Position numbers and translations under genes: made by a program. A stretch of DNA of 64,000 nucleotides from Tritrichomonas musculus (lineage: Eukaryota; Parabasalia; Tritrichomonadida; Tritrichomonadidae), in the NCBI GenBank assembly GCA_039105265.1, contig JAPFFF010000011.1, forward strand, positions 248,001 through 312,000, in the 5' to 3' direction. Under the pieces are notes generated by a model that was given only the letters and a program-made list of their open reading frames with translations, was not told the origin of the DNA and ran no database searches. Positions 1-64,000 of the stretch are shown in pieces. Numbering within the stretch: position 1 is the stretch's first letter; the number at the start of each line of letters is the position of its first letter.

Positions 1-2830
1 AATCACCATGGGAAGTGAAGGTAATACAATTATTTTTTTGGTCAATTCTAACACAAATACCAACATATTCTTTCCATGAACCAGTAGTTTTGACACTGCA
101 AATACAATCTGTTGTATCATTCACAGTTGAAGATATCCACGTATCACCATCATGTTTATAAACCTTACCAGTCATATATACTGGAGCTCCAATAACGAAA
201 TCATTAATAGAGTTCATTGATGACTCGATTGGGGAGTAGTGGGTGATGGTTGTGTTTGATTTGTGTAAATTTGTTATTTTTGTATGTAAGGTTTGGTATA
301 ATTGTAATGATAGATTTGTTGATGTACACTTATTAGATGCCTTCATTAATAATACATCCATATTATCTATATTTCCATCGTTGTCAAATAAAACACTTTC
401 AATTAAGTCATTCTTATTGATATAATCATTTAATGAACTCTTCAATGCAAAGTTATCAGTCACATATTTCACAGATGAAATCATATTATCGTTCACAGGT
501 TGGTTGCTGATTAATGTGATAGATGCATCATATATATTGGTTAGTGTATCGTCCGCGGCTCTCAATGAAACAATACGTGTAGCTACACGAATATCTATTG
601 ATTCGCTTGACTCACTACTTACTGATTTGTATATGATATTTCCACTCTTTCGTCCAGAATAAGTATATTCAGCTTCTTCATATGTTGATTCTTCAGCATT
701 TCGTTTGAACTTCACGATAATATTTTTGGTTGTTAATACCCTTCTTATATCAGCATCTGGGATTACACAACCACTATCATTCTGTGTGCATTGAAATATG
801 ATTTGTTCTGGACTTTCATCAACAACATTTGCAGTTTTAATGAAAGGTGATTCAATTTGAGCTCTAATGAAATTGTATGCTATTGGATTATTATTCCTAT
901 GTGCTGCACTTACCGATGCATATACAATTTGTCCATCATCATGACGCCATATTATTGTATCAATGCGTTTACCATTGCTATCATACCTGTCCATGCTATC
1001 AAAAGTGTTAGTAGAGCCAGTTGGTTTAAATATTACATCAATATGCATAATATCATCATCTTGATTATCTCCCCAATTAACATCAAATACCAAATGAACT
1101 CCAGCATTTGGTAGCTTAGGGGTAATATATGCACCGTCATATAAGTTTGCAGGATATTCAATACTCAATTCAGTGCCATATAATACAGTATTCAATGCAG
1201 ATTCATTAACCAAATCTGTTGGAATTGTTGGAATCTCTGTTTTGAGAGCATATTTATCTTGGAGAAATGCAAGATTAACAACACAGTTTTTGTTTGTTTC
1301 ATCAAAATCTTCATTTGCAATATAACAACTTATTACATTGATTCTATGTTGGTTATCAAAATCATAAACAACTCCACAACTTGAACTCATTTCTAATGTT
1401 AATGCTATATTTTGAACACCATTATTTAAAACATAATCATTATTATTAATACTTGATATAGTGAATATTCCTTGATATTTAATACTTTCATCAGTCTTAT
1501 CATATCCATCAAATAACATTCCATATTGTTTCCATTTTTCAAAATATTGACTTGCATTAGTATAAAGAACCGAAAGAGTATTAATACTATTACCTTCATC
1601 ATAAGTTAATTCTAATTCTTGATTGAAAGTAATTGTTTTATCAATAATCTCTGGAATATCAGATTTTAATGCATAAGTGTTTGACACATATCTAGCCGAA
1701 TAAGCGTTTTTGTCTGTTGGTTCGACAGTTTTGGTTATTGAACATGATAATATTTCTGGTGTTTCACCAGTTCCTGGATTGATTAATTCATGGGAGTTAT
1801 ACAGATACCAAAGACTAGAATCACTTCCTTCCATACGCAGTATCTGAGAGGGTAGATTATGATCATCGTCATTGTACGAATAGTCTGCGTGAACATAATG
1901 GGCTGTATAGTAACTGTCTGATGATACAATATCCAACCCATATTGCTCAATCAGTATATGATATGGGTCGTAATCCAAATCAAGAATTGTATTATTGGCG
2001 ATTTTGAATTGAATAGTTGTTGGTCCCTCAATAATCTCTGGGATTTCGCTTTTCACTTGCTCAATAATCTTTGGGAGGTCTTCTTTTGAAACATATTCTC
2101 TGGCACAAGAATCCAAAGCTGCTTGAAGACCTTCATTAGCTGCCATACTTGTTAAACACATTGATGCTTGAGCTGATAATGGGTTAACATCATTAGCCAT
2201 CAATTTCTGAAACATTTCGTCAGATAATTGGTCTCTTATGTTCAATTGCAACTCACTATTTTTGAGAACTGTGGGTATCTCTGACAAGTCTTCTTTTTTT
2301 GCATACAATGTCATATCTGGCAAGTCTTCTGTTTTCGCGTATGGTTCCAAAGCAGTTGTCAAAGCAGATTCATTAACCAAATCTGTAGGTATTTCAGGTA
2401 TGTCAGTTGATAATGCAAAATTGTTAACAACGTAATCACGTAATGTATTAACAGCGTTTTGACAAGCTAAAGCTTGGGCCTTGCTTTGCAAGTCAATTTC
2501 TTCACTACTAGCATACTTTAATAATTCTTTATTGAATTCCTCTGTTTTCAAATAATCGAATAAATCAGTTGTTTTCGCATAAGACTGTAAGTCCTGCGCT
2601 TTAGCGTACTCGCTTAAGCTCGTAAGCTTTGCATACTCATCAAGATTCGTAAGCTTTGCGTAAGGTTTCAATAATTCTTTCAATTCCTCGGTATTCAAGC
2701 TTGACCCCAAATTATTTCCGTTATTACACTTACACCCACATGAAGTGGCATATTGTTTTATGTATTCTATTATTAATTCATCTATTGTATTTACCCTTTT
2801 GATACCACCTGCTTGCTCTATCATAAACAT
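1..2830 (-). CDS. fibre-like protein of element A (partial, 3' end beyond the window)
   Basis: The reverse strand is open from ATG at 2830 to base 1 with no stop, giving at least 943 residues. The full-length homologue at 27835-30393 (852 residues) shares its N-terminal signature (IDELIIEYIKQYA here) and its C-terminal domain, of which the last ~50 residues are missing here. After a Cys-rich N-terminus come repeats of the YAKLTNLDEYAK kind, typical of phage tail-fibre stalks, then beta-rich modules. A role as virion spike or receptor-binding fibre is inferred from this architecture. It is divergent from the gene at 2845, with 14 bp between the start codons. Some segments are near-identical in DNA to element C's copy while others are unrelated. 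Confidence 0.85.
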   Translation of the reverse strand, partial: MFMIEQAGGIKRVNTIDELIIEYIKQYATSCGCKCNNGNNLGSSLNTEELKELLKPYAKLTNLDEYAKLTSLSEYAKAQDLQSYAKTTDLFDYLKTEEFNKELLKYASSEEIDLQSKAQALACQNAVNTLRDYVVNNFALSTDIPEIPTDLVNESALTTALEPYAKTEDLPDMTLYAKKEDLSEIPTVLKNSELQLNIRDQLSDEMFQKLMANDVNPLSAQASMCLTSMAANEGLQAALDSCAREYVSKEDLPKIIEQVKSEIPEIIEGPTTIQFKIANNTILDLDYDPYHILIEQYGLDIVSSDSYYTAHYVHADYSYNDDDHNLPSQILRMEGSDSSLWYLYNSHELINPGTGETPEILSCSITKTVEPTDKNAYSARYVSNTYALKSDIPEIIDKTITFNQELELTYDEGNSINTLSVLYTNASQYFEKWKQYGMLFDGYDKTDESIKYQGIFTISSINNNDYVLNNGVQNIALTLEMSSSCGVVYDFDNQHRINVISCYIANEDFDETNKNCVVNLAFLQDKYALKTEIPTIPTDLVNESALNTVLYGTELSIEYPANLYDGAYITPKLPNAGVHLVFDVNWGDNQDDDIMHIDVIFKPTGSTNTFDSMDRYDSNGKRIDTIIWRHDDGQIVYASVSAAHRNNNPIAYNFIRAQIESPFIKTANVVDESPEQIIFQCTQNDSGCVIPDADIRRVLTTKNIIVKFKRNAEESTYEEAEYTYSGRKSGNIIYKSVSSESSESIDIRVATRIVSLRAADDTLTNIYDASITLISNQPVNDNMISSVKYVTDNFALKSSLNDYINKNDLIESVLFDNDGNIDNMDVLLMKASNKCTSTNLSLQLYQTLHTKITNLHKSNTTITHYSPIESSMNSINDFVIGAPVYMTGKVYKHDGDTWISSTVNDTTDCICSVKTTGSWKEYVGICVRIDQKNNCITFTSHGD

Positions 2831-2844
2831 TTTGAACATAATAA

Positions 2845-5355
2845 ATGACGTCAGATGTGGATGAACAATTAATAATGAATGAGGTGAAAAAGAAAGATTA
2901 TCAAGATATGCTCATATTCATGTTCCAAAATAGTAAATCAGAGCAAATAAAAACAATAATACACAATATTATTGAGTATCTTAAGAATCCTCGTAACTAT
3001 GTCAAAGACGTGAAAGAAACGCTAAAAGAGATGCTTGATAAATATCACGCAAAGCCTAAAGGAAGTAAAAGACAAAAAAATGAATTAGCTAAAATACTTG
3101 ATTCAAAAGCGAATTACTTTATTGATATATCTGGCTTACTAAAAGATAAAGAAAAGCCTGTTATTCCACAAATTGAGGAAGAGGAAGAACCTGACTTGGA
3201 AGGCCATTATTTTAGAAACAGAATTAATAAAGACATTGAATCACTTAGTAATTTATTTACACTTGATAGTAATCATATTAATGCTTTACACTTATTTTAT
3301 TGTATTGCTGATGACTCAAAAAGGTATCCGTTATTTAATAAAAAAGATACTACACAGATTCAATTACTCGTCGTATCATTGACTGAAAACATAGATTCAC
3401 ATAAAAACAATAAGATACCAGATGACATAAATAACCTAATGCAATTTGAGAAACAAAGAAGACAAACCAATATTGAAACAATGAGAAAGTTAGCTGAATC
3501 TAATCAAGAAGGTCAGCAATTATTAGATACTTACAATAAATCTTCTACAATTGATGCTAACCAACTAGAAAGGTTTGGCTTATTAAATGAAGAGTTTACT
3601 GCTAAAAACCTTTATGGTTACTATAATAGGTCTATAAATCCTAAAGATGACTCCGATGTTAGAGTTAGGAATATCGCATTACAATTACATGATGCAATAA
3701 GAGAAACAAACATATTTGAAGAAACAACTGAACCTAAAAACAAAAAGCAACTCAAACAATTAATAAAGTACCTTAATGAAAATGGAGATAGAGAAATATT
3801 TTCTAATATGAATAGTGATATAGAAGAGGAAGCTGCGGAGGAAGAGAAAGACCCAATCTCAAGCTTTGCTTGCAAATCTTTATCCGACTATAAAACAATG
3901 TCGAAGCGTGTTTTTAGCACACCAACCAAAGAATATCTTAGAAGAAACAAACCAATTGAAGCTGAAGATGATCACACCAACTTTTCAGAACTATTGAACT
4001 CAAATATTGAAGTGACAAGAGGACCTGAAGTAAATGCTGCCGAATTCTTAAATGAATATATGAAGTCTATCCCAACAGGTAAACGTGCTGGTAAAACATT
4101 TGAAGCATCACAAAAACGTATGAGCGACCTGTACATTTTCGAAAACAAACAAAGTATTGATGTTAGTAAATATCGAGGTGAATTATTTGATATTCTTATT
4201 AACGGTAATTACCGTGTCAAGTTTTCACCTAAATGTGCTACAAGAGACGGAGCAGAAGCTTATTGCAAGAAAAGATTTGATAAAAATGGATATCCATTAT
4301 ATCGTTTAGTACCAGCTAGGCATGACACTAAAGACCCTCTCGGTAATCCAATTTGTGATTTAAACGGTGATAGAGTTGAAGATATTGTTATTGTTGATAC
4401 TCGTGGTAAGCCTGTTATTATTAATGGATATCGTCTTGTTAAAGCAGACCCTTATAAGAAATTATGGCAAACCGAACGTATTGCTGGTAAAACAAATGAT
4501 TCATTTGAAGTATGGCTTAAGAATCTTATGGGAGCTAAACGAACATGGGAATACACTCCAGAACAATGGAATGAAGGTAAGTTTAAACCTGAAATTGATA
4601 AGAAATTAGAAAAAGTAATAAACTCATATCAATCTGTTGGTTTATCCAAACCCAAAATCAGTACCAAAATTACTGCAAGAGGTTTGTGGAGTTCTATATT
4701 TTCAAAAATATGGCAAACTGTTTTATACAATATATTTACTAATGAAGAATACAAAGATTTGGAACCATTAAAATGTATATTTAGTTATTTCAAAGTATGT
4801 ACAGCCATATTTATTGCACGTTATGAATCTAAAGTGATGAAAGACCATGAACGCAATGATTGGAGTGATTGGGTTAAATATAAGAAATTACATCCAAAAT
4901 CCGTAAATGCTGAATTGGGTGTTATGATTCAAAAAGAATATAATGAAAGCATTAAAGCGACTATGCCAGTTGATGGAGAAATAAATAGTGATGGTGAAAT
5001 ATCAGGAGTATTACAAGAAATATTGGAGCAAACAAATGACCTCATCTTTAAGACTGGTCTTGGATTCACAGAAGATAAGAAAGACCAATATGAACAGTTA
5101 GCTCAAGCTATAATTGAAAATAAAGTAAGTACAGCAACAAAGAAGCAATTACAAGACAAATTTGGTGAAAATATTGATGCTTGGATTGATTCACAAGTTG
5201 GTGGAAATTACACCACAATCAAAGGATTATATAAGGCTGCACATAAAGGTGCTGGTGATAAATCATATATTAGGTCACGAACTGTTGAAAAGCCAGCTAC
5301 AGCTGAAATTGTTGAGGAACCTTCTACTGATGATGATGACGAAGATGAAGCATAA
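2845..5355 (+). CDS. large conserved Maverick protein of A, NGY/DPLGN domain
   Basis: 836 residues, homologous over its C-terminal part to the 1257-residue protein at 30412-34185. The conserved core (about residues 440-720) contains ILINGNYRVKF, then DPLGNPICDLNGDRVEDI and VIINGYRLV. The second segment resembles Asp/Asn-rich loops but has no assigned catalytic residues. The N-terminal third is helical and charged, with an acidic patch near residue 110 and an acidic C-terminus. The same position in A and C, next to the fibre gene, suggests a structural or virion-associated role; function is otherwise unknown. A gap of 34 bp separates it from the convergent gene at 5390. Confidence 0.85.
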   Translation: MTSDVDEQLIMNEVKKKDYQDMLIFMFQNSKSEQIKTIIHNIIEYLKNPRNYVKDVKETLKEMLDKYHAKPKGSKRQKNELAKILDSKANYFIDISGLLKDKEKPVIPQIEEEEEPDLEGHYFRNRINKDIESLSNLFTLDSNHINALHLFYCIADDSKRYPLFNKKDTTQIQLLVVSLTENIDSHKNNKIPDDINNLMQFEKQRRQTNIETMRKLAESNQEGQQLLDTYNKSSTIDANQLERFGLLNEEFTAKNLYGYYNRSINPKDDSDVRVRNIALQLHDAIRETNIFEETTEPKNKKQLKQLIKYLNENGDREIFSNMNSDIEEEAAEEEKDPISSFACKSLSDYKTMSKRVFSTPTKEYLRRNKPIEAEDDHTNFSELLNSNIEVTRGPEVNAAEFLNEYMKSIPTGKRAGKTFEASQKRMSDLYIFENKQSIDVSKYRGELFDILINGNYRVKFSPKCATRDGAEAYCKKRFDKNGYPLYRLVPARHDTKDPLGNPICDLNGDRVEDIVIVDTRGKPVIINGYRLVKADPYKKLWQTERIAGKTNDSFEVWLKNLMGAKRTWEYTPEQWNEGKFKPEIDKKLEKVINSYQSVGLSKPKISTKITARGLWSSIFSKIWQTVLYNIFTNEEYKDLEPLKCIFSYFKVCTAIFIARYESKVMKDHERNDWSDWVKYKKLHPKSVNAELGVMIQKEYNESIKATMPVDGEINSDGEISGVLQEILEQTNDLIFKTGLGFTEDKKDQYEQLAQAIIENKVSTATKKQLQDKFGENIDAWIDSQVGGNYTTIKGLYKAAHKGAGDKSYIRSRTVEKPATAEIVEEPSTDDDDEDEA

Positions 5356-5389
5356 AAAAATTACTATTCCTACTTTATATCCTTGCTAA

Positions 5390-6385
5390 TTATTTTTTTG
5401 AACCTGGTAATTTGAATGTTGTTGTATGCGCCTTATTTGTTCCTGGATTTACCTGTGACTGCATAGCAGGCCCAAGCTTTGCTTGCGACAAGAAATCATT
5501 TTTAGCTTCTGTTGGACTTGCAACCTTTTGATTCTTAGATGTATCACGAGCTATACTAGATTTTTCAGGTTCTTGGTAAAAATATTTGAATTCAGTTATT
5601 GGTGATGGTAATACCTTCTTTGGGCGTATTTCATCGGGTATATCAAGTTTTTCATTATTATATTCAATATTTACTTTTGGGTCATATCCACTAAATAAGG
5701 AAGGCTCCCTAGGATGTGAATTATTTGTATTTACCTTTAAGATAGGGCTTGTGATATTTGATTTGAATACATTGAATACTGGAAAATGATATTTCCAATC
5801 CTGAAATTCATATTTGAAACCTTTAATATCAGCATCTTCATTTTTATTTCGCAATCGAACTTTCTGCCATTGGCTCATGAATGTTTCTTTTTCGAAACAG
5901 AGAAAGATAATTATTGGTACTGGCTTAACTGTGTAATCAACGTCTACGCTCGAAGATAGTTGATAACAGAAATTATTTGTTTCTTTTACATCATATCTAT
6001 AATCATAGTCTCCAATCAATAGTATATATGTTTTATTTAGGTCAGGAAATGATTTTTCAACAAATTGGATATCTGTATTACCAAAATTAGAAAAAAGATC
6101 CACAGTTATTGTGAATAAACGTAATAGACTAGGATCGTTTGTATTATTTATATTTCTCTCATCTTTGAAATCCACTTTTTTAGGTAAATCCAACGTTACT
6201 TCACTACCATTAATAAGTACAAATAATTCATGGTAATTACTACTTAAATACAATAAGACTCTCCTATTTCTTTCAGAGATATATGAAAACAGTTGATGGT
6301 CCTTATTAATATTGATACAATTTGGATCTTGCAAATTAAGTTCTTGCAGTGCTGTGAATACCGATTTTTGGTTGCTGTTATTCAT
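5390..6385 (-). CDS. unknown protein of A between large protein and minor-capsid-like gene
   Basis: 331 residues, not recognised. It occupies the slot held in C by the 553-residue gene at 34193-35854, but I see no clear similarity between them, so this slot is variable. The first ~220 residues look globular with beta-rich strands (ILLIGDYDYRY, PIIIFLCFEK). The last 60 are Pro/Ser/Lys-rich and include the run SQAKLGPAMQSQ, encoded by a short repeat that also sits inside A's ATPase gene (see 5454-5491). A T-tract (TTTTTTTG) precedes the ATG. Confidence 0.8.
   Translation of the reverse strand: MNNSNQKSVFTALQELNLQDPNCININKDHQLFSYISERNRRVLLYLSSNYHELFVLINGSEVTLDLPKKVDFKDERNINNTNDPSLLRLFTITVDLFSNFGNTDIQFVEKSFPDLNKTYILLIGDYDYRYDVKETNNFCYQLSSSVDVDYTVKPVPIIIFLCFEKETFMSQWQKVRLRNKNEDADIKGFKYEFQDWKYHFPVFNVFKSNITSPILKVNTNNSHPREPSLFSGYDPKVNIEYNNEKLDIPDEIRPKKVLPSPITEFKYFYQEPEKSSIARDTSKNQKVASPTEAKNDFLSQAKLGPAMQSQVNPGTNKAHTTTFKLPGSKK
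5454..5491 (-). repeat. in-frame short palindromic repeat, copy in the 331-residue gene
   Basis: On the minus strand this reads CGCAAGCAAAGCTTGGGCC followed by TGCTATGCAG and TCACA. Nearly the same string occurs at 62726-62760 on the plus strand inside the ATPase gene. Both copies are translated in the same frame as SQAKLGPAMQSQ although the host proteins are unrelated. It contains internal palindromes around AAGCTT and CTGCTATGCAG. Confidence 0.85.
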
Positions 6386-6442
6386 TTTTTATTCAAAAAA
6401 AGCTATAGCTTAACAAGAACTCTGTTCTCGAAAAGCTGTCAC

Positions 6443-6698
6443 TTAATAAATAAGAAGGCAGCTCATGATAAATGCTGATGGTATGATTGAATTGCCATAC
6501 AAATCGGTAAACCATATCTTGTAATCTCTCTTATTGCTACTGAAGAATTCGTATTTTCGATATTTGGTTTGACGCTTATTAGCTAACATAATGAATGAAT
6601 CACAATATGCATCTAATTGAACTATATCTGAATGCACCATTAAATCACCAACTAAAAAGTCTTTTACAATTGCTCCAACATATTGAATTACAATATAT
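6443..6698 (-). pseudogene. 3' part of A's minor-capsid-like gene, cut off by element B
   Basis: From base 6698 down to the stop at 6443 the minus strand is open. It matches residues about 27-110 of the intact homologue at 35893-36225 (for example LANKRQTKYRKYEFF and KIWFTDLYGN). The upstream part of the gene is found 47.7 kb away at 54449-54581, beyond the far end of B. An internal Met at 6640 could allow a truncated product, but the natural start is lost. The intact family is discussed at 35893. Confidence 0.9.
6694..6698. repeat. target site duplication of B, left copy (5 bp visible)
   Basis: TATAT abuts the left end of B and is repeated at 54449-54453 beyond the right end. Extending to six bases gives one mismatch. 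A small loss at one junction, or ambiguity in where the AGTAGT end starts, would explain this. The duplication lies in a Lys-Tyr-Ile stretch of the interrupted gene. Confidence 0.75.
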
Positions 6699-6950
6699 AG
6701 TAGTATACGGTAGGCCGTGTCTAATTACACAGCCTACCCTCTTCGCTACGCTCGAGACTACTCCAAGGGCTCCCGCCCCTGGACCCCATTCAAAAAGCCA
6801 GACATTCAAAAAGTTCTATCGTTCGCGTATTCAAAAAGTTAATAATTCAAAAAGTTTCCTGTTCAAAAAGTTCTCTTCACAAAAAGTTTGTCATTAATGA
6901 CTACAAAAAAATGTTTACCACGATTGAAATGTACCCGACGCTAAATCCAG
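6699..6950 (+). repeat. left terminal inverted repeat of element B
   Basis: This is the 252-bp inverted copy of 54197-54448, with one mismatch seen by eye (TCTCTTCAC here against TCTCCTCAC in the reverse complement of the right copy). Inside are about six copies of a short direct motif close to TTCAAAAAGTT (roughly 6788-6890) and a G+C-rich palindromic patch near 6741-6785. The repeat ends with the first 13 codons of the 444-residue gene whose intact copy starts in the right repeat. Near-identity of the ends fits a recent insertion or conversion between ends. Confidence 0.95.
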
Positions 6951-6960
6951 TAATGTTTTT

Positions 6961-9900
6961 TTAATATTTTTGATTGGCCAACTGATGGCTAACTTGCTGA
7001 GTGGTGAATATTTCATATTTGCTAACTAATTCCTGTGTTGTAACAAAACCATTTGTCCGCAAGGTAATATTTATTGCATTAGTACAAGAATTATCAATCG
7101 GGATTTCATATGTTGAACTAACACTGTTATCCAAAGTAATTAGCTTGTGAATAAAATCAAATTTTATGAAATGATTCTTACCAACAATATCTTTGAATAT
7201 AAATATATGAAGCCTATTCCATACAGCAGCTACATTTGAGCCAGCATACTTAAATCTAATATTATTTAAATTTTCCATTGATAATTCAAATACAGAAGGT
7301 ATTATTTGATATCCTTCATTTAATCCAAATCTTTTGAGCTCATCTTTGGTATAGTAGTTGGTCAGCTCATTGCTTGTAGATAATGAAATGTCCTCATCAA
7401 ATGTTGCAGAAGATATTTCACAACCAATATAATAACCATAATAATCATCATAAATGAAAATTGCTCCAGTCATTACATCCCAATCAATATATAATTCTTC
7501 ACTGATTTCAGATTGTTTGAGGAATAAAATACAATTCCAATATTGAGTCTCCGAGATTTCATCTTGAGTCTCAAATATTATATCAAATGAATGCTCAACA
7601 CTATCTGTATCAGTATAATTTCCAATTAAATGAGTTCCCTCATGATATGGTATATGAGATGTTGTAAATCTCCTTTGTTCATCACCATCATCCAATAACA
7701 CTTCTTTATTTGTTATAGAGAGTTCTTGATGATTATGATATGAGATGTCATTAAGTTTTCTATATTCTGATAAATCATCTTTGGTGACATAAGAACCATT
7801 TTCTAATGCTGCTAATCTTGATTCCATTGCTGCTATATTATCCTTTAATGCTGCATTCTCTCTCTCTAAATTTGATATTTTGCTATTTATTGTTATGATA
7901 CTAGCAACATGTTCACCTACTATAATAGCTAAATCTTGTTGTGATTTAATATAAGTATCTATTTTTGTCTTCAGTTCATTATTTTCACTCTTTAAAGCAT
8001 ATTTATTATCTGCTTCCTCTTTTGTATACAGGTTATCCATGTTTACCATATTATTTTTCAATTCATCTAATGCTTCATTTACTTCATCAACAGTTGGGAA
8101 TTCATTTAATGTAGTAGCTAGAGCTGTATCATTCTTTTCTATCTGCTCTTGTACCCCATCTATCTTCTTATGTAAAGCATCTATATCACAAGTATATGCT
8201 AAATCATTTAGTGTAAAGTCCATATATCTCAAACATGTATTTTCTTTAATCTGTATTCCACCAACTCTAAGTTTATTTGGATTTGATATAATAAATACCT
8301 TATCATTCATGATGCAACTAGGGAAATCATTTGTTCCTTGATAATTTATTGCCCCACCAGTAATATTTATAGTAACTATATTCTCTTCATAATCTACATC
8401 ATTGTATTCACTAATTTTTTGGACCAAAAACCTTGCTTTAATTGTTCCATCTGTGATAACATCTTCTGCTTCTAAATGGACCTCACCATTGACATATTTA
8501 CCAACAACATCTATTGTATCATCCCTAACCAAATCATTCTGTGAAATATAATTATTCCCCTCTAATTCATTTAATTTTTCTGCAAGTAGTTTAAATGGTT
8601 TCTTTAAGCTATCTCTAAATTGGTTACACATTTCTTCTGTTGCTCTAATTGATAAAACAGCTTTCTCAGGGTCATCAAATTCATCATCAAAAGTTTCATC
8701 AGGTAAAGGTTGCATTTCTTGATTGCACCAAGTTAAAATAGGAGTTATATCAGTTGTTGATTGAATTGACCGAGTGACAACTGAAGGTATATCAAATAAT
8801 TCCATTTCGCCTATCTTTTGATAACCTCTACTTCTCCACCATTTTTGAATTCTTGTACCAATTCTTTGTAAGAACCCTCCTGATTTTTGTTTGATTTGAC
8901 CAGATGCAGTATCAGAAATAGTTTTTGATAAGAATTTAATACCTTCTGGAGCTAATTGCATTCCAATTGAACCTATTGAACCAGCTGTACCTGCAACACC
9001 AAATGCTAATGCAGTCCATGAAACAATTCTTAAATTATCAACATCTTCTTCTAGATGCTGAGTTACTGTTTCTGTTCTTGATACTCTTCCTTTTAGGCTT
9101 TCCATTGTTGTGTTCATTTCTTGGACATCATAGCTAATCACATCTACATTGTTAGTTACCATATTTAAATCACTTCTCATTGTTGTAATGTTATCTGCAG
9201 TAATGATTTTAGAACTAGTAATATTATAGTCAGTATATAGTGTTGTAGCAGCATTATGATTAGGATACACTTCATAAAATTGCTGCTTTATAATATATTC
9301 AAAGGGATTTGTTGTAGGGTCCCAATTGACCTCATCTATTGGGTCAACATATTCATCAGCTAAATATATCTTAATATTTCTGGATTCATTAGGGGTTGAT
9401 GAAACATAACAGTACTCTACCTTTTCACAAGAATCTAATAAGCCATGAATGAAATACCATTTCTTATCACTCTTGGGGTCAAATATTTTCCCAGTTGGTC
9501 TCATAGAAAATCTGTTTGCTATGATTGTTCCATCTAAAGTGATATCAAGATAGAATTCTTCAACTTTTGCAATATCTAATTCACTCCCTGTACCATTTGC
9601 TTTATAGCATCTTATGGCTTCAATATCATATCCATCTTTAGTTCCCCCATTGCTTGTTTGGTAGCCTAATCCATATTTGGAAAAATCTTCTATCTCACCG
9701 CTCTTTAGTTTTACAAAACAGTCTACTTTACACTTACCTCCATGAATCATGTAATGCAAGAGATTATCAACCGAGTAGTCATCTTGTTTTTTAATCAGTT
9801 TCATATTTCTTTCACTCCTCTTGACTTGTATGTAGGTTCCATCTTCTCCATGTTCATTCTCCTTATTTAATCCATTAACTAATCTACCATTGATATGGCC

Positions 9901-10749
9901 TTGTATATTATCACCTACCCATTTTGTACCATCCCAGCTTAAAACCCATTTATTACCAAAACAATATTCACTAAATTTAAATTCCAAGCCGTTAGGTATA
10001 TTGTAATTATCATCTATGTTCCATTGCAATAGCCAATACTTTTTATCATCTATTTGGACTTCACTAGTTAGAGTTGGTTTGTAAAGGTACAATACATCAC
10101 TTTTATGTAGCTTCAATGCATTGTCTGCTTTGATGATGGAGCACTTTATTGCTTTCCCTGTTTGGAGAGAATCTGTTAAATATTCATTCATAATACTCAG
10201 CTCACCATTCAACCATAAAGTATATGGATTAAATTCCAGACTACTATCAAATGCTATGTTGATGTATTCAAATATGGTGCTGTTATTTATAGAACAGCCA
10301 CAAGCAGAGCTTGAGCCAGCAGAGCTGCCATTAGCACTCTTTGTTATCATGGGACAATAAACCTTTCCATCCTTGGCATAAATATAAAATTCCTTCACTA
10401 ATTTTCCATTCGTGTCATATACTATATTCTTCCTCAAGACTATTTTGAAAATATTTGTTTGGGCTGTTATTTCTTTCACTTTATTCATGAAATCCTCTGG
10501 TATGTTAACAAATTTTAGAATATGATATTGGGTTGTTGATGACTCAAATGACTCGTATTGTATATTATTATTTTTGATATTAAATTCTGGTATGCCATCT
10601 ACTTCATTAAATAAATGGCCTGTCTGTACATATCCATCTAAATCACTTAGGGTTAACAATTGACTTGCTTTCCTAGTAGCATCTCCAACTTTAAATTGTA
10701 TATCACCAATGAATTTTGTTGTAGTATCTTTCACTTGCTCTGAAGTCAT
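6961..10749 (-). CDS. giant fibre-like protein 1 of element B
   Basis: 1262 residues, a paralogue of the adjacent 1571-residue protein. Both share a beta-rich module with LRKNIVYDTNGKLVKEF or a close variant (about residue 110 here), a stretch near residue 515 containing SKIITADNITTMRSDL, and then hydrophobic Gly/Ala-rich segments (about 575-610) that could be membrane-interacting. Residues about 870-985 carry YTKEEADNKYALKSE followed by a coiled coil, a pattern seen in phage fibre stalks. A second YTKDEL site lies near residue 1130. The C-terminus looks like beta-sandwich modules. A virion fibre or host-attachment role is inferred. The stop codon lies just past the left terminal repeat. Confidence 0.85.
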   Translation of the reverse strand: MTSEQVKDTTTKFIGDIQFKVGDATRKASQLLTLSDLDGYVQTGHLFNEVDGIPEFNIKNNNIQYESFESSTTQYHILKFVNIPEDFMNKVKEITAQTNIFKIVLRKNIVYDTNGKLVKEFYIYAKDGKVYCPMITKSANGSSAGSSSACGCSINNSTIFEYINIAFDSSLEFNPYTLWLNGELSIMNEYLTDSLQTGKAIKCSIIKADNALKLHKSDVLYLYKPTLTSEVQIDDKKYWLLQWNIDDNYNIPNGLEFKFSEYCFGNKWVLSWDGTKWVGDNIQGHINGRLVNGLNKENEHGEDGTYIQVKRSERNMKLIKKQDDYSVDNLLHYMIHGGKCKVDCFVKLKSGEIEDFSKYGLGYQTSNGGTKDGYDIEAIRCYKANGTGSELDIAKVEEFYLDITLDGTIIANRFSMRPTGKIFDPKSDKKWYFIHGLLDSCEKVEYCYVSSTPNESRNIKIYLADEYVDPIDEVNWDPTTNPFEYIIKQQFYEVYPNHNAATTLYTDYNITSSKIITADNITTMRSDLNMVTNNVDVISYDVQEMNTTMESLKGRVSRTETVTQHLEEDVDNLRIVSWTALAFGVAGTAGSIGSIGMQLAPEGIKFLSKTISDTASGQIKQKSGGFLQRIGTRIQKWWRSRGYQKIGEMELFDIPSVVTRSIQSTTDITPILTWCNQEMQPLPDETFDDEFDDPEKAVLSIRATEEMCNQFRDSLKKPFKLLAEKLNELEGNNYISQNDLVRDDTIDVVGKYVNGEVHLEAEDVITDGTIKARFLVQKISEYNDVDYEENIVTINITGGAINYQGTNDFPSCIMNDKVFIISNPNKLRVGGIQIKENTCLRYMDFTLNDLAYTCDIDALHKKIDGVQEQIEKNDTALATTLNEFPTVDEVNEALDELKNNMVNMDNLYTKEEADNKYALKSENNELKTKIDTYIKSQQDLAIIVGEHVASIITINSKISNLERENAALKDNIAAMESRLAALENGSYVTKDDLSEYRKLNDISYHNHQELSITNKEVLLDDGDEQRRFTTSHIPYHEGTHLIGNYTDTDSVEHSFDIIFETQDEISETQYWNCILFLKQSEISEELYIDWDVMTGAIFIYDDYYGYYIGCEISSATFDEDISLSTSNELTNYYTKDELKRFGLNEGYQIIPSVFELSMENLNNIRFKYAGSNVAAVWNRLHIFIFKDIVGKNHFIKFDFIHKLITLDNSVSSTYEIPIDNSCTNAINITLRTNGFVTTQELVSKYEIFTTQQVSHQLANQKY

Positions 10750-10778
10750 TTAATTCTCTAAAAAAATTATTCCCTAAT

Positions 10779-13700
10779 CTACTCTATATTTGCACACTTC
10801 TTCTCTAATGCAGCAATTCTATTTTCTAGTGATTCAATTATGGCATCCTTCTGTTGTAGCATCTCATCCACTTCACTCTTCTTGTAATATTCATCCATAT
10901 TAATATTATTTATTGCTTCCATATTTTTTGCTAATATCATAATTGGAAACTTCATGGAATCTCTCATCCTATTACAAATATCAATTGTAGCAGATAAAGA
11001 TAGTACTGCTTTATCTGGGTTAAACCAATTGTCTTTAAATTTTGTTGGGTCATCTAATCTTTTATAATCAGTTTCACACCATTTAATTAATGAGCCTAAT
11101 ATTTGTTGGTCAGAAACTTTATTTGTTTTAGCTGCTAATGTTTGAACATCTGGTGCATGAACAATTACTGAAACCCATGGTGGCAATTCAGCTCCAGGGA
11201 ATTCTCTATCTATTGTTTGTACTAATTCATTTAATTGATTAAATATTTGATCGCACATTTCTTCATTTCCATCCCACATATCTAAATCCATAACTAAATC
11301 TCTATACTGATTCCAATAGCTATTTAATAAATCTGGCTCAGCACCAATACTACCAACAACTTGATTAATTTGTCCTGCATCAACATTTTGTATATTAGAT
11401 GTATCAGCATCTGGGTATGTATTTTGTAATTGTTCATATGTTAAATCAGAAACATCATTACCATTATAAATGGTATGTACACCAAATTCAATCCCAACAG
11501 TAGATACAGCCAAACCAATTGCTCCCAAGACAGCCATTGGGGTAGAGAATGCAAGCTTTATTGCACCGGCAACTTGAATGGCATTTACAGCTTGTTCTAA
11601 ATATTGTGTTTTCAATATTTGAATAGCCATTTGTGTATTTAGTGTATTTACTTCCTTTCTTATTTTTGATACATCATAATTCATTACATCATAATTATTT
11701 GAAACAACATTTAAATCACTTCTCATTGTTGTAATGTTATCAGCTGTAATTATTTTTGATGAGGTAATATTAAAATCAGTATATAATGTTGAAGCTGCAT
11801 CTGGCCTTGGTTTGATTTCATAAAATTGGTTTCTAATGATATATTGAAATGGATTTGTTTCAGGGTTCCAACTTATTTCTTCTATGGGGTCAACTAAATC
11901 TTTTCTTAAATATAATTCTATATCTCTTGATTTAATTCTAGTGTCTTCCCATTTATAAGCAAGCTGTTCTATGCAATCTATCATTGGTTTTAAGTCAATG
12001 TAGGCCCTATCATTTTTAGTTGTCCTTCTAACTCCAGTGCTTTCAAATGTGAATGTGTTTGATATACTTGAACCCCTCAATGTTATTGTTAATGCTATTT
12101 TTTTAAGATTTAAGTAATTAAATTTCCCGCTTGATAAATTACCAAATGTGAAATAAGTATTTAACATATCATATCCTTCACAACTTGCTCCATTTAACTT
12201 TTTGTCAAATAGCCATTCAACATCATATAATTTTCCATCATCACTTTCTTCTCTATTTGTATACCATATTGTTGTTTCAATAGTGCTGTTTTCAATTAAG
12301 CCATATAATAAACCATTACTACTTTCAGGGATTACAGAGTGATGCGTTTCTGAGTCTTTAATTAAAATGAAGCAACCAATAGCACCATCAGAGTTTTGTT
12401 TGGAATTGACCTTTCTTAATTTAGATGATACCTTACCTCTAAGCAATCCTTGACAATTATTATCTGTCCATTCAGAACCATTCCATTTTAATGTCCACTC
12501 ATTACCAAAACAGAATTCTTTAAAGCTAAATTCTAGGCCATTAGGGATAACATAATCAGTGGGTATTTTATAGATGATTTTGTAGAATTCCTTTTCTACT
12601 TTATTTGTATCTGGTGCCTCTATTTCTAAACTTTCTTCAGTAATAATATTTGGTAAATAAAGGTATAGGTTATCATTTTTGTATAATTTTAGTGCATTCT
12701 CAGCTTCAATAATATCACATCTTATTGTTGGTTCAACAGCTACCAAAGAATCTTGTGATAATAAATATTGTATACTTATTTCTCCCTTATGATAAAGTTC
12801 ATAAGGATTAACAGCTGATGTCTTATCAAATGCAATATAAAAACTAGTTTTCATTGATGGCTCATCTAAATCTTCATCTCCAATGCTCATTACAGAATAA
12901 AAGTTAGTGTCTGGGTTTCTTGATATCACAGGATTATATTGCTTTCCATCTTTAACATTTATGAAGAATTCTTTAATTAGATTTCCATCTGTGTCATACA
13001 AAATATTTGTTCTCAATATTATTCTAAACATTTTTGTTGTATCAGTTATTTTTGTTATGGCACTCTTTATTTCATCTGATATTTTAATTAGTAGGACATT
13101 ATAATACTTATCATGCAATCTCATTGTACTGGTAGATAAATCTTTGCTCTTAACATTATAAACAGGATATCCAGGTTCATGAGAGAAATCAGTAGTCACA
13201 ATCCCTCCACTTGGTACAGAATCACAAAGTATTTTACCATTGACTTCTAAATCACCTTTGATAACATATTTACCAAGAACTGGTTTTGTTTCATCTAATG
13301 TAGGAGTATCATCACAGATATCAACGCCATAGCATTTTAATACTTCTTCAAATGAACTTGCATTATTTACAAAATCTGGTAAAGCAATTGATGTTCCAGT
13401 AGATTTATCGTTTGATAAAAGAGCGAGGGGTGAAGGAGGATTATTTTCATTCTCTAGAATTGGCTTCCATACCCATTGTTTTCTTTCTTCATTCCACTCT
13501 ATTTTTCCAAAGAGATGTAATAATGAATTTCGGATTTCAACTATGTCTATCATTTCGCTGGTATGTATTGTACGCCATCCATTAACTCCATCAAAATGTT
13601 GCGTCATTATCACCCATTCTTCATGCTCAATATCCCATATGAAATTATCTGGTGGGTTTAAAATGGAATCAGTTCTCCAATTATCTAGGAATTCATGGTC

Positions 13701-15494
13701 ATGTTCTTGCCATTGTGTATCCATAATATTCCACGCAAAAGATGGACCAAAGGCTTCTTGATTATCACGAATCCTGTTTGGAATATAAATTGATTCATTC
13801 TCTGTATAATAATCATAATATGAGTACCATTCCCACTCTTGATATCTATCACTCCATCGTAAAAAACCATCTTCATCATTCTCATAAATCTTCAGAAGAT
13901 TATATGTAATGTATTCACTATCCATTTCATGCCTCCATGTTGGTGATATATTATCATGGACATTATCAATCATGACCCATTCTCCATGTACCAAATCCCA
14001 AATATAATTTATTGGAACACTAGCTTGTCTATCTTCTCTCCATCCTTCAGGTCTGTCAAACTCATCTATTATTTCTTCCCATTCTTTCCATAATACATTC
14101 CACACATAATCATCACCATGATGTTTTCCACGGTCCGAACTTTTATCTTGTACATCAACTTTTTGTTTCTCTTCATTTTGTTCAAGGACTTGTTTCGCTA
14201 TTTCTGGAATTGCATCTCGATATAAAATCGTTTGAGTAAATACATCTTGAGTAGACCCAACTGCCCTGTCTACGAAGAGACGATTTTGATTATTTTGTAA
14301 ATCTCGGATATGGTTTTCCATATGTTGTCTCATATCATTGTTCATTTGTAATGCGAGATTTATATCAGCTTGGTTCATTCCTCCTCCTCCCCCTTGATTA
14401 CAATTACAAGATTTAATTTTGCTGACGTTATTAGCTAATTTGTTAAAATTGGTAATAATGTATCCTAGAATATAAAAGACATCATTTGCATATTCACCAA
14501 GAGTCATGGTATTTGGTCCATCAGGTCTGTTAATTGTAATATTTATTGCATTGGGGTTATTTATGATTTTGAAGTAATGTGTAATATTTTTCATTGTTGT
14601 CTGAAATAAATATGCACCTAAAAGTGATAACATAAAAAGTTTAATATTGGACATGTTATCCTTTTGATTTTGGGTATAAGTATCGAAAAATTCACCAGGG
14701 CTCTCAACTTCTATTACATGGTCTGCTTTAACTTCTTCTGTACTATTTTTGTATTTATATCCTATTGTTTGAAGAGTATTGTTTTCAGGATTATAATGAT
14801 ATTGCTTTGTTCCATTTATTATCTTTGTTAAGTTTGTCTCGTTAAATACATCATATAATATCCTTTTTATGGATTGATTCTTTTTTTCATTCTTCATAAT
14901 ATTCATCAACATATCAGCTAAATTATGATATGCCTTGTATTGGAGGAAAGGTTCAGTTGGAGAAGGCTCTGGTGGTGCAGTAGGAGTTTTAACATATTTT
15001 ACAACTTCACTTTGCCCTTTATCTTCATCCAATACTACTTGTTCATATCCGTCAGCTGCACACATCAATTCGTTGTACATATCATGGACAGCTTCACAGG
15101 TTTTTGATTCCGCATCGATAATGTCATTGAATGTATTAACACATAATTCATCTTTGATAAGCTCTCTGTTGGACTCTACTTGTTCTGATTTCACTTCCAT
15201 CAATGTATTTTCTGGCGCTCTATATTCAAGTATTTGTGTAGATTTTTCAGTTATTGGAACGTCGCCGAATCCTTCAAGACTGCCTCCATTTTCAATGTAA
15301 CCATTTACCACTCTTGCATCAACTTCAGCTTTATTGTATAGACAATTAAATTTTGGGTATTCATTTGGTTTATCATCTTGAGTAATATTTATTTGTTCAT
15401 TTCCATCTTCATCTTCTCCTGCACATATTTCAAAACCATTTGCTTTAAGTTTAGATGCCACCTTGCTCTTTGCAGAATATAGTGTCAAAGACAT
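10779..15494 (-). CDS. giant fibre-like protein 2 of element B with Trp-rich repeats
   Basis: 1571 residues, in tandem with and 29 bp from its paralogue at 6961. Visible order: an N-terminal domain, a Gly-rich linker near residue 365 (CNQGGGGG), a helical stretch, then about residues 460-690 with five or six imperfect repeats of ~45-50 residues built on a YxWDxxxxxW...W pattern (NYIWDLVHGEW, NFIWDIEHEEW, SFAWNIMDTQW). The module shared with the paralogue follows, then a hydrophobic Gly/Ala segment near 1310-1340, and a C-terminal coiled coil introduced by YYKKSEVDEML. The gene is divergent from 15514 with 19 bp between the starts. It is probably a virion fibre; the Trp repeats are not recognised. 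Confidence 0.85.
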   Translation of the reverse strand: MSLTLYSAKSKVASKLKANGFEICAGEDEDGNEQINITQDDKPNEYPKFNCLYNKAEVDARVVNGYIENGGSLEGFGDVPITEKSTQILEYRAPENTLMEVKSEQVESNRELIKDELCVNTFNDIIDAESKTCEAVHDMYNELMCAADGYEQVVLDEDKGQSEVVKYVKTPTAPPEPSPTEPFLQYKAYHNLADMLMNIMKNEKKNQSIKRILYDVFNETNLTKIINGTKQYHYNPENNTLQTIGYKYKNSTEEVKADHVIEVESPGEFFDTYTQNQKDNMSNIKLFMLSLLGAYLFQTTMKNITHYFKIINNPNAINITINRPDGPNTMTLGEYANDVFYILGYIITNFNKLANNVSKIKSCNCNQGGGGGMNQADINLALQMNNDMRQHMENHIRDLQNNQNRLFVDRAVGSTQDVFTQTILYRDAIPEIAKQVLEQNEEKQKVDVQDKSSDRGKHHGDDYVWNVLWKEWEEIIDEFDRPEGWREDRQASVPINYIWDLVHGEWVMIDNVHDNISPTWRHEMDSEYITYNLLKIYENDEDGFLRWSDRYQEWEWYSYYDYYTENESIYIPNRIRDNQEAFGPSFAWNIMDTQWQEHDHEFLDNWRTDSILNPPDNFIWDIEHEEWVIMTQHFDGVNGWRTIHTSEMIDIVEIRNSLLHLFGKIEWNEERKQWVWKPILENENNPPSPLALLSNDKSTGTSIALPDFVNNASSFEEVLKCYGVDICDDTPTLDETKPVLGKYVIKGDLEVNGKILCDSVPSGGIVTTDFSHEPGYPVYNVKSKDLSTSTMRLHDKYYNVLLIKISDEIKSAITKITDTTKMFRIILRTNILYDTDGNLIKEFFINVKDGKQYNPVISRNPDTNFYSVMSIGDEDLDEPSMKTSFYIAFDKTSAVNPYELYHKGEISIQYLLSQDSLVAVEPTIRCDIIEAENALKLYKNDNLYLYLPNIITEESLEIEAPDTNKVEKEFYKIIYKIPTDYVIPNGLEFSFKEFCFGNEWTLKWNGSEWTDNNCQGLLRGKVSSKLRKVNSKQNSDGAIGCFILIKDSETHHSVIPESSNGLLYGLIENSTIETTIWYTNREESDDGKLYDVEWLFDKKLNGASCEGYDMLNTYFTFGNLSSGKFNYLNLKKIALTITLRGSSISNTFTFESTGVRRTTKNDRAYIDLKPMIDCIEQLAYKWEDTRIKSRDIELYLRKDLVDPIEEISWNPETNPFQYIIRNQFYEIKPRPDAASTLYTDFNITSSKIITADNITTMRSDLNVVSNNYDVMNYDVSKIRKEVNTLNTQMAIQILKTQYLEQAVNAIQVAGAIKLAFSTPMAVLGAIGLAVSTVGIEFGVHTIYNGNDVSDLTYEQLQNTYPDADTSNIQNVDAGQINQVVGSIGAEPDLLNSYWNQYRDLVMDLDMWDGNEEMCDQIFNQLNELVQTIDREFPGAELPPWVSVIVHAPDVQTLAAKTNKVSDQQILGSLIKWCETDYKRLDDPTKFKDNWFNPDKAVLSLSATIDICNRMRDSMKFPIMILAKNMEAINNINMDEYYKKSEVDEMLQQKDAIIESLENRIAALEKKCANIE

Positions 15495-15513
15495 TTTAAT
15501 CTGAAATTAAATA

Positions 15514-16269
15514 ATGTTGTATTCAGTTCAGAGTCAACCAGAAAATTACAATACTGTGAGAATGAATATTGATATACCGTGGAAATGTCCTTACGTGAAG
15601 TATTATGTTTCATCAATCAATACCAAGGCAAACATACTATTAACTACAAATGATGATTATTTAATATTCCAGACATCTAATGGGGAGATTAGAATTGATT
15701 TCGAAGATATGTATGCGTATTCGTTTGCGTATTTGGTAAACTATTTGAACACGAATCAAAAAGTAAACGATGCAAGTCAACAACTAATTACCTTCAAGAA
15801 TATTAACAATAGAACATTATCACTGAAGGCAAGTCAAAATATAAAATTTAAGGAAGGTAGTCATAGAGCGAAATTAATTACAGGATTTTTCAATACTAAA
15901 TCGGGGCATGTATTTTCAAATGGAGTTGAATGTGAGGTACCAGATTTGCCAATTCTAGATTTTGCTAATAAATTATATTTGGTATCATTACAGGGAGTTG
16001 CAACGCATTCATCAATTGGGAACCAAGAATATACACCATCAATTATTGCAAATATAGATACAATGATAATGGACCAGGAGGCATTAATAGTGAATTATGA
16101 TTTAACTAAACCAATCAAAGTTAAAGTCAACACCGATTCACTAAAGTTATTAGAGATGAGATTAGTTGATTTTATGTTCCAGCCAGTAATCTTGAAATCG
16201 CCATTGTTCATCACATTAAAGATAAAGCCAGCCACTGAAGCAAACATGTATGACATCATGACAAAATAA
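15514..16269 (+). CDS. penton-like minor capsid protein of element B (candidate)
   Basis: 251 residues, strongly beta-predicted throughout. The C-terminal stretch with VNTDSLKLLEMRLVDF and then SPLFITLKIKP resembles the closing strands of Polinton and virophage minor capsid (penton) jelly rolls, where a 'LExRLTDxxGxP...LxLxI' pattern is common. That match is from memory of the family and is modest. Position next to the fibre genes supports a vertex role. If correct, it would form the pentameric vertices of the virion. Alternative: another beta-rich virion protein. Confidence 0.6.
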   Translation: MLYSVQSQPENYNTVRMNIDIPWKCPYVKYYVSSINTKANILLTTNDDYLIFQTSNGEIRIDFEDMYAYSFAYLVNYLNTNQKVNDASQQLITFKNINNRTLSLKASQNIKFKEGSHRAKLITGFFNTKSGHVFSNGVECEVPDLPILDFANKLYLVSLQGVATHSSIGNQEYTPSIIANIDTMIMDQEALIVNYDLTKPIKVKVNTDSLKLLEMRLVDFMFQPVILKSPLFITLKIKPATEANMYDIMTK

Positions 16270-16628
16270 ATAATGATAAGAAATATATAGTTTAATATGG
16301 GAATAGTATTTTTTTCCTTTGAGTAGTAATCTTTGAATTTAAGCCCTCCCACAGGGAGCCGACCCGGCCAAATATCCTCTCAAAAAGTTCCATCCACCAA
16401 ATGCTTTGAAATCCTTTATTTTGTTCATTTTTGTGGCACGTCAGGTATATTTGTGGTGCGTCAAGTATATTGTTTTGTAGTATTTATAACTAAATATCTA
16501 TTGAATATTTTTGAATGGTTTATGAGAAGAAAATTTTCAGGAATGAATAACGAATTTATATATTCAATTGCATTCAAAAAGCTTTATCAGAAATTGAGAT
16601 AATCACATAATAATAAAAAATTTAAATC

Positions 16629-16800
16629 TTTGTGAACCAAAAAGTATGTATTTGTGAACCAATAAGATATCTTTGTGAACCAAAAAGTATGTATTTGTGC
16701 ACCAATAAGTATACTTTGTGAACCACTAAGATATACCTTGTGAACCAATAAGATATCTTTGTAAACCACTAAGATATACTTTGTGTATCACTAGGATATT
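16629..16800. repeat. tandem array, ~21-bp unit, about 8 copies
   Basis: Units begin TTTGTGAACC and alternate between two endings, AAAAAGTATGTA and AATAAGATATC, with later units drifting (CACTAAGATATAC). Unit length varies from 20 to 23 bp. The first four units follow an A-B-A-B pattern, so the array may have grown by duplication of a dimer. Confidence 0.85.
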
Positions 16801-17140
16801 ATAAATGAAAATTTTACTTCATATCATTATTTTCAATTCAAAGAATTTATTTATGACCAATTTTTTGTGAACCAATTTTTGTGATGGAAACTTTTCAATA
16901 GAAATTATGATTAGTTGAAATTTAAAAATTTTTAAATCAAAAAAATTTATATAGAGGTTGAACAAGAATGGTCATAAGAATGGTCATAAAAATGGTCCAT
17001 CTAATTTTTAATCAAAAACACCCCAAATTTAACTGTTTTTCAAATGAAATCAATAAATATTATCAAAAAAATTACAATTTATCAAAATTTCTAACCAAAA
17101 TATCTCAAAACAAATTTGGTCCATAGACCAATTTTTTGGC

Positions 17141-17175
17141 TTGCTTCGCAAGACCCAAGCTCTGCTTGTGGTCCA
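17141..17175. repeat. AAGC-type palindromic repeat patch
   Basis: Contains GCTTGCTTCGCAAG and then CCCAAGCTCTGCTTG. It is related in style to the AAGCTTTGCTTG patches in element A (5470, 3860, 54740). It lies just past the end of the GIY-YIG gene, in intergenic DNA. Confidence 0.6.
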
Positions 17176-17181
17176 CTAATT

Positions 17182-17508
17182 TCACTTCACAACTCTAGGG
17201 CATTGGTATGAAATATATGTTCTAATTATATAAATCATTTCGTTAACATTACCAACAAAATATTCATTACCAATCCATGTTTTTCCATCTTTTGTTGTTG
17301 CTCTCTCATAATTCTCTTCGAATATAGTTATTAATTCTTTTTCAACTTTTACCGAATCACTAACCGCTTCCACTAAATACACTTCACTATCTTTAGGATA
17401 TTGTCCCATTCTTGTTGCAATTTTATTTGTTCTACCAATTTTATATACAGGTTGATTAGTGTAAGCAAATTCTCTCTCACGAATTAAATAAATATACTCT
17501 ACAGACAT
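17182..17508 (-). CDS. GIY-YIG-like nuclease domain protein (T5orf172/MUG113 type)
   Basis: 108 residues from ATG at 17508; an upstream in-frame Met at 17535 would add nine residues unlike the family. It shows YIYLIRE at the N-terminus, VYKIGRT near residue 21-27, an Arg at 33, a VEKELI helix with Glu at 57-58, and NEYFVG near 81-86. This is the layout of the T5orf172/MUG113 branch of the GIY-YIG superfamily seen in phages and large DNA viruses. It is probably a small DNA endonuclease; a role in recombination, or as a selfish homing enzyme, is inference. It lies 140 bp upstream of, and divergent from, the polymerase gene. Confidence 0.75.
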   Translation of the reverse strand: MSVEYIYLIREREFAYTNQPVYKIGRTNKIATRMGQYPKDSEVYLVEAVSDSVKVEKELITIFEENYERATTKDGKTWIGNEYFVGNVNEMIYIIRTYISYQCPRVVK

Positions 17509-17648
17509 TTTGAGAAAATATAAATGTACTTTCAAAAAATTATATGGGCAGGTGTTTCTATATTTTTATATTCTACATTTTTATTTTTCTGTTCAGCTAT
17601 AATTTTTATAGCGTGATAATTTTTTTAGCTTTTTTAATTTTATGTTAA

Positions 17649-19613
17649 ATGAGCTATCTTTTTGACATCTCAGTTGACCTCTATTCTACTGCAAAAACTG
17701 AAGCCAGAAAAGAATACAAAGAAAGAATCAAAAATATTAAAGAGAAACCAAAATTTAAAAAACAGATGAAAGAATTTATGCAAAAGGCAAATAAAGAAAT
17801 ATCATTTGAAATAGACATTGGAGATAATGAAGATAAAAGATTAGCATTCACTGAAATGTTAAGGCAATTACACAAGAAGAATAAAAAGAATGTAGTAGTA
17901 AAAAGTGAATCATTAGATGGTGAAGATTATAAATGGTTTACTCTATCTAAAGCACAAAAGATAGATACAACTATAGGACACATATCGGGCACAATAGATT
18001 TAAATGATGACTGTTCTGATAATAATCCATGGGTTGGTAATGTATTCATTCCAGCAAAATATCAATTACTATTCATCAAAAACAAAAGGAAAGGAAAACA
18101 AACAACATTTACAATAGATAAGCAAGACAACAAAGGGAAATTATATGAAGAAGAAATAGAAATAGATGAGGAATACAGAGAAAGTCCAGATGGTGGATTC
18201 TTTCCATATATTAACTTATCTGATATAGACTTAACTAAATACCAAATATTCAAATCAGTGGAAAAAAATAACTACCAAGATAACTGTTTGGTTTATGCAT
18301 GTATCCAATCAGGAGTGTTCACAAATGAAGAAATCAATCAGCTAAGATTCATGGTTAAAACAAGAATGGTACCAAATAATTTAATCTGTGATATAGCAAA
18401 ATATTTTAAGTGCCATTTCATTGTAAGACGGATAGATGAAAATTTTGATACGAGGCATCAACAGCAAATAAAAATAGATACAAGGAAAAAATCATGGGCT
18501 AAAGATTTTAACAGAACCGTCGACTTGTTATTATTTAAGAACCATTACATGATTAACAAACCTGTTGGAAATACAAAATTGATTACCATTCTGCGAAAGC
18601 TATTTAAAGATAATATGTTTAGAGAAATAAAAGCGTGTGAAATGAATATACTGGCAACAAATGAATACAATAGCCATTTAACAGATTATATGGATTTATC
18701 ATATGACCCATCTCTTTGTTGTCAAAAGATAGATTCCACAGAACTGAAGAAAGAAAGAGAGTGGTCAAAGATATACTATTCAGATTTTGAAACTGATACA
18801 ACATTATCACCACATAAACCATATCTTAACATTACTGTGTTTAGAACAGGGAAACTAATTCATAAACTTATTTTTGAGGGAGACCAAATTGCAGATAGAT
18901 TGTTGAAATCTCTAGATAATAATTCACTAACATACTTCCATAATTTAAAATATGATGCATGCTTCTTTATAAATACTCCTGGATGGGATGTACAGATTAC
19001 AGAAAGAAGTGGAACCATTTTACAGATAGTAATGACAAAATATAAAGAAATAGAAGGCACAGATAAGAAAACAAAGAAGACCAGAAAGATGACAATAATA
19101 GAGAAGAGATTAACATTCCGCAATAGTTATTCCATTATCCCTGCCGCATTAGCATCATTTGCAAAGATGTTTCAGCTACCTGTCCACAAAGAAGTGATGG
19201 CATATAAATTGTACACAGAAAGAAATGTAAAAAGAAAGAATGTATCAGCTCTTGAATTCCAATTACAATATTACATGGAGAATAAAGATAAGAAAACACT
19301 ACAACAAATAAAACAAGATTGGAAACAACTAATTGATAATGCACAATCTTGTGGAGCATACAGTGATTTAAATATTGATATAATGAAGTATGCTATTTAT
19401 TACTGTAAACTAGATTGTATAGTATTGATGAAGGGTGTAGAGAAATTTAATAGAGACTTGATAGAGGTATTTAAACAAACAAAGACAGATATGTTAGATG
19501 TACATAATTTCATTTCCATATCTTCTATTGGTTATTATTATGCATACAGATTTGGATGCTTTGATGATTGCTACCAGTTAAGTGGCAAGCCACAGAATTT
19601 TATCCAACGTTAG
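17649..19613 (+). pseudogene. PolB of element B, 5' part (interrupted by C)
   Basis: 654 codons of a protein-primed type family-B DNA polymerase. Near residue 211 is DNCLVYAC and near 299 NHYM, a Cys...His arrangement like OTU-family domains found at the front of some Polinton polymerases (inference). The 3'-5' exonuclease follows: Exo I SDFETDT (~379), Exo II FHNLKYDACF (~430), Exo III YYCKLDC (~585). Genuine coding ends at the duplication 19606-19611; the last base of the TAG at 19611-19613 belongs to element C. The polymerase domain continues at 43549. The gene is split by insertion with no sign of frameshift. Confidence 0.93.
19606..19611. repeat. target site duplication of C, left copy
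   Basis: AACGTT directly precedes the element end AGTAGT. The identical hexamer follows the other end at 43543-43548. Six-base duplications are the family rule for Mavericks. The duplication lies within a codon run of B's polymerase gene. Confidence 0.97.
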
Positions 19614-19874
19614 TAGTGATAGTGTATCAATAATCGGGACCAGATAAATCCCACCCAAAAACGCCTTTAAATGGCCCATATTTGGGCCCCATAAATTCCA
19701 AAAATGGCCTATATTTGGGTCAATATTCAAAATCCACATACCGCATACCACCCCAAAACGCTTATAAAACGCCCATATTCGGGCACATACAAATTCCAAA
19801 AATAGGCCGCATATGGTCCACCTATGGACCACCTATGGCACACCTATGGCCCACTTATGGGACCACCTATGACG
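19612..19874 (+). repeat. left terminal inverted repeat of element C
   Basis: About 263 bp, matching the right end of C in inverse orientation with a handful of mismatches. The inner part (about 19811-19874) is a short tandem array of a unit of about 12 bp resembling CCACCTATGG, with fewer units than in the right copy. No gene lies in it; the first credible start codon is at 19937. Confidence 0.93.
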
Positions 19875-19936
19875 GTCATATGAATTCCAAAAATAACGCG
19901 ATTCTCGAATCAATCCAATTTTTTATCCAGTTAGAA

Positions 19937-20239
19937 ATGAATTCAGCAACTGCTGCTATGCCACAACTCTCCAATGTCGAAGCTAATGGTGTCAAACTCG
20001 ATTACCTCGAACACGTCATCCTCAAGAAATACCCCCAATGGAAATCCCTTGCATTCGACTACCACAACGACGATGATTTCATGGACGATCTCATCGACAC
20101 AATATCAAATTATGAAACTGATTTGGAATCCCTTCGAACCAAAATCATAGATGGTGATAGCTATGATCGCAAGGAACTCGATTTGGGGCGTATCAAGATG
20201 CTATTGAAAATACTCGCATTCTCATATGAATATGCTTGA
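19937..20239 (+). CDS. small acidic unknown protein at the left end of C
   Basis: 100 residues from ATG at 19937, not recognised. It is acidic and helical (DDDFMDDLIDTI). The start is supported by the element-style upstream sequence AATTTTTTATCC placed 11 bases before the ATG, almost the same as that before the KilA-N gene at 20344. Further upstream in the frame is terminal-repeat sequence, so a longer product is unlikely. It has no homologue in the visible part of A. Confidence 0.65.
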   Translation: MNSATAAMPQLSNVEANGVKLDYLEHVILKKYPQWKSLAFDYHNDDDFMDDLIDTISNYETDLESLRTKIIDGDSYDRKELDLGRIKMLLKILAFSYEYA

Positions 20240-20323
20240 GTATTCGATCAAGCGCATTCGCATTTTATATTTTTGGACTCAACTCCATATGATGTAATAA
20301 CTAGCTGGTTCGCAATGCAACTC

Positions 20324-20335
20324 AATTTTTTATCG
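20324..20335 (+). promoter_or_regulatory. promoter-like motif before the KilA-N gene
   Basis: AATTTTTTATCG ends 8 bases before the ATG at 20344. The same motif in variant form precedes 19937 (AATTTTTTATCC), 43138 (minus strand) and A's KilA-N gene (AATTTTTTATATCC before 58028). Confidence 0.6.
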
Positions 20336-20343
20336 AATTCCAA

Positions 20344-21111
20344 ATGGAATCAACTGGGACAAACACATCAGTGTCAGCTGTTGTCGAACCAATCGATGAT
20401 GAGTATGAATTCATCCAGTATAATGAGAAGCTCCGTTTGGTACATTCCATTAAGGATGATATGTACCAAGCTCAAAGCATTCTCGCTGCATGCAATTCCA
20501 AGAAGCAGTTTCGCCATTGGTTTGATAACAAATCAACACAGGAATTGCTCGAAAGTGGGTCTGGTAGAATTCTACCAGACCAGAAATTGTATGAAGATAG
20601 ACCCAATTTGTCAAATGATTTGAAGGGTATGTATGTTCACCGATTGCTGGTCAATCATATTGCAATGTGGGCATCACCATCATATGCATGGGATGTCATG
20701 CAATTATTGGATTCACTAGCTTCTCAGCAACGCGAGCAGATGGTTAACAAGATCAAGGACCTCACTCCAAGGGCTGTCCCCAAGGATCACAAAAATAGCT
20801 ACCGCTATATGATATGGCTTGAGGATCTTCCCAAAGATAAGGATTCTGTGGTACTCCATCTCGTTCGTCGCAACAAGCATTCATGGAGGCAGGTCAGTAG
20901 GATATATAAAGATAAGAAGAAGCGCTGGATATTTATTGATGACCTACCCATCGCAATGACCCCGAATGAAGATATCAAGCGAATGGCCAAAGCTATGTTC
21001 AAAGGGGATGATGTCACTGTAGGTGGTACCAGGATTACCATCAAAAGATCATGCCTTAATGATTTTCACACAGCAGTGGACAAATATTTCACAACCACAA
21101 TGCAATCATAA
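20344..21111 (+). CDS. KilA-N domain protein of C
   Basis: 255 residues. Residues about 30-130 match the KilA-N DNA-binding fold: MYQAQSILAAC, a FRHWFDNKSTQELL helix, and GMYVHRLLVNHIAMWASPSY, the hallmark G-YV-L-IA-WAS segment. The C-terminal half (RAVPKDHKNSYRYMIW, then VVLHLVRRN) resembles the second domain that often follows KilA-N in large DNA viruses. It is likely a sequence-specific DNA-binding regulator. Homologue in A at 57252-58028. The 24-bp palindrome at 20558-20581 lies in frame in the segment that differs between the two copies (SGRILPDQ). Confidence 0.85.
   Translation: MESTGTNTSVSAVVEPIDDEYEFIQYNEKLRLVHSIKDDMYQAQSILAACNSKKQFRHWFDNKSTQELLESGSGRILPDQKLYEDRPNLSNDLKGMYVHRLLVNHIAMWASPSYAWDVMQLLDSLASQQREQMVNKIKDLTPRAVPKDHKNSYRYMIWLEDLPKDKDSVVLHLVRRNKHSWRQVSRIYKDKKKRWIFIDDLPIAMTPNEDIKRMAKAMFKGDDVTVGGTRITIKRSCLNDFHTAVDKYFTTTMQS
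20558..20581. repeat. 24-bp perfect palindrome around GGTAGAATTCTACC, copy 1
   Basis: Perfect inverted repeat centred on GAATTC with arms GGTCTGGTAGAA. Here it is inside the KilA-N reading frame. Other copies are at 27753-27776 (one imperfect pair) and 37484-37507 (perfect), both in intergenic DNA of C. Confidence 0.95.
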
Positions 21112-21166
21112 GTACATTCGTCAAAATCCCTGGAACAGTCGAAAATAATATTTTATTTTTGCATAA

Positions 21167-21733
21167 ATGGATATTGATATGGATACTGGTACAGCAACTG
21201 ATACAGCAACTGGTACAGCAACTGGTACAGATACTGATACAGCAACTGATGCTGAGATACTCCTAAAGATCGTAGATGGTATCACCGATTTGCGCCGAGA
21301 TGTCAAGCATTTGATTAAGCGTATGAACCATAAACGCAAACCATCTACTGATACCCCAAAGGCTGAAGCACATATCGACACCACTCAGGACACCACTCAG
21401 GATGCAAATGACTCACCTCCTGAGACTCCATCTATTGAACATCCTCGACCTCGTTTAAATCGCACCCATATATTCAATCGAAGCAAGTTCCTGGATATTG
21501 GGGATCACGACCGATTGATCCAATATGTCACATCACAGTCGGTAATCGATGCGATCTCCAACGCAGAACCTCATAAACGTGTATCCCTATTGCGTAGACT
21601 CATACGTGATAACCTAAAGTTGAGTATCTCCATGTATATGACCCAAAAACTAATCAACACCCATATGCCTATAAACGGTCCACCAAGGGAACCAGCTCCA
21701 GACCCAGATGAGATCGATACAACCGATTTCTAA
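21167..21733 (+). CDS. unknown protein of C with Thr/Ala/Asp repeat N-terminus
   Basis: 188 residues, not recognised. The first ~28 residues are a low-complexity run (TATDTATGTATGT) encoded by a 12-bp minisatellite near 21172-21250. A charged helical segment follows (DITDLRRDVKHLIKRM style, ~35-55), then a Pro/Thr linker and a conserved-looking C-terminal half with FLDIGDHDRLIQYV and a Pro-rich acidic tail. The start at 21167 is preceded by TATTTTTGCAT, the promoter-like motif of the element. The Thr/Asp run is probably variable in length between copies. Confidence 0.7.
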   Translation: MDIDMDTGTATDTATGTATGTDTDTATDAEILLKIVDGITDLRRDVKHLIKRMNHKRKPSTDTPKAEAHIDTTQDTTQDANDSPPETPSIEHPRPRLNRTHIFNRSKFLDIGDHDRLIQYVTSQSVIDAISNAEPHKRVSLLRRLIRDNLKLSISMYMTQKLINTHMPINGPPREPAPDPDEIDTTDF

Positions 21734-21783
21734 CCGTAGTCCAAAAATATTTTTGCAAAAACCGACCCCATGATGGATGCGTA

Positions 21784-21981
21784 ATGCATTCTCTAGAGGA
21801 ACCAACATACGTACCCGGGATTGCACATCAATCCCTCAATGAAAATACCTGCATCCACCATGAGGCTGGTTGGGGTTGCAAATGCCGGCAAATGCCCGTA
21901 TTACCCCATAATCCACAAGTAATAGCTTACCCAAGGTGTTTAGTGCGCTTGGGCTCTATCACAAATATGGACCGGAAATAA
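21784..21981 (+). CDS. possible small protein (doubtful)
   Basis: 65 codons with four Cys and four His (including CIHHEAGWGCKC), no homologue in the window. An ATATTTTTGCA motif lies upstream near 21748, as before other genes, but the first ATG after it opens only a very short frame, and this start overlaps that stop (TAATG). The tRNA-like stretch on the other strand begins just downstream. It may be non-coding. Confidence 0.25.
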   Translation: MHSLEEPTYVPGIAHQSLNENTCIHHEAGWGCKCRQMPVLPHNPQVIAYPRCLVRLGSITNMDRK

Positions 21982-21985
21982 TACG

Positions 21986-22080
21986 AAAAATCGGTATGGC
22001 AGTGGATCGAACCTATGCCTGCCGCCGAAGCTGGGAGACATCCTTCTTGATCCAACAACTATACCAGTTAGCGCTAACAC
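21986..22080 (-). ncRNA. tRNA-like sequence with Pol III-type signals (uncertain)
   Basis: On the minus strand, TAGCGCTAACTGG (22064-22076) resembles a tRNA A-box and GGTTCGATCC (22004-22013) a B-box, about 50 bp apart. A run TTTTT (21986-21990) follows, as a Pol III terminator would. A proper cloverleaf could not be drawn by hand: the T-stem pairs only two bases and the acceptor ends do not match. It may be a decayed tRNA, a tRNA-like RNA, or chance. It sits in the 448-bp spacer before the polymerase gene. Confidence 0.35.
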
Positions 22081-22181
22081 ATATATGATTCCGATTTGCT
22101 ATTTAATCGAGTAAAATTCAAAAATAGTATGTCATCAACCGCGTTGCGATGATTATTTTTGTATTTTTACCAATGGGGTAA

Positions 22182-25100
22182 ATGAGTAATATTACTAGTT
22201 GGAATTTCGATAAAAAGGTTCTACCCACAGACATCGTCAGAGAATATATCGATATCATCAATGAGGAGTTCGGTGGGGGTATCTCAACCAGAAACCCATA
22301 TGTTGGACAGCTGAGCAGTCTCATAAAGTTCCTGAATGAGAACTCATTTGTAGCTCACACTGGTTTTGATCCCGATAATAAGCTCGAGGAATCAGATCTT
22401 GATACATTCATCAGGCGACTGAGGCTTACACGTGCTGAGCAGAGGCGTCTTGAGAAATTGGGGTTAGAACATGCTGAACGCTTACTGAATAGCAAGATTA
22501 AGAAGACGCATTTTGATAAAAGGGATTTAACCGCGAGTGATGTCCAAGATTATATCAAGATCGCCAACACAGAGTTCGATGGCAAAATCCCAACCGACAT
22601 ACCACAGGCCGCACAGCAGAGCAGTCTCATAAAGTTCCTAAATGACAATGCATTCGTATATCGCACGGATTACGACACCACTTATAAGCTCGAGGCATCA
22701 GATTTTGATAAATTCTTCGAGAGACTACATGATGAACAAGAGGATGAGCTGCTGAGGGATGCAACTGACAAGAATCTGATTGCACTTGAGGAGGTCAGAC
22801 TTGAACGTGAACGTGCTAAGCAATTGGAATGGGAGCGTGCTGAGCAGGAGCGTCTCCAGAAGCGGGAACAGAAACTGGCTGAGAAGTCGAAACGCGATCG
22901 ATTGAAGAAGAAACAGGAACAGGAGCGTGAAAAGCATCTCAAGATCTCGAATAAGCATTTTGGTGAAATCCACCCAGAAACTGTCAAAACATATATCGAT
23001 ATCATCAACACTGAGTTCGATGGTAACATCCCTACTAACACTACGTATATTCTTCAACTGGGCCCACTCAAGAAGTTCCTAAATGATTATTTATTTGTAC
23101 ATCGTACCGGTTTTGATCGCACTGGTAAGCTCAAGGAATCAGATTTTGATACATTCTTCGAGCAGCTGAGGGCTGAACGCCGTGCAGCATCAGATAATGA
23201 TTACTTCAGTAAATTCAATAGAGATGATTACAAGATTGAGGACCGCATTGATGAACGCCAGCAATTGAATACCTGGATTAAGTTCATTCAGCAATTAGAT
23301 GATGAACACAAAGCATATTCATATTTCAACAAGTATTATCCCGAGTATCTCGATAGAGCTGAAATACAAGATATACTCCGAGACAGGACTAAGGTTACAA
23401 AACTGAATCATATTATCGGTAGTAACGCTAGTATTGATGATAACAAAGCATATTCCTATTTCAACAAATATTTCCCCGAGTATATCGACAGAACTGAAAT
23501 ACATAATATACCCCGAGAAAGGACTAAGGTTACAAAACTGGTCCATATTATCAATGATTCCCCCAAGGTCACCGAAAATATTGATGATCTCCCCAAGGAC
23601 CCTGAAAATAATGAAATACTCGATTACCTCAGTGAGTTCGGCCATCAGTTCAAATCGAAACACACCGATTTCCTCATGGTGAATGAACCTGATAGCTATG
23701 ATAGGGCTGTTGAGGCTTGGCAATCATATGTCAAATATGCTGATAGTGATTACAAGGAGCGTGAGGATATCGATACCTATGAGCCAATATACATATACTA
23801 CTTCAACTCGATATCCTCATTGAACACCATATATGACGGCTTGCAACAGGTCTATAAGCGTGAGGTAAAACCATTCAAAATCTATTTCCAACTCTCGGGT
23901 GTATTTCAGTCCCCCAGTGAGGAGAATATGCTTGGGTATTCATGTGAATATGCAGCTAGGGAAATCAATTGGAACAACTATAAATCGGCTATCCCAATTG
24001 TGGTTCGTGATGAGCAATCACTTGATATCGTGAAGTACTATATTGAATCAGTACTGCACTCATATGAGACCTCAACATCTGGAACCAAGTTGATTATGGT
24101 AGGATCAGTCTCATTCACGGTATCTCGAATGGTCAAGGTTAGTGGTCCAATCAAGGATTTACCTCCTGAGATCAAAAATAGCAAATTCATCATCACGGAC
24201 AACGCTGATGACAATCTATGTTGGTACCGATTTCTGGCTGCATGTCTAGATGACCATCTGGTTGACCCTGAATTTGGTTGCAAAACTAAGCACCGTACAC
24301 AGGCAGCTAGGAAGCTCCTATGCGAGGATCACAATATAGTGTATTCTACTAAGCCATCTCAAGATGCAATCGATCTCCTGAACAACTATCCGGGAACATC
24401 AATTGAATCCATGAAGGCATCTGCCGAGAAGCATCACTTGAATGTGGACATCTATGAGTACTTGGAGGATCTCAAAGTCTATAACCTTCAGGACCAATGG
24501 AAATACAATGAGGACAACTCATTTAGGAAATCCGCATTGCTGTACACCCAAAATCGAATCATCCACATAATGTACATCAGGAATGCTGAGAAGCTGACCA
24601 ACATCCACATCTGCCCAAAGTGTGGTTCATATGCCCATTACGGTCATTACAACATGAGGTGTTTCGAGAACCATAAGCTACATTGTGACGGGGTATTTCG
24701 AAAGCGATTCATACCCAATCGTGAACCACTACCATACTGTCCACATATACTCAGCAATCCGGTGTACGAATATTGCTTAGCCTATGGTCTCGAATGGAAA
24801 CCCAACATATATTACATCACCTACGATTTCGAAACTGTTGAACAGCCTGTGAATGCATCTATTGGTTCATCCACAACCATCAACTCACGACTGATACCCC
24901 TGAGTGTATCATCATGTGTCAAATCGCAATCTGGTTGTACCACAAGGCACTTCTCATTAAGAGATTCATCTGAGTTCATCATCAAATGGATCGAGTGGTT
25001 GTTTGAGCAATCCAAGCAGGTATATCACGATAAGGTTCAATACATGAAATCCTTCATCAATCAACCAGTTGACAATCTCAAAACCATTGATCGCAACCTG

Positions 25101-27746
25101 AATGTGATAACCATATTTGGATTCAACTCGAGTAGATTCGATAGCAACCTATTCAAGGAGTATCTCAACTACAGTTCAGAAGGGACTACGTTATGGAGTG
25201 TTGAGCCCAATAGCATCATTGGTACCACATCCTCATTGAAGCAGTTCATATTGAAGTCACCCAAATACGATACCAAGTTGCGATTCATCGATGCACAATC
25301 ATTCGTAGCTGGAGGTACATTAAGGCAATTCGGGGTTGATTTTGGGGGAGTTGAGAATAGCTCGAAGGGTGTGTTCCCATATGAAGCCATCAATACTGAG
25401 AACTACAATGAGGTCCTCTCAAAAGCAGAGCCATTTGAGTATGAAGCGTTCTACAGCTATCTCAACCAGAAGAACCCATTGACACCAGATGATTACAAAC
25501 TATATCTTGAGGATGCCAAAAACTATGAAACCCGATGGGACTACCTACTTGCATACAATGATAATGATGTCGAGATGATGATCAAACCCATTGACAACCT
25601 GATTGCACTCAATGCTCAGTACAACGTGGACCTCATCTCAAACCTATCGCTAAGCAAGAATGCATCCTGTATCAAGTATGCACTTGCATATAAGGAATTC
25701 ATTCCAAATGCCGAATACTCTATACAGAATCCCATTAACAAATTCAAACCAAACCTCGATTGGTGGCGATTCAAATGCGAGAACTATTATAACCAGGATG
25801 TCAAGCATAATCAATCTCATAAGGACAAGCCCAGGAACCTCGATAAATGTGTTTGTGAGGAGCAATTCGATAAGTTCATGGAGATGTACAACAATCCAGA
25901 TACAGGCAAGTGCCATCTCTGTGGTGAGCACTTCACATGGACCAACAGACCTACTCTCGATAGAATCAATAATGATATCGGTCATGAACTCAGTAACTGT
26001 AAACTCGCTTGTGCGGAATGCAACAGACTTCGCAGTCGTGATGACCCCAATATAACCAAACTCCGAATTCAGCTGAAGAAGTACTGCAAGATGATGCATC
26101 TCCCAACACTCATCAACGATGAACAGGAGTATTACAGCTTACGGAACAACATCACTGGTGGTCTATCCAATGTCATGCACCGTGTCAACATCAAGGGTCA
26201 TACCAAAATAAACCGTTTTAGATACAACGCCGTTGATCACAAGGTAATCTCATATGATACTCCACACACGATGACTCATATTGTTGGAGTCGATTTCAAC
26301 AGCTTATACCCATCTGCATTCAGTTCAACCAAACATGATGCCAATCCATATCACGGGGGAGTCATGTATATGCCAGGTTCCATGATGGAACGATTCGAGG
26401 TGTACAAGGATGGGGTCAAAAATATGAAGACCTACAACACATGTATGGGTATCATCAACAGCCAGAAGTACCAAGAACACCCCGATTTCCTATTCAAAGC
26501 GGAGGTCATGTTGAAATGCCCATTATCCAAAATCAACTACTTCATCAATTTCCCACCTGTATTTCGCAATTTCGATATCACCAATGATGAGGCCACCATC
26601 GGCCCATATATGCACGACTACATGACTCGCAATAAGCTCCCATCAGTTGACAAAACTGAACGGAAGCTGACCATGAGTGTTGATACAATGGGTACCTATC
26701 AGACATTCTCGAACTACTACCTCTGGTTCCTCCTCGACCATGGACTTGTCATCGAGGATATCAAGAGTCTCACCAAATACGAGGCTCATCGCGGATTCAA
26801 CCCATTTGTTAGTGAGTTCATGAAACGCCGTCAGGATATCATCTCTGGATCCGAGCATGGCAATGGCTTGGGACAAGACTTGAGCGTAGCGAACGAGAAG
26901 TTCTATAAGATCAGCATGAATGGCTCATATGGGTACGATGGGATGAACACCGAGAAGTTCTCCAAAATCAAGATATGCTCACGCGATAAGACCTTCCAGA
27001 ATATCATCTACGACAACTATGTCAGTGGCACCAAATTGAGTGATGACAACTATCTACTCCAGATGAACCCAAAGAGCTTCAAATGCACGACATGCCTTCA
27101 GGAATCATTCTGGACTCTAGATAATGCCAAATTCTGGTATCTCACATTCATATACGACTTCATGTACAAGTGCCTTGATGTGGAGCGATTCCATTTCATA
27201 GAGGGGGACACTGATAGTGCGTATTTTGCGGTTGCTGGTGATGATACCAAGGGGTCCGATCAAGAGTTCAAATACATCATCAAGAATAGGGCATTCTATG
27301 ATGAGAACATATATAAGTTCATGCCGAACCCCAATATAAATACAATCGCTGATGAGAAGAAAATACTGGGTCTCTGCATTGAGAAATATGGTGAGAATAT
27401 GATAGCGTTAGCCCCTAAGTGCTACACCATATTTAATAGTGGAGCTGTAACCAAGGCACTCAAACTCAAGGGGGTCTCCCTCAAGAAAAACCGTATTACA
27501 AGTGATGATTACAAGGACATCATCGACAATGGTGGTGTGAAGGTTGGCAAAAATATCAATCTGCAGATGGTGATGAATAACAAAATCCAGAGCAAAATCA
27601 GTGAGATGGCGATGTCCAAGATCACGGTAAACAAGAATGCTCTCACCGGGACACACACCAAAATGATTGTCCTCGAGAACCAATCCTGTGCACCATTCAT
27701 CCACGGACTCACATCAGGGGACTATATTATATGCAATTCGAATTGA
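22182..27746 (+). CDS. family-B DNA polymerase of C with long repeat N-terminus and HNH-like insert
   Basis: 1854 residues, much longer than B's ~1056. Order: three repeats of ~75 residues (YIDIINEEF / YIKIANTEF / YIDIINTEF, about 1-330), two ~45-residue repeats (AYSYFNKY, ~370-460), a Cys...His region like OTU domains (DNLCWYRFLA ~677; HIMYI ~795) followed by CPKC. Then come exonuclease motifs YDFETVE (~882), FGFNSSRFDS (~983) and YNDNDVEMM (~1127), a CHLCG...LDRINNDIGHEL...CAECN zinc/HNH-like segment (~1244-1280), motif A VDFNSLYPSAF (~1371), motif B KISMNGSYGYDG (~1580) and motif C GDTDSAYF (~1676). It presumably replicates the element with protein priming; catalytic Asp residues are intact. 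The repeat N-terminus could serve as priming or scaffold protein (inference). Confidence 0.95.
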   Translation: MSNITSWNFDKKVLPTDIVREYIDIINEEFGGGISTRNPYVGQLSSLIKFLNENSFVAHTGFDPDNKLEESDLDTFIRRLRLTRAEQRRLEKLGLEHAERLLNSKIKKTHFDKRDLTASDVQDYIKIANTEFDGKIPTDIPQAAQQSSLIKFLNDNAFVYRTDYDTTYKLEASDFDKFFERLHDEQEDELLRDATDKNLIALEEVRLERERAKQLEWERAEQERLQKREQKLAEKSKRDRLKKKQEQEREKHLKISNKHFGEIHPETVKTYIDIINTEFDGNIPTNTTYILQLGPLKKFLNDYLFVHRTGFDRTGKLKESDFDTFFEQLRAERRAASDNDYFSKFNRDDYKIEDRIDERQQLNTWIKFIQQLDDEHKAYSYFNKYYPEYLDRAEIQDILRDRTKVTKLNHIIGSNASIDDNKAYSYFNKYFPEYIDRTEIHNIPRERTKVTKLVHIINDSPKVTENIDDLPKDPENNEILDYLSEFGHQFKSKHTDFLMVNEPDSYDRAVEAWQSYVKYADSDYKEREDIDTYEPIYIYYFNSISSLNTIYDGLQQVYKREVKPFKIYFQLSGVFQSPSEENMLGYSCEYAAREINWNNYKSAIPIVVRDEQSLDIVKYYIESVLHSYETSTSGTKLIMVGSVSFTVSRMVKVSGPIKDLPPEIKNSKFIITDNADDNLCWYRFLAACLDDHLVDPEFGCKTKHRTQAARKLLCEDHNIVYSTKPSQDAIDLLNNYPGTSIESMKASAEKHHLNVDIYEYLEDLKVYNLQDQWKYNEDNSFRKSALLYTQNRIIHIMYIRNAEKLTNIHICPKCGSYAHYGHYNMRCFENHKLHCDGVFRKRFIPNREPLPYCPHILSNPVYEYCLAYGLEWKPNIYYITYDFETVEQPVNASIGSSTTINSRLIPLSVSSCVKSQSGCTTRHFSLRDSSEFIIKWIEWLFEQSKQVYHDKVQYMKSFINQPVDNLKTIDRNLNVITIFGFNSSRFDSNLFKEYLNYSSEGTTLWSVEPNSIIGTTSSLKQFILKSPKYDTKLRFIDAQSFVAGGTLRQFGVDFGGVENSSKGVFPYEAINTENYNEVLSKAEPFEYEAFYSYLNQKNPLTPDDYKLYLEDAKNYETRWDYLLAYNDNDVEMMIKPIDNLIALNAQYNVDLISNLSLSKNASCIKYALAYKEFIPNAEYSIQNPINKFKPNLDWWRFKCENYYNQDVKHNQSHKDKPRNLDKCVCEEQFDKFMEMYNNPDTGKCHLCGEHFTWTNRPTLDRINNDIGHELSNCKLACAECNRLRSRDDPNITKLRIQLKKYCKMMHLPTLINDEQEYYSLRNNITGGLSNVMHRVNIKGHTKINRFRYNAVDHKVISYDTPHTMTHIVGVDFNSLYPSAFSSTKHDANPYHGGVMYMPGSMMERFEVYKDGVKNMKTYNTCMGIINSQKYQEHPDFLFKAEVMLKCPLSKINYFINFPPVFRNFDITNDEATIGPYMHDYMTRNKLPSVDKTERKLTMSVDTMGTYQTFSNYYLWFLLDHGLVIEDIKSLTKYEAHRGFNPFVSEFMKRRQDIISGSEHGNGLGQDLSVANEKFYKISMNGSYGYDGMNTEKFSKIKICSRDKTFQNIIYDNYVSGTKLSDDNYLLQMNPKSFKCTTCLQESFWTLDNAKFWYLTFIYDFMYKCLDVERFHFIEGDTDSAYFAVAGDDTKGSDQEFKYIIKNRAFYDENIYKFMPNPNINTIADEKKILGLCIEKYGENMIALAPKCYTIFNSGAVTKALKLKGVSLKKNRITSDDYKDIIDNGGVKVGKNINLQMVMNNKIQSKISEMAMSKITVNKNALTGTHTKMIVLENQSCAPFIHGLTSGDYIICNSN

Positions 27747-27752
27747 ATATTG

Positions 27753-27776
27753 GGTGTGGTAGAATTCTACCAGACC
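27753..27776. repeat. 24-bp palindrome, copy 2
   Basis: Same core GGTAGAATTCTACC with one mispaired position in the outer arms. It lies just after the polymerase stop. The following bases, with CATGGAGATAACC, recur inverted near 37520 beside copy 3, so a longer repeat of about 60 bp is shared. Confidence 0.95.
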
Positions 27777-27834
27777 CGGATTTCATGGAGATAACCCCTA
27801 AATCCCTGGAACAGCAAAAATGCTTTCCCGATAA

Positions 27835-30393
27835 TTAGGCCTTAAACACAGCTAATGTGGATCCGTTGATGATACCAGTTATGATACCCACTGTCATACG
27901 ATTTATTTTTGAGGTTATCGCAGTCTCACCAGTGAGTATCTTCAGTTTATTATCAGCGTTATCGATAAATACCTCATCCCCAATGGAATAGCATGAGGAG
28001 TCCTCAACCTTAACCATGTAATCCCCATGAGTGGCGAATGTGATACAACCATTGGCTTCATCGATTCTCACACATATACCAACATACTCCTTCCAGGTAC
28101 CAGTGGTCTTCACACTACATATGCAATCAGTGGTGTCAGCTTCAGTGCTAGGGATCCATTTCGAGTCCTCGCGATGATACACCTTACCGGTCATATATAC
28201 TGGGGCTCCAATGACGAAATCGGTGATGGTGTTAACCGATGACTCGATTGGGGAGTAGTGGGTGATGGTTGTACTGGCGATTGCGTGTAGTTTATCAACA
28301 TATGACTTCAATGCAAAGTTATCAGTCACATATTTCACCGAAGTAATCATATCATTGTTCACAGGTCGGTGGCGGATTAATGTGATAGATGCATCATATA
28401 TATTGGTCAGTGTATCGTCTTCAGCTCTCAATGAGATAATATGGGTATTATAATTAATATTTATTAATTCACCCCCGGAGGGGCTGAGAGCTGTCGCATC
28501 ACCACTGGTTGATTTGTAAATCATATTCAAACTCTTAAATAAACTGTATCCGTATTCAGCTTCTTCATATGATGCATCATCAGCATTTCGTTTGAATTTG
28601 ACGATAATAGTTTCGGTAGTGAATACTTTCCTTACATCATCATCAGGAACTACACAACCACGATCATTCTGTGTAAATTGAATTGTGATTTGTTGGGAAC
28701 CTTCATTAGTAATACTCTCAGTTTTTACAAATGGTGATTCGATTTGAGCTTTAATGACATTCATTAACCATTGAGTATTGCCACTTGAATTATACACCAT
28801 AAATTCACCACGATCATACCATACAATATACGATCCATTATCTAACACCATTCTATATCCTCTCTTATATTTTTCATAAGGCTTGAATATCAAATCATAA
28901 TGTTGTATATTGTTAATGTAATCCGTGTTAGAACCCCAATTAACATCAAATATCACATGTATATCGGTTTCTGGTAAGTATGGCTTTACAAATATATAAT
29001 CACGAACTGGATTCGGATATTCAATATTCAATTCAGTGCCATATAGTGCGGTGCTCAGTGCAGATTCATTAACCAAATCAGTGGGGATCTCAGGGATATC
29101 CGTTTTGAGAGCGTACTCACCTAAGTTCGCAAGCTTCGCATACTCACTTAAGTTCGCAAGCTTCGCGTAAGACTGTAAGTCCTGCGCTTTAGCGTACTCA
29201 CCTAAGTTCGCAAGCTTCGCATACTTTCCATCAGCCACATCCTTGGTCTCATACTTATCTAATTCATATGCGAGCTCATCTTCATCGACGAACTTCTCAT
29301 CAGCCTGGGCACTAGTATAATATGGTGTCAAGTCAACTGGTTCTGGGATATCCGCTTTGAGAGCATAAGTGTTCTTCACGTATCTCGCCGAATAAGCGTT
29401 TTTATCTGTTGGTTCGACAGTTTTGGTAATTGAGCATGACAGTATTTCCGGTGTATCACCAGTTCCTGGATTGATTAATTCATGGCTTTGATACAGAATC
29501 CATAGACCAGAACTACTTCCTTCCATACGCAGTATCTGAGAGGGTAGATTATCATCATCGTCATTGTACGAATAGTCTGCGTGAACATAATGGGCCGTAT
29601 AGTAACTGTCTGATGAGACAATATCCAACCCATATTGCTCAATCAGTTCATGATATGTGTCGTAATACAAATCAGGAATTGTATTATTGACGATTTCGAA
29701 TTGAATAGTTGTTTGCCCCTCAATAATCTCTGGGATATCGCCTTTCACTTGATCAATAGCATGGGTCATATCTGTTGTCAAAGCATATGGTTCCAACGCA
29801 GTACTCAATGCAGATCCATTAACCAAATCTGTGGGTATCTCAGGGAGGTCCTGGGTCTTCACATACTCACCTAAGTTCGCAAGCTTCGCGTACTCGGTCA
29901 TATCTGGTAAGTCCTGGGTCTTAGCGTACTCACCTAAGTTCGCAAGCTTCGCATACGGTTCCAAAGCAGTACTCAATGAATCACTCGTAACGATGTTCTC
30001 AGGGACCTCAGGTATTTCAGTAGATAGTGCACAGTTTTTGGCGATGTAATCACGTAATTCCCCAATGGCACCATCCACATCTTCACTAGATGCGTACTTC
30101 AGCATCTCCGTATTGAAATCCTCGGTTTTCACATAGTCGAATAGCTGGGTTTGCAAAGCATATGACTCAAGGTCCTTGGCTAAGGCATATTTTTCGAGTT
30201 GCTCACCAACTGTACTCGTAATGAGTTCCTTGATTTGCTCCTGGTTGGGACCAGTTATATTCGAGCCATTGGACCCAGAAGGTACTTCGCACTTGGCATG
30301 GCACATGCATGCATACTTTTTGATGTACTCTATTAGTAACTCGTCGATAGTGGCCGCTTTTATTGAAAATCCACTCTGTTCTATACTGAACAT
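27835..30393 (-). CDS. fibre-like protein of C
   Basis: 852 residues, full-length counterpart of the partial gene at 1-2830. N-terminal IDELLIEYIKKYA with three Cys, then many copies of YAKLANLGEYAKTQDLP and SALSTALEPYA (about residues 100-200 and 385-450), typical of trimeric fibre stalks. Beta-rich modules follow, and a C-terminal domain of ~150 residues with VGAPVYMTGKVY and KEYVGICVRI, reminiscent of phage tail-associated beta domains. It probably forms the attachment fibre. A DATALSPSGG run (28470-28501) is encoded by a short repeat shared with the 553-residue gene. It is divergent from 30412 with 18 bp between starts. Confidence 0.85.
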   Translation of the reverse strand: MFSIEQSGFSIKAATIDELLIEYIKKYACMCHAKCEVPSGSNGSNITGPNQEQIKELITSTVGEQLEKYALAKDLESYALQTQLFDYVKTEDFNTEMLKYASSEDVDGAIGELRDYIAKNCALSTEIPEVPENIVTSDSLSTALEPYAKLANLGEYAKTQDLPDMTEYAKLANLGEYVKTQDLPEIPTDLVNGSALSTALEPYALTTDMTHAIDQVKGDIPEIIEGQTTIQFEIVNNTIPDLYYDTYHELIEQYGLDIVSSDSYYTAHYVHADYSYNDDDDNLPSQILRMEGSSSGLWILYQSHELINPGTGDTPEILSCSITKTVEPTDKNAYSARYVKNTYALKADIPEPVDLTPYYTSAQADEKFVDEDELAYELDKYETKDVADGKYAKLANLGEYAKAQDLQSYAKLANLSEYAKLANLGEYALKTDIPEIPTDLVNESALSTALYGTELNIEYPNPVRDYIFVKPYLPETDIHVIFDVNWGSNTDYINNIQHYDLIFKPYEKYKRGYRMVLDNGSYIVWYDRGEFMVYNSSGNTQWLMNVIKAQIESPFVKTESITNEGSQQITIQFTQNDRGCVVPDDDVRKVFTTETIIVKFKRNADDASYEEAEYGYSLFKSLNMIYKSTSGDATALSPSGGELININYNTHIISLRAEDDTLTNIYDASITLIRHRPVNNDMITSVKYVTDNFALKSYVDKLHAIASTTITHYSPIESSVNTITDFVIGAPVYMTGKVYHREDSKWIPSTEADTTDCICSVKTTGTWKEYVGICVRIDEANGCITFATHGDYMVKVEDSSCYSIGDEVFIDNADNKLKILTGETAITSKINRMTVGIITGIINGSTLAVFKA
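28470..28501 (-). repeat. in-frame CCCCGGAGGGG-type repeat in the fibre gene
   Basis: Contains CCCCCGGAGGGGCTGAG and CTGTCGCATC, the same unit that is repeated in the gene at 34193-35854. Translated as DATALSPSGG. Element A's fibre gene lacks it at the matching site and has a Ser-rich run instead. Confidence 0.85.
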
Positions 30394-30411
30394 TTACTAT
30401 AAAATAAAGGT

Positions 30412-33400
30412 ATGCTTAGCCGTATTGATAATGAAGTCAAGAGCGCCAGAGACCGTAATATCCTTAAGTTTATATATACTGAATGCAAAGCAACAGATGA
30501 TATCATCAACGCTATGATAGGTGTCATCAATGATAGAAATCTGTACGGTGATAAGGTGCTTAGTAAGTTCTTGGAGCTTAAGCGCGTATGGCCAAATCAA
30601 GGATCAGATCCCATTGAGGCTGATCAAGTTGAACGTACTAAGGACCGTCTTTCGTACAGGCTCCGAGAGTTCCAATATGAACTGAGGAATTATTTGAAAA
30701 ACTCCGAAGACCCAAGTAAATATGAATATTATCAGAATAAAGTCCAGAACAACAAACTCCGTGGTACTCTTAGGTTATTATATGTTATATGTGGTGTGTC
30801 AAAAGAAATCATCGATAATATGATACATGTCATCAATAATCCAGATCTGTACAATGATGAGATACGACAGTCGCTCAAAAACATAGATGATATGTGTAAT
30901 GGATTCAACAGGAATAACGCTGGTGTGAAACAAACTTTGAAGCAAAGACTTAAAAATGATGCCGAGACTTACTTCACAAATCCGAATCTATATTTGAAAT
31001 CCCAACCGAAACCCCAACCGAAACCCCCACAGGAGATCCAAGCGAAGTCCCTAGCGAAGTCCCAATCGATACCATTATCGGAATTTCCTGAAGTGGAACC
31101 TCCAGGAGATCCAAGTGAAGAGGAGGCTTATAGTGAAGTCAAGTACTCCGCATACCGTAAGCTCCTTAAGTTTTTATCTAGTGAATGCGGAGTAACAGAT
31201 GAAATCATCGATAATATGATACAAATCATCAATAATTCAGACTTGTACAAGGCTGAGATGAATATAATCGATGAGATGAGGCGAGATTGTTCACGCACCG
31301 ACTTTAATGATCCTAGGTCTGTTGCAAGTTTGAAGAACCTTTTTAAGCTGAAAGCTTCAATTTACTTCGGAAATTCGAATAAATATTTGAAACCCCAAGG
31401 AGATCCAAGCGAAGTCCCTATCGCGAAGTCCCAGTCGAAGCCCAAAGCGGAACCCAAAGGAGATACAAGCGAAGTCCCTATCGTAGCACCCCAACCGAAA
31501 CCCCCAATAGCACCCCCAGGAGATCCAATCCAGGAGATCCAAGCGAAGTCCCTATCGATACCATTATCGGAGTTTCCTGAGGTGGAATCTCCAGGGGAAC
31601 CCCAAGGAGATTCAAGCGAAGTCCCTATCGAGGAACCCCAAGGAGATCCACTCGTGGAACCTCCAGGGGAAGACTCAGGTGAAGACTCCGGTGAAGCCTC
31701 AGGGGAAGAGGAGGATAGTAGTAAAGTCCCGTACAGTAAGCTTCTTGATTACCGTAAGCTTCTTGAGTATTTATCTAGTAAATGCGATGTATCAGAGGAA
31801 GTCATCACTAATATGGTACATATCATCTATTGTCCAGAGATGTACGAGACTGAGATAGTAAATGCGATTGGTGAGATGATTCAAGCTTTGGTAAGCACCG
31901 ACTTTAATGATCCTAGTCAGGTTGACAAGTTGAAGAAAAGGCTTACGATATATGTCGAGACTTACTTCACAAATCCGGATCTATATTTGAAATCCCAACC
32001 GAAACCCCCAGGAGATCCAAGCGAAGTCCCTATCGAGGAGATCCAAGCGAAGTCCCTATCGATACCATTATCGGATTTTCCTGGATTGGAATCTCCAGGA
32101 GATCCAAGCGAAGTCCCTAGCGAAGTCCCTATCGAGGACACCCCTGATTATAATGCTGATCCCAATAGACAACCCGTTAATCCAGAATTTGAGGAGGAAG
32201 AGGAAGAGGAGGAGGCGGAATCCCAATCGATGTCGAATATATTCCCAGAAATCGGAACTCGTGCAGATAGGATTGATCAGGATGTGGACATGCTGCGCAC
32301 AAAGCGTATTCTCCCTGAGGATATCATTGAGGTACTACCCAAATACTATCGCATTGCGGATGACCCCGAATGTGCACCTCGTGAACTTAACCAGTTTGAG
32401 ATTCGGGAGGTTCGAGATATGGTTGATGACATCATACATAACTTGGATTCAATCGCAGAAGATCGATCGCTTACCATAAAGACTCCAAAAGCAGAAGCCG
32501 AGGTGTCAAATATACAAAAGTATATCAGTAAGATTAGGGTCTATGAGGGTATCGAATCTGATATCGAAGCTGATTTCGAAAAAGATGTCAATCGCGAGAA
32601 TACAAATAATAACATTTTTTCTACACCTAAAGAACACATGTCCCATAAAACCAGTAAGGCTACTAAAGCAATTGATGATGATGATGGAATTATCGATATT
32701 GGTGATGGTGAGGAGGATGAGGATGAAGGTGATACTGAGGCTGCGTCTGATGCTGAGGCTGAGGCTGAGGCACCTACTCTAGCTAAATATAAATATGTTA
32801 GGACACCTGTTAAAGTTCCGATTGCATACGGTGGGAAATCACTTAAGGAAGTACCAGGTTCGGTACACAGACCAAAATCCAAATATACTAAAGAACAACA
32901 ATATGACTATGTAAGGGTGCCTATTGAATCACGAAGTGGTCTCATGGGTAAGCGTTTAGGTAAAGACTTTACAAATGTTAAAGGCCATTTAGACAAGTTT
33001 GGCAATCTCGCACTCTCAGCTGATTCTTCAGCTTTCAAGAAGAACTTCCTAGATATGGTCATAAATGGTAACTTTCGAGTTAAGTATATTCCAGCAGCAG
33101 CAGCTCGTGATACCGCGGAGGAATATTGTTTGAAACATCTTGATGAGAATGGAGTTCCCAAGTACAGATTATTACCAACCAACAGTATTGACCCATTAGG
33201 AAATAATATTACAGACCTTAATGGTGACCGTGTTGATGATATCGTACTTGTTGATAAACGTGGAACTCCAGCTATAGTCAACGGTTACAAATTAGTCCAT
33301 GCATCTCCTTATAAGAAGGTCTGGAAAACAATTTGTAATACAAAGGCTAAGCGTCAAGCAACTCCATTTAATGTATGGCTTATGCAGCAATTTAATAAGG

Positions 33401-34185
33401 ATGTTGCCAATGTCGATTGGGATCGTGGTGAATATATATTGAAGAAATCCCAGGACTTGAATACTCTAGAAACTGCATATGGTGATCTCGGTCTTGGAAA
33501 GGCACGTATTAGTAAACGTTTATCACCTAACAGTTATTGGGCATCCCTGTTCTCTCACATATGGAAGATATTCTGGTCCAACAATACTTATAATAAGTAT
33601 ATCAAAATCAGGAAACTGACCAATTTTCTAACGGTATGCAACGCCATATATGTCTATTACTTTGACATTCCTATGAAACTAGCTGTTGAGAAAAAGCTTG
33701 CTAGAGGCAAATCATTCAACTACCCAGATTGGTCGAATTGGAGGAGTACTCATAAACAAACTTATCAAAAGGGTGTCGGTCCTAAGGTCCAAGCCTGGAT
33801 TAAAATTATTGACAAGGCAATTAACCGTAAAACTGGTGACCTAAAGAAAGGAGATGTACCCAATGAGCTTAGCGACATGTTAGATTTCGTAGAGGAAGTT
33901 GTATTTCAATGGGGATTTGGATATACATTCGATGAGGGAATCAAGCCAGATCCTAAAAATAAAACTTCATTTTATGGAAATCTAGTTACGTTCGCACGAA
34001 CAGCCCCGCCAGTCGAATTGAAGAAAGCTCGCCAAGGATTTATTGATAACATCAATGCGTTAATCGAATATGAATTATACGGAGAGGGTAGTGGATATAT
34101 TGAGATGAAAAACCAAAATAAGCTAGAAAGGGCCTCTAGGAAAAATAAAGCTATGCAATACAATGTTACATATGAAGGTGAATAA
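30412..34185 (+). CDS. large conserved Maverick protein of C, repeat N-terminus
   Basis: 1257 residues, homologue of the 836-residue protein of A. The N-terminal 560 residues hold four helical repeats of ~35 residues (LLKFLSSECGVTDEIIDNMI type, near 13, 120, 247 and 445), separated by low-complexity linkers of GDPSEVP, KSQPKPQ and similar units. An acidic run follows near 595. The conserved C-terminal domain begins about residue 860 and includes VINGNFRVKY, DPLGNNITDLNGDRVDDI and IVNGYKLV. Function is unknown; because it is next to the fibre gene in both elements, a virion or assembly role is likely. The linkers are built from a short DNA repeat containing GGAGATCCAAGCGAAGTCCC. Confidence 0.85.
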   Translation: MLSRIDNEVKSARDRNILKFIYTECKATDDIINAMIGVINDRNLYGDKVLSKFLELKRVWPNQGSDPIEADQVERTKDRLSYRLREFQYELRNYLKNSEDPSKYEYYQNKVQNNKLRGTLRLLYVICGVSKEIIDNMIHVINNPDLYNDEIRQSLKNIDDMCNGFNRNNAGVKQTLKQRLKNDAETYFTNPNLYLKSQPKPQPKPPQEIQAKSLAKSQSIPLSEFPEVEPPGDPSEEEAYSEVKYSAYRKLLKFLSSECGVTDEIIDNMIQIINNSDLYKAEMNIIDEMRRDCSRTDFNDPRSVASLKNLFKLKASIYFGNSNKYLKPQGDPSEVPIAKSQSKPKAEPKGDTSEVPIVAPQPKPPIAPPGDPIQEIQAKSLSIPLSEFPEVESPGEPQGDSSEVPIEEPQGDPLVEPPGEDSGEDSGEASGEEEDSSKVPYSKLLDYRKLLEYLSSKCDVSEEVITNMVHIIYCPEMYETEIVNAIGEMIQALVSTDFNDPSQVDKLKKRLTIYVETYFTNPDLYLKSQPKPPGDPSEVPIEEIQAKSLSIPLSDFPGLESPGDPSEVPSEVPIEDTPDYNADPNRQPVNPEFEEEEEEEEAESQSMSNIFPEIGTRADRIDQDVDMLRTKRILPEDIIEVLPKYYRIADDPECAPRELNQFEIREVRDMVDDIIHNLDSIAEDRSLTIKTPKAEAEVSNIQKYISKIRVYEGIESDIEADFEKDVNRENTNNNIFSTPKEHMSHKTSKATKAIDDDDGIIDIGDGEEDEDEGDTEAASDAEAEAEAPTLAKYKYVRTPVKVPIAYGGKSLKEVPGSVHRPKSKYTKEQQYDYVRVPIESRSGLMGKRLGKDFTNVKGHLDKFGNLALSADSSAFKKNFLDMVINGNFRVKYIPAAAARDTAEEYCLKHLDENGVPKYRLLPTNSIDPLGNNITDLNGDRVDDIVLVDKRGTPAIVNGYKLVHASPYKKVWKTICNTKAKRQATPFNVWLMQQFNKDVANVDWDRGEYILKKSQDLNTLETAYGDLGLGKARISKRLSPNSYWASLFSHIWKIFWSNNTYNKYIKIRKLTNFLTVCNAIYVYYFDIPMKLAVEKKLARGKSFNYPDWSNWRSTHKQTYQKGVGPKVQAWIKIIDKAINRKTGDLKKGDVPNELSDMLDFVEEVVFQWGFGYTFDEGIKPDPKNKTSFYGNLVTFARTAPPVELKKARQGFIDNINALIEYELYGEGSGYIEMKNQNKLERASRKNKAMQYNVTYEGE

Positions 34186-34192
34186 ACATGTA

Positions 34193-35854
34193 CTATGGTT
34201 TGAATTGGTCAAAGAAATTCTCACGCTTTTGGCTGTGTTTGGATTTTATTTTTGTATTGCGTTTGCGCCTACGAGGTGGCTCGATTGCCTCTGGCTCTGG
34301 CTTGGCCTCTGGCTCGGCCTCTGGCTCAACTTCCTCCTCATATTGGGAACTCAGTTCCTGTTCACTATATTCATCACTGCGCTCAGGCGGCATTTCATAC
34401 TCAAATGTGGTGTCCATGATATTACCCTTGAATTGGGGTGTGAATTTCTCCCGATATGGTTTAAATGATTTACCGAATTTCACCGAACTGGAATGCTTTG
34501 GAACTGATACCCTAGATGATACTCTAGATGAACGCTTAGGTGTTCTAGTATTGGAGTTGTCTTGAGATTCATATGAATACTGATCCCGATCGCGAGTTCT
34601 ATCTCTAAGCCCTCTCTGTGAATCACCCCCAAAGGGGTTGAGAGCTGTCGCATCATCCCCGGAGGGGCTGAGAGCTGTCGCATCATCCCCGGAGGGGCTG
34701 AGAGCTCGCGCATCATCACTGGAATACTCATCCCCGGAGAGGCTGAGAGGCTCGGCATGAAATGCCTCAGGAACGAAGTTCCGTTGTGCTGGATGTCCCT
34801 GTGAGTGCTTCAGCGAATGCTGTTGCGATTGCTGTAGCTTACGTCGTATATCAGTCATTGCGCGTTTCCCAACTCGATATTCTTGTAATGAACCATTTGT
34901 TTTTCGAACAACAACGGATTTCGTCCCTGGTCTCTTATCGGTGGACATATATACCCCATTTGGACTGACCTTTGGCTGATTTCGCACCTCATTATCCCTA
35001 TATTCAGCTTCACGTGGGTCATATGTACTTTGCTCATGATCGCTACTCTCACTAGCTTCATCACTCCTAGCACTCCTAACCTCACCCTCAAAGGGGCTGA
35101 GAGCTCGGGCAACTTCGTTGACCTCAGGAACGAAGTTCCGTGTCGCATCATCCCCGGAGGGGCTGAGAGCTGTCGCATCATCACTGCTGTACTCATTAGA
35201 TATGAGCTTTTTCCGAGGGTGATATGTTGTGTGCTTGTGATACCAATCCTTAGTCCTCCGCTTGAATGGGGAAGTCTCATCATTGACCATAATCCTTTTA
35301 CGAGGTGGGGATCTACCAAAAACCGCATCATTTGTGAATGAAAATTGTATGGGTTTTGGACCACTATCTGGCTGAGCTGTCTGATTCACCTGGAATAGCG
35401 GAAGTTGTTCAAAGCAATATATGGTTGGTAACAGTAATGGATTTGAATAAACCGATATCTCGAACCCTATTGGATGATCACCAGGTGATTTAGTTGTGTT
35501 TGCAAGAACTGTATCCTTGAAATATTTTCTGGGGTAGGCTATATATGAATTTGCTCTGAGTCTATTATTATTGGGTCCCCGAACTAGGATCATGCAATAA
35601 TCATTCTTCGAGGCCACAAATTTGGATCTCCAGATGTATGTAGGGACCTCTTCATACGAATTCATTGTGAATGTAGCTCCGACTTTATCAATCGTATAGT
35701 CATGAACGACTGGTGGTGGAACTAAATCACGTGGGAAATATAATTTGGTAACCTTATCAACATCGAGATACACAGCTGATAAATATTTTGAGTATGGCAA
35801 TTCGCGATATTGACCTGGTTTCATATTATAAACATCAAGGTATTCATCCTGCAT
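34193..35854 (-). CDS. unknown basic/low-complexity protein of C
   Basis: 553 residues. The first ~190 look globular and beta-rich (KLYFPRDLVPP, YCMILVRGPNNN). From about 224 to 410 the protein is a patchwork of short repeats: several DDATALSPSG units and two RNFVPE units. The C-terminus is basic with an acidic Glu/Pro-rich run and ends in RRRKRNTKIKSKHSQKR. No family recognised. It fills the slot of A's 331-residue protein without visible similarity. The basic tail might bind nucleic acid in the virion (inference). It follows the stop of the convergent gene at 34185 by 7 bp. Confidence 0.75.
   Translation of the reverse strand: MQDEYLDVYNMKPGQYRELPYSKYLSAVYLDVDKVTKLYFPRDLVPPPVVHDYTIDKVGATFTMNSYEEVPTYIWRSKFVASKNDYCMILVRGPNNNRLRANSYIAYPRKYFKDTVLANTTKSPGDHPIGFEISVYSNPLLLPTIYCFEQLPLFQVNQTAQPDSGPKPIQFSFTNDAVFGRSPPRKRIMVNDETSPFKRRTKDWYHKHTTYHPRKKLISNEYSSDDATALSPSGDDATRNFVPEVNEVARALSPFEGEVRSARSDEASESSDHEQSTYDPREAEYRDNEVRNQPKVSPNGVYMSTDKRPGTKSVVVRKTNGSLQEYRVGKRAMTDIRRKLQQSQQHSLKHSQGHPAQRNFVPEAFHAEPLSLSGDEYSSDDARALSPSGDDATALSPSGDDATALNPFGGDSQRGLRDRTRDRDQYSYESQDNSNTRTPKRSSRVSSRVSVPKHSSSVKFGKSFKPYREKFTPQFKGNIMDTTFEYEMPPERSDEYSEQELSSQYEEEVEPEAEPEAKPEPEAIEPPRRRKRNTKIKSKHSQKRENFFDQFKP
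34625..34752 (-). repeat. tandem CCCCGGAGGGGCTGAGAGCTG units
   Basis: Four imperfect units each containing a CCCC(G/A)GAGGGG-type palindrome plus GAGAGCTGTCGCATCATC. All are read in the same frame to give DDATALSPSG. Further units are at 35084-35182, and a single one is in the fibre gene at 28470-28501. Confidence 0.9.
35084..35182 (-). repeat. second cluster of SPSG-encoding units with a GGAACGAAGTTCC palindrome
   Basis: Two units flank a GGAACGAAGTTCC palindrome at 35127-35139. The palindrome recurs at 34770-34782 in the same gene and at 41113-41125 in the 206-residue gene, in frame each time. Confidence 0.88.
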
Positions 35855-35892
35855 TTACCCAAAAATAAACTCCTATATGGGCCATACTGTGG

Positions 35893-36225
35893 TCAATAGA
35901 TTAGCAAGCAGGATAGCACGAATGCATCGGGTTTTATCTCATTACCATACAGGTCTGTGAACCATATTTTGAAATCCCGCTTGGTCCTATTGAGCATCTC
36001 ATATTTGCGATACTTGGTTTGCCGTCTGTTGGCTAGCATTATGAAGTGGTCACAGTATGGGTCGAATTCAACAATATCCGAGTGTACCATCAAATCACCG
36101 ATGATGGTCTTATTCAGGATAGCTCCCACATACTGCACTACGATGTACTTCTTATTGCGACTATATATGAAGTCCTCAGGTAGCTTAAACTCAGTGGTCT
36201 GTGTATGGAAATAGCGCTTTGGCAT
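35893..36225 (-). CDS. small minor-capsid-like protein of C
   Basis: 110 residues, intact homologue of the gene in A that element B split. The C-terminal half (RDFKIWFTDLYGN, then FVLSCLLIY) resembles the last strands of penton-type jelly rolls in Polintons, where a polar 'TDxxGN' turn precedes a hydrophobic end. The N-terminus is KRYFHTQTTEFKLPEDF. Assignment to a vertex or minor capsid protein is inference from this short pattern and from the absence of another candidate in A and C. Its start lies 3 bp after the integrase stop, so it may be translated from an mRNA starting in the integrase 3' end. Confidence 0.55.
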   Translation of the reverse strand: MPKRYFHTQTTEFKLPEDFIYSRNKKYIVVQYVGAILNKTIIGDLMVHSDIVEFDPYCDHFIMLANRRQTKYRKYEMLNRTKRDFKIWFTDLYGNEIKPDAFVLSCLLIY

Positions 36226-36228
36226 TTA

Positions 36229-37455
36229 TTATATAGCAAAGTACTGCTTATAGTCTTCACCTAGTGATGCATAATTGGGTGCCACGAATCGGGTATACAT
36301 AATGGGGACAGTTACGGTAGCTCGCTCATCATCAGTCTTAGGCGTTCGACCAGTTTTGGTTTTGGTATACGGTACATAGAACGCAGTTCCTGCTTGATCA
36401 TTATCATTCAACTGGAATCTATAATATGGCTTCAGCAGTTTGCATTCGACGTTCCCATTATGGTATCTTATGAATTCGGCAATCTCATTGAACACACGCC
36501 TCTGCTTCTCATGCTTCTTCTCAGTTTTGGATGTATCGTAATGGACCAATATGATATTCCCCTTGCGATAACTCAGTAGTCCACCCATTTGCATATTATT
36601 TTTGACTCGACGTAGCCTCCGTTGGCAATCCCTGATGTATCTCCACTCCAAATCTGGGTTGTGCTGCATTTGATTGGGTGTGTAGTATATCCACTTTGGT
36701 TCCCTTGCTAGATACGGGTCATATTGGATTCCATCATCTCGGTAATTGGGATTGGGCATTCGTAGAGACCGATGTGGTGTGTTGTTATAGAAGTGTACCA
36801 TCTGTTGCATCAGGTATGGGTCTCCAATCCGACGATTATCTAAACCAAATGCATTACGGAGTGTCCTGATGGTTGCATCAACGATTTTGTGAGCGTTGTT
36901 GTGTTTGGATTTATCGACAATCACTGCATTGCGGTCAATCAACACATTTTTGGTACCTCTGTATTTATTTCTGGATGGATTGTAGCGGCCAAGTATATCA
37001 AGCACTTTGAGTAGGTTATTCTCACCATCGCATTTGATGGTATTGAATTTGAAGTCATCATATTTCTCAAGAATGATTTTGGTGTATGCGGTCTTGATGG
37101 TATCAGCTAGTCTGTTCTTAAGCGGTTCCACAATTAGATACCGTGTGTTGACATTCACCATGATGAGGTAAATGGTTTCATGGACTACCACGGATTCGGT
37201 TCCATTAGCCCTTGTGGTGTACTTCACAAACATCAAATCGACTTCCCAGCATCCGGGTTCCAATGAGAAATCCGGTTTTGAATAGGGACTGCATGATTTC
37301 AATTTGAAGTCCTTCACGAATGGCTCATGATGAGTTTCTGGGTTGATGATGAACTGCGATGGGTCCAATTTCGATATCTTGGATTTGAATGGGTACTTGA
37401 GCAGCGAATTGTACTCATTGTCGAATATCTTGAACGATTTCCTGTTGTCGGTCAT
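36229..37455 (-). CDS. rve-type (c-)integrase of C
   Basis: 408 residues of the retroviral-type integrase/transposase superfamily used by Mavericks to insert with 6-bp duplications. Catalytic core: Asp73 in WEVDLMF, Asp143 in IKCDGEN, and a third acidic position in HKIVDATIRTLRN at residue 193, where Asp replaces the usual Glu, with 49 residues between. YNNTPHRSLRM follows, the common downstream motif. The C-terminal part is basic. The preserved fold and complete terminal repeats suggest it may have been active recently. Homologue in A at 54595. CTATTTTTGCAC precedes the start. Confidence 0.92.
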   Translation of the reverse strand: MTDNRKSFKIFDNEYNSLLKYPFKSKISKLDPSQFIINPETHHEPFVKDFKLKSCSPYSKPDFSLEPGCWEVDLMFVKYTTRANGTESVVVHETIYLIMVNVNTRYLIVEPLKNRLADTIKTAYTKIILEKYDDFKFNTIKCDGENNLLKVLDILGRYNPSRNKYRGTKNVLIDRNAVIVDKSKHNNAHKIVDATIRTLRNAFGLDNRRIGDPYLMQQMVHFYNNTPHRSLRMPNPNYRDDGIQYDPYLAREPKWIYYTPNQMQHNPDLEWRYIRDCQRRLRRVKNNMQMGGLLSYRKGNIILVHYDTSKTEKKHEKQRRVFNEIAEFIRYHNGNVECKLLKPYYRFQLNDNDQAGTAFYVPYTKTKTGRTPKTDDERATVTVPIMYTRFVAPNYASLGEDYKQYFAI

Positions 37456-37460
37456 TTAAT

Positions 37461-37472
37461 GTGCAAAAATAG
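37461..37472 (-). promoter_or_regulatory. T-tract promoter-like motif before the integrase of C
   Basis: Minus-strand CTATTTTTGCAC ends 5 bases before the ATG of the integrase. Close copies precede other genes: 40850 (ATTTTTGCACT), 61399 (ATTTTTTTGCAC) and 21155 (TATTTTTGCAT). Confidence 0.6.
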
Positions 37473-37483
37473 TGGTCTCAATC

Positions 37484-37507
37484 GGTCTGGTAGAATTCTA
37501 CCAGACC
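37484..37507. repeat. 24-bp palindrome, copy 3
   Basis: Perfect copy in the spacer between the integrase start and the small coiled-coil gene. It is followed by GGTTATCTCCATG (inverse of the segment after copy 2) and by another short palindrome, GCGGGAAATCCCG. Confidence 0.95.
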
Positions 37508-37568
37508 CAATATTTAGTGGTTATCTCCATGAAATCTGGGTCTGCGGGAAATCCCGTCGACCCCATAT

Positions 37569-37802
37569 TTAGCGGTTATCGCTTGATAATTCAGCGAGCT
37601 CATTCTCGAGTTTGGCGACCTTCTCCTTCAGACTATTGATATCCTCAATCAGTGATTCACGAACGGCTAGTCCATTGCTACCCAGCATACCCCCTTTGAT
37701 GTTATTGAGGTGGCCCTTATACATATAGCACTTCTCCTTGAGATCGTGTTTGATGCGCTTAAGCTCTGGAATCTCCTTCTTGTATTCACCCAATTCAGTC
37801 AT
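37569..37802 (-). CDS. small coiled-coil protein of C
   Basis: 77 residues, nearly all helical, with heptads at the C-terminus (SLKEKVAKLENELAEL). The central NNIKGGMLGSNGLAVRESLIEDI is almost identical in A's copy at 61157-61387, showing strong conservation. Function is unknown; small conserved coiled coils next to the capsid gene suggest a virion or assembly role. It is divergent from 37837, 34 bp apart. Confidence 0.8.
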   Translation of the reverse strand: MTELGEYKKEIPELKRIKHDLKEKCYMYKGHLNNIKGGMLGSNGLAVRESLIEDINSLKEKVAKLENELAELSSDNR

Positions 37803-37836
37803 TTAGATATGAAAAAAAGTGTTTTTTCAAGATTAA

Positions 37837-38091
37837 ATGTCATACGCGAAAGCGCAGGAATGTAATTCATACGAGGAACGCCGTGTATTAAGAGATTCAA
37901 ATGGGCTCACGTATTTCAATCACCTGGAACGTCACATGCGAAATAGGCGAACTATGAGTTGTACCAAACCCACAGTCCCAAAATATGAAGATAAGGGGTG
38001 TGTTGTGCATGACCCAATCATCAAGTCAACATCATCAACTCTACACCGCTCACTCAATCACCAGGTAATCCCAAATAATTCCAAGATCTAA
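37837..38091 (+). CDS. small basic protein of C with conserved NSKI tail
   Basis: 84 residues, basic. Only the C-terminal end (SLNHQVIPNNSKI) is clearly shared with A's copy at 60907-61140 (SLNHSVVPINSKI); an RR..RD motif near the N-terminus is also shared. Function is unknown. Its stop overlaps that of the convergent gene at 38088 by 4 bases. It is a possible nucleic-acid-binding virion core component, by charge only. Confidence 0.7.
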   Translation: MSYAKAQECNSYEERRVLRDSNGLTYFNHLERHMRNRRTMSCTKPTVPKYEDKGCVVHDPIIKSTSSTLHRSLNHQVIPNNSKI

Positions 38092-38522
38092 TGCCTCAGG
38101 AGACTGTTCACTGCATCGGTACACTCATTCACAGTACTGGTGAGCTGATTTATTTTTGTGGTGATCACGCCGATGGTGTTCTCCAGAGTGGTAATCCGCT
38201 TGGTGTATTCATCTACTGTTGATTGCAATGCATTGATGTCAGCTCGAATGCTTGCCAATTGGATCTCCACCAGGTTGTCACTATCGGATGGCTTGGTGAT
38301 CTTCTTGAGAAACACATTACTAGAGCCATCCTTGCCAGTGCGTTTGGTAATCCTGTACTCGCATTCGGGGGTGATTATTTTGTAGGTTTTATTGAGGTAA
38401 TTGGTGGTCTTCTCATTGAACATGTCCTTGTACTTCTGGTAGAACAGATCGAACTCCTCTACTGAGTTGAACGTGCGTTGCTCCATCTTGTTATCATTAA
38501 TAACCCTAATATCGCAATTCAT
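38088..38522 (-). CDS. conserved coiled-coil protein of C
   Basis: 144 residues, homologue of A's 60459-60905. The N-terminal half shares SVEEFDLFYQKYKD, TNYLNKTYKIITP and EYRITK. The C-terminal half is a long coiled coil of Ile/Leu/Val heptads (about 85-140) likely to trimerise. Function is unknown; it sits in the capsid gene block in both elements, so a virion protein is plausible. Confidence 0.8.
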   Translation of the reverse strand: MNCDIRVINDNKMEQRTFNSVEEFDLFYQKYKDMFNEKTTNYLNKTYKIITPECEYRITKRTGKDGSSNVFLKKITKPSDSDNLVEIQLASIRADINALQSTVDEYTKRITTLENTIGVITTKINQLTSTVNECTDAVNSLLRH

Positions 38523-38572
38523 TTCAAAACGGACAAAAATATATTCATATGTATGTGGATATTCTATGATGA

Positions 38573-38824
38573 TTAAACCTTGTCCAGTATGGATTTGCCT
38601 ATATCATTAGCTTTGCTTACGTAATTGAGTCCAGTGCTGATGGTGTCTACAACTGGTCCAACTCCTGGTATGAAGTCGGCGATTGGCTTGATCCTATTGA
38701 TGATCCCCTTTCCAATATCAACTGCCCTTGGGATGTTGCGGATGACAGTTTGAGCTGCATTCTTGAGCTTACTACCGACGTTCTTGAAAGCGTTCTTAAT
38801 CTTCTTGAAGATGCCAATACCCAT
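38573..38824 (-). CDS. small amphipathic MGIGIFKK protein of C
   Basis: 83 residues from ATG at 38824. A GTG 39 bases upstream extends the frame but is not supported by the homologue in A (60178-60432), which starts MGIGIFKKMKNAFK. A basic amphipathic N-terminal helix is followed by Gly/Pro-rich hydrophobic segments (FIPGVGPVVDTISTGL). The arrangement recalls membrane-active capsid peptides such as adenovirus protein VI, but only in general character. It is divergent from the major capsid gene by 47 bp. Confidence 0.75.
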   Translation of the reverse strand: MGIGIFKKIKNAFKNVGSKLKNAAQTVIRNIPRAVDIGKGIINRIKPIADFIPGVGPVVDTISTGLNYVSKANDIGKSILDKV

Positions 38825-38871
38825 TTGGTATATACAAAAATGTGATTTCAAGCTTTTTTCCAAGATACAAA

Positions 38872-40824
38872 ATGAGATACAGGAACGAAAGAGCTCACAA
38901 TTTGAAATACGAGGTTGGGAATGTCAATGACACATTCCAGAAGATGCGAAATATCATCAATGTGAATGATGGTACCAGAAGCTTCTCATTTAGAACTGTC
39001 GATTGCCATGACCAGCCAGCCCCATTTCACCAAGGTCAGTACTCACAGATTTCATTAACACATCCCGACCACTTCATTAGCGATATCGACAAAGGCTTCC
39101 TCACATTCCACATCAACCTCGATTTGCAATTGAACACCGATTTGGCCAAATTGCAAGAGATCAATGATCCAAATAACTTCTATAAACTGTTTGTCGGATT
39201 TAAGTCCTCGAACCAATTGTTTGACAGGCTCGAGATTCTCCATAACAATGTCAATGTCGGATATCAGCAAAATGAATGCATTCGCGAGGGCTTCCTATAC
39301 TCGGTTTTGAAACCAGAGACTGAGAAGATGCGTCGCAGATTCGTTCACAGCTTATGGGAGAACATCAGCAATTACAGTCAAACTCATGCTGGTTCATACG
39401 TTAATCTCAATAGCTTCAAGGATGGTGGTAAGACCACAACTGAATTCGACTTGAATGTACCATTTGATGACTTGCTTGCATTACAGGCATTCGACTTATT
39501 CCCTAACGGAATCATTGGTGATTTATCCATTAGATTCCAAGTCAGTCCAGCTGGTCTTGTTTGGGCTGCCATTGACCCATACACGGTTGCTGAAGCCAAG
39601 GCATTCCTGGAAGATAATGATACTGTATCCCCAGAGGAACTCGATAAACTCAAACAAATCAAAGCTCATGGACATCTCAAACACCAATTCACTCAAATCG
39701 GTAATGAGGCTATCATCCCAGGACCTGGTGAAAATCCAAATCCACCATCTCCCGAACCAACACCAACTAAATATCAATTGAAGTATGAAGTTAGAGAACA
39801 ATACGTATCTGCATCTGGAGGTGATTTCGATGAACTGATTGAAAATTGTTCATTAATCTTTGCATTTACAGATGAAGAGTTTACTGAACTTGGAATTGAA
39901 AAGACTGATGATAATAAAGCAATTTGCCAAGCTCATTATACCAAAGAACATGGTAAATTACCTCAACCATCACATGCAGGTCATGTCTACGTCAATTTCG
40001 TATCTAAAACCGAAGCTAATAAATTGATGAGTGCTCATTACTCATCACAACCAGCAACACTCACTGTTAACCGAATGACCATCACTCTCTGTAAGTCCAA
40101 CATGCAAGGCTATGGTGTTTGTGAAGCCACTCGTGCAAGCATTGAATCCATATTACGTGAAGGCCTAGTAATCCCATCTCAAAAGGTCGATTACCATGCA
40201 TTCCCAATTGCAGCTGCCGCTAACGGAATCAAGTCTACATTGAATATCCCATTAATCAATGTCACAAGCATGTCATTGTTGTTCCCCAAGCATCACAATG
40301 ATTTGACTGTATTTGAGAATCCGGTTTACCAAAACTGCTTTTTGAATATTGGTGGTAAGAACTTCCCAGATGAGAATGTCAGTACCATTGGCGCCAGATT
40401 CTTCGAAAGCCAATTAACTGCTGGAGACCTCGATGGTATCACACTCCAATGTTCAAAGGAATTCGAAGATAGCTTCACCATGCCCAAGAACGATGAAAAC
40501 GGTGTCCGATATCGCAATACATTGAGTGATGCCACATCATTTGTATTCAATGTCCAAACAGAACGTGCATCTGCTGGATACTGTTATAATGGCTTAGATG
40601 GTGGCAAAGGCAATATCCAAATTCAAGTCAATGGTCAACCAATATTCACTGGTGATAATGATACATATTACAAGATTATCGAACCAAGTGGAGCCATTGT
40701 TAGACCACCACCTGTACAACTCTGTTTATGCAGAGACACCTACTTCAAGCTCTCACTTGATGGCCTTGAATATATCGATGATGAATCACCAGCTGGCTCA
40801 CAAGTTGATCCAGAAATGGCATAA
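38872..40824 (+). CDS. major capsid protein of C (double jelly roll)
   Basis: 650 residues from ATG at 38872; the GTG-initiated extension upstream is rejected because A's copy starts at the matching YRNERAHN. It is the likely major capsid protein: large, beta-rich, and next to the ATPase region, with conserved DLLALQAFDLFPNGIIGDL and RFQVSPAGLVWAAIDP. A Pro-rich hinge (PNPPSPEPTP, ~285-295) leads into a variable domain of about 100 residues, absent from ordinary jelly-roll spacing, after which conservation returns at TLTVNRMTITLCKSNMQGYG (~395). It forms the icosahedral shell by family knowledge. Homologue in A at 58120-60126. Confidence 0.9.
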   Translation: MRYRNERAHNLKYEVGNVNDTFQKMRNIINVNDGTRSFSFRTVDCHDQPAPFHQGQYSQISLTHPDHFISDIDKGFLTFHINLDLQLNTDLAKLQEINDPNNFYKLFVGFKSSNQLFDRLEILHNNVNVGYQQNECIREGFLYSVLKPETEKMRRRFVHSLWENISNYSQTHAGSYVNLNSFKDGGKTTTEFDLNVPFDDLLALQAFDLFPNGIIGDLSIRFQVSPAGLVWAAIDPYTVAEAKAFLEDNDTVSPEELDKLKQIKAHGHLKHQFTQIGNEAIIPGPGENPNPPSPEPTPTKYQLKYEVREQYVSASGGDFDELIENCSLIFAFTDEEFTELGIEKTDDNKAICQAHYTKEHGKLPQPSHAGHVYVNFVSKTEANKLMSAHYSSQPATLTVNRMTITLCKSNMQGYGVCEATRASIESILREGLVIPSQKVDYHAFPIAAAANGIKSTLNIPLINVTSMSLLFPKHHNDLTVFENPVYQNCFLNIGGKNFPDENVSTIGARFFESQLTAGDLDGITLQCSKEFEDSFTMPKNDENGVRYRNTLSDATSFVFNVQTERASAGYCYNGLDGGKGNIQIQVNGQPIFTGDNDTYYKIIEPSGAIVRPPPVQLCLCRDTYFKLSLDGLEYIDDESPAGSQVDPEMA

Positions 40825-40849
40825 GAAATATGGTATTAGTGGTAAAAAT

Positions 40850-40860
40850 ATTTTTGCACT
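40850..40860 (+). promoter_or_regulatory. T-tract promoter-like motif before 40867
   Basis: ATTTTTGCACT ends 6 bases before the ATG at 40867. Element A's homologous gene at 61415 has ATTTTTTTGCACT in the same place, a clear case of motif conservation between copies. Confidence 0.65.
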
Positions 40861-40866
40861 TTGGAA

Positions 40867-41487
40867 ATGTCTCTCCATAAGGCTAGAATTCTATCAAGTG
40901 AGAATGATGCGAGTGTTAAGCAAGAGCAGAATGTGAATATTAAGATCGCCGCGAATAGACCTCCACCAGTTCAACCGGTATCATACCCTCAAGTCCCACA
41001 GATGCAACCCCAAATGGGATACACGCAAAATGGCACACAGGATGCAAATTTTACTACAGCCTCGACAACTGGTCCATATCCATCAGTTGCTCCAATAAAC
41101 AGTCCACCCCAAGGAACTTCGTTCCCTGAGTCTTCGACAATCGATCGTTCATTAGACCCCGACACTGACGACTTGGGTACCAAAAATAAATTCCTCGAGA
41201 TATTGCTGAATATCTATGAGACCAATCCACTGAGGATGAACAACTACCTAGTGTGTCATAGCAACACGCTGATGGAGCTCATTAAGATACTCACTAAGGC
41301 CGACAAGGTTGAGTTGGTCATCAATGAGGATAGTGGGTGCACTGGTTGTGTTTCAAACTCGAAGTACATGAAAATCGATAAGATATTGGTGTCCAAAAAT
41401 GGGGTATCCAATGAGTTGAAATATGGATATAACCATGTATGGACCGAGCTCATAAGGCACTCGATATCACTCAAAATTTGTATTTAA
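40867..41487 (+). CDS. conserved Maverick protein of C, N-terminal ARILSSENDASVKQ
   Basis: 206 residues from ATG at 40867; a TTG six bases earlier is not needed, since A's homologue begins MSLNKARILSSENDASVKQ. A Pro/Gln-rich variable middle contains a GTSFPE run from a GGAACTTCGTTCC palindrome (41113-41125). The C-terminal ~100 residues are conserved in A (61415) and in B (45987): a YETNPLRMNNYLV-type helix, an acidic region with paired Cys (GCTGC), and YNHVWTELIRHSISL. Function is unknown, but its presence in both lineages makes it a core Maverick gene. Confidence 0.8.
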   Translation: MSLHKARILSSENDASVKQEQNVNIKIAANRPPPVQPVSYPQVPQMQPQMGYTQNGTQDANFTTASTTGPYPSVAPINSPPQGTSFPESSTIDRSLDPDTDDLGTKNKFLEILLNIYETNPLRMNNYLVCHSNTLMELIKILTKADKVELVINEDSGCTGCVSNSKYMKIDKILVSKNGVSNELKYGYNHVWTELIRHSISLKICI

Positions 41488-41497
41488 ATTTGCATAA

Positions 41498-41647
41498 ATG
41501 TCCAATGCAAGTGAAATCATTATGAATATACTATTGGGATTGATATTGGTGACCAATGTAGTTGAACTGCTATTACTGGTATCGCTTACAGCTGAAGATG
41601 AACCACCTGAGCTGACTGATGAGCTGAGGCGTACATTGTATGCGTAA
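41498..41647 (+). CDS. short membrane protein of C
   Basis: 49 residues. One hydrophobic segment of ~22 residues (IIMNILLGLILVTNVVELLL) is followed by a soluble tail with EPPELTDELR and RTLYA. A's equivalent at 62073-62204 keeps the tail (EPPELSEEMRQKLY) and the hydrophobic segment. The conserved position between the 206-residue gene and the ATPase confirms it is real despite its size. It could be a virion membrane or host-membrane protein; function is unknown. Confidence 0.8.
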   Translation: MSNASEIIMNILLGLILVTNVVELLLLVSLTAEDEPPELTDELRRTLYA

Positions 41648-41666
41648 AAGCTTTATTTTTGATTAA

Positions 41667-42665
41667 ATGTTATATTACAAGCGCCTACAACCAACCCTTT
41701 TCGACTATACATCTATTGAATTATCAGACAGTTCCAGTGAAGATCCAATTGATTTTGATACATTCGATAGGTACCAGAAGCAGCAACCGGTTTCCCAGAG
41801 GTTTGATGTTAATGGGAGTTTCACTCCCACCCGCATCTTCGATGTAGATAAGGCTATGAGTGAGGCCTATTCCAAGAATAGGGATAAAATCACGAATGCA
41901 TCCATAAGGCCAATCGCTAATGGGATCTATGCGTGGTACAATACTTTGAACATACTGGTAGCATCACAAGGCAAAGGCAAGAGCCATACAGTAATTCGCG
42001 ATATCATTCAAATGAGTAGACTCAATAACGGGGGGTTCCACCTGATCGTGTATGTGAGTAAGAACGGTATTATAAATAATTCCACATTTGAATCTCAACG
42101 CGAGCTCATCAACCTGCCCATTGAGGTCGTCGCTGATAGTAATGCTGAACGGTATTTGAAGGAGCTCGATCTATGGAAGGAGTTGTACGCTAAATACTCT
42201 AGCGCAGGCTCCGATGGAGCATACAACAAATATAGCTCAGTTGGGAAGGTTACAATAGATGATTCCAAGCTGCAGCAGATGTTTGAGTTCCTCCATATCA
42301 GCAAACTCGGGAAACCCAATGTACCACTCAACACCATAATCCTGTGCGAGGACTTCATTAAGAGTAAGCTGTTGAAATCAGCATACTTCACAAACTATAT
42401 CACCCAGTTGCGTCATAAGAACTCAATCGTATACATCAATATCCAGTTCTTCAAGGGTGTGCCAACCGATTACAAAAATAACTGCACATCATTCTTCATA
42501 TTCAATGGGTTCTCACGGCAGAAACTCAATTACATATATCAGCAGGTGAGCATACCTTGTGAGTTCGAGGAGTTGTGGCAAAAATATAGGACATTATCTG
42601 GACATGATTTCATATTGGTGAACACAGTTGAACATGATATGCAAGTGGTGTACTCAAAGGTTTAG
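41667..42665 (+). CDS. packaging ATPase of C (FtsK/HerA-A32 type)
   Basis: 332 residues. Walker A ASQGKGKS at about 99-106 after a beta strand, Walker B NTIILCEDF near 225, and an arm with ITQLRHKNSIVYINIQFF resembling the downstream sensor region of genome-packaging ATPases. By family it pumps the element genome into capsids. The N-terminal 60 residues are acidic and Ser-rich. Its stop overlaps the convergent gene at 42662 by 4 bases. Homologue in A at 62208, which has an extra repeat-encoded run of about ten codons before Walker B. Confidence 0.9.
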   Translation: MLYYKRLQPTLFDYTSIELSDSSSEDPIDFDTFDRYQKQQPVSQRFDVNGSFTPTRIFDVDKAMSEAYSKNRDKITNASIRPIANGIYAWYNTLNILVASQGKGKSHTVIRDIIQMSRLNNGGFHLIVYVSKNGIINNSTFESQRELINLPIEVVADSNAERYLKELDLWKELYAKYSSAGSDGAYNKYSSVGKVTIDDSKLQQMFEFLHISKLGKPNVPLNTIILCEDFIKSKLLKSAYFTNYITQLRHKNSIVYINIQFFKGVPTDYKNNCTSFFIFNGFSRQKLNYIYQQVSIPCEFEELWQKYRTLSGHDFILVNTVEHDMQVVYSKV

Positions 42666-43138
42666 GCAAACTCTGGGTCAGCATCCAATACCAAATCCTG
42701 ATGCTTGCCGATGAATACATCAGGTTCTGCAATATCGTATTTTTCACGTAATTTGGCAATGAGATCCTTGGTATTTATATTGGTTCTCTCAATCGAGTAG
42801 TTGTAATACGGACATTCCTTGTATTCGTGCTTTTCGGTATTCCCATTTACGAAGAACTCCTGCATGTTGACACTCAATTTGCGTCTACTATTGGATGTCA
42901 ATTTGACAAATTCGAGGTTCTCCTTGAGCTTATTAGGGTAGAATCTAATGGTTTCAGTACCATTCTGGAGTGATACATATAGGACCCTCGCGAGGTACAA
43001 TGAGTTCTTCAAGTTGAATGGGAACTTGTCACATAATATCGCGAAATTGCATTGTGCAAATTCATCAGGCTTTGGCAATAGGGCTACTAGTGTGTTGATG
43101 TATTCGTAGACATTGGAGTAGCTTGGAGTGGCTTCCAT
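42662..43138 (-). CDS. conserved end-proximal protein of C (unknown)
   Basis: 158 residues, homologous to 63147-63605 in A and 46997-47449 in B, so it is shared by both lineages. Conserved features are a CNFAILCDKFP motif near residue 40, RFYPNKLKE, SRRKLSVNMQEFFVNG, a YNYSIER motif and a C-terminal IGKHQDLVLD. No catalytic Cys-His pair typical of the adenain family can be seen, so I do not call it a protease. ATTTTTTATCGCAT before the ATG matches the motif at 20324. It is next to the right terminal repeat. Confidence 0.8.
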   Translation of the reverse strand: MEATPSYSNVYEYINTLVALLPKPDEFAQCNFAILCDKFPFNLKNSLYLARVLYVSLQNGTETIRFYPNKLKENLEFVKLTSNSRRKLSVNMQEFFVNGNTEKHEYKECPYYNYSIERTNINTKDLIAKLREKYDIAEPDVFIGKHQDLVLDADPEFA

Positions 43139-43146
43139 TTGGGATG

Positions 43147-43158
43147 CGATAAAAAATC
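43147..43158 (-). promoter_or_regulatory. promoter-like motif before 43138
   Basis: Minus-strand GATTTTTTATCG, followed by CATCCCAA and the ATG. Nearly the same layout (AATTTTTTATCG, then AATTCCAA and ATG) precedes the KilA-N gene at the other end of C, so both outward-facing ends of C carry the same signal. Confidence 0.6.
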
Positions 43159-43225
43159 AATATTCAAATATAAAAATAGGTTTTCCCAAATTCATCTGAG
43201 TCCCCAAATATGGAATATTTTTGTC

Positions 43226-43542
43226 TGTCGTAGGTGGTCCATAAGTGGGCCATAGGTGTGCCATAAGTGGTCCATAAGTGGTCCATAAGTGGGCCATAGG
43301 TGGGCCATAGGTGTGCCATAAGTGGTCCATAAGTGGGCCATATGCGGCCTATTTTTGGAATTTGTATGGGCCCGAATATGGGTGTTTTATAAGCGTTTTG
43401 GGGTAGTATGCGGTATGTGGATTTTGAATATTGACCCAAATATAGGCCATTTTTGGAATTTATGGGGCCCAAATATGGGCCATTTAAAGGCGTTTTTGGG
43501 TGGGATTTATCTGGTCCCGATTATTGATACACTATCACTACT
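43226..43542 (-). repeat. right terminal inverted repeat of element C
   Basis: Inverse copy of 19612-19874, longer (about 317 bp) because the internal array of the 12-bp unit (CCACTTATGG or CCACCTATGG type, about 43230-43345) has roughly ten units here against about five on the left. The array is the main difference between the ends, which suggests slippage after or during replication. Confidence 0.93.
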
Positions 43543-43548
43543 AACGTT
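43543..43548. repeat. target site duplication of C, right copy
   Basis: AACGTT directly follows the terminal ACTACT of C and matches 19606-19611. Taking one copy of the hexamer as the original target puts the two polymerase halves back in one reading frame. Confidence 0.97.
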
Positions 43549-44756
43549 GCGTTAGTGGTGGAAGGACAATGACAGCTAACAATGAGAAACAATATGTTGA
43601 AGAGAGATTACAAGATTTTGATGCTGTATCTTTATATCCATCAGCAATGAGTATTATGTCTGGCGTGCCAAAAGGAATCCCAAAAGTAATTCCTCCTGAT
43701 ATATTAACAGAGGAGTTATTAGATTTTGACCAGTTCTTTGCAGAAATAAATATTAAGAAAATAAAATGCAAATCATCCATGCCATATAAATTTGGACAGG
43801 TATTTAGTAGAAATGAACAGGGCTCAAAAATATTTACCAACAATCCAATAGACCATTATTATATTGATAAAAGGGCTTTCATGGATTTGATGGAGTTTTA
43901 TGATTTTGATTATGAGTTCATTAGAGGGTATTATTTTGATGAAGGATTTAATAACAAGATTAATATCTTCATCGAGAAATTATTTAATCTTCGAAGAAAG
44001 TATCAAGATGCCAACAATCCATTGCAACAAACTATTAAATTACTCTTGAATTCCATCTATGGTAAATCTATATTAAAAGCAACTACGACAGAAACAAAAT
44101 GTATTCCAAAAAATAAAGCCATCAAATATATTTGGAAGAATTATAATTACATCACGGAGATAATAGAGAATAAGTCAATTGATAATGTGTATGTTAAAAA
44201 AGTAAAGCCCATAAATAATCATTTCAATCTACCACATTTTGGTGCTAGCGTTTTGTCGTGGAGTAAGCATTTGATGAATAGGGTAATAAGTTCAGCAGAG
44301 CAGAATGAAATAGATATTTATTATACAGACACTGATTCCATTCATGTTAAAGAAATAGATGTACCAAGGATTGCTGAGGTGTTTAAGAAAAAATATGGAA
44401 GAGAATTAATTGGCAAAAAGATGACACAGTTCCATTGCGATTTTGATTCATTTAATGGTGCTGTTGGCGGTGTACATTCTAGAAAATTAATTGCACTAGG
44501 AAAGAAGAGTTATCTGGATATATTAGTTGATGAAAAAGGGAATGAAGGATTACATATTAGATTAAAGGGCGTGCCTAAACAATGTATATTAAATAAAGCA
44601 AAACGAATGGGAATCACAGTTGAAGAGTTATATGAAAGAATGTACCAGGGAGAGGAAATAATTTTTAATCTTTTAGATGGTGCCAATTGTTTTAGAAAAT
44701 CATCTTCGTATCAACAGATTAATCTGCCAGTATTTGAGAGAAGAATCAAATTTTAA
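43549..44756 (+). pseudogene. PolB of element B, 3' part (interrupted by C)
   Basis: Carries the polymerase palm missing from the 5' part: motif A DAVSLYPSAM, motif B LLLNSIYGKS and motif C YTDTDSIH, all with the expected catalytic Asp residues. Counting one copy of the duplication, the frame runs straight on from the 5' part, about 1056 residues in total. An internal ATG at 43569 could start a separate palm-only product. Whether that is expressed is unknown, and it would lack the exonuclease. Confidence 0.93.
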
Positions 44757-44839
44757 TTTTATAGCGTTTCATAATTTTTTCAATTTTGGAATTTTTATCA
44801 CGTTTCATTTTTTATTTCGAAATTTTATTTCCTCATCAA

Positions 44840-45643
44840 ATGAACCAAGGAGTGGATTACGAGAAATTATTACGAGATGCTATCCAAGAAATCAAAAAAC
44901 TCAGAGAAGAAAATGAAAAGCTGAAAGAAGAGATAAAACAATTGAATGAGGCACTATATGAAAATGATGATTGGAATGCAGGTGTAATATCAAATCTCAA
45001 GGAAGAAATGAAGGAATTAAAGCAGAGGTTAGAGAATTTAGAGAATACAGTTGATGATGATACAGTATACCCAGAGGCAGAGACAGAAAATGAAGCAGAA
45101 TGGTTTGATTTGAAAACAGATGATGACTACGAAATAAAAAATATATACCCATATGAAATTAGAAAAAAGAGTAATGAGAAAATAATTACGAATACATTAA
45201 ATAAGCAAAGTGGGTACATTCTAATAACATTAAATAGTAAACCATATTATAAGCATATCCTCGTGGCCAAACATTTCATTCCCAATCCAGATAACCTCCC
45301 AATTGTAGATCATATAAATCATATCAGAACCGATTACCATACATCAAATCTTCGATGGGTAAGCGCGAGAGATAATAGCAGAAATACATATGGATATGGA
45401 GGACAAAAATACAATTACATCGATAGTTTACCAAATGATTGCCAACAAATTACATTATTCAATGGATGGGAGTTTGAGGGTTATTTCATCGATTCTAATA
45501 ATAAAATATGGTTTTACAACGGAAATCAATATCGAGAATTAACAGTATACAAGAGTAGAAATTATAATTACGTTAAAATGCTGGACATAAATAATAAGCC
45601 TCATACAATTGGATTAAATGCTTTAATTCAAGAGTTCAACTGA
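44840..45643 (+). CDS. HNH endonuclease of B with coiled-coil N-terminus
   Basis: 267 residues from ATG at 44840, chosen because the longer frame begins in AT-rich spacer translating to a hydrophobic run. Residues 10-75 form a coiled coil (KKLREENEKLKEEIKQL). The HNH core is at about 138-180: KHILVAKHFIPNP, then VDHINHIRTDYHTSNLRWVS with Asp157-His158 and Asn170. This is the pattern of homing-type HNH nucleases. A second HNH protein is at 47494. It lies directly after the polymerase gene and could be a homing enzyme, or could act in resolving replication ends (inference). Confidence 0.85.
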   Translation: MNQGVDYEKLLRDAIQEIKKLREENEKLKEEIKQLNEALYENDDWNAGVISNLKEEMKELKQRLENLENTVDDDTVYPEAETENEAEWFDLKTDDDYEIKNIYPYEIRKKSNEKIITNTLNKQSGYILITLNSKPYYKHILVAKHFIPNPDNLPIVDHINHIRTDYHTSNLRWVSARDNSRNTYGYGGQKYNYIDSLPNDCQQITLFNGWEFEGYFIDSNNKIWFYNGNQYRELTVYKSRNYNYVKMLDINNKPHTIGLNALIQEFN

Positions 45644-45665
45644 ACCATAAAAAAATTTTTTTGTC

Positions 45666-45956
45666 TTATGCTTTGACTAATTGTGCTAACTTCTTTAATT
45701 CCTCCAACTCAGTCTTCTTTCTTAGCCTATATTCTTTCTGTTGCTTACGTCTTGCTTCTAATCGTTCCTCTGGTGTATTGTATTTACTTTTTCTACCCCT
45801 CTTCTGTTTTTCAGGTGCTGGTTCAGTTTTGATTTCAGCTGGTGGCTCTCCCTCTAAAATATTTTTCAAATTCTCTTCCGATTTCGATTTAGAGAGTTTC
45901 TTTACAATGTCTGTTTTGTTGAATTGTGTTAGGTCTATTTTGTTAGTCATTTCCAT
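45666..45956 (-). CDS. small basic AT-hook/bZIP-like protein of B
   Basis: 96 residues. Contains KRGRKSKYNTPEE, an AT-hook-like core, then EARRKQQKEYRLRKKTELEEL, a basic helix running into a short leucine-rich stretch like a bZIP. It probably binds AT-rich DNA, as a regulator or packaging/core protein; no stronger assignment is possible. ATG at 45956 is used; an in-frame Met two codons on is also possible. It is convergent with the HNH gene, 22 bp apart. Confidence 0.7.
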   Translation of the reverse strand: MEMTNKIDLTQFNKTDIVKKLSKSKSEENLKNILEGEPPAEIKTEPAPEKQKRGRKSKYNTPEERLEARRKQQKEYRLRKKTELEELKKLAQLVKA

Positions 45957-45986
45957 TGAAGAAAAAAATTAAAAAATAAAACGAAG

Positions 45987-46514
45987 CTACATATTAATAC
46001 AGTATTTCAAACACAGATGATATTTGTTAATTAATTCATTATATTCTCTATTGTATACTTGTTTGAAATCTGTGCATACCTCTCCATTATCATTCACTAT
46101 TTTAATATTTTCTATCTTTCTAATTGGATTTGCTTTACCTGCACAACATCCTATATCTTCATCAAGACCTACCCCAACTGATTCTGCTTTTATGATGGCT
46201 TTGATAATATTAGACAAAGCTGTAGCTGGTACGATGATACAATTTTTGGAAACCAGATTAGATAGCAAAGCCTTATCTTGATTCAACAATATATTGGCAT
46301 ATGTCTCAAGGATGACATATTTAACATCTTTTGCCTCATCCTCTGGATTTTCATCTAGTTCAACATTTCTTGTAATAACAATTTCTTCTTTTCCATCATC
46401 TCTTTTGTTTATGATGATATTGTTATTGATATTACTTGTTGATTGGGCAGCAGCTTGGGGTTCTAATGATAAATTAGCATTTATTCCTTGATTATTTGCT
46501 CGTTTCTTAATCAT
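45987..46514 (-). CDS. conserved Maverick protein of B (homologue of 40867 and 61415)
   Basis: 175 residues. The C-terminal ~100 residues align with the conserved region of the 206-residue protein of C: an ETYANILLN helix, an acidic segment with DIGCCAGKA, a KIENIKIV strand and YNREYNELINKYHLCLKYC. The N-terminal ~60 residues are Asn-rich and unrelated. Recurrence in two lineages marks it as a core gene of unknown function. GATTTTTTTGGG lies just upstream of the ATG. Confidence 0.75.
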   Translation of the reverse strand: MIKKRANNQGINANLSLEPQAAAQSTSNINNNIIINKRDDGKEEIVITRNVELDENPEDEAKDVKYVILETYANILLNQDKALLSNLVSKNCIIVPATALSNIIKAIIKAESVGVGLDEDIGCCAGKANPIRKIENIKIVNDNGEVCTDFKQVYNREYNELINKYHLCLKYCINM

Positions 46515-46539
46515 TTGTTTCCCAAAAAAAATCTTTTAA

Positions 46540-46968
46540 TTAATAGATAATATTCTCTATTTTAACTTTATGTTGAGGCCCATAAATGACTCTACCTTTA
46601 TCTTTTTCATCAGCTCTTCCTTGTATCTCTCCTAATTTTTCTGGTTTATTTAAATATGGTGGAAGGGTTGGTGCTTTGGGAGCCTTATCTTTTTTTAAAT
46701 AATATCCTCCATCTGTAATGCTAACTGGTGGTTCATGCAATGGTTTTGTTCTATGTTGATTGCTCTTTGGTGGTCTCACAGGTTTATTTTCCATATATTT
46801 AGTTGGAGGTCTATTGTAATATGGATTAAATGTAACAGCATATGTATTGTCATTAGAGAAGATTCCAAAATGATTAAATCCAACTGTATGTTCTGTCTTG
46901 GTTCCTTCGTTAAACATTTCTCCTTCTGCCCCAATAATTGTACTGTTAGGATTTCTGTATTTATTCAT
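46540..46968 (-). CDS. unknown Pro/Lys-rich protein of B
   Basis: 142 residues, not recognised. The N-terminal third has TVGFNHFGIF and YAVTFNPYYNRPP; the rest is rich in Pro and Lys and probably extended, ending in VKIENIIY. It lies in a row of same-strand genes (45987 to 54236) spaced by 20-40 bp, each with its own T-tract upstream. A virion-associated role is possible from position only. Confidence 0.65.
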   Translation of the reverse strand: MNKYRNPNSTIIGAEGEMFNEGTKTEHTVGFNHFGIFSNDNTYAVTFNPYYNRPPTKYMENKPVRPPKSNQHRTKPLHEPPVSITDGGYYLKKDKAPKAPTLPPYLNKPEKLGEIQGRADEKDKGRVIYGPQHKVKIENIIY

Positions 46969-46996
46969 TTCATTTCCAAAAAAATTTTAATTCCCT

Positions 46997-47449
46997 TTAC
47001 TCTAGAACTAACTCCTGATGCTCTCCAATGAATAGGCTTGGGGATGTTAATTCATATTTCTCTCTCAGCTGACTAATTAATTCTTTTGTTTTGCTGGAAG
47101 CCAACTCAATGGAATAATTGTAATAACTATGCTCTTCATAATTTTGTTCTAGATTTGAACCATTAACAAAGAATTCATTCATCTTGTAATTCAATCGACG
47201 TCTAGAATTTGTGCTGAGTATTACATGTTCTATTTCATATTCCTTAATCTTGTCAGGATATATTCTCCATGTTGTTTTATCACTCTTGAGTGAAATATAA
47301 ATGACCTTTGCTAAATAATTATTTCTTGATAGTTGGATAGGATATTTATCACAGAGGATGGCAAAATTACATTCTTTGAAATCTTCTGGTTTATCAGCGA
47401 GGGAGATAATGTTGTTGATGTAATCATAGACCTTAAATTGCTCTTGCAT
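46997..47449 (-). CDS. conserved unknown protein of B (homologue of 42662 and 63147)
   Basis: 150 residues from ATG at 47449. A longer frame to 47491 starts in a Phe-rich stretch not found in the homologues, which begin just before the shared YDYINN/YEYINT. Shares ECNFAILCDKYP, RIYPDKIKE, NSRRRLNYKMNEFFVNG, YYNYSIE and IGEHQELVLE with the copies in A and C. In B it is internal rather than next to the terminal repeat. Function is unknown. Confidence 0.78.
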   Translation of the reverse strand: MQEQFKVYDYINNIISLADKPEDFKECNFAILCDKYPIQLSRNNYLAKVIYISLKSDKTTWRIYPDKIKEYEIEHVILSTNSRRRLNYKMNEFFVNGSNLEQNYEEHSYYNYSIELASSKTKELISQLREKYELTSPSLFIGEHQELVLE

Positions 47450-47493
47450 TTCTGTAAAGATAAAAAAATGAAAAAAATAATAACTTGACAAAA

Positions 47494-48099
47494 TTACTCC
47501 AAGCAGTACTGAAACTTAAAAGAATGGATGTATATGGTGGTTTTTTTATGATTTATATCTCTTGTCATAATGCATTTTCTTCCTCCTTTTGCTACATTAA
47601 CATGCATTATTCTATAAACCTCATCTGTTATCCTTTGGTAAAATATATCTTCATCTGTTTCTTCATTATAGTAGTAATAATACTCCTTGTCATTAAACTC
47701 CCGGCATTCCTTTGTCATTTGATAGTGAGTTATCATGATAGCATCATCTGGAATGTCATCAACAAATTCATATTTAACACCATTTCTTGACGATGCATTT
47801 TTGTTATTATCACTTGATGTACACCATCTTAAATTCTCCAAATGGTAGTCGGTTCTATCTTTGTTTTTGTGGTCGATATATTTAAAATTATTTGGATTTG
47901 GAATGAATTGTTTAGCTATGATTTGATGCTTATTTATTTTATCACTATTTATGCAGACACTTGGATACCCGTTATTTTTATTTATTCTTTCTGATACAAC
48001 ATAATGGTTATCTTTTCGACGAATTGTAAATGGGTACTGTGATAATATTTCATAATCTGGATAATCAGCAAGTGGTACAAATTCAATAGCTTGTTCCAT
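47494..48099 (-). CDS. second HNH endonuclease of B
   Basis: 201 residues. Starts with FVPLADYPDYEILSQYPFTI, a NUMOD4-like lead-in common before HNH domains. The core follows: KHQIIAKQFIPNP (~58-70) and YIDHKNKDRTDYHLENLRWCT with Asp76-His77 and Asn89. It is a clear paralogue of the protein at 44840 but without its coiled coil. Probably a homing-type nuclease inserted as a free-standing gene. Confidence 0.85.
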   Translation of the reverse strand: MEQAIEFVPLADYPDYEILSQYPFTIRRKDNHYVVSERINKNNGYPSVCINSDKINKHQIIAKQFIPNPNNFKYIDHKNKDRTDYHLENLRWCTSSDNNKNASSRNGVKYEFVDDIPDDAIMITHYQMTKECREFNDKEYYYYYNEETDEDIFYQRITDEVYRIMHVNVAKGGRKCIMTRDINHKKTTIYIHSFKFQYCLE

Positions 48100-48137
48100 T
48101 TATCGTAGAAATAAAAAAATTATAAGTATAAGGATTT

Positions 48138-49724
48138 TTATGCCGGAGTAGTAAGGTCGTAGTTGCCGAGACGAACCAGTGGTGGCATACCATTTGGTTG
48201 AACAAGAATAGATATTGATGAATCAAATAAGAGACAAATTAATGGTGGGGTTTTAACATCGTTAGCATATGTATTTGCGCCAGTATTTTGAGATACAATA
48301 ATTTCAAAATTAATTGGAGACAATGATGTTAGTCCCTGTTGATATGTATTATCTGTTTCTGTTGGGAGAGCAATAAAGAAACTTGTTCTATCATCAGAAT
48401 AATTTCCAAGAGAGCGTGCATATGGTTGGTCATTAGTTAACGATGCAACAACTTCTTTGTTAAATCCACTTTGTCCTCCATTCATGTTCATAGCATTTTG
48501 GCAATATTCTAAGAATTCTGGGTATTCATTAGTGGTACCGAAAGCTTTAGCAGGTATGTTTCCATATCCTCCACAGTTCAATTGGAACAACTTAAATTGG
48601 GGATTCTTGAATACTGTATGATGGGTGTGCTTCTCTGGAAATAGACAAAATATGGAATCAACAAAACGAGGAGTGATTGTGCATGTGGATTTATCATTGG
48701 GATTCTTTAATGGGCTCGTAGTAGTGTAAACAGAAATTGTTTGAGTTGGAAATGTAAGTGGATGTGTTGGGTCAGAATATCTTTGTACGAGACTGGAATA
48801 AATATTGTCTTCAATACCAAAGCACGGTATAATAGATGAACATTCTGTTATAGAGTATTCAGTAACACAAAATGCCTTTTTAGTAACAGCAAATGTTGTA
48901 ATTCCATTGGCGGCAGTATTTGTATTATACATCGTTATTTCTTCTCCAATTGGTGTAAATTCATTGGTGACTTTAGGTAAGACATATTTGGATAATAAAT
49001 TATGTGCATTCTGTAAAGTCATATCGGGGCCAACAGGACAATAGACCATACCAGCACAAGAAAAGAATAATCGGAGTTCAATCTTGCCAGCGAATGCTGG
49101 GAGGTATTTAATATTAGATAGTGGTAAGAACCTTCTTAAATCGATTTTAAGATGGATTTTATATTTTTTGTCTGCCCATCCAGTTGCCCAATCAACAACG
49201 AATCCTGTTCTGCTACCTGATTTACTATTCCATATGTCTTTATGTCTGGCTTTAGAATATATGTCTGCTCTCTTTGTTGTTTCATTGGCACAACATGCAG
49301 TTAGAAATGATTCTTCACAACCAAAATTTTGTGTATATATCGTTATTCCGTTAGCTACTATTTCATATTTTTCAACTGCATCTCTAGCATCTTTAAAACC
49401 AAACCATACTTTGTTAAATTGATGCCCATCTACTGTTAATGGTGTCATTGTGCTACCATCTGTTGGTTTCATTTTAACTTCCATATCAGCTCTAATAAAT
49501 CCATTGTATATATCTGCTGTATTGTTAGTATTTGGAGATATAATGGCACTTGTATATGAGCCTTGAGGAATTGGAGGCGATGGTGAATAGGATGTTTGTG
49601 GACTGATTGTGTATTGTTTATTGGTATCGCTTAATGCTATACAATTATCGACGATATCAAAATATGATGCAATTTGTGTACATGTTTCAGCTGATGTTCT
49701 GAGTTCAATTTCTGGATTCAACAT
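48138..49724 (-). CDS. major capsid protein of B (double jelly roll, candidate)
   Basis: 528 residues. It resembles the capsid proteins of A and C at low level: a strand FNKVWFGFKDARDAVEKYEIV with the following NGITIYTQNFGCEESF corresponds to FKSSNQLFDRLEIL and the NVGYQQNECIREGF region. KIHLKIDLRRFLPLSNIKYLPAFAGKIEL and FSCAGMVYCPVGPD correspond to DLFPNGIIGDLSIRF and VSPAGLVWAAIDP. It is beta-rich throughout and lies close to the ATPase. It lacks the Pro-hinged extra domain of A and C, which accounts for its shorter length. Confidence 0.78.
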   Translation of the reverse strand: MLNPEIELRTSAETCTQIASYFDIVDNCIALSDTNKQYTISPQTSYSPSPPIPQGSYTSAIISPNTNNTADIYNGFIRADMEVKMKPTDGSTMTPLTVDGHQFNKVWFGFKDARDAVEKYEIVANGITIYTQNFGCEESFLTACCANETTKRADIYSKARHKDIWNSKSGSRTGFVVDWATGWADKKYKIHLKIDLRRFLPLSNIKYLPAFAGKIELRLFFSCAGMVYCPVGPDMTLQNAHNLLSKYVLPKVTNEFTPIGEEITMYNTNTAANGITTFAVTKKAFCVTEYSITECSSIIPCFGIEDNIYSSLVQRYSDPTHPLTFPTQTISVYTTTSPLKNPNDKSTCTITPRFVDSIFCLFPEKHTHHTVFKNPQFKLFQLNCGGYGNIPAKAFGTTNEYPEFLEYCQNAMNMNGGQSGFNKEVVASLTNDQPYARSLGNYSDDRTSFFIALPTETDNTYQQGLTSLSPINFEIIVSQNTGANTYANDVKTPPLICLLFDSSISILVQPNGMPPLVRLGNYDLTTPA

Positions 49725-49742
49725 TTATAAAAAAATAAAATT

Positions 49743-50336
49743 TCAACACATATCAGAGAAAATATTATTACGTCTTCTACGAATAGGCTGAGGCTGAATT
49801 TGAGGTGGGGGAGGAGCAGGCTCTTCTGGTTCTTCTATGTCGTTGGGCTCCTGAATATATTGTGGCTGTGTATACCGATAATATGGCTTTCTCATTTGTT
49901 TTTGCACCACTTCTTTAATCATCTTTTTTTGTTCTTTCTTAGCTCTTTCATTTTTGAATTCTTCCCCTAATAATTTCAGCTGATTTAATATCTCGATATT
50001 TATTGTTGGGTCCTCGGTTCTTTGGGATGAATATGTTGGTTTAGGTCTTGTGATTTTTTTCGGCTGCAGAGCAGACCCTCGCTGAGGAGCAAGTGGTAGT
50101 GGCTTTACAGGAGGTTCCTCTGTAGACTCTACTGTTGGTTCTTCATCTTGTGGTTCAGTAGCTGCTGGTTCACTTGGGGGTTCAGCTGGTGGTTTATTTA
50201 AAGGTTCTTTACGAGGTCTAACTATATATTTTCCTTCTGTTTTGGTAGGAAAAACTTCATATTCTTCATCATCTCTACCATTTAACCATTTTTGTATCAC
50301 TTGTAATCTTTTGCTTTGAGGCACTCTTTTGCTCAT
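49743..50336 (-). CDS. Pro-rich basic protein of B
   Basis: 197 residues of mostly extended Pro/Glu/Lys-rich sequence, with a basic N-terminus (KRVPQSKRLQVIQKW), a central KPLPLAPQRGSALQPKK run, a helix near 120-145 rich in Lys/Glu, and a C-terminal PPPPQIQPQPIRRRRN tail. The LAPQRGSA string also occurs in A's unrelated 199-residue protein, encoded by a GCTCCTCA..GAGG palindrome. It might be a core or scaffold protein of the virion; no family is recognised. Confidence 0.65.
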   Translation of the reverse strand: MSKRVPQSKRLQVIQKWLNGRDDEEYEVFPTKTEGKYIVRPRKEPLNKPPAEPPSEPAATEPQDEEPTVESTEEPPVKPLPLAPQRGSALQPKKITRPKPTYSSQRTEDPTINIEILNQLKLLGEEFKNERAKKEQKKMIKEVVQKQMRKPYYRYTQPQYIQEPNDIEEPEEPAPPPPQIQPQPIRRRRNNIFSDMC

Positions 50337-50394
50337 TTATGAGCTTTAAAAAATGTTTATATTTGCTTGCTATTACATGAATTTGTTTGAGTTT

Positions 50395-50931
50395 TCACTT
50401 TTTTGCTTTTCTCGATTTCTTTCTTTTTCGATGTGCATTTGAACTTTTTAATTGTGCTAATTGTTCACGAGCTTCCTCAAGTAATTTATTTCGCTTTTGA
50501 TATATTTTATAGCCAGCTGGTTTCCTTCCATAATAAATTCTTGGGAAATCTGAATACCCTACGCCATTTCCTAATGGATTGGGTTGTCTTTCTGCTATAT
50601 TCTTTTCTAATGCTGCCTTTACTTCTCCTTCTTTTATTCCACTTGCTATTGTTGTCAATCCTTTACCTATACCTATTGCTGCTGGATTACCCGTTATTGT
50701 TCCAAAAGCTTGTGTTGCTCCCCCTAAAACATTTAATATAGGTGCTTTGTTTTTCCATGCCCATTTACCTGCTTTCCCAACTGCACTATCACCAATGAAT
50801 TTGCTAGCTTTACCAACACCAGATTTAACAGTATTCCATGCATTATTTAGAAATTTGCCCATGAATCCTCCTCCTGATTTTTGTGTAGGAAGTGCTATTC
50901 CTTCCAAACATTTTTCTTGTAAATCGCTCAT
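50395..50931 (-). CDS. membrane-active virion protein candidate of B
   Basis: 178 residues. Gly-rich N-terminus (SGGGFMGKFLNNAW) leading into amphipathic helices (NTVKSGVGKASKFIGDSAVGK), a Gly/Ala-rich hydrophobic region (LGGATQAFGTITGNPAAIGIGKGL), and a strongly basic C-terminus (HRKRKKSRKAKK). The same order of amphipathic and glycine-rich hydrophobic segments is found in the small MGIGIFKK proteins of A and C. It may be their counterpart, possibly like adenovirus protein VI. This is inference from character only. Confidence 0.6.
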   Translation of the reverse strand: MSDLQEKCLEGIALPTQKSGGGFMGKFLNNAWNTVKSGVGKASKFIGDSAVGKAGKWAWKNKAPILNVLGGATQAFGTITGNPAAIGIGKGLTTIASGIKEGEVKAALEKNIAERQPNPLGNGVGYSDFPRIYYGRKPAGYKIYQKRNKLLEEAREQLAQLKSSNAHRKRKKSRKAKK

Positions 50932-50946
50932 TTAAAGCCAATAAAA

Positions 50947-51804
50947 CTATGACTCAAAGTAATATTTGTTGGCCGTTATATTGCAAATAAATTTATCGTG
51001 AGGTTCTCTATGCTGTAAATATTCTTTAACAGTATTTTTAATATTTAGATTGTTATTTGTTTGTTGAAGCAAAGATGTAAAATCTTCTTCTGAATATCCA
51101 CTATAACATATTAAATCTGTAGCCAATCTTTTGTCATTTATATGGACAAATCTAATTGTTTGAATAGCCATAATACAAGTAATATTATAGTGTCTCGTTT
51201 TGGTCAGTAGTCTTAAGAATTCAGTATTGTTATGTGTCAACAAATCACTTCCTGCACAGTCATCTAATATTATCAGGGTGTTGTATGGATATGATGAAGT
51301 TTGGTATTTTACTAGCTTGTTTGCTATATATACTATTCTATCATCTATTTCTTGAAGAGAGTGCTTATTTATTAGTCTCTGCATTTCTTCATTTGTTTCT
51401 TTCATTCTTGATAATACATGCTTTACCATTGCATAATATTTTATCTTTCTCTTTAGATGCTTCTTTAGGTAATCCATTAATTCTGCTTCGTTAAGATATA
51501 CTATTGGTGTCTTTACATTTTTACTCATCGCTTCTGCAGTTTTGTCCATCTTGCCGCTTGTTGAGCAGAAGATAATTTTTTGGTAGTATGGATGCTTAAA
51601 TAATCTCTCTGTGATTAAAATGTGTTTCCATATCCAATAACTCTTTCCTGCACCTGGTTTGCCTATAAGAAAATAGATACCATTAGTGCTAAATGGATAG
51701 GATGGATGTAATGGTTTCATTAACGCGGCTTCTATTTCTTTCTGGTTTTTCTTCATTGTCTTTTGTATTAAAGTTTCCACTTCTTTCATTATTTGTTTAG
51801 ACAT
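50947..51804 (-). CDS. packaging ATPase of B
   Basis: 285 residues. Walker A IGKPGAGKS at about 47-55, Walker B LIILDD at about 177-182, followed by LTKTRHYNITCIMAIQTIRF, the downstream strand and sensor region. It is clearly an A32/FtsK-type genome-packaging ATPase but distant from those of A and C, whose Walker B is IILCEDF. The N-terminal helix is Lys-rich. Same-strand neighbours are the integrase (51872) and the amphipathic protein (50395). Confidence 0.92.
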   Translation of the reverse strand: MSKQIMKEVETLIQKTMKKNQKEIEAALMKPLHPSYPFSTNGIYFLIGKPGAGKSYWIWKHILITERLFKHPYYQKIIFCSTSGKMDKTAEAMSKNVKTPIVYLNEAELMDYLKKHLKRKIKYYAMVKHVLSRMKETNEEMQRLINKHSLQEIDDRIVYIANKLVKYQTSSYPYNTLIILDDCAGSDLLTHNNTEFLRLLTKTRHYNITCIMAIQTIRFVHINDKRLATDLICYSGYSEEDFTSLLQQTNNNLNIKNTVKEYLQHREPHDKFICNITANKYYFES

Positions 51805-51871
51805 TTATTTGTGGTTAAATCCATTTCCTGATATTATTTGGAATATTTTTTTGTTTTGACCAGTAATCCAT

Positions 51872-52891
51872 CTAAAGATTAGATAATTTTGTTGGTGCTC
51901 CCTCTCGTAAATTTTTAGCTGGAATTACATCTTCTGTTCCCTCGCTATATTTTATTTTATATTTATTCTTAGCTGCATCATATGATATAATCTTCTCTAC
52001 AAAACCTCTCTTGCCTCCCTTTAGTGTTTGGGCAATATTTTTATTTTGAGTTTTTATTAGTCTGTATCCTGGCAGCTTGTCAATTGATTCATCTTTGGAC
52101 TTAACTATAAATTGATTTCCAGCCTTGGAATCAACTATGTATGCCTCTTTGCTGACCCTATTTCTGCGCTTCGAAAATGGCTCCTTAGCTTGAACAATTC
52201 TAACTCTATCATTTGGTTTGAAGTCATAGGGATTATTTTGTGATTTGGTTTTTACATATTCTTTTTCATCTTTTTCTGTCATTTCATTTGGTATTTTATA
52301 GTCTAATGACCTGTGGGGAGAATTGTTGTATGAATCAATTAAACCATTCATCTCTTGTTCTCCAATATATCTATTCTCACCTACCATATCTCTTATTGTT
52401 CTCATGAATCTATTTATAATACCTAGAACATTATGGTTATTGTCTTCTGTTGTATTGTATATTATATCATTTGATTTCATTAGCTGTAATACATCATTGG
52501 ACAAATAAGCTGCATCTTGGTCTGATGTTATAGAATAGACATCTGGTTCTTCTTCAAAAAATTTGTTAAGAGCCTTTGCTACTTCTTTTGCACCCTTCCC
52601 CTTCATTGGATAGCTATATGCTTTTCTCGTGTTAATATTAATTAGCATCAGGTAATTTAATCCATCCTTGGTTTTGTCATTTATGAATGTGTCCATTTGG
52701 TATCCACCTGAATGCTTCGAATAGATGTTCATGAATTTTGCCTTTGGTACTTTAACATCATGAACCACTTTCTTTAAATAATTTAATGCTGCCTCCTCTG
52801 TGAATCCATAGCGTTTTGCAAGAGGGACAAATTTTGATGGTGTCCGCCACGGAAATTTCTTAAATAACTCATCTATTGTCTTGTAAGTCAT
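51872..52891 (-). CDS. rve-type integrase of B with altered third catalytic position
   Basis: 339 residues. First Asp67 in YQMDTFI, second Asp124 in TSDQDAAY, then exactly 35 residues later Asn160 in LGIINRFMRTI. The canonical D,D35E integrases have Glu there. YNNSPHRSL follows as usual. The C-terminal ~60 residues (RGFVEKIISYDAAKNKYKIK) look like a chromo/Tudor-type small beta domain, which some Maverick integrases carry. Loss of the third carboxylate would be expected to abolish strand transfer. Whether this is a late mutation (a single G-to-A from Asp) or a feature of the lineage cannot be told here. Confidence 0.88.
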   Translation of the reverse strand: MTYKTIDELFKKFPWRTPSKFVPLAKRYGFTEEAALNYLKKVVHDVKVPKAKFMNIYSKHSGGYQMDTFINDKTKDGLNYLMLININTRKAYSYPMKGKGAKEVAKALNKFFEEEPDVYSITSDQDAAYLSNDVLQLMKSNDIIYNTTEDNNHNVLGIINRFMRTIRDMVGENRYIGEQEMNGLIDSYNNSPHRSLDYKIPNEMTEKDEKEYVKTKSQNNPYDFKPNDRVRIVQAKEPFSKRRNRVSKEAYIVDSKAGNQFIVKSKDESIDKLPGYRLIKTQNKNIAQTLKGGKRGFVEKIISYDAAKNKYKIKYSEGTEDVIPAKNLREGAPTKLSNL

Positions 52892-52901
52892 TTTAATTCA
52901 T

Positions 52902-54236
52902 TTAAATGTAAAGCATCTTCTTGTATGGCATGAATTGCATTTCGATTTTAAATGATTCATTATTTGGCACTATGACTGGAATGTTATTATGTCGGCCTGA
53001 ATAGAATTCTATCCAAAATCTTTGGTCTGTTGAGTTCAGCTTAAAGTATTTGATAGGGTTGAAATATATCTGACTATTACCTAAATAATATTTATTTGAT
53101 TGTTCTGCTATTGATGAATATACAGCACAAGAATGCCTATCCCATACATTTTTGAATCTTAGCTCTCTCATCCACTTGCCTTCATACCTAATGATATTTC
53201 CATCTTTATCTATGACTGGTTTGCTTAAATCCATGAAATCCTCTGGATGGTTATTGAATGGCTCATAACCAATATTATAAACATCATCAAAATCAAATCG
53301 TCGATATGGCAATTTATTATCTGGTGGTCTAACTCTAAAGCTAATTGATAGGTCCACATAATAGTTTTTATATTTACTATCTTTGACTTGTTCACCATTA
53401 GTTGGTGAATAAAAGATTTCATAGAACATATTATTTTCATAATTGTAGAAGCCATCTGTTTGAACATCCCTTCGTCTTAAGCCAGTTTTTTCTTCATGGA
53501 ATGTGGGCTTCAATTCATTTAATTTGATTTCTTCTCTAATTTTTTCCATTTCTTTTTGAGCATTATATCTAGTGGCTATATTTATTTTATCTTCATCATT
53601 CTTTTTATCTAATTCTTTTTGTAGCTCAGCTTTAACTGTGTCATCTTTCTCATTAAATATTTTATTTGTGAGGTCTTCTATTTCTTTTTGCAAATTTTGA
53701 TATTCTGTAATTAAATTAGAATATTTGGTGCTTAATTTTAGTTCTTGGTTATCTAAATTGAAATTGTGGTCTTTATTGATTTTATCTGCTTCAATATTAA
53801 ACTCAACAAATTTGGCTTCAATAGCAGATTGTATATCATTCCACACCTCACTAAAATCATTTTCACGATTCAACCACGAGTTTATACTGATAAATACTTC
53901 ACTCTTATGGTCATCTTCAAGATACTTCCATAATTGTTCATATGAAAATAAGGGATTATCATGCTTGAGTTTATCATATTCGTCTCGTCTATATTTTCTT
54001 ACTCCAAGAGTAAATTCTATCTTTCTACTTCTGGCTAACATAAAAATATTTCTCACCCCAATAATTGATTCCCCTCTATTTGATGTACACCATTCTTGCG
54101 GGAAATTAAAGTAATATCTGTTTGGTTTGCTAGGGTCTTGTTCTCCATCTTCTAAAAAGTAGGCATATTCAATGGCAATCGGTGTTTGCTCTTCAGCTGG
54201 ATTTAGCGTCGGGTACATTTCAATCGTGGTAAACAT
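52902..54236 (-). CDS. unknown virion-like protein at the right end of B
   Basis: 444 residues. N- and C-terminal parts are beta-rich (YYFNFPQEWCTSN; FKIEMQFMPYKKML), separated by a coiled coil at about 170-250 (NLQKEIEDLTNKIFNEK). The closing stretch with RFWIEFYSG and FKIEMQFMPY is reminiscent of a jelly-roll end, so a minor capsid or vertex protein is possible. The start codon and first 13 codons lie inside the right terminal repeat, and the left terminal repeat bears a truncated copy of them. TCATTAATGACTAC just upstream may hold a trichomonad-type initiator. Confidence 0.7.
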   Translation of the reverse strand: MFTTIEMYPTLNPAEEQTPIAIEYAYFLEDGEQDPSKPNRYYFNFPQEWCTSNRGESIIGVRNIFMLARSRKIEFTLGVRKYRRDEYDKLKHDNPLFSYEQLWKYLEDDHKSEVFISINSWLNRENDFSEVWNDIQSAIEAKFVEFNIEADKINKDHNFNLDNQELKLSTKYSNLITEYQNLQKEIEDLTNKIFNEKDDTVKAELQKELDKKNDEDKINIATRYNAQKEMEKIREEIKLNELKPTFHEEKTGLRRRDVQTDGFYNYENNMFYEIFYSPTNGEQVKDSKYKNYYVDLSISFRVRPPDNKLPYRRFDFDDVYNIGYEPFNNHPEDFMDLSKPVIDKDGNIIRYEGKWMRELRFKNVWDRHSCAVYSSIAEQSNKYYLGNSQIYFNPIKYFKLNSTDQRFWIEFYSGRHNNIPVIVPNNESFKIEMQFMPYKKMLYI

Positions 54237-54448
54237 TTTTTTGTAGTCATTAATGACAAACTTTTTGTGAGGAGAACTTTTTGAACAGGAAACTTTTTGA
54301 ATTATTAACTTTTTGAATACGCGAACGATAGAACTTTTTGAATGTCTGGCTTTTTGAATGGGGTCCAGGGGCGGGAGCCCTTGGAGTAGTCTCGAGCGTA
54401 GCGAAGAGGGTAGGCTGTGTAATTAGACACGGCCTACCGTATACTACT
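54197..54448 (-). repeat. right terminal inverted repeat of element B
   Basis: Reverse complement of 6699-6950. It contains the start codon and first codons of the gene at 52902-54236, so that gene's promoter lies wholly within the terminal repeat. The T/A-rich CAAAAAGTT direct motifs are at about 54255-54355. The outermost bases read ...TATACTACT. Confidence 0.95.
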
Positions 54449-54581
54449 TATATTTCTTGTTTCTGCTTGATACAAATTCAAGTGGCAACGTAAATTCTGT
54501 TGATTGAGTGTGGAAATAACGTTTTGTTATGGGCTGTTTTACATTGCTTGTTGCAACATTCTTGATATTATTCATAAGCAT
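54449..54581 (-). pseudogene. 5' part of A's minor-capsid-like gene, cut off by element B
   Basis: Minus-strand ATG at 54581 (a second at 54575) opens a frame of about 44 codons containing KRYFHTQSTEF and SSRNKKY. These match the N-terminus of the intact homologue at 35893-36225 (KRYFHTQTTEF, SRNKKY). The frame runs to the right end of element B; the remainder of the gene is at 6443-6698. The start codon is 14 bp downstream of the integrase stop at 54595, the same tandem arrangement as in C. Confidence 0.9.
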
Positions 54582-54594
54582 TTTTTCATAGAAA

Positions 54595-55980
54595 CTAAAT
54601 GTTAAAATACTTAATGTAATCTTCGTTTAAGTCTCCAAATGAATTACATATGAATTTCGTATATATAATAGGTACTTCAATAATAGCTTTTTCAGCATCA
54701 GTCATACGTTTCCTACCTTTAGGCAGCTTTGCTGACCCAAGCTTTGCTTGATGATGCTTTTCTTGTGGTTCATCTTTTTTAACAGTCTGATATGGTTTTA
54801 ATAACTGGCAGATTACATTTCCATTACGATACTCTAGAAACTCAGCAATTTCATTAAATACTCTTCTACGCTTCTCATGCTTTTTTTGCGTTTTGCTTTT
54901 ATCGAGATGAACTAATATAATATTACCTCTATTATAAGATAACAACCCCTTAAAACGTTGTTTATCATTGATTTCCCGCAATTTCATTTGCATTTTCCTG
55001 ATATATCTCCACTCCAAATCAACATTGTTTTGCATTTGAGCTGGGGTATAATATATGTACTTCGTTGGTTTTACAAGATTCTTGTCATAAAAATCTGATG
55101 GGTCATAATCAAAATTCTTAAATCGAAGAGAACTATGTGGGGTGTTATTATAGTAATCAACCATTTGTCTCATCAAATTATAATCACTTAATCTTCGCTC
55201 ATCTAACCCAAAAGCATTTCTCAGAGTTCTTATAACAGAATCAACATTTTTGTGAGCTAACGCATATGGAGAATCATTAATAATGAATCTTATAGGATAG
55301 AAATCGGTGATTGAATCTATTGTATTTTCCCAAAACTGGATGTCTTCAAATTGTAAATTGAGTAGCCTTTGGAAACGAGGTTTATAATAGTCGCTTTTTT
55401 TAAGCAGTTTTTTAAGAGTTTCCAGTTTGTGGTTCACGAGTATTTTACTTAATATTTTATCAAACTCTTTTATCCTTGCTTCTTTAATTACAGCGCTCAA
55501 GTCAAATATCAAAGTAGTTTCTCCTGTTGAAAACCAAATGACAACACTATTATCTTTCATCTCTTTTAATCCAGGTTCTCCATCACATTTGATAGTTTTG
55601 AATAGAAATTGTGGATATCTTATTATAATTCGTTCAAGGGAAAACCATATATTTCCTTTATCCTTTACAGGTTCAACGATTAGGTATCTTGTATTTGTAT
55701 TGATGAGAACCAAATATATTTTATTTTCTTTTGTCAAATCTCTAGTATAGTATTTGCTAAACATCAAATCTACCTCCCAACAACCTGGTTCATTAGAGAA
55801 ATTTGGTTTTGATAATTCTTTGCATGATTTCAACTTGAAGTCAGGAATAAATGGTTCTGTTTTGATATCACTTTTAAAGAAAGGTTTTATGTAATTATCA
55901 ATGTATTTATACTTGGATTTGAAAGGGTAATTGAGTAAGGAGTTGTATTCTTTATCGTAGATTCTTACTGATTTAGTCAT
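54595..55980 (-). CDS. rve-type integrase of A with enlarged core
   Basis: 461 residues, homologue of 36229-37455. Asp71 (WEVDLMF) and Asp133 (IKCDGEPG) match. The third acidic position is Asp at about 247 in HKNVDSVIRTLRN, so 113 residues separate it from the second, against 49 in C and 35 in the canonical core. The extra ~65 residues are helical and charged. YNNTPHSSLRF follows. A Lys/Gly run near 410 (QAKLGSAKLPKG) coincides with an AAGCTTTGCTTG repeat at about 54723-54752. The intact frame suggests it was functional until recently. Confidence 0.9.
   Translation of the reverse strand: MTKSVRIYDKEYNSLLNYPFKSKYKYIDNYIKPFFKSDIKTEPFIPDFKLKSCKELSKPNFSNEPGCWEVDLMFSKYYTRDLTKENKIYLVLINTNTRYLIVEPVKDKGNIWFSLERIIIRYPQFLFKTIKCDGEPGLKEMKDNSVVIWFSTGETTLIFDLSAVIKEARIKEFDKILSKILVNHKLETLKKLLKKSDYYKPRFQRLLNLQFEDIQFWENTIDSITDFYPIRFIINDSPYALAHKNVDSVIRTLRNAFGLDERRLSDYNLMRQMVDYYNNTPHSSLRFKNFDYDPSDFYDKNLVKPTKYIYYTPAQMQNNVDLEWRYIRKMQMKLREINDKQRFKGLLSYNRGNIILVHLDKSKTQKKHEKRRRVFNEIAEFLEYRNGNVICQLLKPYQTVKKDEPQEKHHQAKLGSAKLPKGRKRMTDAEKAIIEVPIIYTKFICNSFGDLNEDYIKYFNI
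54723..54752 (-). repeat. in-frame AAGC-type repeat in A's integrase gene
   Basis: Contains GCAGCTTTGCTGACCCAAG and GCTTTGCTTG, two small inverted pairs. Translated QAKLGSAKL, close to the QAKLGPA run encoded by the copies at 5454 and 62726. It lies where A and C integrases cannot be aligned. Confidence 0.7.
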
Positions 55981-56085
55981 TTTCTAATGAAAAAGTCTTG
56001 TTTTACAACAAAAATGTGCAAAAAAATGGGCTCAAATCATCTAAAGGTGAAGAGGTGAATTTTCACCTTTGAACTCACCTCCCAA

Positions 56086-56982
56086 TTATTTTCTATTTAC
56101 ATACATGGTTCTATGTACATTTGATATAGTGAACAACCCTGTTTCTTCAATTTTTCTTTTCAATTCATCGAATGTTAAATTGATTCTGAAAGAAGATTTA
56201 TACTTTGATTGGACATCTTTTAACAGGAATCTATCTATCGAAGGGTAATTTTTGAGTAAGAAATCTTTCATATCATATCTGTTTTCATCAGGCATTTCCA
56301 TGTATTGTTTCTCAATTTCTTGCTGCTCTCTTTGCTCTTCTCTCATCCTCTCTATTTGAAATAGACTGTAATTGTATTTTCGTCTTGCTGTATCACATTT
56401 TGAGCATGATTTATTGGTTTGTGCATTATTATTGGCAATCATACCGTTAAGTCGTATGATATTTTCAGAGGCTTCTTTGACACTACATTTATCAATAAAT
56501 CCAAACGAAAAGTCATCGGGGTCATCACATAGTAATGCATCTGTTGGATAAACGTTATATGGTTGTCCAAATTTATCTTTCCTAATGATACTTAGGGCGG
56601 TCATGAGAGCGAAAGAGATGAACGATTGATAGTGGAGGTACTCGTCCGACTTGTATATATCGACTATATTACTGTATATTTTATCACACTTTTCGTTCAT
56701 TGAATTGTGATTACAGTGATATCCAATCTTATCATAGTTTACCTTCCGAATGAATTTTTTGATTTCTGCTGAATCGGTTTTCAATTCTTCGATTTGTTCA
56801 AAAATGGGTACGTCTGGCTTTGTCTGTGTGATGTCATTTAGTTTTGGTAGGGAATGAAATATTGTAAAAATATCACGTATGAGATTTGTATTTGTTTCAA
56901 CATTTAGCTTGTATTTGATGGGGTCGTAATTATCATTCAGCAAATCATTTTTCAATTCCATCTTCTTTCCCTCAAAGCTCAT
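56086..56982 (-). CDS. unknown protein of A
   Basis: 298 residues from ATG at 56982; a GTG upstream (57000) is less likely. Not recognised, and absent from C in the window. Helical N-terminal half, a Cys/His group (HCNHNSMNEKC) near 105, CSKCDTARRKY near 200 that may bind zinc with it, a charged coiled region (REEQREQQEIEKQY), and a C-terminal ~60 residues (FLLKNYPSIDRFLL ... VHRTMYVNRK) that could be a winged-helix domain. It is next to KilA-N, which suggests a DNA-related or regulatory role. A hairpin-forming spacer (56043-56090) follows its stop. Confidence 0.7.
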   Translation of the reverse strand: MSFEGKKMELKNDLLNDNYDPIKYKLNVETNTNLIRDIFTIFHSLPKLNDITQTKPDVPIFEQIEELKTDSAEIKKFIRKVNYDKIGYHCNHNSMNEKCDKIYSNIVDIYKSDEYLHYQSFISFALMTALSIIRKDKFGQPYNVYPTDALLCDDPDDFSFGFIDKCSVKEASENIIRLNGMIANNNAQTNKSCSKCDTARRKYNYSLFQIERMREEQREQQEIEKQYMEMPDENRYDMKDFLLKNYPSIDRFLLKDVQSKYKSSFRINLTFDELKRKIEETGLFTISNVHRTMYVNRK

Positions 56983-57000
56983 AGAATAGAATTCAGACAC

Positions 57001-57251
57001 TTCTTTGAAAAACTACATTTAGTAAAATTGTCTTGGGCAAGAGTCATTGCAGTAATGCTGGTTTGACTCTGTGGGTGATTTGTTGTTGCTGGAGCGAGGG
57101 ACATTTGGTCTAAAAATAAAAAATGATAAAAAAATGAAAAGGTGAAGATGAAGGTGAAAACTCACCTGTTCACCGCTTGCTATGCAAGAGTCTGCAATGC
57201 AGCCTACAGACGAAAAAAGATGACAAATCGAACAAAAAAATACTCTAAAGC
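57001..57251. other. spacer between two A genes with palindromic patch
   Basis: About 250 bp with no credible gene. It includes GCTTGCTATGCAAG and CTGCAATGCAG around 57176-57206, similar in style to the repeat found in the ATPase gene, and scattered A-tracts. Confidence 0.6.
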
Positions 57252-58028
57252 TTATTGGCTCATACTGTTAAAATATTGTTCAATCAAATCGTGGAGCTTA
57301 TTGAGATGCTCTATTTTGATATCAACACAGTTACCACTATTGGAAACCTTATAATCATCTGTTCCAAATGATGCTTTTATAATGTTCTTAATGTTTAAAT
57401 TTGGTGTCATACTAATAGGAAGGTCATCTTTGAAGTAAAATCTTTCGTTTTCATTATTGTAATGATTAACAACTTTTCTCCAAGTACTCTTATGACGACG
57501 ACACAAATGAAGCCTAATGAAACCTTCTTTATTAATATCCTCTTTGTAAATCAAATAACGGTAATCATTCTTGTGATTTTCTGGTACTGCACGTGGTTTG
57601 AGTTCATCAATTTGTTGCTGATGTTGTTTGCGTTCACGTTCAAATTGGGAGTCTAAAAGTTTAGCAATATAAATTGCATATTTTCTACTCGCCCAGCATG
57701 CAAAATCATTAACGAGAAGTCTATGAATATATGTCCCTTTCAAATCGTTTGGTAAATTTGGTCTTTCTTGTATAATTTCTGGGTCGCAGCAATTTTGCTG
57801 TGACCGGATTTCATCAATAATTTCTTTTGTTTCGGCTAATTGTTTCCATCGATAAGCTTGTTTATTTGATTGGCATGCAGTTATTATACTTTGCATTTGG
57901 TACATATCATCTTTGATTGAATGTATGATGCGTAAATGTGCATTATATTGAATAAATTCGTAGTCATCATTAATTCGTACGACAAAGTCGTGGGACCAAT
58001 TGGTCCTTTCTACGTTTATTGAAGCCAT
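57252..58028 (-). CDS. KilA-N domain protein of A
   Basis: 258 residues, homologue of 20344-21111. YEFIQYNAHLRIIHSIKDDMYQ, then GTYIHRLLVNDFACWASRKY gives the KilA-N signature (about 25-130). The C-terminal half keeps RAVPENHKNDYRYLIY and IRLHLCRRH. The segment between the two KilA-N halves differs from C, where it is palindrome-encoded. In C this gene is at the element end beside the terminal repeat; in A it lies between the integrase region and the capsid gene. Likely DNA-binding regulator. Confidence 0.85.
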   Translation of the reverse strand: MASINVERTNWSHDFVVRINDDYEFIQYNAHLRIIHSIKDDMYQMQSIITACQSNKQAYRWKQLAETKEIIDEIRSQQNCCDPEIIQERPNLPNDLKGTYIHRLLVNDFACWASRKYAIYIAKLLDSQFERERKQHQQQIDELKPRAVPENHKNDYRYLIYKEDINKEGFIRLHLCRRHKSTWRKVVNHYNNENERFYFKDDLPISMTPNLNIKNIIKASFGTDDYKVSNSGNCVDIKIEHLNKLHDLIEQYFNSMSQ

Positions 58029-58080
58029 TTGTTCTGGATATAAAAAATTATTTTAAAAATAGATTTGCAAAAAAATCAAC

Positions 58081-58096
58081 CCTCGGAATTCCGAGG
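58081..58096. repeat. 16-bp perfect palindrome
   Basis: CCTCGGAATTCCGAGG lies in the spacer between the KilA-N and capsid genes of A. Like the C palindromes it is centred on GAATTC but the arms differ. Confidence 0.9.
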
Positions 58097-58119
58097 TTAG
58101 AAAATATTCGAAAATCAAT

Positions 58120-60126
58120 TTACTCATTAACTTGACTGCCAGCTGGCGTTTCATCATCAACATATTCCAATCCATTCAAACTAAGTTTAAAGTAGGTATC
58201 TCTTGTGAGCCATAATTGAGTTGGAGGTGGATGCACTGTACCTTCTTCGTTAACATTATAGTAAGTATCATTTGGACCTGTATATATTGGTTGACCATTT
58301 ACTTGAACTTGAATATTTCCAAATCCACCATCCAAACCATCATAGCAATATCCTGCTGAAGCACGTTCTGTTTGAATATTGAAAACAAAGCTAGAAGCAT
58401 CACTTAAAGTATTTCTATAACGAACTCCATTTGCATCATTCTTTGGCATTGTCATACTATCTTCAAATTCTTTTGTGCATTGTAATGTGATTCCATCGAG
58501 GTCTCCAGCAGTTAATTGATTTTCAAAGAATCTTGCACCAATTGTGCTAACATTTTCATCTGGGAAGTTCTTACCACCAATATTGAGATAACAATTTTGA
58601 TATACCGGATTTTCGAAAACAGTGAGGTCATTATGATGCTTTGGAAACATAATTGACATTGTAGTAACATTAATTAATGGGATATTCAAAGTAGATTTGA
58701 TACCATTTGCTGCAGGAGCAATTGGGAATGAATGGTAATCAACTTTTTGGGATGGTATTATAATTCCTTCACGAAGAATATTTTCAATACCTCTGCGAGT
58801 AGATTCACAGACACCATATCCTTGCATATTTGATTTACATAATGTGATTGTCATTCTGTTTACAGTTAATGTGGCTTTCTGTGATGAATATGTTTCGTTG
58901 TAAAGTTGTGATTTAGCATCATGAATTGCTTGAAGAGTCTGTTTAGCAGAAACAATTGGTGTTTTAACAATTTGCCAAGCATAATATCTCCCATTTTTAT
59001 CAGCATGATTTAATGGTGGTAATGTTACAGCAGGATTATGAACACAAATTTCTTCATCAGTTGCACCTGGTTGTAATCCAAATTCTTCAAATTCTTCCTT
59101 TGTGTAACTGAAATTGAATTCCAAATCTGTAAGAATATCAGTGTAACCAGTACTTCCATCATCATTATCCCATTGTTCACCAATTCGATATTGAATCTTA
59201 TACTTGATAGGTGATGGGGTTGGTTCAGGAGATGGGTCTGGTGTTGGAGATGGGTCTGGAGATGGAGCACCAGGACCTGGAATTATAGCTTCATTACCAA
59301 TTTGTGTAAATTGATGTTTCAAGTGACCGCGGGCCTTTATTTCTTTCAATCTTTCTAATTCTGCAGATGAGATACTATCATTATCTTCTAGATAAGCTTT
59401 TGTTTCAGCAACAGTATAAGGGTCTATAGCGGCCCAAACTAATCCTGCGGGTGATACTTGGAAACGAATTGATAAATCACCTATGATACCATTAGGGAAT
59501 AAATCGAATGCTTGTAATGCAAGTAAATCATCGAATGGTATGTTTAAATCAAATTCAACTTGGGATTTACCATTAGATTTGAATGAATTGAGGTTAACAT
59601 AAGCACCAGCAACAGTCTGTGAATAATTTGAAACGTTTTCCCAAAGTGAATGCACAAAACGCCTACGTTTCTTCTCAGTCTCTGGTTTAACAGTGGAACA
59701 CAAAAACCCTTCACGAATACATTCATTTTGCTGATATCCAATGTTTACATTATTATGGAGAATCTCCAAACGGTCAAACAATTGATTGGAAGATTTGAGC
59801 CCGACAAATAATTTGTAGAAGTTATTTGGGTCATCAATTTGTTGTAATTTTGCTAAATCAGTATTGAGTTGTAAATCTAGTTTGATGTGAAAGGTAAGGA
59901 ATCCTTTATCAACATCACTAATGAAGTGGTCAGGATGTGTTAAACTGATTTGGGAATACTGTCCTTGATGAAATGGTGCAGGTTGGTCATGACAGTCAAC
60001 AGTTCTGAATGAAAATGAGCGTGTACCATCATTAGTGTTAATCATTTCACGCATCTTATTAAAAGTGTCAAGTACATTCCCAGCTTCGATTTTGTAATTA
60101 TGTGCTCTTTCGTTGCGATACAACAT
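58120..60126 (-). CDS. major capsid protein of A (double jelly roll)
   Basis: 668 residues, close homologue of 38872-40824. The first ~275 and last ~250 residues match C very well (ALQAFDLFPNGIIGDL; RFQVSPAGLVWAAIDP; ASAGYCYDGLDGG). From about 280 to 415 there is a Pro/Ser-rich hinge (SPDPSPTPDPSPEPTPSP) and a variable domain that aligns poorly with C. Shell-forming subunit by family. It is divergent from the small MGIGIFKK gene, 51 bp between starts. Confidence 0.9.
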   Translation of the reverse strand: MLYRNERAHNYKIEAGNVLDTFNKMREMINTNDGTRSFSFRTVDCHDQPAPFHQGQYSQISLTHPDHFISDVDKGFLTFHIKLDLQLNTDLAKLQQIDDPNNFYKLFVGLKSSNQLFDRLEILHNNVNIGYQQNECIREGFLCSTVKPETEKKRRRFVHSLWENVSNYSQTVAGAYVNLNSFKSNGKSQVEFDLNIPFDDLLALQAFDLFPNGIIGDLSIRFQVSPAGLVWAAIDPYTVAETKAYLEDNDSISSAELERLKEIKARGHLKHQFTQIGNEAIIPGPGAPSPDPSPTPDPSPEPTPSPIKYKIQYRIGEQWDNDDGSTGYTDILTDLEFNFSYTKEEFEEFGLQPGATDEEICVHNPAVTLPPLNHADKNGRYYAWQIVKTPIVSAKQTLQAIHDAKSQLYNETYSSQKATLTVNRMTITLCKSNMQGYGVCESTRRGIENILREGIIIPSQKVDYHSFPIAPAANGIKSTLNIPLINVTTMSIMFPKHHNDLTVFENPVYQNCYLNIGGKNFPDENVSTIGARFFENQLTAGDLDGITLQCTKEFEDSMTMPKNDANGVRYRNTLSDASSFVFNIQTERASAGYCYDGLDGGFGNIQVQVNGQPIYTGPNDTYYNVNEEGTVHPPPTQLWLTRDTYFKLSLNGLEYVDDETPAGSQVNE

Positions 60127-60177
60127 TTATGATACAAAAAAAGTACTTATTACAGGTCTTTTTTCATTATAAAAACA

Positions 60178-60432
60178 ATGGGTATCGGAATCTTCAAGAA
60201 AATGAAGAATGCTTTTAAATCAGTTGGCAATACAATTAAGAATGTTGCAACTAAAGTTGGTAAAGCACTTCCTAAAGTTGTTGAAATTGGTAAAAGAGTT
60301 ACCAGTGCGGTAAAGCCTGTTTTAGGTGATATACCTCTTATTGGAGACACTATAAGAGCAATTGACACAGGGTTGAATGTTGTCGATAGAGGAATGAGAA
60401 TTGGTAAGAGCTTGATAAATGAAGTAGAATAA
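60178..60432 (+). CDS. small amphipathic MGIGIFKK protein of A
   Basis: 84 residues, homologue of 38573-38824. Basic amphipathic N-terminal helix, then alternating Lys/Val segments (ATKVGKALPKVVEIGKR) and a Gly/Pro hydrophobic stretch (LGDIPLIGDTIRAIDTGL). Conserved length and position beside the capsid gene favour a virion component, perhaps membrane-disrupting. TTTTTTCATTATAA upstream combines a T-tract with a TCATTA initiator-like site. Confidence 0.78.
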   Translation: MGIGIFKKMKNAFKSVGNTIKNVATKVGKALPKVVEIGKRVTSAVKPVLGDIPLIGDTIRAIDTGLNVVDRGMRIGKSLINEVE

Positions 60433-60458
60433 AAACAAAAAAATTTTTTTGAAAATAA

Positions 60459-60905
60459 ATGGAATTGGAAGTAATTAACGAAATAACTGAAGAAACAAAA
60501 AACTTCAAATCCATCGAAGAATTTAATTTGTTCTACCAGAAGCACAAGGACGAGATGAATGGACGCACCACACAGTACCTCAATAGAGTATATAAGATTA
60601 TTACCCCCGATGGTGTTGAATATAGAATAACAAAAAAGAATTGTTCGAAAGAAGGAAATAAGAGAGTTGGGGGTGATATATTTCTAAAAAAAGTGTTTAA
60701 AAAGGAAGACCTAAAAGAGTTAGAACAAGATGTTATCAGAGCTGATATTGAAAGTGTAAAGGATGAGATTAAGCAGATGATATCGCGCATTCATGCGAAT
60801 GAGCTTCTAGCGAATCGTATTGAGCAATCAGAGAAAAAAATAATAGAACTAACATCAACTGTGAATCAGATAGCTAAATATATTAATACTATGAATAATA
60901 TGTAG
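60459..60905 (+). CDS. conserved coiled-coil protein of A
   Basis: 148 residues, homologue of 38088-38522: SIEEFNLFYQKHKD, TQYLNRVYKIITPDG, EYRITKK and a C-terminal coiled coil (~95-145). It is on the same strand as the preceding small gene, 26 bp apart. Function unknown. TTTTTTTG lies upstream of the ATG. Confidence 0.8.
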   Translation: MELEVINEITEETKNFKSIEEFNLFYQKHKDEMNGRTTQYLNRVYKIITPDGVEYRITKKNCSKEGNKRVGGDIFLKKVFKKEDLKELEQDVIRADIESVKDEIKQMISRIHANELLANRIEQSEKKIIELTSTVNQIAKYINTMNNM

Positions 60906-60906
60906 C

Positions 60907-61140
60907 TTAAATCTTACTATTAATTGGGACCACTGAATGGTTCAAAGAATATGTATGATAGTTGAGTTTTTTTGTAGTTATTGGAGGCTTTTCATGGCTT
61001 ATAGTTCCCTTCAAATCTCTCTTCTTGATTATAGGTGCAGAATTGATTCTGGTACGCTCTTTTTGCATTTCCAATTGAAGTCTGTCGTAGAAATTCATTC
61101 TTTTATCATCTCTTATCGTGCGTCTCTGTTGAAAAGACAT
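60907..61140 (-). CDS. small basic protein of A with NSKI tail
   Basis: 77 residues, homologue of 37837-38091. Arg/Lys-rich with RRTIRDDKRMNFYDRL and the shared C-terminus SLNHSVVPINSKI. Divergent from 61157 with only 16 bp between the start codons. Function unknown. Confidence 0.72.
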   Translation of the reverse strand: MSFQQRRTIRDDKRMNFYDRLQLEMQKERTRINSAPIIKKRDLKGTISHEKPPITTKKLNYHTYSLNHSVVPINSKI

Positions 61141-61156
61141 TTTTGTATTGAAATAA

Positions 61157-61387
61157 ATGACTGAATTAAGTGATTATAAGAGGGAAATTCCTGAACTTAA
61201 AAGAATCAAACGAGCGCTAAAAGAGAAATGCTACGACTATAAACAGCATCTCAATAACGTAAAATCAGGTATGCTTGGCTCAAATGGATTAGCAGTAAGA
61301 GAATCGTTAATTGAGGATATTGAATCTTTAAAAGAGAAAGTTCACAAACTCGAAAAAGAATTTGATAGATTAACCAATAAAGAGTAA
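61157..61387 (+). CDS. small coiled-coil protein of A
   Basis: 76 residues, homologue of 37569-37802, sharing MLGSNGLAVRESLIEDI exactly. Helical with a C-terminal heptad region (SLKEKVHKLEKEFDRL). Function unknown. The whole promoter must lie within the 16-bp divergent spacer or the neighbouring gene. Confidence 0.8.
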   Translation: MTELSDYKREIPELKRIKRALKEKCYDYKQHLNNVKSGMLGSNGLAVRESLIEDIESLKEKVHKLEKEFDRLTNKE

Positions 61388-61398
61388 GATGTATAGAG

Positions 61399-61410
61399 AT
61401 TTTTTTGCAC
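61399..61410 (+). promoter_or_regulatory. T-tract promoter-like motif before 61415
   Basis: ATTTTTTTGCAC ends 4 bases before the ATG at 61415 and corresponds to ATTTTTGCACT before the homologue at 40867 in C. Confidence 0.65.
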
Positions 61411-61414
61411 TGAA

Positions 61415-62014
61415 ATGTCTTTGAATAAAGCACGTATATTGAGCTCAGAAAACGATGCAAGTGTAAAACAGAGTCAAGGAACAAATATAGAAATCAAATT
61501 AGCTCCTCAAAGAGGAAGTGCAGTAGCATATCCACAAATACCGCAACCACAAAATGTAAATTTTACTATGCCGCGAACGGAGTTCGAGTCAATGAAATTG
61601 CCGACCCCACAGGAGGGGTTTGCCTCTCAATACATACCTCCAACCAACAATCTTACCCAAGAAAGGGGGCTTGCAGATTTAGGAAATGAGTTGGATACAC
61701 TTGAAAAGAAAAACAAATTTTTGGAGTTGCTTGTTGGGATGTATGAGAATAACCCATTAAAGGTAAACTCTTATGTGGTATGTAAATCGACATTATTAAT
61801 GGATATGATAAAGCTGTTGACAGATTGTGATAAAGTTGATTTGGTTATTGAAGATGAAGAACCTGGTTGTTGTGTTGCTAGTGTTGCAAAACTGATAAAG
61901 ATTGATAAGATATTAATCACTAAAGATGGTAAATCCGAAGAACTAAAATACTGCTACAATCATGTCTATACAGAGTTTGTCAAATACGCAATATCACTCA
62001 AATATTGTTGCTAA
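61415..62014 (+). CDS. conserved Maverick protein of A, N-terminal ARILSSENDASVKQ
   Basis: 199 residues, homologue of 40867 (C) and 45987 (B). The N-terminal 17 residues are nearly identical to those of C. The middle (~30-85) is variable and includes KLAPQRGSAVAYP and PTPQEGFASQY, each over a small palindrome. The C-terminal ~100 residues are conserved (MYENNPLKVNSYVV; a GCC Cys pair; YNHVYTEFVKYAISLKYCC). Function unknown. Confidence 0.8.
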   Translation: MSLNKARILSSENDASVKQSQGTNIEIKLAPQRGSAVAYPQIPQPQNVNFTMPRTEFESMKLPTPQEGFASQYIPPTNNLTQERGLADLGNELDTLEKKNKFLELLVGMYENNPLKVNSYVVCKSTLLMDMIKLLTDCDKVDLVIEDEEPGCCVASVAKLIKIDKILITKDGKSEELKYCYNHVYTEFVKYAISLKYCC

Positions 62015-62072
62015 TTACTTTTTCTTAATAAGAAATGACTTACTTTTAGTAAGGCTTTTTTTCGAAGGAAAA

Positions 62073-62204
62073 ATGTTTTGTGAGATACTTTTATGTATGA
62101 TTCTAGCTGTTAATGTTATGGAGTTATTTGTGATAATATCAGCATTGAAACCTGATGAACCACCTGAATTAAGTGAAGAGATGCGACAGAAACTTTATTG
62201 CTAA
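62073..62204 (+). CDS. short membrane protein of A
   Basis: 43 residues from ATG at 62073: a hydrophobic segment (ILLCMILAVNVMELFVII) and a tail with EPPELSEEMRQKLYC matching the C protein at 41498. A longer upstream frame overlaps the previous gene and lacks a counterpart. TTTTTTTCG lies upstream of the ATG. Its stop is 3 bp before the ATPase start, so the two may share a transcript. Confidence 0.78.
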   Translation: MFCEILLCMILAVNVMELFVIISALKPDEPPELSEEMRQKLYC

Positions 62205-62207
62205 GAA

Positions 62208-63116
62208 ATGCTTAAACCTACAAAGTTTGATTATTCGACAGTGTTTTTTTCAGATTCTAGTGATTCAGAAGAGCTATTTACTGAACCTCAGGTAAAACCC
62301 TTTTTTAACATCGACATTGAGATGAGTAAAGCGTATAAAAAAAATGAATCCAAGATATTGAGTGAATCTATTAGACCAATTGCTAATGGTATCTACGCAA
62401 ATTGTAATTCATTAAACATCATTGTTGGAGCTCAAGGAAAGGGTAAATCTCATATTGTATTGCGTGATACTATTCAAATATCAAGAATCCCTGGTGCTGC
62501 TCATTTAATTGTTTATATTAGTAAGAACGGAGTGATAAATGATTCAACATTTGAGGCCCAGCGAGAATTGATTAAACTTCCTGTGAAAGTCATATCTGAT
62601 TCAAATGCTGAGAATTACTTAAAAGAACTTGATTTATGGAAAGAATTGTATGATAAATACGTTAATAATAATACTCGATTAGATGAAGAGAAGATAAATA
62701 AGATGCTCTCCTTTTTATGTATTTCACAAGCGAAGCTTGGGCCTGCTATGCAGTCACAGTTGAATTTAATAAAATCTCCTCTTAATACTATCATATTATG
62801 TGAGGATTTCATTAAATCAAAGCTATTGAAATCAGCTTATTTTACCAATTATATCACTCAATTACGGCACAAACATTCTATTGTCTATGTTAATGTTCAA
62901 TTCTTTAAAGCAATACCGACGGATTACAAGAATAATTGTACATCTTTCTTCATATTTAATGGATTCTCACGACAGAAAATGGGTTATATATACCAACAAG
63001 TTGTTATGCCAATTGAATTCGAAGATTTGTGGAGGAGATATTGTTGTATGAAAAATCATGATTTCATCTTGGTGAACACACGAGAAGGTAGTATAGAGTT
63101 TATTAGTTGTGTGTAA
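62208..63116 (+). CDS. packaging ATPase of A
   Basis: 302 residues, homologue of 41667-42665. Walker A GAQGKGKS at about 74-81, Walker B NTIILCEDF near 195-203, then YITQLRHKHSIVYVNVQFF. The N-terminus is shorter than in C. Just before Walker B there is a repeat-encoded run, QAKLGPAMQSQ, where C has only a short SKLGKPN loop. The insertion is in frame and lies in a loop, so activity may be kept. Confidence 0.9.
   Translation: MLKPTKFDYSTVFFSDSSDSEELFTEPQVKPFFNIDIEMSKAYKKNESKILSESIRPIANGIYANCNSLNIIVGAQGKGKSHIVLRDTIQISRIPGAAHLIVYISKNGVINDSTFEAQRELIKLPVKVISDSNAENYLKELDLWKELYDKYVNNNTRLDEEKINKMLSFLCISQAKLGPAMQSQLNLIKSPLNTIILCEDFIKSKLLKSAYFTNYITQLRHKHSIVYVNVQFFKAIPTDYKNNCTSFFIFNGFSRQKMGYIYQQVVMPIEFEDLWRRYCCMKNHDFILVNTREGSIEFISCV
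62726..62760 (+). repeat. in-frame short palindromic repeat inside A's ATPase gene
   Basis: Reads CACAAGCGAAGCTTGGGCC then TGCTATGCAGTCACAG. Same unit as 5454-5491 on the other strand. Aligning the ATPases of A and C places it as extra sequence of about ten codons between FLCIS and the PLNTIILCEDF Walker B strand. Confidence 0.88.
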
Positions 63117-63146
63117 AAAAATATGGTATATTCAAAGTATATTTTT

Positions 63147-63605
63147 TTAGTCTAATACAATATTTTGATGAGTACCCTTAAATATTGTTGGTTCTGGTAT
63201 ATCATATTTCTCTCTTAGCTTTAATAACATATCGCGGTTTGTTTTGTTGATTCGTTCAATAGAATAATTGTAATATTCATGTTCTTTATATACTTGCTTT
63301 TCTGTATTACCGTTAACAAAGAATTCTAATGAATTACAGTTAATTCTTCTCCTTGTATTAGATGTTAAAACGACATGCTCAAACCCCATTTCTTTGATTT
63401 TATCTGGGTAGAATCTAATTGTTTTATCCGGTGTTTGTAGTGAAATGTATAACACTTTCGCAATAAAACTCGATTTGTTGATAATAGGATATTTTTCGCA
63501 AAGCAGTGTGAAATCACATTTATTGAAATCATCAGGGTTTTCCAATAGTGAGATAAGATTGTTGATATATTCGAAAACTCTAAGTGATTTGCTATTGCAA
63601 GCCAT
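63147..63605 (-). CDS. conserved end-proximal protein of A (unknown)
   Basis: 152 residues, homologue of 42662-43138 and 46997-47449: KCDFTLLCEKYP, RFYPDKIKE, NTRRRINCNSLEFFVNG, YYNYSIER and FKGTHQNIVLD. It is the last gene before the presumed right end of A, the same place as in C. Function unknown; no protease triad is evident. Confidence 0.8.
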   Translation of the reverse strand: MACNSKSLRVFEYINNLISLLENPDDFNKCDFTLLCEKYPIINKSSFIAKVLYISLQTPDKTIRFYPDKIKEMGFEHVVLTSNTRRRINCNSLEFFVNGNTEKQVYKEHEYYNYSIERINKTNRDMLLKLREKYDIPEPTIFKGTHQNIVLD

Positions 63606-63878
63606 TTTGTAATGAAATAAAAATTTAAAAAAATATTTGATTTACTGTTTGGCTGTCAATTGGAGGCTCAAATTATTCGACTCTAAAAAAGTGCTAGAAA
63701 TCATTGAGTTTCATAGTTGGGGCTCACAGTGTTGTAGACAGTGAGCTAGAAAACCTTGAGTTCTGAAAATGGGTTAGAAAATAAGGAAAATCGCATGAAA
63801 CCCTTGAGCGACTAACATGGAGTAGACCGTCAGATGTGATTAATTATCTGACCCCCAATACGCACATACTACACTACT
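63606..63878. repeat. presumed right terminal repeat of element A
   Basis: About 270 bp without genes. It contains loosely repeated motifs (GCTAGAAA...TTGAGTT near 63690 and 63750; GGTTAGAAAA near 63770) and ends CACATACTACACTACT at 63878, matching the ...ACTACT ends of B and C. The next six bases, ATCGAT, would be the target duplication. The left repeat is outside the window, so this is a prediction. Confidence 0.5.
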
Positions 63879-64000
63879 ATCGATATAGTGTAAGTTATGA
63901 AATTGTTCCCGAAGCCACTTATTCTTAGGATTTCCTGCTCTGTTTTTCCTTAGTGGGAATTGTTGGTAGTAAGCAAGGTCATGTGGGAATTTAGAGACGG
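63879..64000. other. possible host flanking sequence
   Basis: If A ends at 63878, these 122 bases are the chromosome (or yet another element) into which A inserted. I see no gene, repeat or RNA signal in them. Confidence 0.4.

Follow-up and report, generated by a model that had tools for sequence, protein, structure and literature searches.

A family of 27-nucleotide double-hairpin units, probably mobile, in Maverick transposons of Tritrichomonas musculus

Introduction

The system closest in behaviour to the unit described here is GC42, one of the GC clusters of yeast mitochondrial DNA, for which PMC4478555 describes flanking AG repeats, presence or absence at its sites, and shuffling. GC42 is 42 nt long, mitochondrial and mostly intergenic, whereas the present unit is 27 nt long and is found in Mavericks, both in genes and in non-coding DNA; its stems vary in concert and the triplet duplicated at its edges is mostly YCR. 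With the GC clusters in general and with mitochondrial double-hairpin elements it shares GC-rich hairpins and dispersed copies. The short flanking direct repeat is AG or ACT in the GC clusters and has 3 nt, mostly YCR, here. Our units lie outside mitochondrial DNA, in Mavericks on contigs of up to 11 Mb in a genome of 193 Mb. To our knowledge, trichomonads have no mitochondrial genome.

The double-hairpin elements of Allomyces and the repetitive hairpin-forming elements of sponge mitochondria are also mobile and hairpin-forming, those of Allomyces having two hairpins by name. Both are mitochondrial, and the Allomyces elements are said in PMC2800124 to be without flanking duplications, whereas matching flanks are the rule here. 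The Rickettsia palindromic elements (RPEs) are described as bacterial sequences of about 150 bp, in ten families, that insert in frame (PMC10969869). An earlier note on this DNA had compared the repeat with them, and the likeness is one of idea: palindromic mobile sequence does lie in frame within unrelated protein genes, but in place of a single long palindrome of about 150 bp there are 27 bp with two separate hairpins, in a eukaryotic Maverick. REP sequences and palindrome-associated elements moved by Y1 transposases (IS200/IS605, RAYT) resemble the unit, as we read it, in being short hairpins mobilised in trans, with a fixed short target. Many REPs bear a GTAG or CGTC tag, according to PMC3733652; the 36 units aligned below have no constant tag and are bordered by a duplicated YCR instead. 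With MITEs the unit shares a target duplication of fixed 3-bp length, though some units lack an exact match. MITEs have terminal inverted repeats in common with an autonomous transposon; at the ends of the 36 units only C...G is seen.

For Trichomonas vaginalis, PMC7845603 gives about 5,000 copies of Mavericks, totalling 73 Mb. A literature search mostly outside subscription papers turned up no description of elements of this kind for Trichomonas or for Mavericks, in agreement with the earlier note, which knew of no such family for Mavericks.

Results

Nested Mavericks and an exact 33-mer

The window, that is, the whole stretch of 64,000 nt that was analysed, holds three nested Mavericks, C inside B and B inside A. 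Element A is present as two halves (1-6698 and 54449-64000) parted by element B, whose inverted ends (6699-6950 and 54197-54448) are 252 bp long, 100% identical and flanked by a TATAT repeat. B is in turn interrupted by element C, whose own inverted ends occupy 19605-19860 and 43294-43549. Two genes of element A are of particular concern here. The packaging ATPase ORF (62208-63116, plus strand) encodes 302 residues, and p331 (5390-6385, minus strand) is a 331-residue ORF with no assigned function; neither gave a Pfam match at E 0.01. The predicted fold of the ATPase matches the packaging NTPase B204 of STIV and viral packaging ATPases, and residues 175-187 of the AlphaFold model have pLDDT values below 50 (mean for the protein, 67.9), which would place the unit in a loose, low-confidence loop of a packaging ATPase. 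Among the other ORFs, 54595-55980 is called integrase-like by eye, a label to which Pfam gives no support, and 61415-62014 likewise has no supporting Pfam match. ORF 6961-10749 of element B gave weak coiled-coil matches only, the polymerase match falling instead at 17649-19613. A KilA-N ORF is also present.

The earlier note had reported a peptide run, QAKLGPAMQSQ, in A's ATPase that is missing from C's, and this is so: the run is absent from the corresponding loop of C's ATPase (41667-42665) and also from that of B's (50947-51804). The DNA behind it is the 33-mer CAAGCRAAGCTTGGGCCTGCTATGCAGTCACAG, found at 62727-62759 on the plus strand and at 5453-5485 on the minus strand, in codon phase 0 and encoding SQAKLGPAMQSQ in both places. 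Since the halves of element A are parted by B, the two copies belong to two genes of one Maverick. With up to 3 mismatches allowed the window has no further copy, and 100 dinucleotide shuffles gave none. The repeat of about 35 bp placed at 62726-62760 and 5454-5491 by the earlier note is thus real and in the same frame, although the mobile unit proper is 27 bp (62727-62753); its second copy is indeed in a different gene, p331, but one of the same element A, on the minus strand, with the unit at 5459-5485.

A search of the 193-Mb genome, again with up to 3 mismatches, found the 33-mer at 67 places (reversed control, 0). All 67 were read; 59 lie in the p331 tail and 8 in the ATPase loop. The exact 33-mer is therefore restricted to two gene families, and taken alone its distribution would argue against a spreading element. 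What is dispersed is the architecture of the hairpins and not the sequence: units with different letters occur far beyond these two copies and these two families.

Architecture of the unit

The typical unit is 27 nt long and consists of a hairpin of 5+3+5 nt, a 3-nt spacer that is usually RGY, and a second hairpin, of 4+3+4 nt. Forms of 28 and 29 nt are also found. The unit is bordered by a 3-bp direct repeat. In the ATPase gene the left copy of the repeat, TCA, is at 62724-62726, followed on the plus strand by the first hairpin (CAAGC-GAA-GCTTG, 62727-62739), the spacer GGC (62740-62742), the second hairpin (CTGC-TAT-GCAG, 62743-62753) and the right copy of TCA (62754-62756). The flanking duplications that the earlier note had asked about are thus present at the unit edges.

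Further units were seen in the window. Near the C-terminus of p331, CAAGC-AAA-GCTTG GGC CTGC-TAT-GCAG (5459-5485, minus strand) has flanks TCG/TCA. The integrase-like ORF holds CAAGC-AAA-GCTTG GGT CAGC-AAA-GCTG at 54724-54750 on the minus strand (flanks CAT/CCT, no exact repeat), and ORF 61415-62014 holds CGAAC-GGA-GTTCG AGT CAAT-GAA-ATTG at 61574-61600 on the plus strand, with flanks CCG/CCG, a unit that 7 of the 30 copies aligned possess. Opposite to ORF 6961-10749 in element B lies CAAGC-AGA-GCTTG AGC CAGC-AGA-GCTG (10301-10327, plus strand, flanks CCA/CCA), and between the listed ORFs of element A lies CTTGC-TAT-GCAAG AGT CTGC-AAT-GCAG (57176-57202, plus strand, flanks CCG/CCT, no exact repeat). 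A 29-nt variant, CAAGC-AGA-GCTTG GGT CTTGC-GAA-GCAAG, is found in B outside the listed ORFs (17140-17168, minus strand, flanks CCA/CCA). A covariance model of the unit, run on the window, added two weak and possible 30-nt variants on the minus strand, one in ORF 49743-50336 of B (50064-50093, flanks CCA/CCG, E 0.016) and one in ORF 2-2839 of A (2463-2492, mismatched flanks, E 0.012).

Among 112 architectures built of 5- and 4-bp stems, 5-3-5/3/4-3-4 is the commonest in the window, with 7 matches against a mean of 1.31, and when an exact 3-bp flank repeat is required it has 3 against a mean of 0.04; next in rank is the architecture of the 29-nt unit at 17140, whose two strands are both counted. 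Six of the seven strict matches look genuine, the seventh, at 52999, being AT-rich and without the repeat. The six have a GC content of 0.44-0.59, compared with 0.28-0.44 in 2-kb blocks, and as single-stranded DNA all fold as drawn, with energies only modestly better than those of shuffles (z -0.67 to -1.65). A single triloop hairpin was considered as the unit and rejected: hairpins with a 5-bp stem and a 3-nt loop number 28 in A (expected 31.4) and 39 in B (expected 44.7), and the slight excess in C (39, expected 30.7) is equally seen for neighbouring loop lengths.

Pairing and target duplication across the genome

A scan for 5-3-5/3/4-3(or 4)-4 with no sequence requirement found units whose letters differ widely and of which many have 3-nt flanks that match, together with some AT-rich matches that look like chance. 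Such a letter-free scan selects for pairing and so is unable to test it. For pairing we used degenerate genome patterns in which the closing bases, the spacer class and the flanks were fixed and the five inner pairs were free. The matches listed (16 of 16 and 100 of 124 places) gave 39 rows with 36 distinct 27-mers. Among these, 171 of the 180 free inner pairs are Watson-Crick and one more is a wobble, compared with 45% when partners are taken from other units and 9-24% when they are slid; counted by pairs over the same 36 listed units, 96.9% of cells are paired. Cells changed on both sides number 77; shuffles average 27.0, none of 500 reaching 77, and slid partners give 1-14. Pairs that show a double change of any kind number 6, which is on a level with shuffles (5.4). 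The rows of this alignment are related, so that the changes are not independent events.

By flanks, the degenerate unit is found at 83 places as TCA/TCA, 124 as CCR/CCR, 14 as TCA/CCR and 4 as CCR/TCA, whilst reversed-pattern controls were 0 for every flank class and for the other degenerate searches. These 225 places, of which a minority was read in context, include copies carried along by the copying of Mavericks, and the counts are not numbers of independent insertions. Judged against 66 of 131 listed ATPase places, 43 of the 83 TCA/TCA places are in ATPases, a further 7 lie no more than 20 kb from one, and the other 33 are elsewhere. In the CCR class the third flank base is identical on both sides in 29 of 33 distinct rows among the matches listed (Fisher p 1.3e-5). 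A triplet that varies and is nevertheless copied indicates a duplication and not a fixed end of the unit. The first target base also goes with the first spacer base. Where the target starts with T, in the 6 distinct TCA units, the spacer starts with G in all 6, the search pattern having excluded A as the second base of the unit; where it starts with C, in 33 distinct CCR units, the spacer starts with A in 25 and with G in 8. Exact flank repeats are missing from the units at 54724, 57176 and 5459 and from a 30-nt insert at locus L084.

Clusters of 10-12 units, mostly of the 28-nt form, were noticed at G000:C12:5623261-5624628 and at G000:C62:802419-803838 and 819504-820871, the latter two being inverted with respect to each other and separated by about 17 kb, as would be seen if they lay within the inverted ends of a Maverick.

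Beyond this genome, a metagenome protein near the ATPase (P0015) has, at the protein level, both the peptide of the second ATPase site described below and a loop of the relic type, and more distant metagenome relatives have other loop insertions. A spread into IMG/VR was considered and rejected: the 17-mer CAAGCRAAGCTTGRGYC occurs there in 18 stretches, with a fully paired second hairpin in none of the 18 (at most 2 of 4 pairs), so the matches look like chance; no relative of the ATPase protein was found in IMG/VR.

Filled and empty sites

Of 57 A-type ATPase places counted by eye, 53 were read; one split copy was left out, and the unit-bearing places L049, L051 and L052 fall outside the 53. 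Between conserved flanks the loop is a mosaic. It is plain and short in 29 of the 53, so that the run is not shared by all homologous ATPases; 7 have the intact TCA[27]TCA, where the empty allele has a single TCA; and the remaining 17 have relics or other inserts, among them CAGGCAAAG and AGACTTCGTCTCGG. The relics suggest decay by partial deletion. In a more distant group of ATPases (L119-L123) the loop is as short as in the plain form, and for this reason the empty state is probably ancestral.

Some 40 nt upstream of the loop lies a second site, filled in 31 of the 53 and empty in 22; five additional loci from the more distant group (L119-L123) could not be anchored at this site. Here the unit is in reverse orientation with TGA duplicated, reading CAAGC-AAA-GCTTG GGC CAGC-AGA-GCTG on its own strand. 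In the window this site is empty (TGA at 62684-62686, coordinates by eye). None of the 53 ATPases has intact units at the loop and the second site together. L070 has a unit at a third site, CAGGC-AAA-GCCTG GGC CTGC-TAT-GCAG, and upstream of the ATPase ORF a site that is empty in the window (62146-62148, plus strand, again by eye) holds another unit in L090 and L091, with TGA duplicated. The occupied and empty sites that the earlier note proposed to look for thus exist in near-identical ATPases, at more than one site and with the unit in either direction.

The same picture is obtained from insertions and deletions in an alignment of 30 near-identical ATPase regions of 4 kb. Among indels of at least 9 nt the commonest class is exactly 30 nt, with 394 pairwise cases representing 12 distinct combinations of insert and flank at 7 alignment positions. 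Six of the seven positions hold double hairpins, the seventh (column 5150) not being a clear unit. The six comprise the loop and second sites of the ATPase, the TGA site upstream of its ORF, a site in L084 that lacks an exact repeat, and two sites in ORF 61415-62014, one with CCG and the other with CCG that is CGG on the unit's own strand. In addition, L069 has an imperfect unit with TGA at its right edge. Other large indels in these regions are of 34-41 nt and 52 nt in non-coding DNA and of 24 and 27 nt; some of them, within a range of 24-54 nt, lack the architecture. A non-coding insert of 34-41 nt with GACTTACTTT(TT)AGTAAGGCTTTTTTTCGAAG occurs at two different places (L066-L095, columns 1567-1572, and L057).

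The p331 tail carries the unit in 61 of 62 A-type copies, the remaining copy having no tail. No clean empty allele was found there, four relatives at 57% being too divergent in the tail. Indels of at least 9 nt in the p331 regions comprise one upstream insert of 33/34 nt and one of 37 nt, plus small ones of 9-10 nt.

Coding frame

Insertion of 27 nt with a 3-nt duplication adds 30 nt, which keeps the frame and adds ten residues. Units lie in frame in unrelated protein genes: the ATPase, p331, the integrase-like ORF, ORF 61415-62014 and ORF 6961-10749. Units oriented with the gene are at phase 0 in the ATPase loop, in L070, in ORF 61415-62014, in a 471-residue frame of L084, in p331 and in the integrase-like ORF; phase 1 is seen at a second site of the integrase-like ORF, in L163. 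The three units that lie opposite to open frames are all at phase 2. The single frame claimed by the earlier note thus applies to its two copies, both phase 0, but not to this phase 1 site or to the opposite strand. Its spread into coding DNA stands as far as genes carry units; non-coding sites carry them also. The 28-nt form, which would break a reading frame, occurs at 50 places in the genome. Six copies were fetched, four without an open frame over 101 bp and two with one of the six frames open, which in this small sample (n = 6) fits non-coding sites. The loci L157 and L162 adjoin B-like inverted-end sequence.

The second site in the integrase-like ORF is empty in the window, near 54778-54785, and in L163 (G000:C6:6173744-6173844) it holds what appear to be two tandem units.

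Discussion

We consider it likely, with good confidence, that these units are mobile DNA elements of one family, non-autonomous and very small. The unit has definite boundaries, a duplicated target, filled and empty alleles, both orientations and pairing that is conserved whilst the letters change; mobility as such we infer from the alleles. The earlier idea of a tiny mobile sequence that adds a tolerated peptide is supported by the 3-bp duplication, by filled and empty alleles at more than one site, by units in either direction and by sites in non-coding DNA, the movement again being deduced.

A unit would insert, in either orientation, at a 3-nt target that is mostly TCA, CCA or CCG on its own strand, and the target would be duplicated, implying a cut staggered by 3 nt. 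The moving form may be single-stranded DNA or RNA. Its folded strand might be recognised by shape and inserted by a nuclease or integrase supplied in trans, be it from a Maverick or from some other transposon. Selection would then retain insertions that fall in loose loops and tails, and subsequent partial deletions and exchanges would leave relics, which would account for the hypervariable loop of the ATPase. A bolder reading, for which we would put the chances at a little under even, is that a virus-like transposon here has a hyperparasite of its own, only 27 nt long, recognised by shape and not by sequence and moved in trans. Since its length and the target duplication add up to a multiple of three, it could persist within the crowded coding DNA of Mavericks and would continually feed new ten-residue peptides into the packaging ATPase and other proteins. 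On that reading it would rank with the smallest elements known to duplicate their target on insertion.

Several other origins can be weighed against a mobile element. The simplest would be a single copying event between two genes of the same Maverick, by gene conversion or micro-duplication, or else a short peptide motif common to two proteins. The restriction of the exact 33-mer to two gene families at all 67 places is what this would give, as is the identity of peptide and frame in both genes. It is nonetheless rejected as highly improbable, since units of the same architecture exist in reverse orientation, in non-coding DNA and with different letters, and the edges of the unit coincide with a 3-bp duplication. 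It is also improbable, though less so, that the hairpins arise by mutation, template switching or fill-in repair making inverted repeats in situ and copying them to nearby breaks. Partial modules make a mosaic of the ATPase loop in 17 of 53 copies, and in p331 of L139 one hairpin is exchanged for another at a fixed site (GAGAC-TTC-GTCTC for CAAGC-GAA-GCTTG), both of which would suit such a process. Local template switching would not be expected to give a recurrent length of 27 nt, a 3-bp duplication or one and the same unit at loci far apart.

The two remaining possibilities, each of which we regard as unlikely, concern the manner of movement. The unit could be an extremely short MITE, moved by a DDE transposase that makes 3-bp duplications. 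Harbinger-type transposases make such duplications, at the target TWA. The 3-bp duplication at the unit edges agrees with this, and Harbinger elements are listed for T. vaginalis in PMC7845603. Here, however, the targets are YCR and not TWA; the 36 aligned units have no terminal inverted repeat beyond C...G, the end C and G themselves being required by the search pattern; and a length of 27 bp would seem to leave too little room for two ends that each bind a transposase. Alternatively, and overlapping with the explanation that we prefer, a folded RNA of 27 nt could be copied by reverse transcription, or become attached to DNA ends in the course of repair. In PMC2800124 and PMC4478555 a route through RNA is suggested for the double-hairpin elements of Allomyces and discussed for GC42 of yeast, whereas the 3-bp duplication and the target preference seen here indicate a staggered cut in DNA.

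If the units are mobile elements as we propose, they would extend mobile double-hairpin elements, described in mitochondrial DNA in the papers cited, to the transposons of a 193-Mb eukaryotic genome. They would show that a mobile sequence can be made compatible with coding by its length alone, and would explain why a loop of a viral packaging ATPase is hypervariable, which is otherwise puzzling. The many near-identical Mavericks with filled and empty sites would provide a system in which insertion, decay and selection could be measured.

Other small repeats in the window

Three further repeats were noted. Upstream of p331, at about 6400-6445, a 33-nt insertion that is present or absent contains a GAGAAC/CAAGAAC-AGA-GTTCTTG hairpin and looks like another small hairpin element. 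In element C the hairpin word CCCC-GGA-GGGG, possibly another small repeat family, recurs at 28462-28517 and 34616-35196, within ORFs 27835-30393 and 34193-35854. Element C also has near-palindromes around GGTCTGGTAGAATTCTACCAGACC, at 20556-20588 inside ORF 20344-21111 and, between listed ORFs, at 27751-27783 and 37482-37514.
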